Below are positions 1-28,716 of a stretch of DNA of 28,716 bases, piece after piece (position 1 is the stretch's first letter; the number at the start of each line of letters is the position of its first letter). Source of the stretch: a virus. The notes below the pieces were generated by a model. The model had not been told where the DNA came from, made no database searches, and was given only the letters and a program-made list of their open reading frames with translations. The stretch is taken from positions 1 to 28,716 of IMG/VR virus record IMGVR_UViG_3300025138_000244. The stretch is one strand, 5' to 3'. The translations under genes were made by a program, and so were the position numbers.

Positions 1-402
1 AGTGGAACGAGTCTGCACATCAAGCACAGATGCGTTTGCGTACTGAGCCTTCATTGCGAAGATCAAGCCAGTAGGAGCAGACATGGGCTGCACGCCACAG
101 ACATCGTAAGCAATTAGGTTAGGCATAGCACGACGAACGAGACTGATGAGAACAGGATCAAAACCAGCATAATTACTTGATGCTGTACCAGCACCTGCAC
201 CACCACCGATGTAACCACCGGCTGCGTTTAGTGGGGTTTCTGAAAGATACTGCTCCTTAAGAGCCTTCTCTTCGTTTTCGAGAAGGACGGCAGTAACCTT
301 TCTCTTATAAGAATCTTGAATTGGTTCAAGATCGTTATGATCTAGAATGGGAGTCCACTTTTCTTCAAGTGAATCCATTGGTGTGATGTTATCGAAATCC
401 AT
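1..402 (-). CDS. gp23: Major capsid protein gp23, N-terminal part (runs off the window)
   Basis: The reading frame from ATG at 402 to the window edge gives 134 residues of the T4-type major capsid protein, which builds the hexamers of the head. Diagnostic stretches are AVLLENEEKALKEQ (38-51) and VRRAMPNLIAYDVCGVQPM (about 89-107), followed by SAPTGLIFAMK, close to T4 gp23. T4 gp23 is matured by the gp21 protease after an (I/L)-x-E motif; here L53-S54-E55, just before a Gly/Ala-rich stretch, is the best candidate cleavage site (inference). An AAGGAG ribosome binding site lies just upstream. The gene follows gp22 after 38 bases. No exact TATAAATA box is visible in that gap, so transcription may read through from the gp22 promoter. 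The C-terminal three quarters lie outside the window. Confidence 0.97.
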   Translation of the reverse strand, partial: MDFDNITPMDSLEEKWTPILDHNDLEPIQDSYKRKVTAVLLENEEKALKEQYLSETPLNAAGGYIGGGAGAGTASSNYAGFDPVLISLVRRAMPNLIAYDVCGVQPMSAPTGLIFAMKAQYANASVLDVQTRST

Positions 403-440
403 TTTTGACTTCTCCTTTAGTGAGTTTATTTTTTATTCGA

Positions 441-1400
441 TCAGCGGGTTCTACTAATTGCTCTGGTATAACCTTCCATAATGGAATTACTTTGGGTTAC
501 TTCAGGTGTGCCTTCATTGTTGTCATCAGCGATTGTTTGTTCTGTGACATCGGTGAAGTATGATTCTTTGACAATGACGAGTTTTTCTGCATACTCTTCA
601 ATATCGGCATGTTCAATACCTTCAGATAGAGTCTTGAATCTCTCAATCTCGGTATCAACAAGTCCTTCGCACATGTTGTTGAAAACAATTGCACGTTGGA
701 ATTCTAAAAGTTCTTCCGAAAGATCCATAGTGTTCTGAATCTCATCATTGAGTCGAGTAACGAGTTCATTATTCTCTTCTGCAAGTTCATCAACAAGGTC
801 AACCTTGCTATCAGGAACTTCAATATAATGATTCTCAAACAAGTCACGGAGTCCGTTCATGAAAGACTCACTAACTTCGGTACGAATACCTTGCTCGACG
901 GTCAACTCATTCTCGGCTAACCAAGTCTGAACTGCGTAATCAAGATACTCATCAATTTTGTTGGTAAGTTCCTCGGTTACTTCAGCGACTTCTTCGGTAA
1001 GAGCAACGTTATATGCTTCTTCGAGTTCAGCAACCTCAGCGGCAACTTTCTCGTTGATAGCAGTCTCAAAGATAGTGATTGCCTTTACCTTGAAATCTTC
1101 GGTAAGATCTTCACCATCAAAGAGAACGCTTAGATCCTCAGTGACTCCGCCACCAGCCTGGTTACCACCAGCGGGAACGACTTCAGGAACCTTTTTCTCG
1201 GGCTTAGCCGCAGAGGGCTTAGCAGCGATGGTCTTCTTGTTCTTCTTTGCGTTGTTAGGACCCTCATCGGTGTGAACCTCATCACCTTTTCCGGTGGCGT
1301 CCTTATTGTATGTTTCTGAGTCAAGAACGGGCTTCTCTTCGTTGATCTGGTCGATCTTCTCAAGAATGGTTCTTGCTGTGTCTACGGGATTCTGGCTCAT
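441..1400 (-). CDS. gp22: Prohead core scaffold protein gp22
   Basis: This 319-residue protein sits between the prohead protease and the major capsid gene, the position of T4 gp22 (269 aa), the main internal scaffold of the prohead. The sequence is very acidic and largely helical, with a Lys/Ala-rich low-complexity stretch around 52-70 and a long Glu-rich predicted coiled coil from about 90 to 290. Several (I/L)-x-E motifs (for example I12-L13-E14 and I19-N20-E21) are possible gp21 cleavage sites, as expected for a scaffold degraded during maturation. AAAGGAG precedes ATG 1400, and a perfect TATAAATA late box lies about 35 bases upstream. The assignment rests on position and character; scaffold sequences diverge strongly. 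Confidence 0.88.
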   Translation of the reverse strand: MSQNPVDTARTILEKIDQINEEKPVLDSETYNKDATGKGDEVHTDEGPNNAKKNKKTIAAKPSAAKPEKKVPEVVPAGGNQAGGGVTEDLSVLFDGEDLTEDFKVKAITIFETAINEKVAAEVAELEEAYNVALTEEVAEVTEELTNKIDEYLDYAVQTWLAENELTVEQGIRTEVSESFMNGLRDLFENHYIEVPDSKVDLVDELAEENNELVTRLNDEIQNTMDLSEELLEFQRAIVFNNMCEGLVDTEIERFKTLSEGIEHADIEEYAEKLVIVKESYFTDVTEQTIADDNNEGTPEVTQSNSIMEGYTRAISRTR

Positions 1401-1435
1401 GTGAAGGGACTCCTTTTATTCTTTGCTAGCGCCAT

Positions 1436-1443
1436 TATTTATA
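1436..1443 (-). promoter_or_regulatory. T4-type late promoter box before gp22
   Basis: The minus strand reads TATAAATA here, the exact T4 late -10 box recognised by the phage sigma factor gp55. It overlaps the gp21 stop codon and lies about 35 bases before the gp22 start, leaving room for transcription start and an AAGGAG site. It would drive gp22 and gp23. Confidence 0.75.
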
Positions 1444-2101
1444 CTTTTCCAAGTTTTGACATGAAGGAAGCGTATACTTCCATCAGTTTGTTTTCTCTAT
1501 TGAGTTTTGTAGTGTACGCATCTTCTATCTCCTCTTGGAAAGATTGAATATCTCTTTCCTTAAGAAGACCGTTATCCCAGATCCATTCCTTACCTTCCAT
1601 GATACCATTGACAAAGGCATCAGGAGCAGATGGATCTGCGACAATATCTACTGCCGAAAGCATGAAGTCTTTCTGGACTTCATTGATTCCGTTTCTTTCC
1701 TTGAGTGATCCCATACCTCTAGAAGATACGCCAAGTTTGGCACCCTCATCCATGAGGTTCTTTACGATCTTACCCATAGGAGTATCCATAATCTTTGCTT
1801 TACCTAGAAGGTTGTCGTTGTCTTCTCTAAGTTCCTTGATGATGTGTGATACACGATCAAGGTTTACGGTTGGACCCTGTGGGTGATTGAGTTCACCGAA
1901 CGCTCTGTTCTCGTCAACATAGGTCTTAATATAACGCTTTGCTTCTCCGAAAAGAATGTTTCTTTCGTAGATGCGGTTATTGCGATTAGGCTTATTAGCC
2001 TGCATGAAGACACCTTCAATGAAGTAATTCTTCTTGCCATCTTCTGTTGCTTCAGTAACAATGCGAACATCATCAGTTGTAGTTTCGGTGATCAGTAACA
2101 T
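1439..2101 (-). CDS. gp21: Prohead core protein and maturation protease gp21
   Basis: This 220-residue protein (T4 gp21 is 212 aa) is the serine protease that cleaves scaffold and capsid proteins in the prohead. The N-terminal half has NRNNRIYERNIL (40-50 region), then the catalytic histidine in GELNHPQG (H73). The GVSSRGMG motif holds the nucleophile serine (S126 or S127), and VDIVADPSAP (151-160) holds the conserved aspartates. All blocks match the T4-family prohead protease (HK97-protease-like fold). The C-terminal 50 residues are helical and charged, as in the self-processed tail of the family. GAGGAA precedes the ATG. The gene follows the 50-aa gene by 3 bases, and its stop codon is embedded in the gp22 late promoter. 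Confidence 0.96.
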   Translation of the reverse strand: MLLITETTTDDVRIVTEATEDGKKNYFIEGVFMQANKPNRNNRIYERNILFGEAKRYIKTYVDENRAFGELNHPQGPTVNLDRVSHIIKELREDNDNLLGKAKIMDTPMGKIVKNLMDEGAKLGVSSRGMGSLKERNGINEVQKDFMLSAVDIVADPSAPDAFVNGIMEGKEWIWDNGLLKERDIQSFQEEIEDAYTTKLNRENKLMEVYASFMSKLGKV

Positions 2102-2104
2102 GTA

Positions 2105-2257
2105 CTATTCCTCTTCTTGTGGTTCTGGATCGTTCTCTGCTGGATATTTGCTTTGAATCGCATCAGCCATTTTATTATAAAGAATATCTTTGATTTTCAT
2201 TTCTGCACCAACGTAATTTGTGTCTAGTAATTTATTTATAATATCACTCGATTCCAT
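2105..2257 (-). CDS. Small acidic protein in the gp67/gp68 position (putative prohead core protein)
   Basis: A 50-codon frame starts at ATG 2257, just after a strong GAGGA ribosome site with good spacing, and stops 3 bases before gp21. The product begins MESSDIINKLLD, has a helical middle with KDILYNKMADAI, and ends in an acidic Pro/Glu tail (PEPQEEE). T4 has two small prohead core genes, 67 and 68, exactly between gp20 and gp21; T4 gp67 is also a short helix followed by an acidic tail. The role as a core component is inferred from place and character, not from clear similarity. Its start overlaps the preceding 66-aa gene by 14 bases. It is too short for many gene finders. Confidence 0.65.
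   Translation of the reverse strand: MESSDIINKLLDTNYVGAEMKIKDILYNKMADAIQSKYPAENDPEPQEEE
2233..2240 (-). promoter_or_regulatory. Possible late promoter box inside the 50-aa gene
   Basis: The minus strand reads TATAAATA, encoding the I-I-N-K region near the start of the 50-aa gene. A transcript from here would reach gp21 after a leader of roughly 125 bases. The box is perfect, but it may be a codon coincidence in AT-rich coding DNA. Confidence 0.35.
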
Positions 2258-2444
2258 CTGTATCCTCACTTTCGAGTTCTACTTTTTCTGCATCAGGTTC
2301 TTTGATTAAATTTGCAACAATATCGGGGGTAATTTGTCCCGTAACATCCTGAACCTTCATTTTAAAAGTATCGCCAAATGTTTGTTGAAACTTTTCCATA
2401 TTATCATCAATTATATTTTTTAGTATTTCTTCTGCTGGTTTCAT
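2244..2444 (-). CDS. Small acidic protein downstream of gp20 (putative prohead core protein)
   Basis: This 66-residue protein begins MKPAEEILKNIIDDNMEKF. The first half is amphipathic and helical, and the last 20 residues are strongly acidic (EKVELESEDTDGIE). It starts in an ATGA overlap with the gp20 stop codon, with GAGGA upstream, so translation is probably coupled to the portal gene. It overlaps the next small gene by 14 bases. It holds the T4 gene 67/68 slot between portal and protease, where small scaffold-core proteins lie. I do not recognise the sequence; the prohead-core role is inferred from position, size and acidity. Confidence 0.72.
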   Translation of the reverse strand: MKPAEEILKNIIDDNMEKFQQTFGDTFKMKVQDVTGQITPDIVANLIKEPDAEKVELESEDTDGIE

Positions 2445-3958
2445 TGTTCATCCTCTGTAGGTATAGGTGGATTGGCCGCTAACTCTTTAGCAATTACGTC
2501 CATCTCATCTTCACTTTGTTTTAAAATGTTTTTCTTTACCCAGTCATCTGAGTAGAATCTTCCTAAATATGGCTCAATACTTTGGAGCATTTCTAAACGC
2601 TCACGCATTATTTCTGTTTCTTTTAGTTCTGTAAAATAAGAATCTTTCTGGTAATCAAAGTAAATGTCTTGGGCAATCTTAGTCCACTCTTCTTCCTTCA
2701 TAATACCTTTAAGAAGGCATTGAGTTCTCATTAGTTGAATAAACAGTTCAGAGAAACGACCACGAAGACGATCAATAAACTTGAAGAAGTTTAATTCATC
2801 TCTACTGATCTCTGAAGATCGTCCCATGTTGAATCCGTTTTCGGCATCCATTCTAGATGTAGGAACATGAAGGGCGCGATATACTTTCTTGAGGAAGTAA
2901 TCAACGTCTTCCATTTCACCGAGGTTCTGTCCACCATCTAGGGTTTGAATCTCAGTTCCTCTACCACCTTCTCGTCGTGGTAGCCAGTAATCTTCAAGCA
3001 TGTTCATGTGCTTGCGATCATCTTTGATCTCACCAGTGCTGGCATCATAGACCAACTTGTTCTGATAACGATTCATGATGTCCTTGAGATACTGTTCTGC
3101 CTTTTGTTTGGGTAAGTTACCCACATCAATATAGAAGATACGACGTTCAGGCGCACGGGAGATTCTATAGATTACGGTAGCATCTTCAGTCTGTCTAAGC
3201 ATGTTCAATGGACGAATAGCCTTCTGAAGATATCCGACGACTCGCTTTGTTCCTGAATCTATAATACCAGAGTGTACATAACAGATAGAATCTGGAGATA
3301 TCTTTAGACCTTGTTGTCCTGTCTGGAAAGAAGATTGTTTATCCATATTAGTATAGAGGTAAAACTCTTCTACTTTTTTAACTAAATCAACTTTTACGTT
3401 TCCGACACTTTGACCTTGCTTTTCTACAGTACGAACTTTTTTAATTTTAACTGGATCAATTGCTCGTAATTCTAGAATACCTTTATTCTTAGAATCTTTA
3501 TCTGTAATTACATGATAGTAAATCTTACTATCAATATACCACCTACGAAAAATTTCATAGGCTTTATGATTGAATTTAAGAAGTCGAAGAATACCTTCAA
3601 ATTCTTCTTTCATTTTGTTCTTAATTGTTTGTGGTATATCGACTTTATCTAAATCAATATTGACTATTGTTCTATCTTCTCCGTGAACAATGGCCTCTGT
3701 TGTTATATCGTCGATTGCAAGATCAACTTCTGGATAGATTGCCATACTTCTGTAGCGATTGATCAGATCATTTTCTGATTTCAAACTACCAGTAAAATCA
3801 ACATACTGTCCAAATACACCGCCACCTTCGACGGTAAACGCACCATCATATTCATCTGGACCTACAAATGACGCTCCATTCGTTTGAGCGCCACTCGTAG
3901 GTTTAGGTGCTTCTTTTCCATTACGACCAATGGTAAATCCAAATAGATCAATTGGCAT
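2441..3958 (-). CDS. gp20: Portal vertex protein gp20
   Basis: This 505-residue protein (T4 gp20 is 524 aa) is the dodecameric portal at the packaging vertex. It initiates head assembly, docks the terminase and later joins the neck. Recognisable family blocks include NRYRSMAIYPEVDLAIDDI near residue 66, LRAIDPVKIKKVR, RISRAPERRIFYIDVGNLP in the middle, the MLEDYWLPRREGGRGTEI block, and VYRALHVPTSRM. These are the stretches widely used for T4-like portal phylogeny. The C-terminus is acidic. An AGGAGA site precedes ATG 3958. The stop overlaps the next start by four bases. The 33-base gap to gp19 has no TATAAATA in the coding orientation. Confidence 0.98.
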   Translation of the reverse strand: MPIDLFGFTIGRNGKEAPKPTSGAQTNGASFVGPDEYDGAFTVEGGGVFGQYVDFTGSLKSENDLINRYRSMAIYPEVDLAIDDITTEAIVHGEDRTIVNIDLDKVDIPQTIKNKMKEEFEGILRLLKFNHKAYEIFRRWYIDSKIYYHVITDKDSKNKGILELRAIDPVKIKKVRTVEKQGQSVGNVKVDLVKKVEEFYLYTNMDKQSSFQTGQQGLKISPDSICYVHSGIIDSGTKRVVGYLQKAIRPLNMLRQTEDATVIYRISRAPERRIFYIDVGNLPKQKAEQYLKDIMNRYQNKLVYDASTGEIKDDRKHMNMLEDYWLPRREGGRGTEIQTLDGGQNLGEMEDVDYFLKKVYRALHVPTSRMDAENGFNMGRSSEISRDELNFFKFIDRLRGRFSELFIQLMRTQCLLKGIMKEEEWTKIAQDIYFDYQKDSYFTELKETEIMRERLEMLQSIEPYLGRFYSDDWVKKNILKQSEDEMDVIAKELAANPPIPTEDEQ

Positions 3959-3991
3959 TTACTTTCTCCTCAATTATATAAATAAGACTCA

Positions 3992-4519
3992 TCAGGCAGG
4001 TAGGCCATCATAACTCCAACGCTCGAATCCAATAGTAACAGAAAACTCTGCGACCGAATCTGTAGTATCAAACGACAGATCAACTGTTCCGACTTCAATA
4101 GGCCAGCAGGATGTTAACGTAAATGTTCGTACATCATTTCCTGCATTATCTTGTGGGGTGACCGACCAGTCTGCATATGCTAGTGGACCACCGGTACCGG
4201 TACCTCTTCTATCACTGCTTAAAGCAAGGAAAGAGTTAGACCACTTAACGAAACTATCATGGATTTGCATTTTCTCATCACATAAAACGCTGATAGTCCA
4301 ATCAGTGAAGGTTCTATCTCCTGCTCTTTTGATTTCTGTTCCACGGAAAGGAACAGTAATAGTTCCAAGTGAAGCAGATGGTACGGCAGCACTCTTAATT
4401 AAGAACTGACCACCATCGGATGAGAGACTGGCGGCGGCACTCCCAAACCCACCTGATATCTTATACAGGTTAGGTCTAATACCATCACCGAATTTTGTTC
4501 TGAACTGTTGTAGTGACAT
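3992..4519 (-). CDS. gp19: Tail tube protein gp19
   Basis: This 175-residue protein (T4 gp19 is 163 aa) is the tail tube subunit that stacks in hexameric rings inside the sheath. The start MSLQQFRTKFGDGIRPNLY, the block TVPFRGTEIKRAGDRTFTDW (about 55-75) and the end TDSVAEFSVTIGFERWSYD are typical of T4-like tube proteins. The gene sits between sheath and portal as in T4. Its start has AGGAG with six bases of spacing, within a leader that closely resembles the gp13 leader. Confidence 0.97.
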   Translation of the reverse strand: MSLQQFRTKFGDGIRPNLYKISGGFGSAAASLSSDGGQFLIKSAAVPSASLGTITVPFRGTEIKRAGDRTFTDWTISVLCDEKMQIHDSFVKWSNSFLALSSDRRGTGTGGPLAYADWSVTPQDNAGNDVRTFTLTSCWPIEVGTVDLSFDTTDSVAEFSVTIGFERWSYDGLPA

Positions 4520-4524
4520 TTATT

Positions 4525-4548
4525 TCTCCTAGTTCCTTGGTATGTATC
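4525..4548 (-). promoter_or_regulatory. gp19 leader element shared with gp13
   Basis: The minus strand from the gp18 stop reads GATACATACC, then AAGGAAC, then TAGGAGA, ending at the gp19 ribosome site. The gp13 leader has nearly the same series (TATACATACC, TAAGAAC, ATAGGAGA) with one base of indel and few mismatches. The GATACATA core differs from the late box TATAAATA at two positions, so it may be a weak late promoter. No hairpin is formed here, unlike at gp13. Confidence 0.4.
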
Positions 4549-6361
4549 AGCCTTCTGTGAAGAAAGATCCCGAATTATTTGCGATGAAGTTAAGTTTAAC
4601 GAACTGAACACTCTTAGTTGGTTGTAGGTAGATATCGCATACAAATTCACCTCTATCTACTACGGCTTGAGTGTTGTTGCTCTCATCACAAATGATTCTA
4701 TAGTTCTCTAAACCTCTTGCTGCCTGAACATCTCTCAGAACTGGATTGATTTGATTCACAAAGTTTTCTCTTGTGAAGGTATCATTCTGTTCAAACAGAA
4801 CAAAGTTAGCAGAAGTAGCAAAGGACTTCTCTAGAATGTTGAATAGTCTTCTGACTTGAATTCTATCAAAGGCACTAGGCTTAGTCTGAAGAGTCTTGTC
4901 ACCAAAGAGAACTGTTCCAGAGCCAGGGAATGCGAAGACGTTGTTGATTCCTATACTGTATAAACTATCTCTCTGAGCCTTACTTGGGTTGAATGCTAGT
5001 TTAGTAACATTTGAGATGTTTCCTCTACTGCTTCCAGCAGGAGAGAACCACGCACCTTGGTTAGTTTCTGTTCTTGCAAGGATTCCTGCAATGTCTGCAT
5101 TTAGAGGTAACCATCTGGTAACTCCATTATAAGAATCGCTTTGCTGTTTCCAGTTACCATCCATAGCGGCATAAGAAGAATCTCTTGCGACTGTGGTTCT
5201 ATATGTCTTGACAGTATCGAAAGTAATCTCTGGTAGAGTTGCTTTGTTGATTAGTGATGCTGAATCAGCGAAACCATCACCCACTGATGTAGAGATAAGT
5301 GCAATACAGTCTTTACGAGTGGTTGCTAGATCTACAATATGCTGATTGAGAGTAGTATCTGCATCACCAGCAATGAGAATACTAACGTCAACTTCATCTG
5401 GATCTGAGAAGTATTTTGTCCATGCTGCTTGCTTATCAGAAGAAGTTACAGAAGTACCATACAATCCACCCTGAAGAGTGTAAGTTAGTGGGGCGGCAGT
5501 ACCACCGTTTCCTATGTTTCCTTCTGCGTCTACTGGAGCCTTAGCAAAGTTTCTTTTCTTAGTCACTAAAGCACCATTAACATCTAAGTCGGCAGAAGAT
5601 ACTGTAACATCTTGACCAGTGAAGAACTCATTTGCGTAGAATGCCGCAGTCGGTCCAGCAGTTACGCCCTGACCAAAGAGACTATCGAAATCTCCTAACT
5701 GGGGATCTAACTTGATAAAATCAGAATTTGCAAGAACGTACTTATAATATAGGGGGGTTCCTACATCATCTACAGCGTTAATGATCTGACTCATTCCCTC
5801 GAAGAGTTCTAGAACAGATCCACTTGAACCAAATACACCCCTACGATCGATTACTGCTAAAGATAGTTCATCACCCGCTGCACCAAATCTAGCAGCATGA
5901 GATGATGTGTTTGGATTGAAACTAAATGGATCCGTAGCAGTCCCTGCTACATAAGTAAGGCCTGCACTTGCGATTTGAATTTCTAAAGCGCCGTTTACAT
6001 GAGAACCTTCATCTTTACTCTGGAATGTGAAGAGAGTTTGACCTGAAGGATATCCAGAAGAGCCACCGCTTAATCCTACCGATCCTGATGTTGCACCAGA
6101 ACCAGCGACTCGAAGAACAGTAAGGTTGTTACCATACTGAAGGAAGTTAAAACAGGTCCACCAATCGGAGCCATAACGCTCTACGCTTGGAGTACCAAAT
6201 GTTTCCTGTAGTTCCTTGACACTACTAATTAGAGTTCGTTCATTCACTGGTCCCTTGTCGAAACGACCGACAAAGGCAGCGGGTGTAGTAGCGACAAGTG
6301 ATACGATACCAGAGAAGTCGGTCTCGGTAACGCTTACACTGGGACTTAAAGTAAATGCCAT
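4547..6361 (-). CDS. gp18: Tail sheath protein gp18
   Basis: This 604-residue protein (T4 gp18 is 659 aa) forms the contractile sheath around the tail tube. The N-terminus SPSVSVTETDFSGIV and AAFVGRFDKGPVNE are typical of T4-like sheaths. The C-terminal core (RRLFNILEKSFATSANFVLF, then NPVLRDVQAARGLENYRI and CDIYLQPTKSVQFVKLNF) is the conserved contraction domain. A Gly/Ser-rich loop at about 87-107 (GSGATSGSVGLSGG) looks like a surface insert. The gene has its own perfect late promoter, a small palindrome at the predicted RNA 5' end, and an AAGGAG site eight bases before the ATG. It is followed by gp19 after 27 bases. Confidence 0.98.
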   Translation of the reverse strand: MAFTLSPSVSVTETDFSGIVSLVATTPAAFVGRFDKGPVNERTLISSVKELQETFGTPSVERYGSDWWTCFNFLQYGNNLTVLRVAGSGATSGSVGLSGGSSGYPSGQTLFTFQSKDEGSHVNGALEIQIASAGLTYVAGTATDPFSFNPNTSSHAARFGAAGDELSLAVIDRRGVFGSSGSVLELFEGMSQIINAVDDVGTPLYYKYVLANSDFIKLDPQLGDFDSLFGQGVTAGPTAAFYANEFFTGQDVTVSSADLDVNGALVTKKRNFAKAPVDAEGNIGNGGTAAPLTYTLQGGLYGTSVTSSDKQAAWTKYFSDPDEVDVSILIAGDADTTLNQHIVDLATTRKDCIALISTSVGDGFADSASLINKATLPEITFDTVKTYRTTVARDSSYAAMDGNWKQQSDSYNGVTRWLPLNADIAGILARTETNQGAWFSPAGSSRGNISNVTKLAFNPSKAQRDSLYSIGINNVFAFPGSGTVLFGDKTLQTKPSAFDRIQVRRLFNILEKSFATSANFVLFEQNDTFTRENFVNQINPVLRDVQAARGLENYRIICDESNNTQAVVDRGEFVCDIYLQPTKSVQFVKLNFIANNSGSFFTEG

Positions 6362-6377
6362 TTTCTATTCTCCTTAG

Positions 6378-6390
6378 ATACGCTGCGTAT
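6378..6390 (-). promoter_or_regulatory. Short palindrome at the 5' end of the gp18 leader
   Basis: The minus strand reads ATACGCAGCGTAT, six-base perfect arms around one central base. As RNA it could form a five-pair stem with a CAG loop. It starts about seven bases after the gp18 late box, where transcription should begin, and ends two bases before the AAGGAG site. A 5'-terminal stabilising hairpin or a protein-binding palindrome are both possible. Confidence 0.45.
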
Positions 6391-6396
6391 TCCCTT

Positions 6397-6404
6397 TATT
6401 TATA
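6397..6404 (-). promoter_or_regulatory. T4-type late promoter box before gp18
   Basis: A perfect TATAAATA on the minus strand lies in the 54-base gap between gp17 and gp18, 35 bases before the gp18 start. The box-to-start distance equals that at gp22. It should give strong late expression of sheath and tube, which are needed in high copy, separately from the terminase genes upstream. Confidence 0.8.
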
Positions 6405-6415
6405 CTTTTGGGTAT

Positions 6416-8092
6416 TTAGAAGAATGATCCTTTGTTGGGTTCCTCGTCTTTATACCACCTATCTTTTCCATCCCAAACACCATTTTCTTCACTCCCACTA
6501 TCAATAAATCCAAATGGAGACATATCTTCCTCTAATTGATCAATGTCCTCTTGGTATATATCTGTTCTAACGTCAACGTCTGTGAGGTTCTTAAAGTAAT
6601 CTTGTCGCGTCAACCATCCAAATAAGACTAAACACATTACCAAGTCATCATGGTGTCCATCATCTGCCTCATATGACTGCTTTTTTGCCACAAATGTGGT
6701 GAGTTCTCCCACGATTTCTTGGTCTTCTACTAGTAGTTTGTCCTCTTCTATAAGACTCTTCAACACAGAACAGCCTAGTTTCTTGACAACTTGTGATGTT
6801 CGAACACCAAACTGAACATTCCCTTTACCGAAACCACCACTGATGGTTTGTCCTTTTCTGCCTTGATGGGAACACATCAATACGTTTTCATACTCAAGAT
6901 CCGAATACAAAACGTCTGCTACCTGACCACCGATATCGTTAATCTCAACGAGGCAGAATGCGTTGTTATACTGCTCTGCTAGTCTCTTAATAACGGTTGG
7001 GTAAACCATCGGCGAAATAAGGTTGTTTCTAAAGCGTGCTACAACTTTATATGGGGGATTTGTTATGTCAATCACACAGAACGCACTGTAGTCCTTTCCC
7101 TGACCTCTGGAGGTATCCACAGTGACCACATAGGTATGTCCCTCAACAGGATCATCATAAACACAAAGTCCATCTGCGTTCTTAATCTTAGGCTTCACCC
7201 AAGCAAGGGAGTGAATCTTGTGTGAGGATATCAACGTATTACTAGAGCCGATGAAGTCACATTCAAACTCTGACTGGAACTGCTGCTCGCTAGTGTTGGC
7301 AATCGTTTCGTTCATCCATACCTCATCACGAAGAGGACCGCCTGGATACTTCGGAACCTGAGACCAATGAACCTCGATCGGAATATATTCATTCTTACCA
7401 GACTCACCCACTTCTTTAATGGCGTGCTTCCAATAATGGTAGAACATGTTTAATCCGTTTGGAGTTGATACCATAAGCACTTTTGTGTTCTGTCCAGATG
7501 TCACAGTAGGATATACAGAACTAAAGAACTCTTCGGCAATATTATTCGGAACGTGAGCAAATTCGTCAAGGAAGATCATGTTAAACGAACCACCACGAAT
7601 GGCAGATGATGATGTCGCAGAAGCAAGAACCTTAGATCCATTCTCTAGGATAATAGATCCCTTGTTCCATTCTACAATTCCCTGCTGTAGCCATAGGGGT
7701 AGATACTCATATGCTAGTTTAAGACGAGATAGAATTTCTCTAGAGGTAGCCTGCTTGTTAGCGAGAATACCAACAGTCATTGACTGGTTGAATAGAATGT
7801 AGTGAAGAATATAAGATACGATCGTGGTTGATTTACCACTCTGTCGCGGTAGTTTGGCAATAACAAAACGATTGTTATGAACCTTCTCCACAATATCCTC
7901 TTGATAATCATAGAGTTCAAATGGAATCAAACCCTCATCCAGAGAGACAACCTTAACATACTCTTTGATAAAGTAGTTCGGATCTTGGGCGCACTTCATG
8001 TACTCTTTAATTTGTTCTTTGGTAAAGTTCTGCTCACGCCCCGACTCTTTCAAGTTAGGGTTTCCTAGATAACCACTTTTTTTATCCGTCAT
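6416..8092 (-). CDS. gp17: Large terminase subunit gp17
   Basis: This 558-residue protein (T4 gp17 is 610 aa) is the DNA-packaging motor ATPase and headful nuclease. The ATPase half shows Walker A LPRQSGKSTT (81-90, K87), Walker B MIFLDEF with D176-E177, and the coupling motif MVSTPNG (207-213). The nuclease half shows the RNase H-like acidic residues: D326 in VTVDTSRG, E383 in LVEIND, and D482-D483 in HHDDLV. All key residues are intact, so the enzyme should be active. The start overlaps the end of gp16 by 11 bases and its ribosome site is weak, which suggests translational coupling to the small subunit. A late promoter for gp18 follows. Confidence 0.98.
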   Translation of the reverse strand: MTDKKSGYLGNPNLKESGREQNFTKEQIKEYMKCAQDPNYFIKEYVKVVSLDEGLIPFELYDYQEDIVEKVHNNRFVIAKLPRQSGKSTTIVSYILHYILFNQSMTVGILANKQATSREILSRLKLAYEYLPLWLQQGIVEWNKGSIILENGSKVLASATSSSAIRGGSFNMIFLDEFAHVPNNIAEEFFSSVYPTVTSGQNTKVLMVSTPNGLNMFYHYWKHAIKEVGESGKNEYIPIEVHWSQVPKYPGGPLRDEVWMNETIANTSEQQFQSEFECDFIGSSNTLISSHKIHSLAWVKPKIKNADGLCVYDDPVEGHTYVVTVDTSRGQGKDYSAFCVIDITNPPYKVVARFRNNLISPMVYPTVIKRLAEQYNNAFCLVEINDIGGQVADVLYSDLEYENVLMCSHQGRKGQTISGGFGKGNVQFGVRTSQVVKKLGCSVLKSLIEEDKLLVEDQEIVGELTTFVAKKQSYEADDGHHDDLVMCLVLFGWLTRQDYFKNLTDVDVRTDIYQEDIDQLEEDMSPFGFIDSGSEENGVWDGKDRWYKDEEPNKGSFF

Positions 8093-8552
8093 CCTTTGGT
8101 TCGTCCACTATTTCATTAACAACCTTCTTGGTGCTTCTATTGGCATTAATCAGGTTCTGTAACTCTGATGTTGATCCAATAAAGATTGAGTTGTTAGTTG
8201 TTTCATTATTTTCAACTTTGGTGACTTCGACATCCTTGACCTTCTTGTGAATGTCAATGAGATCTTTGTTTACATCGGCAACAGTCTTTATGAGTTGAGC
8301 AACAACTTCGTAGGCTCGGGGATGCTCACCCTCTTCTGCTACGTTCATAATTCCCTGAATGGCGTCTTTACCGTTGTCGATAAGATCCATTAGGTTTTTT
8401 CGTGTAGCAAGATAGTCCTTCTTGAGATCAGGATCTTGAATATCCTTGTGGTTTACTGTGATCTCAGTTGGTTTCTTTTTGACTATCTCTTTCTTTTCTT
8501 TTTCTTCAAAGTCCACGCCTAAGGCCTTTGCTAGATTTTTATTAGGATCCAT
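8082..8552 (-). CDS. gp16: Small terminase subunit gp16
   Basis: This 156-residue protein (T4 gp16 is 164 aa) is the small terminase subunit, which forms rings and regulates gp17 and DNA recognition. It begins MDPNKNLAKALGVDF. It has a Lys/Glu-rich stretch at 16-30, then a long helical region (about 40-115) expected to form the central coiled-coil hairpin, ending in a polar tail. It directly precedes gp17, with overlapping ends, as in all T4-like phages. An AGGAA site lies in the 8-base gap after gp15. Confidence 0.93.
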   Translation of the reverse strand: MDPNKNLAKALGVDFEEKEKKEIVKKKPTEITVNHKDIQDPDLKKDYLATRKNLMDLIDNGKDAIQGIMNVAEEGEHPRAYEVVAQLIKTVADVNKDLIDIHKKVKDVEVTKVENNETTNNSIFIGSTSELQNLINANRSTKKVVNEIVDEPKDDG

Positions 8553-8560
8553 AATAATTC

Positions 8561-9394
8561 CTATCCGTATGTGGGACCAATATAATTCCCGTAAGTATCT
8601 ATCGCTCCAGTTACGCCGTAGTTTCCTAGTTCATATAGGTATTCGTATGTGTCATAGGACGAACCTGATGTTCCACCCGATATGCCAGTACTACCACCAG
8701 AAATCCCAATTTCATTAAACGCCCATGCTCCTGATTTACCTAAAGTATAATCCCATGATCTTATATTTGCATCTGTGATGATCTTGGAAGTTTTCTTTGG
8801 TCCATACATGTAAGTCTTTGCTGTAAAATCAAAAGTTAATAATATATTTCTACGTTCTTCGAATGATCCGTCATAATCTTCTGCTAGAGTAACATCATTT
8901 AATATAATAGGAACATCTACTTTCTGAAACAAATCAGTGAAGTTTATTCTAATATTAAAATCAGGAGAAAACATAGGTAAGATTTGTTCCATAATTTGAA
9001 ACCCATCATCCATATTCCTAACCATAGCGTACAATGAAAATGTAACATTGTATGGAACTTCTGAATATGAAAAAGATGTAGATCCATCAGCGTCAGAAGA
9101 AGTAGATTGTTTGTTTAATCTATTTTTGACTCTTCCTGAATCGTATGAAATTGCAGTAATCTCAAAAGACATTCTAGGTAATGTTATTTGAACACTAGTT
9201 TGGTCTTCATTGATGCTGCTAGGATTGTCTAATCTCATCAAGAATTTTTCTGATGGTCCATATGATAATGGAACTCTGATTCGATCGACTTGAGTATTTT
9301 CTGCTGTTAGTCTCTCTATGGTAATATCATCAAACAGACTACCGAAGCCTATAACTAACTTCCGCACAGCGGCATTATAGTATGTACTGAACAT
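8561..9394 (-). CDS. gp15: Tail sheath stabiliser / tail completion protein gp15
   Basis: This 277-residue protein (T4 gp15 is 272 aa) caps the tail end and stabilises the extended sheath before head joining. Family blocks are MFSTYYNAAVRKLVIGFGSL at the start, VPLSYGPSEKFLMRL (41-55), LPRMSFEITAISYD (72-85) and LTFDFTAKTYMYGP (186-199). The last 50 residues (229-277) are a Gly/Ser/Tyr-rich low-complexity tail with GISGGSTGISGGTSG, which looks like a lineage-specific extension. The ATG shares one base with the gp14 stop (TGATG), so the two are probably translated in a coupled way. Confidence 0.96.
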   Translation of the reverse strand: MFSTYYNAAVRKLVIGFGSLFDDITIERLTAENTQVDRIRVPLSYGPSEKFLMRLDNPSSINEDQTSVQITLPRMSFEITAISYDSGRVKNRLNKQSTSSDADGSTSFSYSEVPYNVTFSLYAMVRNMDDGFQIMEQILPMFSPDFNIRINFTDLFQKVDVPIILNDVTLAEDYDGSFEERRNILLTFDFTAKTYMYGPKKTSKIITDANIRSWDYTLGKSGAWAFNEIGISGGSTGISGGTSGSSYDTYEYLYELGNYGVTGAIDTYGNYIGPTYG

Positions 9395-10311
9395 CAGTAA
9401 TTACCCTCCGAGAATGGATCGGTTTCTGAGAAATCTAATATACCTTGTTTCTCTATACCAAATGTTGTGGCGTCTCCATCTGGTGTATTGCTTACTACAT
9501 TTTCGGGCACGACAAGGTTTGTTAGAGTAGAACCAGTAATATAATATTCTGTTGAAGAATTTGCACCGCGAATACTCTGAGTGGCTCCCACAGCAAAAGG
9601 AACGTTACTAATACTAGAAACAGTTAATGTATTAGTAAGAAGAGACCAGTCTATAACAGTTCCCGTCGATGTCGCTTGTCCTAGTGTTGCACCTGTGATA
9701 CCATTAGCCTGGAATACTGTTTCTCCTGAGTAGAATCCTGGCCCAGAGTTTATCGCTGTACTAACTGTAAACTCTCTTGCGTATTCCTTTGTTTGGTTCA
9801 TTTCATCTGGTCCACACACACCAGTCTGGAACTTCTCTAGTGAGTAGGTGAATAGTTCTGCCTGAATTAGATAGGTTTGATTTTTACCTAACTGATAGAA
9901 TGGATTTTCATGTTCAACAAAATTAATCTCGAACAGATATTTACCCAGTGGGAAGTAAATTAAATCACCTTCTCTGGGTCTTGGGATTGTTTCTAGATTA
10001 CCAACTTCGTCCATGAATCTTCTGCGTGCAACAACAAGTTCTACTTTATCTTTAATCTCAAGACCATACTTGGCTAAAATATCACCTTCACCTTGGAATC
10101 CATCTACGCTCTGTAAATACATTTCAATCTCATATGTTCTTTCAAATTGACTAAGAACATCTTCACCAAAGAGAAGATCTTTCTTAACGTATTCTCTAGG
10201 TAGATACAGAACATCCATACCCATCGTTTTGATTGATTCGATAGTTAGATCTTCCATCAGATTCTGTTCGCTGGAAGTGCTTTTAAAATTGAAGTATGGA
10301 TTTGTTGCCAT
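9394..10311 (-). CDS. gp14: Neck protein gp14 with an inserted beta-rich domain
   Basis: This 305-residue protein (T4 gp14 is 256 aa) is the head-closure or neck protein that acts with gp13 to seal the packaged head and accept the tail. The first 180 residues carry the family signature: MATNPYFNF, MGMDVLYLPREYVKKDLLFGED (near 30-51), RPREGDLIYFPLGKYLFEI and FVEHENPFYQLGKNQTY. Between about 195 and 262 is an inserted segment rich in Thr/Gly/Val (FQANGITGATLGQA, LTNTLTVSSISNVPFAVG), probably a small beta domain on the neck surface. The conserved acidic end resumes after it. The ribosome site is weak, and the gene follows gp13 by three bases. Confidence 0.95.
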   Translation of the reverse strand: MATNPYFNFKSTSSEQNLMEDLTIESIKTMGMDVLYLPREYVKKDLLFGEDVLSQFERTYEIEMYLQSVDGFQGEGDILAKYGLEIKDKVELVVARRRFMDEVGNLETIPRPREGDLIYFPLGKYLFEINFVEHENPFYQLGKNQTYLIQAELFTYSLEKFQTGVCGPDEMNQTKEYAREFTVSTAINSGPGFYSGETVFQANGITGATLGQATSTGTVIDWSLLTNTLTVSSISNVPFAVGATQSIRGANSSTEYYITGSTLTNLVVPENVVSNTPDGDATTFGIEKQGILDFSETDPFSEGNY

Positions 10312-10314
10312 TTA

Positions 10315-11121
10315 TTAACCTGTCATGAAGTCGATGGGAAGTTCGTATTGTAATCTGATCTCTTCTTCAAGACGTTCCACCTCTTGCTCTGCTTGTTGAT
10401 ATATCTCTCCACCCTTCAGACTGACTCCGCCAGGTAACTGAATACCATCATACTTTAGCATGTTCATACCCCACTGTTTCTTGAGTAAGGCAGTAAAATA
10501 TTTCTTAACCATCCGATCATTGAAAATCTTAGTATATACATTAGGATCTAACGCAGCATAGGCTTCAACACAAATAAATTGACCAGAAGTTGTTCTTTCA
10601 GACCAATCCATATCAATATGAAGTTTATTTGTTACTTTACTAAATCTAATTGATTTATCTGGACTGAAAAAGTCTTGTATTAGACTAGTATATCTTCTGA
10701 AAGTGTCGTAAGAAGCAAGAGGTTCAGATCCTCCACCGAATGCGTTTCCTGTATTAATTCCAAAAACATCATTCAATGCCCACTGATATCTGACATCAAA
10801 CATGTTCACTGTTCCTTGATCAAATCTCAGAACTCTAACCACACTAACAATATCTTTACCGCTAGGACCGCCTCCAGTTGGTCCATCTACTGGACCAATA
10901 TCGGTTGTTGTAACATATCCATTTGTTCGGTCGGTGTCTGTTATTGCATATTTGAAGTAACATCGCTCAACACCATCAAAGTGACGTTCGGTAAAAAAAT
11001 CAAGTGCTTCGTCTAATCTATCTTCTGCTTGCTGATAATCTACATTAATTTCTACGACAGGCGCACCTAATTTACGCATAGCATATTCTATGAGTTGATC
11101 TCTTGATGATATACTAGCCAT
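10315..11121 (-). CDS. gp13: Neck protein gp13
   Basis: This 268-residue protein (T4 gp13 is 309 aa) forms the first connector ring beneath the portal after packaging. The N-terminus reads ISSRDQLIEYAMRKLGAPVV, followed by EINVDYQQAEDRLDEALDFF, the hallmark of T4-like gp13. LDPNVYTKIFNDRMVKKYF and LKKQWGMNMLKYDGIQLPGG follow in the C-terminal half, with a Glu-rich helix near the end. AGGAG is seven bases before the ATG, but it lies inside the 3' arm of a 15-bp inverted repeat and would be hidden in a long transcript. gp14 follows after three bases. Confidence 0.97.
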   Translation of the reverse strand: MASISSRDQLIEYAMRKLGAPVVEINVDYQQAEDRLDEALDFFTERHFDGVERCYFKYAITDTDRTNGYVTTTDIGPVDGPTGGGPSGKDIVSVVRVLRFDQGTVNMFDVRYQWALNDVFGINTGNAFGGGSEPLASYDTFRRYTSLIQDFFSPDKSIRFSKVTNKLHIDMDWSERTTSGQFICVEAYAALDPNVYTKIFNDRMVKKYFTALLKKQWGMNMLKYDGIQLPGGVSLKGGEIYQQAEQEVERLEEEIRLQYELPIDFMTG

Positions 11122-11127
11122 ACAAAA

Positions 11128-11165
11128 TCTCCTATGTTCTTAGGTATGTATAAGAACATAGGAGA
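11128..11165 (-). promoter_or_regulatory. 15-bp hairpin hiding the gp13 ribosome binding site
   Basis: Positions 11165-11151 and 11142-11128 are perfect 15-base inverted arms around an eight-base loop. The 3' arm contains the gp13 AGGAG site (11133-11129). Read-through RNA from upstream would therefore fold the site away. A TATACATA sequence (11152-11145), one mismatch from the late box, spans the loop. RNA starting from it would lack the 5' arm and leave the site open, the logic known for the T4 lysozyme gene. The arm is followed by TTTTG, so a weak intrinsic terminator for the upstream transcript is an alternative or added role. Confidence 0.7.
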
Positions 11166-11172
11166 GATCGAA

Positions 11173-11694
11173 TTACTTTGTTTGTGGAGATCCGTTTATT
11201 GTAACTTTAACACTCTCCACATCACCCATGTCCATTTGCTCAATATAGTGTCTTCTTGTTATCGGAGATTTTGATTCATCTGCTTTAGATGGTTCGTAAT
11301 TAGTAAATCCAGGCATATTAAGAGGACAACTTACTTTAGGGTAGTCTAGTTTACTGTATTCATCACCATCCGCTACTAGCCACGTTTGTTTCCTATCACC
11401 ACAACCACAACCGCCACAGTAATTTCTTTCTTTGTTGACTTTACTTGTTCTTAGATATTCGCATGGTGGTAGTTCACCCGTACCTATACAAGAAAGAACT
11501 CTTAGTTGTTTCGTTTTTTTATCTATCTTATTATTAGAAAGACCTCTTGATGCCATTGCCATAGCATAGGAACCAACCATACCAATTTTATCTTTTAGAC
11601 TTTTCTTTTTTAGATTTTCGGCAGGAGCAAACTCCACACTTTTTTTTTCTTTCTTTACCTTATCAAGCCTTTTTTTCATATCATCCTTTGACAT
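11173..11694 (-). CDS. Unknown 173-aa protein with a CxxCxC cysteine cluster
   Basis: I do not recognise this protein. The best start is ATG 11694, which has GGAG five bases upstream; a GTG at 11709 overlapping the preceding stop codon is less likely. Residues 5-35 are very Lys-rich. A small Ala/Met/Gly segment follows near 38-51. The core holds six cysteines: C69, C78, then C93-x2-C96-x-C98 in a NYCGGCGCGD block, and C123 in KVSCPLNMPGF. That pattern suggests a zinc or iron-sulphur site, or disulphides. The polar C-terminus ends in TINGSPQTK. The gene lies directly after the giant cysteine-rich genes, about 95 bases downstream of a late promoter, and before the gp13 hairpin. A structural or maturation role is only inference. 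Confidence 0.85.
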   Translation of the reverse strand: MSKDDMKKRLDKVKKEKKSVEFAPAENLKKKSLKDKIGMVGSYAMAMASRGLSNNKIDKKTKQLRVLSCIGTGELPPCEYLRTSKVNKERNYCGGCGCGDRKQTWLVADGDEYSKLDYPKVSCPLNMPGFTNYEPSKADESKSPITRRHYIEQMDMGDVESVKVTINGSPQTK

Positions 11695-11705
11695 AAAAAC
11701 TCCAT

Positions 11706-14700
11706 TCACAGAATAAAAGTAATTTTCGAAACAAGAGGTCCAGTTAGGTTTTCTCTCAACGCACCACCCGTGTTCCAGTGTACACTAGTATTTATACCTG
11801 TCAAGTTAATTGTTATTCTTTCCTCTGTTGATGTTGTAGATTGATTAAAGATATAATTTAATATTTCCAAGACGCTACTGTTCGTCGGATTATCTACATC
11901 ATCAGTTGTGTCCTGCACATTACTAAAGTCAATATATTTAGAATCAATATTTAGGTTTACAGATTGATCAGAGAATGTACCAATGGTAGAGAAACTTGTA
12001 TTAGTCAATGCTGAAGTTTTACTATTCATTATTGTTTGGCATAACTTAGGTCCAAATGTATTATAATTTGTTGTGCTTAAAGTATTATTCCTAAACGAGA
12101 AGTATTCTAACGAATCATATGGATTTGGTATTATGGCTTCTTCTATACTAGTTGGTATGGAAGTAGTCATATTTCTATTTGTTTTATTTGGTAAAGTACA
12201 GTTTAGTAAATCAGTACTGACACTTATTGCAGAGTCTAGTGAGATTTCACTGATAGAGGGATTGTTCTCTATCTTAATACTACTCAATGGATTTCCTGTT
12301 AGATCTATAGTCTTTAAGAATGGCATTCCAATAAACTGTGGATTTGATAAATTACACCTAGCACCAAAGAAATATTCCAACTGAGGATATGTTCCTATTA
12401 CTGAAGTTAATCCTGAATTATATGCAATATTCAATTTACTTAAATAGATCTTATCGGTTCCTATGTTTAATGAAGTTAAATTATTATTAGGAACATCAAC
12501 ACTAGTAATGTATTGATTAGAACTAAGGTCTAGTGTTGATAAGTTATTATTACCTAAATTGATTTCTTCTATAGCAGCACACTTAGTAAAGGATAATGAA
12601 GTCAATTCACTAGATCTTGCATCGAGCATTCTAAGGTTAGGTAAATCTTGCGCCTCAAAATCTGTTTGCATAGTTGTCCAGTTATTACCCTGAACGGCAA
12701 ATTCTCTAAGATTTGTCATACCTTCAAGATTAACATATGTAATCTGTCGATCTAATGGAACTGGTCCATCAGTATAATAATAACTAGAATCATTTAACAT
12801 CAATCTATGAATAGTCTCTGCGGGTTGATTTGTTGCTAAAGTTGTTCCTCTAATATTCTTTAGAGTTTCTTCTACATACGGAATGCGTTGAGGTAATAGA
12901 CCATCGAGTTGGAAATATGCTGTCAGTGATTTTTGAATAAGAATATCATCTAAGAAAGATCCAGGAGCATTTCCAGTTCCACTGATGATAAAATCTCTAA
13001 AACCATTACCACCTGCTATGTTGTATCGGAAGGGGGCAATACTATTCACACCAGAGAACTTTTCTTCACCATCAACTGGGTTTGTATTTAATACAAATAA
13101 ATTGTCTGCAAAATTAGTTTCTTCATTCCAATACAAATAAGCATCTACATTGGGATCTCCACATGTAGAACCTGCCCATATATCATTTCCATCTTGTGAA
13201 TCTTGTCTTGCGAAAATTTGAACTACGTTCGCGTCACTTGCGTTAGGATCATTTTCTACTTGACATTTACAGAAAACGTTGTCTAGATCAGAAATTCCAT
13301 CTGTTGATAAAAACGCAACCTTACTACAGTCTCGTTCAATATTCTCACCGTTCACTGGATCTCGTCCGAGTAGACACGTTGTGTTTAGTCCATGAAAGAA
13401 TCCGCCGGCATCATTACATTGTTTTTCTGTTTGATCATCTATACATGTAAATGAATCAGTACAGCATGATCCTGTTTTTCTCGGCGAAGGTTGTCCGAAA
13501 TCAAAACAAGAGAAGCAAGATTCCATCCATTGTCCTCCGATTATAGCATCACAATCTGATTTTGTGTAGTTATCTAAACAAAGTTTTGGTTCCCCTGACT
13601 TGACTGTATAAGTGACTATACTGTTATCTGCTTGTGTATAGTTTCCGACGGCCTGGTCATCTACTCGACACTGACCCAAGGTTTGACTAACCACAGGAAC
13701 TTCGCCGCTGGTGCAGTCTGAACATTTTTGACCTGCACGCCATTTCGTCTCCAACACATTTCCAGTATTTAATGTTATTGTATCTAAATTAAAACCGACG
13801 TTTGTGCCTTGTTCTATAACTGCAAGATAATAATCCATCTTTTTCTGTAATTCTCTTGCACATGCATATTCGGTCATCATATCAAAGCATTTTGTTCTAT
13901 TCTCTGTGTGTTCTGTAGTACCAGCAAGAACATTGTCAATAAGATAACAACTACCTGCTAAGAATTTTTCACTTGAAGGCACACCTGATGGTAATGAATC
14001 TGCTAGAAGCAAACCAGAAGCAGGATAACTTCTAATGTCATCACAATAAACACCAGCCTGCCAAGATCCTGATAAACTTCTACACTGATCGTATGTTTTA
14101 GATTCGCATTTCCAGAGTTGACCATCGTTGTACTGACAACCACCCCACATTATAATTTTATTTGTATCTCCGTCAGTAGCACTAACCACACCACCCGCTA
14201 GTATACAATCTTCACTATTTGTATATGTCCTAACTACAACACTCTCACGACCATAAGTTGGTCCTTCTGTTGAATTCCACTTACCATCAATATAATATTT
14301 CTTTGGTGTGGGGATTGAGCAAACTATATTACCACCAGATTGTGAACCTTGTGTTGGTGGTCTGTTTTCGTTTCCTGCTGAGTCTTCTGTTGCTTGATTT
14401 AGAACACAATTCCAGTTATAACTTGGATTCGTTCTACCATCAATCTGACTTCGGCAATCTGTGCCTGGGCCCTTCCAAGATCCGCCATTTATTTGACAGT
14501 CTTGTTGAGTTAGTAGTCCTAGACATGATTGAGCAAAGCAACATGCCCCTAATTCATTTGTTATTCTTTCTTGATTTCTATCACATGGATTTGATTCGCA
14601 TTGTTGTGCTAATGGTGAATTTACTCCATCGTGGAATACACCACCCAAATCCGAACAGAATGTTTCGTTGCATGTATCGAAACATCCATCATCAACACAA

Positions 14701-15086
14701 CAGGCATATTTAACAGCAGTGAGAGAAGATAATTTATCTCTTTCTATTTGAAAACACGTTTTACCTCCAAAAAATTCTGCATCAAAATTTTCAGGAGTTA
14801 TACAATTATTTTCTTCTACTCCGTCACTACAACTAGTACATTTATTACATGCTCCTATTGAATCTCCATTTGATGGTCTATCTGGATTTATAAAATTAAT
14901 TGGACATGGATTATCTTCACAAAGACTACCCTCTCCTCTAAAAATTCCAAGATCTTTTTTACATTCAATAAATGATTGTTCAGAACAATCATATGATGAT
15001 GAACTCTCGTTATACACACAACATGCTCCAATTGCATTGGGGTTTGGTTGTATTGCTTTTGATCTTGTTCTGAATTGAATAGCCAT
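11706..15086 (-). CDS. Giant cysteine-rich protein with a C-terminal leucine-rich-repeat domain
   Basis: This 1126-residue protein lacks the collagen-like start of its neighbours. Residues 19-590 carry repeated GxCC modules, for example at 19 (IGACCVYN), 128 (ACCVDDGC), 180 (GACCFAQSC) and 539 (GSCCTDSFTC). Each is followed by spaced cysteines, a GG-x(3)-G turn and a closing C. Residues about 600-780 are a nearly Cys-free linker domain. Residues 782-955 form leucine-rich repeats of about 20 residues (INLGNNNLSTLDLSSNQYI, SVDVPNNNLTSLNI, TIDLTGNPLSSIKI). The end is Asn/Thr-rich. No signal peptide or membrane segment is visible. Its place before the neck genes is where T4 has baseplate-fibre and whisker genes. 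LRR domains usually bind other proteins, so a virion adhesin is the likely role, inferred only. Confidence 0.85.
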   Translation of the reverse strand: MAIQFRTRSKAIQPNPNAIGACCVYNESSSSYDCSEQSFIECKKDLGIFRGEGSLCEDNPCPINFINPDRPSNGDSIGACNKCTSCSDGVEENNCITPENFDAEFFGGKTCFQIERDKLSSLTAVKYACCVDDGCFDTCNETFCSDLGGVFHDGVNSPLAQQCESNPCDRNQERITNELGACCFAQSCLGLLTQQDCQINGGSWKGPGTDCRSQIDGRTNPSYNWNCVLNQATEDSAGNENRPPTQGSQSGGNIVCSIPTPKKYYIDGKWNSTEGPTYGRESVVVRTYTNSEDCILAGGVVSATDGDTNKIIMWGGCQYNDGQLWKCESKTYDQCRSLSGSWQAGVYCDDIRSYPASGLLLADSLPSGVPSSEKFLAGSCYLIDNVLAGTTEHTENRTKCFDMMTEYACARELQKKMDYYLAVIEQGTNVGFNLDTITLNTGNVLETKWRAGQKCSDCTSGEVPVVSQTLGQCRVDDQAVGNYTQADNSIVTYTVKSGEPKLCLDNYTKSDCDAIIGGQWMESCFSCFDFGQPSPRKTGSCCTDSFTCIDDQTEKQCNDAGGFFHGLNTTCLLGRDPVNGENIERDCSKVAFLSTDGISDLDNVFCKCQVENDPNASDANVVQIFARQDSQDGNDIWAGSTCGDPNVDAYLYWNEETNFADNLFVLNTNPVDGEEKFSGVNSIAPFRYNIAGGNGFRDFIISGTGNAPGSFLDDILIQKSLTAYFQLDGLLPQRIPYVEETLKNIRGTTLATNQPAETIHRLMLNDSSYYYTDGPVPLDRQITYVNLEGMTNLREFAVQGNNWTTMQTDFEAQDLPNLRMLDARSSELTSLSFTKCAAIEEINLGNNNLSTLDLSSNQYITSVDVPNNNLTSLNIGTDKIYLSKLNIAYNSGLTSVIGTYPQLEYFFGARCNLSNPQFIGMPFLKTIDLTGNPLSSIKIENNPSISEISLDSAISVSTDLLNCTLPNKTNRNMTTSIPTSIEEAIIPNPYDSLEYFSFRNNTLSTTNYNTFGPKLCQTIMNSKTSALTNTSFSTIGTFSDQSVNLNIDSKYIDFSNVQDTTDDVDNPTNSSVLEILNYIFNQSTTSTEERITINLTGINTSVHWNTGGALRENLTGPLVSKITFIL
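11789..11796 (-). promoter_or_regulatory. T4-type late promoter box before the 173-aa gene
   Basis: The minus strand reads TATAAATACTAG, matching the T4 late box with the common CT extension. It lies inside the end of the 1126-aa gene, about 95 bases before the next start. It would express the 173-aa gene and feed transcription toward the gp13 hairpin. Confidence 0.6.
12222..12743 (-). repeat. Leucine-rich repeats in the 1126-aa protein
   Basis: Residues 782-955 hold about eight imperfect LRR units with an Asn ladder (NNNLSTLDL, NNNLTSLNI, GNPLSSIKI). The spacing of about 20-22 residues is nearest the bacterial, BspA-like type. The repeats are divergent at DNA level. Confidence 0.8.
13317..15032 (-). 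repeat. GxCC cysteine-repeat region of the 1126-aa protein
   Basis: Residues 19-590 contain at least six modules of the form GxCC-x(3-8)-C-x(6-9)-C-x(3)-GG-x(3)-G-x(3-5)-C, some degenerate. The modules are interrupted by longer unrelated segments (for example 215-310 and 350-450). Around six cysteines per module would suit three disulphides or metal binding. Confidence 0.75.
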
Positions 15087-15092
15087 TATCTA

Positions 15093-18000
15093 TTACCTTT
15101 GCACATATCGAAATGTCGATGTGTTGTTTAAAACCTGTTGTTGTATATCCACACTCTTATTTATCTTTCTAAATTGATTAGAAGAATTTGTATTTTGAGA
15201 AGCCTCTCTGTTGAATGGATTGACTGAATCAAAAGGATTATCAATATCCCAGTCTGGATTTTCATTATCTTTTAATTTCGTTGGCCAAATTTCGTCCTTC
15301 CTTCGAGAACAAATACTACCTGCTGATCCTCTCATGAAATTTCCGTCTCTAATAGGACCAGTTTTTCCTGAACAAGAAGTACCCCACACAAACTCTTCAC
15401 CTGCACTACTGTCTGCTGGTGCATAATCTACTAGGTTTGATTTGTCGTACACAAACTGACACGAACTGAAAATTCTACTTTCACATTTATCATTGGCACA
15501 AGTAGGACATAGTTGTATTCCACAATCACAACCCTCACACTGAGATCTTTCACTTGCATTTTCGAGTAATTGTTTATAATTACCACTCACTATTGTAGGA
15601 CAACAGATTCCATCACATATTTCACCGTTACAATAACCACACAAGTTAGCCATTTCTGCTGCTGGAGTGCCGGCACATTCATCAGAGCATGGATTTTGAT
15701 TAGGCGGTGTATTACATCCCGAAGGACAACCACTTGCGTCCCTCATTGTAATACCAGCAATATCTGTTCTGTTTGCAAGTGTACATGGCTTAGGGCTGCA
15801 TCCGCCAGGACTCTTACAACAATCAGTCCAACTATATGGTATTACATTACCATCTGGTGTTATGATTGGATTGGGATCTGTAATTCTTCTCTTATCTCCA
15901 GTTGCGGGTGGATTATAGAGATGTAATGGATTTGGTGATGAATAGCCTAGTGGAAGTGGTCTATATGGACCAGAAGTTCCATTAACTGGCATACTAAATC
16001 CAGAAATGTTTCCATCGAATCCACAGTTAGTACAAGAGATATCACTTTCTCTTACCTCGCAACTACTACAATCGCTTAGATTTTCATCTTCATTTGAACA
16101 ATCTAAAAAGTAAGTTACACAGCAACAAGCACCATTAAACTTCTGGGTTTGACACTCTCTTGATGCACAATCTATACCTTCTTTGTACTGACCAAAACAT
16201 TCTTCTTCTGGTTTGACGTTATTGTTTGCATATGAAATTTGTGATTTACATCTATAACCAACACAACAAGAACCATGAATTTTATCACCCTTGTTGTCTA
16301 TATTTCCTCCACTCAGATTATTTCCACTATTAGTTCCACCAAAGTTAAACCCTACAGTATCATCTACACCGTCATTACCTTCATCACAATCTTCAGTAAA
16401 ACATTGATCACATTCGGGATTCGATGAATCACAACAAGGATCAGAACTTTGACAACAATCATCACCTGGCGAGCAACAGGCTGGTCCCGAAGGGTCATCG
16501 CAACAAGGACTTCTGGATGGGTGTCCTGCTGGACAATCACAGCAGCCTGGTGATTCACATGCACAGTCACACGATCCTGCTATGGCACAATTAACATCAC
16601 CACATAATGTATCAATTCCCATAAAGATTCCACCCAAGGCAGAGCATTCTTGTGGTGTTACCTGCTGCTCGATTGTATCTCCTCTACAGGAATTATTACA
16701 CAAACAACAAGCACCTCGAACTACCTTATCTTCACAACAGTCATCGCATGTTCCATCTTCTGTCCAGTTAGAATTAGGTCCACCTATTGCACTACATTGT
16801 GTTTCTCTCATTATGCCATAACAAGTTCCATTTATTTTATCACAACAAGATCCTAGTACTGGTCCTTCACATGCGTTATATGCACAACCATTTGGCCAGG
16901 TTCCGTTATCGGGTGCGGCACAAGGATCTGGGTTGTCTTCAGTTGCTGAGATGAACACACCATTGATTAGGTTACACTGCAATAGTGTTTGATCAGGAAT
17001 ACACTTGGGTGTTCCTAATGTGGGTTCTGTTTCCTCATATATCGTACATGAATTACAACTATCTAGTGTTGGTATCCAGTTAGAACCAATGATGGCGTTA
17101 CATTCTGCTTCTGTTCTATTGCTACATCCGATAGGACATGGAGAACAACAAGTTCCTATTACACCACGATTACAATCACCACAACTATTCGTTTCGGGGT
17201 GGGTTCCGTAACCGAAACCAAAGTTCAGTGATTCACACATACCGGAACAAGACTCAGTAAATTGGAAACAACCTTCTTCTGGATCTGGGCCAGAAGATAA
17301 AGGAACACAACAAGACCGTATTCCAGTGTTACATATTCCATCACAATAATTTGCATCAGGAGTTGAATTATCACAACACTGAAAACACTTATATTCATTG
17401 CAAATTATTGCATCGTAGGCATTTCCAGTTGGATCCGGCGGCGTTTCTAATTCACCATATTCACCACTGCGAGCCTCTTCACAAATAGTTGCTGCATTCT
17501 GGGGAGGACAGTAGATTGGTTCACCACTTTGATCAATTACCCCCGTACAACAAGCACCCAACACTCCCGCTCCACATACTTCTTCTGTTCTATTTGAACA
17601 AGAAACTCTTTCCTGAAAAACTCCATCAATATTATTACAATATGATTCACTAGTAAAGTCAATGCAACCCAAGTTACTGCAACAAGATCCTAATTCATCT
17701 CCAGCAAAAATATCTACATCCCAACCGTAACCAGTTTGTGTTGCATACCAAGTATTACCATTATCTATAGTAAGAATATTAACAATATCAACTCCATTAG
17801 TAAATACAGGAGTTTTATCGAACAATACGTTATTGGGAAATTTTATATTATTAGGACCACCTGAGATCACTAAAGTTACATTCTTTTGTGATGTGTAATC
17901 AATTCCATCATCCGAATCTAAAGATAAACCAGGGCTGATATAATCATAAGTTATGTTTGTAATATCGAATGGCGCACTTAGACTGATGTTATTGCTATTG

Positions 18001-19421
18001 GTTACATCTAACGAGAATCTTCCACTTAGTCCTTCTGAAGTATTTTCTCTGTTGTTTCTTTCTTCTGGTGGATAATAGCAAGAGCCGTTATAATTTTCGT
18101 TGGACTGACACTCATTTCCGCATGACAAAATAAAGCCATATCTAGTAGCGTTGCCAGCACTGCGACAACCTGGCATTATAACCAATCTGAGTTTATTATA
18201 CCAAGGATCATTTTGATTTTGGGTTTCTACCATCCTATCATCTATACGAATACAATAGGAGTGTACATTACCACCTTCTAATTCATCAACTGGACGACCT
18301 AGAGTTATAAATTCTTGCCCTCTAAAAACAGCACCGTTGAGGTTGGAGTCACTTGAACAATTTGTATCAAATATAATTGCTTCTTCGGTTGGACATGAAA
18401 GTGGTTCAGAACCAGCATTACCACTCCAAGTTTGTGGGTGTGGTCCTGCTTCGTAATTTTCTATTGGATTATCATATGGTGTATTGAAATCATCAATATC
18501 TCTTCTATAAGAGTCATTACCATATCCCTCATTTGTAAAGAGAACGTTTCCTGAAATTGGATCTGCAAAATTAACTTCAGATGCACCATACAGAGGTAAT
18601 TTTAATTTATTGGTTTGAGATGAATCATTTACCTTGGTTCTTAGCATCACGATTCGATCGGCTGCTGATAGGTGATAGAATGTTATACAAATTGTTCCTT
18701 CTTTAATCCCAGAGTTTCCTGCTTTATATTTTAATAGATTACTTACATCTAAAATATATTCTCTAAGAGTATCACCAGCAGCATCTACATTGAATGGGGA
18801 ATCACACCAATCAATATTAAACTCAGTACCGACACTCTCCAGTATATTTCTGAATTTAACTTCAACGCTATTACCTGCGCCTGAAACTATGTCCGCAGAA
18901 GGACCATATGTCATGCCAACAGTAGCATTACCTTTGTATCTTGGGCTTAAATATAATAGTTGTCCTGTAACACCTGAGTCGATATAACCAGTAGTAACAC
19001 CTGCACTACCAGAAATTCCAAGTTCAGTAGCACTGACAGTAAGACTTAAGTCATTAGTTGCAGTTATTCCACGGAATTGAAAAGTAACACCAGTTGTGGC
19101 TGAAGCCGAGACTCCCTTAAATGAAGACGGTGTGTTTGTGTAAGTATCACCATCCGCAGTGCCTGTTCCGTATGCATTATCACCAGTCAATCCATCTACG
19201 AATAAAGTAGTAGTAATATTGTCAGTATTTGTAAATGTAAGAGAAACCTTATCATTACCATCTATGTCTTGAACTGGATATTCATAATTCAAAAGATAAT
19301 TTGCATTTGGACCAGTCGAACCAGTAACACCTATATTTCCCGTAGGTCCAGTCAAACCTACAGCCTTAGTACCCTCTGGTCCTGTAGGTCCTGTCACTGC
19401 TTGGAATGTACTATAAGCCAT
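15093..19421 (-). CDS. Giant collagen-like, cysteine-rich structural protein (1442 aa)
   Basis: The protein opens with a ten-residue leader and a collagen-like stretch, residues 11-39, of nine G-x-y triplets with one interruption. A beta-rich region follows to about 575. It includes a large insertion at roughly 200-480 and ends in TNGVDIVNILTIDNGNTWYA (542-560), the same closing motif as in the 378- and 1881-aa proteins. Residues 578-1330 are packed with cysteines in GxCC modules (LGSCCSNLGC at 577, LGACC at 621, LGSCCDKINGTC at 856, RGACCLC at 902). Within this lies an extreme segment at 951-1012 with 17 Cys in 62 residues. The last 90 residues are polar, Asn-rich and almost Cys-free. The gene lies between the other two giants. 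Fibre or virion decoration is inferred; no enzyme motif is seen. Confidence 0.85.
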   Translation of the reverse strand: MAYSTFQAVTGPTGPEGTKAVGLTGPTGNIGVTGSTGPNANYLLNYEYPVQDIDGNDKVSLTFTNTDNITTTLFVDGLTGDNAYGTGTADGDTYTNTPSSFKGVSASATTGVTFQFRGITATNDLSLTVSATELGISGSAGVTTGYIDSGVTGQLLYLSPRYKGNATVGMTYGPSADIVSGAGNSVEVKFRNILESVGTEFNIDWCDSPFNVDAAGDTLREYILDVSNLLKYKAGNSGIKEGTICITFYHLSAADRIVMLRTKVNDSSQTNKLKLPLYGASEVNFADPISGNVLFTNEGYGNDSYRRDIDDFNTPYDNPIENYEAGPHPQTWSGNAGSEPLSCPTEEAIIFDTNCSSDSNLNGAVFRGQEFITLGRPVDELEGGNVHSYCIRIDDRMVETQNQNDPWYNKLRLVIMPGCRSAGNATRYGFILSCGNECQSNENYNGSCYYPPEERNNRENTSEGLSGRFSLDVTNSNNISLSAPFDITNITYDYISPGLSLDSDDGIDYTSQKNVTLVISGGPNNIKFPNNVLFDKTPVFTNGVDIVNILTIDNGNTWYATQTGYGWDVDIFAGDELGSCCSNLGCIDFTSESYCNNIDGVFQERVSCSNRTEEVCGAGVLGACCTGVIDQSGEPIYCPPQNAATICEEARSGEYGELETPPDPTGNAYDAIICNEYKCFQCCDNSTPDANYCDGICNTGIRSCCVPLSSGPDPEEGCFQFTESCSGMCESLNFGFGYGTHPETNSCGDCNRGVIGTCCSPCPIGCSNRTEAECNAIIGSNWIPTLDSCNSCTIYEETEPTLGTPKCIPDQTLLQCNLINGVFISATEDNPDPCAAPDNGTWPNGCAYNACEGPVLGSCCDKINGTCYGIMRETQCSAIGGPNSNWTEDGTCDDCCEDKVVRGACCLCNNSCRGDTIEQQVTPQECSALGGIFMGIDTLCGDVNCAIAGSCDCACESPGCCDCPAGHPSRSPCCDDPSGPACCSPGDDCCQSSDPCCDSSNPECDQCFTEDCDEGNDGVDDTVGFNFGGTNSGNNLSGGNIDNKGDKIHGSCCVGYRCKSQISYANNNVKPEEECFGQYKEGIDCASRECQTQKFNGACCCVTYFLDCSNEDENLSDCSSCEVRESDISCTNCGFDGNISGFSMPVNGTSGPYRPLPLGYSSPNPLHLYNPPATGDKRRITDPNPIITPDGNVIPYSWTDCCKSPGGCSPKPCTLANRTDIAGITMRDASGCPSGCNTPPNQNPCSDECAGTPAAEMANLCGYCNGEICDGICCPTIVSGNYKQLLENASERSQCEGCDCGIQLCPTCANDKCESRIFSSCQFVYDKSNLVDYAPADSSAGEEFVWGTSCSGKTGPIRDGNFMRGSAGSICSRRKDEIWPTKLKDNENPDWDIDNPFDSVNPFNREASQNTNSSNQFRKINKSVDIQQQVLNNTSTFRYVQR
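15158..15165 (-). promoter_or_regulatory. Weak late promoter candidate before the 1126-aa gene
   Basis: The minus strand reads GATAAATA, one base off the T4 late box, inside the end of the 1442-aa gene and 72 bases before the next ATG. Cyanophage late boxes may be looser at the first base, but chance is also plausible. Confidence 0.3.
15432..17690 (-). repeat. GxCC cysteine-repeat region of the 1442-aa protein
   Basis: Residues 578-1330 hold about ten GxCC modules, recognisable as (L/I/R)G(S/A/T)CC openings, mixed with Cys-rich spacers. The modules are diverged in length and loops, so this is an old protein-level repeat rather than a recent DNA duplication. Confidence 0.8.
16386..16571 (-). 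repeat. Extreme CC-doublet segment (17 Cys in 62 residues)
   Basis: Residues 951-1012 of the 1442-aa protein begin CDCAC and continue with CC pairs at 960-961, 973-974, 982-983, 989-990 and 996-997. Asp/Ser/Pro/Gly spacers of 5-12 residues separate them. The density resembles metallothioneins or tightly cross-linked peptides more than the surrounding GxCC modules. Confidence 0.8.
19305..19391 (-). repeat. Collagen-like G-x-y repeats, 1442-aa protein
   Basis: Residues 11-39 read as nine triplets (GPT GPE GTK, then GLT GPT GNI GVT GST GPN) with a two-residue interruption. Phage collagen-like stretches usually trimerise fibres. Confidence 0.85.
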
Positions 19422-19448
19422 AAGTTCCTCTGTTTATATATGTCATGG

Positions 19449-22400
19449 TCAAAATACTATCAGACATGCGTTGCTTCCAGATTCCATACCGCCAGGGAGG
19501 CCTGGTCCTCCGCCTTCTAAGCACGTTTGACTACTGGTAAAACTAAACGAACTCGTAGTTACAGGTTGTTCAAAGACACCAGCACAGTTTGATAGTTGAA
19601 TCAGGAAGTAATAATCACTACCTGCCTGAAGACCAAGATCGCGTAGGCGTATACTAGGAGTTCTTCCATTTGCATCAAGACCGAAGCCGCCAGGGAAGAA
19701 CTGATCAGTTTTATCTACACATCCATCCGTATTTCCTACACTACCTTCACATAAGAATATTTTAAGTTCAGGGACGCAATCTGGTGGGGAGGAAGGTACA
19801 ATATTTGTGAGTTCTAGTACAATTGATGTGTTTTCAGTTGGACAAATTGTATTATTATTACCACTGTCACAGACGTATGAATTTAATTGTGCAGTAGGAG
19901 GCGCACAGAAACAACAATCATCATCTTCAGGCAGGCATAATCCACATCGAACACGTTCTTCGCTTTCAGTAACTGAACCAGAAGATGCAGGAGGAACAGT
20001 GTTATCGATACCAAATTCATTAGCCTGACCACAAGTAGTAAGGTCAGTAACTAAGAAACTTTCATTACAGTCTCCTTGCGAAACATATCGACACTTTCGC
20101 TGATTGAACAGGGTTGTGTAACAACACTTGATTAATTCTTCTGGTGCGGCACAATTATTACAGATAGACACAGCAGTACCCCAAGATGCTTCACTATTAG
20201 GATCTTGATGTAATTGATTAATACAATACCACTGACCAACAGGCCATTTACACAATCTAGTTTCACCACTATCATCTGGAGAGTAGCAGCAGTAACCAAA
20301 GTCACCTTGAGGATTTGGTAGTTCACATACTTCAGGACAAAATCCATTTTCCGTCCGTGCGAGAGTCAATTGTGTAGAGCCAACTACATTAGCAGAGGAA
20401 GGAATACAATCAAATTCATTAACATCTTGTTCGCACTGTACTTCACCCAAGGCGGAGGGATCGTCTCGTACATCACCTTCGGCAAGAATTCCGGTACAAC
20501 AACAAGGAGTCCCTACGTCTAGACATGGGTTATTTATACAATCACCATCAGGTAAGAATATATCCTCCGATTCCATTGCAATAATACCCCCTCCTAGTTG
20601 GATGGTAACACCAAAATTACTCGCAACATCGACAACATCACATGGGTTGGGGTTTAAACATCTTCTACCGGTTGGAGTCGGACAACCACCTTCAGTACCT
20701 ATCGTCCACTTACGGTATATGACAGTACTTTCCTCTGGATCCCCGGGGGTGGGGAGGATGACTATGCTGCCTACTGAGGGACACTCCGCATCCGTTTCAA
20801 TACTGGTTCTAGTACTAGCATTATTAGTTAATATATAACAGCAACCTTCTTGTTCGCATATTATTGTTGAATCTTCTGGTCCTTCAACCCAACTTCCTTC
20901 ACATGCATCATCGCAAGTGTAACTAAGGACACCATTAGTACAACAATTACCGAATGGTTTGTCTTGACATGTACATGCGTTAAGAGTACATTCTCCATCT
21001 TGTGTCCATACATTCTCGTCTGCCGTTGGACTATCTACTTTACAATCTACCCATGATACAGATTCTTCGCATCTAGGTTCAGAACCTTCAGGATAACAAC
21101 ATCTTCCTAGTGGACATGGATTATTCTCAGTGCAACTGGAAGTATAAATTTCATTACCTTCACATACATTTCTTGTTTCGCATTCTCCAGTTGTACAGTC
21201 CCAACATCCAAAATCGAGGGGAGTTGGTGTTTCTACCAAATCTTCTGTAGTACCACAAACTGAACATCCATTTTCATCAGTATCTTTACAATAAATTCTG
21301 TTTTGGCAATTTGTGATAAGAAGACCAGACTGTTTGTTACGATTTTCGTTTACCGCATTTAAGCCAAGAATAGTGTTAATGCGAGTGAGATCATCTCCAT
21401 CCTCAGCAGAAATTGTAGTGTCTTCACAACTACTATCGTAACATAAACCTAAATTGTTTTCTGTATTTCCTATTAAGGATTGGTTTGTGTTTGTTCCTAA
21501 ATCTATTCCATATAACAACGATGTATATCGTGATGGACTAAAGTCAGTAAATTTATCAGTTTGTCCAGCAATACACGGTGTTACTGATCCACAGATTACG
21601 GGTAAGAATTTAAATTCCAATCCAACAGGAACATCTCTTATGCCTAATTCATCGTCAACTAATTTTGCGTGCTTCTGCTTTACAGAAAAATCAACATAGT
21701 TTAATTTTCTGAATGCAGGTGTTCCGTTTATATCAGAACAATTAGGATCTAATGAACTACTTTGACGAAGTGCTTGAATTCTACTTTTACACTCAACAGA
21801 AGAAGCATTAAAGTTTTGTTTATCGATATCACTATATGTTCCTATTTCTGGTGTTGGGGCAACAATGCTACTCCACTCTACAGCATTTCCGCAGAATGGA
21901 TTTTCATCGTCACATTCATTATAATAAACGCTCTGTAGATAAGAATTGTAAAGGCTTGCACAAGTTTCACTCCATGTTCCATCAGGCTTACAACAACTAA
22001 CATGAGTTACGTCAATATTGGTAACATACGCACAGAAGGAATTGAGACAAGATTCACACGCAAATACTGTGGTTATCTCATCTGTGGATTGTACCCAACT
22101 ATTGTCAATACTTCCGTCGAATAGTTTTATTCTACTATTACATTCTGCTGAATTATCTCCACAGGGGAATTTATCTGTATTATCAATTGGCCAATTTATA
22201 GTAGAACAAGTCGTATCTTCTTGTGTATTTAAGAATTGAACTACAGAGGGACCTAGTGATTTACCACAAAGAGCAGTTGAATTAGCAGATAGACAATCGT
22301 CAATTATCCTATCGTAATTTGAACTAACTTCACCACAAACACTAGGAGGGCAAGAATATCCTGTTCCATAAATTTCATCAGAGTTACAATAAGCCAATAG

Positions 22401-25094
22401 AGTAGGAGAACCAATTGCAGTTGGTGATAGAATATTTCGATCGGTTGTACATGTAAATGCTTCATTATGTCCCACACAGTAACCTTGTGTTAGATCCCCA
22501 CCCGCTGCTACATGACTCACTTCAATATTATAATTCTCATCAGTATAATTTCTTAAATCGTATGTGCTTAAAACTACTGGAGTTCCGTCTAGTCTTACAT
22601 CACCTGCATAATAGTACATCTGGTTTGGTAAGCCACTAGCACAACTATCTTCGTTACTAGCGAATGATGGAGAGGCTCCTGCTCGAACACAGTTGTGTGT
22701 TTGTACTTGTTCTGGAGGTGCTTCGCATAGATTTCCGCAAACTGGTTCAACCTCATCACCGTGATAAATTCCGCCGTTTTCTGTACAGTTATATTCGTTT
22801 GTTATACTACATGTAAAGTTAGTGCAACATATTCCAGTTTCAACTGGATCAGAACATGCATATGTTGGAAGATCCCATATATTATTTTTATAATTACTAA
22901 CGACAAGAGAGCAGCCTGCACTAAAGACACCAGCAAATGTTCTTCCATTTCCTTCATCATACGAACCAATTATGTCTATGCCAGCATCACCACCTGTTGG
23001 TATCATTTCTCGTTGAACAATGACTACTCGCTTATCAACATCTACTGCACCTTCATTTGACATATTGTAATCTACGGCATAACCATCTTCGTTTACTGTA
23101 TAGAATCTATTACTAGACTTTCGAGTTGATGTCCAGTATGGAACATTAGGAAAAGTATCACCAAGAAGAATCTTAAAATTATTTTTGTCTTGTAATGCAA
23201 TGAAAGACATTTCGTTTACACTGGGAACGTAATACTGAGTTTCTGTAGGAAGACCATTAGATAATTCATGTGCATATGGTATTGCTTCTGTTTCTGAGTC
23301 ATGTAGTACATTGCCATATGCTTCATAGTAGGTGTTATGCTTTCCATCTGAAAGTCTATCGCAACCAGTAGGACCGCTTATGTGATCAACAGTAACAGAT
23401 TGACCTAGTAATTTTAAGTCAGGTGTAGTAATTACTGTATTGTAAATATCTTTTATCCATAGTTTCCATTTACGGAAACCCAATGGAATATTATCTCCTT
23501 CTTGAGTACAGTTACAATTTAAAACAGTTCCACATACTTCACATCCACTTCCTTGAGTCCAAACACAGTTAGCACCTGTACACAATGACTGAGTTATGTT
23601 ATCGCTACAACTACCATCTGAACAGCAACATGCACCAAGAGGAATTGCTTGCCCAGAACAACAATCAACTGATTCACATTCGGTTAGTGGTCCCATGTGA
23701 ACACCACCTATATCACGACATTCTTGTGGTGTTTGTCTGCTTCGACATTCACTAGATAAACAACATGCTCCTCTTGTCAGTTCTTCGCATGGATCTATAC
23801 CGCTTTGATCAAATCCTTCACAAGTGTCATCACCATTATACAAACCGCCTAAATCTGCACATATTTGTGCAGAGGCCGTAATTTTACCACCTGCACCTAA
23901 ACAACAACATCCTAAATTCTCACACGGGGCTGGACAACTGAATGTGTCGCATGATTGGTTGGGGAAGAATCTTCCTGCAAGGAATTCACATTTTGTATCA
24001 GACATACGGAAACACGATTGATTAACACAACATGCACCAAAAATAGCGGCACAAGGTTCTGAATTGCATGTAACGTTTTCAGTAAATGTTCCTTCGCAGT
24101 CTGTTTTAAAAACATAGTCGGTGCAATTTGGTGGTGATTCACCATCACAACAAGAACCAATTCTTAAAATACCATCGAAGGTAGTTCCATAATTCTTGCC
24201 CGCAATAAAACAATGCCATTCATTTCCATTATCAAAAGATATGCAGTTAACTATATCAGTTCCGCTTGTGCTGAATGTTGGTCCAGCAGGCACAAACTTA
24301 AATTTACTATCAACGAAAGGATTTTCGCTACTTGCAAGTCCTGCATTTTTCAGAATAAAAGTGATATTCATCGACTCACCGAAAGTGACCCCATCACTAT
24401 TTAATGCTGTAAATCCATTTGTATTTGTTATTACATTATTGATTTTATAATTTGTACTACCAACAACATAATGATTATTTGCTTCTTTTAGACTTACTGA
24501 TACATTTGCATTTGCCGCTGGATCATGTCGTTTTACGATTTCTTGAAAGTTATCGAAAACCATTTGTACTGAATTTTCTTGTGGTTCTGTTCCTTCTACA
24601 AAGAACGTATCATCTGCACCACGAAGAAAAGTAGTACCAGCATAATATAGAAGTGATCCAGTAGGTCCGACCACCTGAGATGCCTGTCCAGAACCTGCTG
24701 GTGCGGTTATAGTTAAAGTTTCGAGACTTTCGCTGATAGTGATATCACCACTCGAACGGAAAGTTCTAAAGTAGGCAGTTGCTCCACTTACTCCAATGAA
24801 CAAGTTTGCCCCTGTTCCTACGTTTGTCATTATGTGTGATGGTGTATCCGTAGTAACACCCTTGTTACCTGTCATTGAGCCAAGGGTAAATGTGCTACCA
24901 TCTTTCGATTGTAATACAGTAAAAGCACAACCAGATAGACCAACAGAGGCAGATATGCCACTTCCCGTTGATCCTATATTTCCTGTTGGTCCTGTGTTTC
25001 CTGTTATACCTAATGGTCCCGAAGTTCCTTCGGGAGCAGCAGGTCCTTGTGGCCCTGATGGGCCCATCAGTGTAGAGATGGAAGAGTTACTCAT
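19449..25094 (-). CDS. Giant collagen-like, cysteine-rich structural protein (1881 aa)
   Basis: This is the largest gene in the window. A ten-residue leader is followed by about 12 collagen-like triplets (11-46), then a conserved domain ending in GTDIVNCISFDNGNEWHC (278-295). GxCC modules fill 313-525. Residues about 536-696 resemble the DUF1566/Lcl C-terminal fold, with YYVPSVNEMSFIAL and PYWTSTRKSSNRF matching its LPT..EL and YWSST signatures. One module follows at 754-792. Residues 800-1290 form a second, less Cys-dense region with its own repeats (AECNSRIKLF at 983, VECKSRIQAL at 1100). More GxCC modules lie at 1330-1728. The C-terminus (1730-1881) looks like an Ig or fibronectin-III-like beta domain (LGLQAGSDYYFLIQLSNCAG). 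No signal peptide or enzyme motif is visible. A long virion fibre is inferred. Confidence 0.85.
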   Translation of the reverse strand: MSNSSISTLMGPSGPQGPAAPEGTSGPLGITGNTGPTGNIGSTGSGISASVGLSGCAFTVLQSKDGSTFTLGSMTGNKGVTTDTPSHIMTNVGTGANLFIGVSGATAYFRTFRSSGDITISESLETLTITAPAGSGQASQVVGPTGSLLYYAGTTFLRGADDTFFVEGTEPQENSVQMVFDNFQEIVKRHDPAANANVSVSLKEANNHYVVGSTNYKINNVITNTNGFTALNSDGVTFGESMNITFILKNAGLASSENPFVDSKFKFVPAGPTFSTSGTDIVNCISFDNGNEWHCFIAGKNYGTTFDGILRIGSCCDGESPPNCTDYVFKTDCEGTFTENVTCNSEPCAAIFGACCVNQSCFRMSDTKCEFLAGRFFPNQSCDTFSCPAPCENLGCCCLGAGGKITASAQICADLGGLYNGDDTCEGFDQSGIDPCEELTRGACCLSSECRSRQTPQECRDIGGVHMGPLTECESVDCCSGQAIPLGACCCSDGSCSDNITQSLCTGANCVWTQGSGCEVCGTVLNCNCTQEGDNIPLGFRKWKLWIKDIYNTVITTPDLKLLGQSVTVDHISGPTGCDRLSDGKHNTYYEAYGNVLHDSETEAIPYAHELSNGLPTETQYYVPSVNEMSFIALQDKNNFKILLGDTFPNVPYWTSTRKSSNRFYTVNEDGYAVDYNMSNEGAVDVDKRVVIVQREMIPTGGDAGIDIIGSYDEGNGRTFAGVFSAGCSLVVSNYKNNIWDLPTYACSDPVETGICCTNFTCSITNEYNCTENGGIYHGDEVEPVCGNLCEAPPEQVQTHNCVRAGASPSFASNEDSCASGLPNQMYYYAGDVRLDGTPVVLSTYDLRNYTDENYNIEVSHVAAGGDLTQGYCVGHNEAFTCTTDRNILSPTAIGSPTLLAYCNSDEIYGTGYSCPPSVCGEVSSNYDRIIDDCLSANSTALCGKSLGPSVVQFLNTQEDTTCSTINWPIDNTDKFPCGDNSAECNSRIKLFDGSIDNSWVQSTDEITTVFACESCLNSFCAYVTNIDVTHVSCCKPDGTWSETCASLYNSYLQSVYYNECDDENPFCGNAVEWSSIVAPTPEIGTYSDIDKQNFNASSVECKSRIQALRQSSSLDPNCSDINGTPAFRKLNYVDFSVKQKHAKLVDDELGIRDVPVGLEFKFLPVICGSVTPCIAGQTDKFTDFSPSRYTSLLYGIDLGTNTNQSLIGNTENNLGLCYDSSCEDTTISAEDGDDLTRINTILGLNAVNENRNKQSGLLITNCQNRIYCKDTDENGCSVCGTTEDLVETPTPLDFGCWDCTTGECETRNVCEGNEIYTSSCTENNPCPLGRCCYPEGSEPRCEESVSWVDCKVDSPTADENVWTQDGECTLNACTCQDKPFGNCCTNGVLSYTCDDACEGSWVEGPEDSTIICEQEGCCYILTNNASTRTSIETDAECPSVGSIVILPTPGDPEESTVIYRKWTIGTEGGCPTPTGRRCLNPNPCDVVDVASNFGVTIQLGGGIIAMESEDIFLPDGDCINNPCLDVGTPCCCTGILAEGDVRDDPSALGEVQCEQDVNEFDCIPSSANVVGSTQLTLARTENGFCPEVCELPNPQGDFGYCCYSPDDSGETRLCKWPVGQWYCINQLHQDPNSEASWGTAVSICNNCAAPEELIKCCYTTLFNQRKCRYVSQGDCNESFLVTDLTTCGQANEFGIDNTVPPASSGSVTESEERVRCGLCLPEDDDCCFCAPPTAQLNSYVCDSGNNNTICPTENTSIVLELTNIVPSSPPDCVPELKIFLCEGSVGNTDGCVDKTDQFFPGGFGLDANGRTPSIRLRDLGLQAGSDYYFLIQLSNCAGVFEQPVTTSSFSFTSSQTCLEGGGPGLPGGMESGSNACLIVF
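19911..21107 (-). repeat. Distal GxCC cysteine-repeat region of the 1881-aa protein
   Basis: Residues 1330-1728 hold modules opening GRCC, GNCC, GCCY, TPCCC, GYCC and KCCY. The spacing is longer and the loops are more variable than in the proximal block. Confidence 0.7.
23007..23489 (-). other. DUF1566-like domain within the 1881-aa protein
   Basis: Residues about 536-696 begin GDNIPLGFRKWKLWIKD and include YYVPSVNEMSFIAL (621-634), PYWTSTRKSSNRF (652-664), an EDGYAVDYN turn and KRVVIVQRE near the end. The order matches the DUF1566/Lcl C-terminal, lectin-like fold often found on cell-surface proteins. The match is by eye and moderate. Confidence 0.5.
23529..24158 (-). repeat. Proximal GxCC cysteine-repeat region of the 1881-aa protein
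   Basis: Residues 313-522 hold five consecutive modules starting IGSCC, FGACC, GCCCL, RGACC and LGACC. These are the clearest and most regular copies in the window, each about 40-50 residues with about six cysteines. Confidence 0.85.
24957..25064 (-). repeat. Collagen-like G-x-y repeats, 1881-aa protein
   Basis: Residues 11-46 form about 12 triplets (GPS GPQ GPA, APE, GTS GPL GIT GNT GPT GNI GST GSG); one triplet has Ala in place of Gly. Confidence 0.85.
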
Positions 25095-25120
25095 ATTTTA
25101 TTTCCCACAGTATAAAGGAC

Positions 25121-26257
25121 CTAATATGTAGGAAAGAATATATCTACGCCGTTTTGAGATTTGATAGGCATTCCGTACCAAAGAATACCTTTACTTGATT
25201 GTCTTCCTGTAGAATAGAATTGATATATATCAACTGCTTCTGTCAGCACTGGTCTTTCATTGTAAGGAAAAATCCAATTGGGAGGCCACACATCAACACC
25301 CGAAGTAACACCATCATTTCTTGGTTCATTACTTCCTCCTTTAATCGCTAAAGTGAAGGCCGAAGCACGGGTTCCATTACCACCAAAAAACGTATTAAAA
25401 TTATCTGCTGTTGCTGTTATGTCATTAATTTTTACAAAAGGAGCGTTATTTCCTAATGGAGTCTCTGCATTAGTTTCAGAAATGTATAATGCATCAACAT
25501 CGAGATACCACATGTTACCCCAAGGTCCATTTGATCCATATGGATTTTCATTCATATATGTAATACCAAGTCTAATGCCAGGATTTATATTAAATTCAAT
25601 TACCCTATCGCTAGCAGAAATTGATCCACCACTAACTTCATTTAGTGTAAATCTATGAGCAACTTCATTATAACTTCTAGATGTTAATGCAACTGTTTTC
25701 TTTGTTGCATTGTAAACCATTCCTGTTGCACCAACAACAGAGTTTCGTGCCTCTGCACTGGTTCCAGCAGAAGCACCGAGGTATGCTATCCTACCTATAA
25801 CTGAAGTAGGAACATCCCCAATTTGCTTATTATCAATATACGTTATGAAAATTTCATTATCATCTTCAGTTACTGCAATACCACCAGTTCCAGTGAATGA
25901 TTTATATACAACTGTTCCGATATCAGAAATACAACTACCTACAACTGAAGTCAATACAGAGGCTTCAGTTCCTAGTGATTCTGTGAACAGTCTATAAACA
26001 GTAGAACCTGTAGGGCCTATTAAAGAAGAAACGCCCGATTGAGATATTGTTTCTCCATTCGACCATACAGTTTGAGCAATAAAGGAACCATCTTCGAGAA
26101 TTAAATCAATGCTACTTACTGTAGCACCACTAGGTCCAACTAAACCAATAGGACCAGTTAAACCAATAGGACCAGTTAAACCATCAGAACCAGTACCACC
26201 TGTAGGCCCAGTTGGTCCAACGTTACCTATGTTATAACCAATTACACTATTTGCCAT
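25121..26257 (-). CDS. Collagen-like fibre protein (378 aa), basic unit of the giant proteins
   Basis: The protein has a ten-residue leader, then 12 uninterrupted G-x-y triplets (11-46) such as [16 protein letters not shown] beta-rich body follows with [16 protein letters not shown] (125-140), and a closing domain with [16 protein letters not shown] (324-339) and [10 protein letters not shown] (342-351) ending in GILWYGM. That closing block belongs to the type common at the ends of marine phage fibre proteins (WP..VKWPGG...LT...D.F.F.T.DGG..WYG). The 1881- and 1442-aa proteins share the same leader length, collagen start and closing motif, but continue into cysteine repeats, which this protein lacks. 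It follows the collar-domain gene by 11 bases and precedes the 1881-aa gene by 26. A trimeric fibre is likely. Confidence 0.85.
26120..26227 (-). repeat. Collagen-like G-x-y repeats, 378-aa protein
   Basis: Residues 11-46 form 12 uninterrupted triplets, with GLTGPI occurring twice in tandem. The matching DNA (around 26140-26175) has a near-perfect 18-base tandem duplication, which could slip and vary in length. Confidence 0.85.
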
Positions 26258-26268
26258 TTATTGTTCCA

Positions 26269-27600
26269 TTATCCCGTAGATACTCTAAGGTCTCCACTAC
26301 TATTCCATAATGCTCCAGCAACAGAGGGATCTGAAGTTGGTAGATTAGTAAGAGAAAGAGTTTTCAAACTTAGGTCGTTTAAGAACGCAGTATAACTTGC
26401 ATCACCGACACGGATGATCCAGTTCACTGTAACATAAGGAGGCATATTACTTATTGCAGATATACCTTCATCTGTATTATTGGAATATCCTTGCTGGACT
26501 CCAGATTCTGTTATTCTATCTATTGAGTTGTAATCAATTTTATCATAACCGCCTGTTTCATTCAAACCGCTCACCGATGTAGTATCGGCAGTAGCACCGA
26601 ATATAAATTTATTTCTTAGATCTGGTGTTAATGAAGATTCAAATACAACTGAAGATGGCTGTCTCTGTGCGTCTCCTAATAGATTTTTGTTTACATCTAG
26701 TAAAATAATATTACTGCTTAATGTGTAACGAGGTAAAGTTAAACTAGTTGTTTGCTTAGTGGCTGTTGTTGCAGAGTCACCACGAATTCCATCTATACCT
26801 TCTTCGTTGTAGATTTCATATTCAACAACTAATGTAGTTGTATTCGGACCATCATTTCTAGTTGTGGATATTATTCTAGCATAAATCTCATTAGCAAGAG
26901 TATATACCGCACTGGTATTCACTTGTCCTGCTAATACTATAGAGTCTCTATATCCATATCTTTTCTTGATGACTGGTTCGTATAAAGGATATGTAATATT
27001 ATTAATTGCTCTTCCGTCACATAAGGCCCAACCAGATGGGATACTACTTATATCACCAACGAAAGCATGAATAGAACCTACTGGATTTACTCCACTCATG
27101 TATAGAGCAGTATCTCCTCCAAGGTAGTTACCAACATAGTTTTTAACTATTGCATGGTCTTGTGTTGCACCATTTACTACGAATGATGGTGTTCTAATCA
27201 TGACAGTCTTGAGGACAGTTCCAGCGTCTTGCGGTTGAACACTATCAACGGAACCAGCAGTCACAGCACTAAGATAGAAAACTTCGGCCGCAGTAGATCC
27301 ATGAATAGTACCGGCTGTCGAAAATGTGGTAGTGTTAATTTCACCATGAACAACATACGAGAAAATATTGAGATCTATGGCTGTTTTTACAACTCCACAT
27401 ACCTCAGCATTTGCTGGGTTGTCTGCTTTGGCTAGAGTATAACCATTAGATGTAGTATCAAATCTAATTACACTACCTGACGTAAATCCATGTCCAATCT
27501 GAACAATTGGACCTAGTTCTAGATTTGCTCCAACTTGTACAATTTCGCCAGGTATCGGAGTCCCTGATATATTTGAACTTGATGTATTACAATCGGTCAT
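26269..27600 (-). CDS. Phage tail-collar-domain fibre protein (443 aa)
   Basis: Residues about 1-170 form a beta-rich head domain with an Ala/Gly/Thr bias (GFTSGSVIRFDTTSNGYTLA). Residues 174-216 match the phage tail collar domain: VGSIHAFVGDISSIPSGWAL, then CDGRAINNITYPLYEPVI. The collar module continues with LTPDLRNKFIFGA (324-336) and MPPYVTVNWIIRVGD (386-400). The last residues, LTNLPTSDPSVAGALWNSSG, are a motif very common at the C-terminus of marine phage fibres. T4 gp12, the short tail fibre, carries a related collar domain and lies in a similar place. Its ATG shares one base with the preceding stop (TAATG), and an AGGAG site lies upstream. It is likely a short tail fibre or receptor-contact protein. 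Confidence 0.9.
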   Translation of the reverse strand: MTDCNTSSSNISGTPIPGEIVQVGANLELGPIVQIGHGFTSGSVIRFDTTSNGYTLAKADNPANAEVCGVVKTAIDLNIFSYVVHGEINTTTFSTAGTIHGSTAAEVFYLSAVTAGSVDSVQPQDAGTVLKTVMIRTPSFVVNGATQDHAIVKNYVGNYLGGDTALYMSGVNPVGSIHAFVGDISSIPSGWALCDGRAINNITYPLYEPVIKKRYGYRDSIVLAGQVNTSAVYTLANEIYARIISTTRNDGPNTTTLVVEYEIYNEEGIDGIRGDSATTATKQTTSLTLPRYTLSSNIILLDVNKNLLGDAQRQPSSVVFESSLTPDLRNKFIFGATADTTSVSGLNETGGYDKIDYNSIDRITESGVQQGYSNNTDEGISAISNMPPYVTVNWIIRVGDASYTAFLNDLSLKTLSLTNLPTSDPSVAGALWNSSGDLRVSTG

Positions 27601-28716
27601 TAGGCGTCAACTCCTGTATTGAATTCTGCATCTGCTGCGAAGTGAACCGTTACTGTATCTAGAGGAACAAATCCGTCTGGAATAAATATATCAATTCCAC
27701 TGGGAGTCGCAGATGATGATATAACCCTAGATCCTGCTTTTCCTTCTCTAGTAACATTATTATATCCCTTTGTACCAGAAGTAAGCCGTAAGTCTAAACC
27801 TGCATTTACATTGAATGCGGTTGAAATAGAAGCACTAGGTGACCAGTTAGTTATCTTTGTTGGGGTGGTTCTCATGGTTACGGGTAACTTATATCTTACA
27901 TTACCTATTTGATTCATCATAAATGTCGGAGAACTTTCATTCGCCCCGCCGTCGGCAAATTTCAAAGTATTGGTTCCTATCGAAATATCTAAATCATAAC
28001 TAGTTTGATAAAATCTTTTTGCTCTTTTATATTCTTCTTCTCTATCAATTTTTATTGGATTGGTAACTTTAAATCCTGTTTCAAGTTTACATTGTGCAAT
28101 ATTAAACGGACTTGAATATGAAACATCAGCCGAACCAGTAGATCCAGTCAAACCATTAAACCTATATGGTGTAAATGATAATCTAGAATAACTAGTTTTA
28201 TCTGATGTACTCATACTGCCAGGAAGTTTTACTGGAGTAAATGGAACTACATATCTTGTCCAGTTATCAGTGCCGTCTAGATAAACAAGGTCAAGACGTT
28301 GAGTACTGATATCACCAACGGAAGAACCACTCCAGTGTTGTGCGTATTCTACTGCAATAAATCCAGTGACTCCGACTGTACCCTTAGCATAAAACGAAAA
28401 CGCTACTGGAGTTCCTGAGTATGAATTTGCGTTTTCTATTATATTACTGAATCTTACATTATCACCGAGAGTCGTTCCAGTTCCCCCAGTTACTCCTACT
28501 TTGAGGGTAACATAATACTTAGGATTACCTAAAACTTCACTCTGTCCATTGGCAAATGATACTCTCGCAATAGACATTGATGCACTTGCACCACAAACAC
28601 CAATTTGTTTAGTTCTTATCCATCTATCCGCAAAATAAGTGTCAGCGGTTCCTGTGTGTGCAACCGTACCAATTCCTCTTTGCCAAATATCAAACCCACC
28701 GTTGATTAAAATATTA
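27600..28716 (-). CDS. Tail fibre protein, 5' end beyond the window
   Basis: The frame is open to the window edge and gives 371 residues. An internal ATG at 28577 would give a 325-aa product, but the in-frame sequence before it encodes ILINGGFDIWQRG (2-14) and ADRWIRTK (29-36), the classic opening of a widespread phage fibre C-terminal domain. The true start therefore lies upstream and the ATG is internal. The rest fits that family: a jelly-roll-like beta region with FSFYAKGTVGVTGFI, then CKLETGF and REEEYKRAKRFYQTSYDLD, and a terminal PVTMRTTPTKITNW block. Such domains sit at fibre tips and probably bind receptors or glycans. Translation is probably coupled to the collar-domain gene. Confidence 0.9.
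   Translation of the reverse strand, partial: NILINGGFDIWQRGIGTVAHTGTADTYFADRWIRTKQIGVCGASASMSIARVSFANGQSEVLGNPKYYVTLKVGVTGGTGTTLGDNVRFSNIIENANSYSGTPVAFSFYAKGTVGVTGFIAVEYAQHWSGSSVGDISTQRLDLVYLDGTDNWTRYVVPFTPVKLPGSMSTSDKTSYSRLSFTPYRFNGLTGSTGSADVSYSSPFNIAQCKLETGFKVTNPIKIDREEEYKRAKRFYQTSYDLDISIGTNTLKFADGGANESSPTFMMNQIGNVRYKLPVTMRTTPTKITNWSPSASISTAFNVNAGLDLRLTSGTKGYNNVTREGKAGSRVISSSATPSGIDIFIPDGFVPLDTVTVHFAADAEFNTGVDA

Follow-up and report, generated by a model that had tools for sequence, protein, structure and literature searches.

Three consecutive giant proteins at the fibritin position of an uncultured T4-like phage carry a repeated six-cysteine module likely related to iRhom

The window analysed here is the whole of a 28,716-base IMG/VR virus fragment, IMGVR_UViG_3300025138_000244. 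An earlier note on this DNA had described three consecutive giant genes summing to 4449 residues, and these are indeed present as minus-strand open reading frames, P0001 to P0003, with 299 cysteines in total (6.7%). Only 6 bases separate P0001 from P0002 and 27 bases P0002 from P0003, giving the three genes the appearance of a single transcription unit. The giants and their nearest neighbours, the latter named from gene order, sequences and a TerL comparison, are arranged as follows.

10315..11121, minus strand: gp13-like neck protein, the anchor of the search for relatives
11173..11694, minus strand: x178, a six-cysteine protein of 173-178 residues between the giants and gp13, its ATG at 11694 after a GGAG Shine-Dalgarno site
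11706..15086, minus strand: giant gene 1, P0001, 1126 residues, 53 cysteines
15093..19421, minus strand: giant gene 2, P0002, 1442 residues, 111 cysteines
19449..25094, minus strand: giant gene 3, P0003, 1881 residues, 135 cysteines
25121..26257, minus strand: collagen-like fibre protein of 378 residues, directly upstream of the giants and without modules
26269..27600, minus strand: gp12/short-tail-fibre-like protein with a Phage Tail Collar domain
27600-28715, minus strand: fibre protein

Read along the minus strand, the fibre, Tail Collar and collagen-like fibre genes are followed by the three giants, x178 and the gp13-like gene, beyond which lie gp14-, gp15-, gp16-, terminase-, sheath-, tube-, portal-, protease-, scaffold- and capsid-like genes. 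Comparison with the T4 record shows that the giants fill the slot of wac, the fibritin gene, after the collar-like gp12 and directly before gp13; the order gp12, slot, gp13, gp14, gp15, gp16, gp17 is shared, and the slot here encodes fibre-type N-termini. T4 wac, however, is one gene of ~487 residues with no cysteine, whereas three genes occupy the slot here, and T4 has no counterpart of x178, the extra six-cysteine gene preceding gp13. Neither Pfam nor PHROGs yields a fibritin match to P0001-P0003 at E 1, so the giants are, as judged from sequence, a positional counterpart of fibritin and not a member of its family. In the cultured marine cyanophage S-PM2 (L355), the slot upstream of gp13 (p088-p091) holds a 3338-residue hypothetical protein, p088, together with three annotated virion structural proteins, so that giants at this position are not confined to the module lineage. 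Unlike the cysteine-rich giants of the window, p088 has 7 cysteines within the 2210 residues read, and the modules described below are found at the corresponding slot in none of S-PM2, Melnitz and T4.

The giants share a module of ~38 residues with six cysteines (C1-C6), GACC-x(4-5)-C-x(7-8)-C-x(3)-GG-x-F-x(6-9)-C-x(3-4)-C. A profile of 41 positions, seeded from the window and related loci and iterated against decoys (the composition-shuffled whole set of window proteins and locus ORFs), has the consensus GACCtnngsCiDnvTesdCeslgGtFhgggtttCdtvnC; in the window proteins and locus ORFs it gave 172 matches above 9 bits, the top decoy reaching 6.4 bits. At 9 bits or more, the iterated profile scores 19 copies in the giants (7 in P0001, 4 in P0002 and 8 in P0003), and the bare GxCC motif occurs 20 times (3, 8 and 9, respectively). 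P0001 begins with an N-terminal QFR motif, continues with its seven modules and ends in leucine-rich repeats (LRR); P0002 combines a collagen-like N-terminus, a tail-fibre-like domain, the four scored modules and more cysteine-rich segments; P0003 has a collagen-like N-terminus, a five-module array and an Lcl_C-like motif, followed by modules and cysteine-rich segments. The features within the three proteins are listed below.

14448..15029, minus strand: P0001, first array of four modules, residues 20-213 (module profile)
14037..14141, minus strand: P0001, module without C2 and C6, residues 316-350 (module profile)
13374..13592, minus strand: P0001, two more modules, residues 499-571 (module profile)
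12483..12728, minus strand: P0001, leucine-rich repeats (Pfam LRR_4 and LRR_8, above cut-off)
17739..17885, minus strand: P0002, tail-fibre-like segment, residues 513-561 (weak PHROG tail fiber match, E 0.005)
17574..17690, minus strand: P0002, module 1, residues 578-616, immediately past the tail-fibre-like domain (module profile)
16587..17156, minus strand: P0002, modules 2-4, residues 756-945 (module profile)
24963..25064, minus strand: P0003, collagen-like repeats, below the Pfam cut-off
23532..24158, minus strand: P0003, tandem array of five modules, residues 313-521 (module profile)
23004..23234, minus strand: P0003, Lcl_C/DUF1566-like motif YYVPSVNEMSF...YWTST, residues 621-697 (motif-level resemblance)
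22731..22835, minus strand: P0003, module 6, residues 754-788 (module profile)
20841..21107, minus strand: P0003, modules 7-8, divergent (10-11 bits with the first model, ~27 with a later one)

The module pattern given in the earlier note is close to the one obtained here, and the module lies far above chance, yet the statement that such modules dominate the giants was too strong: the 19 copies span ~708 of the 4449 residues (16%) and, at six each, account for ~40% of the cysteines. The remainder consists of collagen-like stalks, tail-fibre-like domains, the LRR domain, the Lcl_C-like motif and other cysteine-rich segments. The module matches no family in Pfam, NCBIfam or PHROGs. When two modules of the P0003 array were modelled with AlphaFold2 (mean pLDDT 87.9), the predicted fold comprised a hairpin, a short helix and a strand. 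The collagen-like repeats at the N-terminus are weaker in P0002 than in P0003, and blastp finds the tail-fibre-like segment of P0002 also in P0003 and in the loci L055, L065 and L054. Among module-bearing relatives, the partner domains include Lcl_C (L118, just under the Pfam cut-off), an FGE-sulfatase fold (L062) and LRR (L055, above the cut-off); all three are frequent in surface binding. Two of these relatives merit description in their own right: L062 encodes at 683-4978 a surface protein with an FGE-sulfatase domain, related to C-type lectins, and one GxCC module, and L055 encodes at 2033-5143 a P0001-like protein in which GxCC modules are accompanied by LRRs and by a segment that looks, by eye, like a cupredoxin. 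No reverse transcriptase is encoded in eight long relatives, so there is no sign of a diversity-generating retroelement there.

The search for relatives anchored on the gp13-like protein returned 80 viral loci, many of which have cysteine-rich GxCC ORFs ahead of gp13. Full-length P0001 orthologs occur in ~8 loci at 40-46% identity, and relatives of P0002 share 43-51% identity over its first 560 residues. A DNA pattern with fixed spacing was used to find further module loci, both viral and genomic; among the viral ones, 77 of 80 further loci have ORFs with modules. No convincing module copy is found among 50,697 isolate records; a match in Vibrio phage 501E54-1 (E 1.0) was dismissed, since the module profile did not confirm it. 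Neither tblastn of the whole giants against isolate phages nor pattern scans made with the whole proteins on viral contigs returned a match, probably because the giants evolve fast. Giants of like layout recur widely among uncultured T4-like phages. TerL is closest to sequences of Kyanoviridae and of Methylophilales phages (~58-60% identity); a cyanophage-type host was considered and rejected, no psbA being present in the eight long relatives. One subclade (L027, L029, L032-L047 and L052) keeps x178 and has, in place of the giants, a protein of 616-628 residues with 11-12 cysteines and a single GTCC, which shows that modules are not essential for the slot. Two of its loci (L043 at 1053-3230 and L047 at 596-2776) also encode a 725-residue protein ending in another cysteine motif, GNCC...CLNVEC...NSWDAQCVELAQIFCC; motifs of this kind are present in planctomycete and myxobacterial proteins.

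Three loci place modules among tail genes. A single ORF of 1381 residues in L096 (6468-10613, minus strand) joins a T4 gp5 OB domain (E 2.2e-29), the gp5 trimerisation domain, collagen-like repeats and five modules, which argues that modules can be virion parts and is the strongest single link of the module to the virion. In L089, a module giant of 1424 residues and 170 cysteines lies inside a baseplate cluster with wedge-subunit genes, and in L098 a module giant lies near the tape-measure protein. Taken together, these contexts indicate that phages of several types employ the module within their tail gene clusters. The earlier claim that the giants are virion proteins gains support from the L096 gp5 fusion, from the wac slot and from the collagen-like and tail-fibre-like N-termini, which are weak in the window proteins, and we infer from gene position and domain content that the giants form part of this phage's virion.

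The small neighbour x178 has six invariant cysteines, in the pattern LSC..ELPPCE..CGGCGCGD..YSKLDYPKLxCPLxMPGFTNY. It is encoded in at least 583 viral stretches, tblastn finds none in isolate phages, and it has no convincing match in Pfam, PHROGs or PDB; matches to PCSK9 (E 0.5 or worse) were dismissed. Its predicted fold (pLDDT 72) has no PDB match. When loci that extend 4 kb or more upstream are counted, all of them found via gp13 or x178, x178 and modules occur together in 51, modules without x178 in none, x178 without scored modules in 13 (12 of them in one subclade) and neither in 7. Several module records found with the DNA pattern, possibly fragments, do not contain x178. Thus x178 is a marker of this lineage; it might act on behalf of the giants as a thiol or metal protein, which is a guess.

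Modules are also encoded in bacteria, in line with the earlier note, which had mentioned modules of this type from big surface proteins of some environmental species. Among the matches listed, ORFs of 71 of 80 genome loci contain modules, the carriers are mostly Phycisphaerae, other Planctomycetota and Zixibacteria, and arrays reach up to 21 copies. Of 73 bacterial proteins, 57 have a hydrophobic segment resembling a signal sequence ahead of their modules. These secreted proteins have the module and its six-cysteine pattern in common with the phage giants; they differ from them in being exported by signal peptides and in having no tie to phage structural clusters, whereas the giants carry no evident export signal.

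Cysteine is by far the most conserved residue of the giants: in P0001 orthologs 96% of cysteines are conserved (48 of 53 invariant), followed by tryptophan at 74%, and in P0002 orthologs 91%, followed by glycine at 63%. We analysed the joint loss of cysteines in 1068 module copies less than 70% alike, using Fisher tests, which ignore shared ancestry. C2 and C6 are both absent in 18 of the 1068 modules (p=1e-18); in the first module set, such joint losses come, by manual count, from about five distinct module classes. C2 alone is absent in 11 and C6 alone in 32, some of these solo losses showing a C6 displaced further away; the C2/C6 covariation is therefore not strict, and this counts against the disulphide reading. 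C3 and C5 are jointly absent in 2 modules (p=7e-4) and C3 and C6 in 3 (p=0.04), and no other cysteine pair is associated among the 1068 modules. An additional cysteine at the x position of GxCC (GCCC) occurs in 9 of 17 copies without C3 against 19 of the 1051 others (p=3e-11). That cysteines are lost and compensated two at a time is consistent with disulphides C2-C6 and C3-C5, with C1-C4 remaining. Judged from these patterns, a C2-C6 pairing is well supported, a C3-C5 pairing is weakly suggested and a C1-C4 pairing would follow by elimination.

Searches against known structures point to a relative in animals, the inactive rhomboids iRhom1 and iRhom2. With a profile of 39 phage modules, the sole matches up to E 10 among all PDB sequences are iRhom1 and iRhom2 (best E 2.7e-7, with two stretches matched in iRhom1); the reversed profile gives nothing below E 1. 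An independent profile of 45 bacterial modules ranks the same four iRhom sequences first (E 4.9e-4), with one unrelated match at E 1.9. The similarity extends beyond cysteine spacing: the iRhom stretches outscore 2000 of 2000 shuffles with cysteines held fixed in three of four cases and 1991 of 2000 in the fourth, and the phage profile gives the second stretch 31.6 and 36.1 bits, a value as high being reached by 0 of 2000 such shuffles. A tandem-pair profile is less specific than the single-module one (E 0.087), and no rhomboid family matches P0001-P0003. A Foldseek search of 350,542 chains with the two-module model gives four matches, two of which are iRhom1 and iRhom2, weakly (E 5-6), and VIA-align superposes the module model on iRhom2 residues 466-522 with a Z of 2.0 (36 residues, rmsd 2.5). 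The structural evidence is weak on its own; added to the profile evidence, it makes a relation between module and iRhom likely, though not proven. The iRhom homology domain (IRHD), ~240 residues long and tethered to the membrane, holds on to ADAM17. It was called unprecedented when solved and is held by eight disulphides (PMC11248996), it was said to resemble no known domain (PMC6451368), and all 16 cysteines of this extracellular/luminal domain are paired in the model (PMC10148629). The IRHD is a single domain on a membrane protein, whereas the phage modules are repeats inside fibre proteins.

In our view, with a probability of roughly two in three, the giants are virion fibres of an uncultured T4-like phage and their modules are likely three-disulphide knots. 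The earlier note had left open whether the cysteines bind metal instead. Ligands of a metal site are expected to be kept or lost together and often include histidine. Modules that fold in the cytoplasm as metal units (zinc or iron-sulphur) and stay loaded with metal, x178 helping to load or protect them, would be compatible with the six cysteines and CC pairs of each module, with the cytoplasmic synthesis of giants lacking evident export signals and with the presence of x178, which has an invariant CxxCGCGD motif, in 51/51 module-bearing loci tested in this lineage. We consider this distinctly unlikely, however, because the module profile has no conserved histidine ligand, cysteines are lost or moved in twos (C2 with C6; C3 to GCCC) as fits disulphides, the bacterial relatives of the module are exported, the related iRhom domains are fully disulphide-bonded (PMC10148629), and x178 persists in the subclade without scored modules. 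Searches of Pfam, NCBIfam and PDB match no metal-binding family. The evidence from cysteine covariation and from the iRhom relation thus appears to favour disulphides over metal and, indirectly, to speak against cysteines that are scattered and unpaired, the outcome that the earlier note had named as contrary to its view. Neither DsbA nor glutaredoxin is encoded in the eight long relatives, whose records are possibly fragments; the lack of a phage disulphide catalyst, together with the reducing cytoplasm, counts to a limited degree against disulphide fibres, and it is also consistent with, though no proof of, spontaneous oxidation after release.

Two further explanations concern what the giants do. 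The module may have been taken from, or may mimic, the GACC proteins of a planctomycete-type host, like docking to like, with disulphides of purely structural use. Among the matches listed, the module abounds in proteins secreted by Phycisphaerae/Planctomycetota and Zixibacteria, and it adjoins adhesion-type domains in the phage proteins, but the nearest TerL sequences are those of Kyanoviridae and Methylophilales phages, and we rate the proposal as unlikely; such docking would be compatible with disulphide fibres in any case. That the giants are instead late proteins freed at lysis, for example a matrix or a decoy, would suit their few close homologs in known virion families; with their collagen-like and tail-fibre-like N-termini, their neck/fibre operon position and the gp5-module fusion in L096 all against it, we hold this to be highly improbable.

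The best reading, in our judgement, is that the giants form virion fibres, attached to the neck or the tail, that are adhesive or resemble whiskers and that are assembled from a disulphide module related to iRhom and so far undescribed. Two giants would be tethered by collagen-like, trimeric, fibre-type N-termini and the third by a short motif conserved at its N-terminus, and all would display strings of modules together with adhesion-type domains (LRR, Lcl_C-like), from which we infer an adhesive role. Each module would form a small beta-hairpin/helix knot with three disulphides (C2-C6, C3-C5 and C1-C4); compact, stiff and resistant to proteases, it would act at the surface of the virion either as a spacer or as a unit for binding. 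Since they have no evident export signal, the giants are presumably synthesised reduced in the cytoplasm; closure of the modules would then probably follow lysis, once virions are freed into oxidising water. Hardening of the fibres by disulphides after lysis is a plausible hypothesis, and with a widespread lineage spending ~13 kb on these genes, lysis-triggered oxidation is directly testable. A broader proposal, which we put forward tentatively and with considerable doubt, is that one small disulphide module, ancestral or horizontally spread, is common to phage fibres, planctomycete secreted proteins and the extracellular domain of animal iRhom, the phage fibres being assembled reduced and locked only after lysis, and the lineage-specific x178 being devoted to handling their thiols or to their assembly.

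To our knowledge, tailed phages have not been described as using repeat fibres rich in disulphides on their surfaces, since the cytoplasm in which their proteins are produced is reducing; our literature search found no description of such cysteine-module phage proteins. These probable phage surface fibres with arrays of iRhom-related cysteine modules represent a real, widespread and apparently undescribed design. For the IRHD, the module supplies sequence-level candidates for relatives in bacteria and viruses. It stands a real chance of meriting a new family; with none in Pfam, NCBIfam or PHROGs at present, one new profile could annotate many environmental phage and planctomycete proteins.

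The giants of the window are not the longest seen: in record G003 (that of L308), a 3001-residue open frame with several modules, noted at ~33,500-34,150, exceeds any of them.
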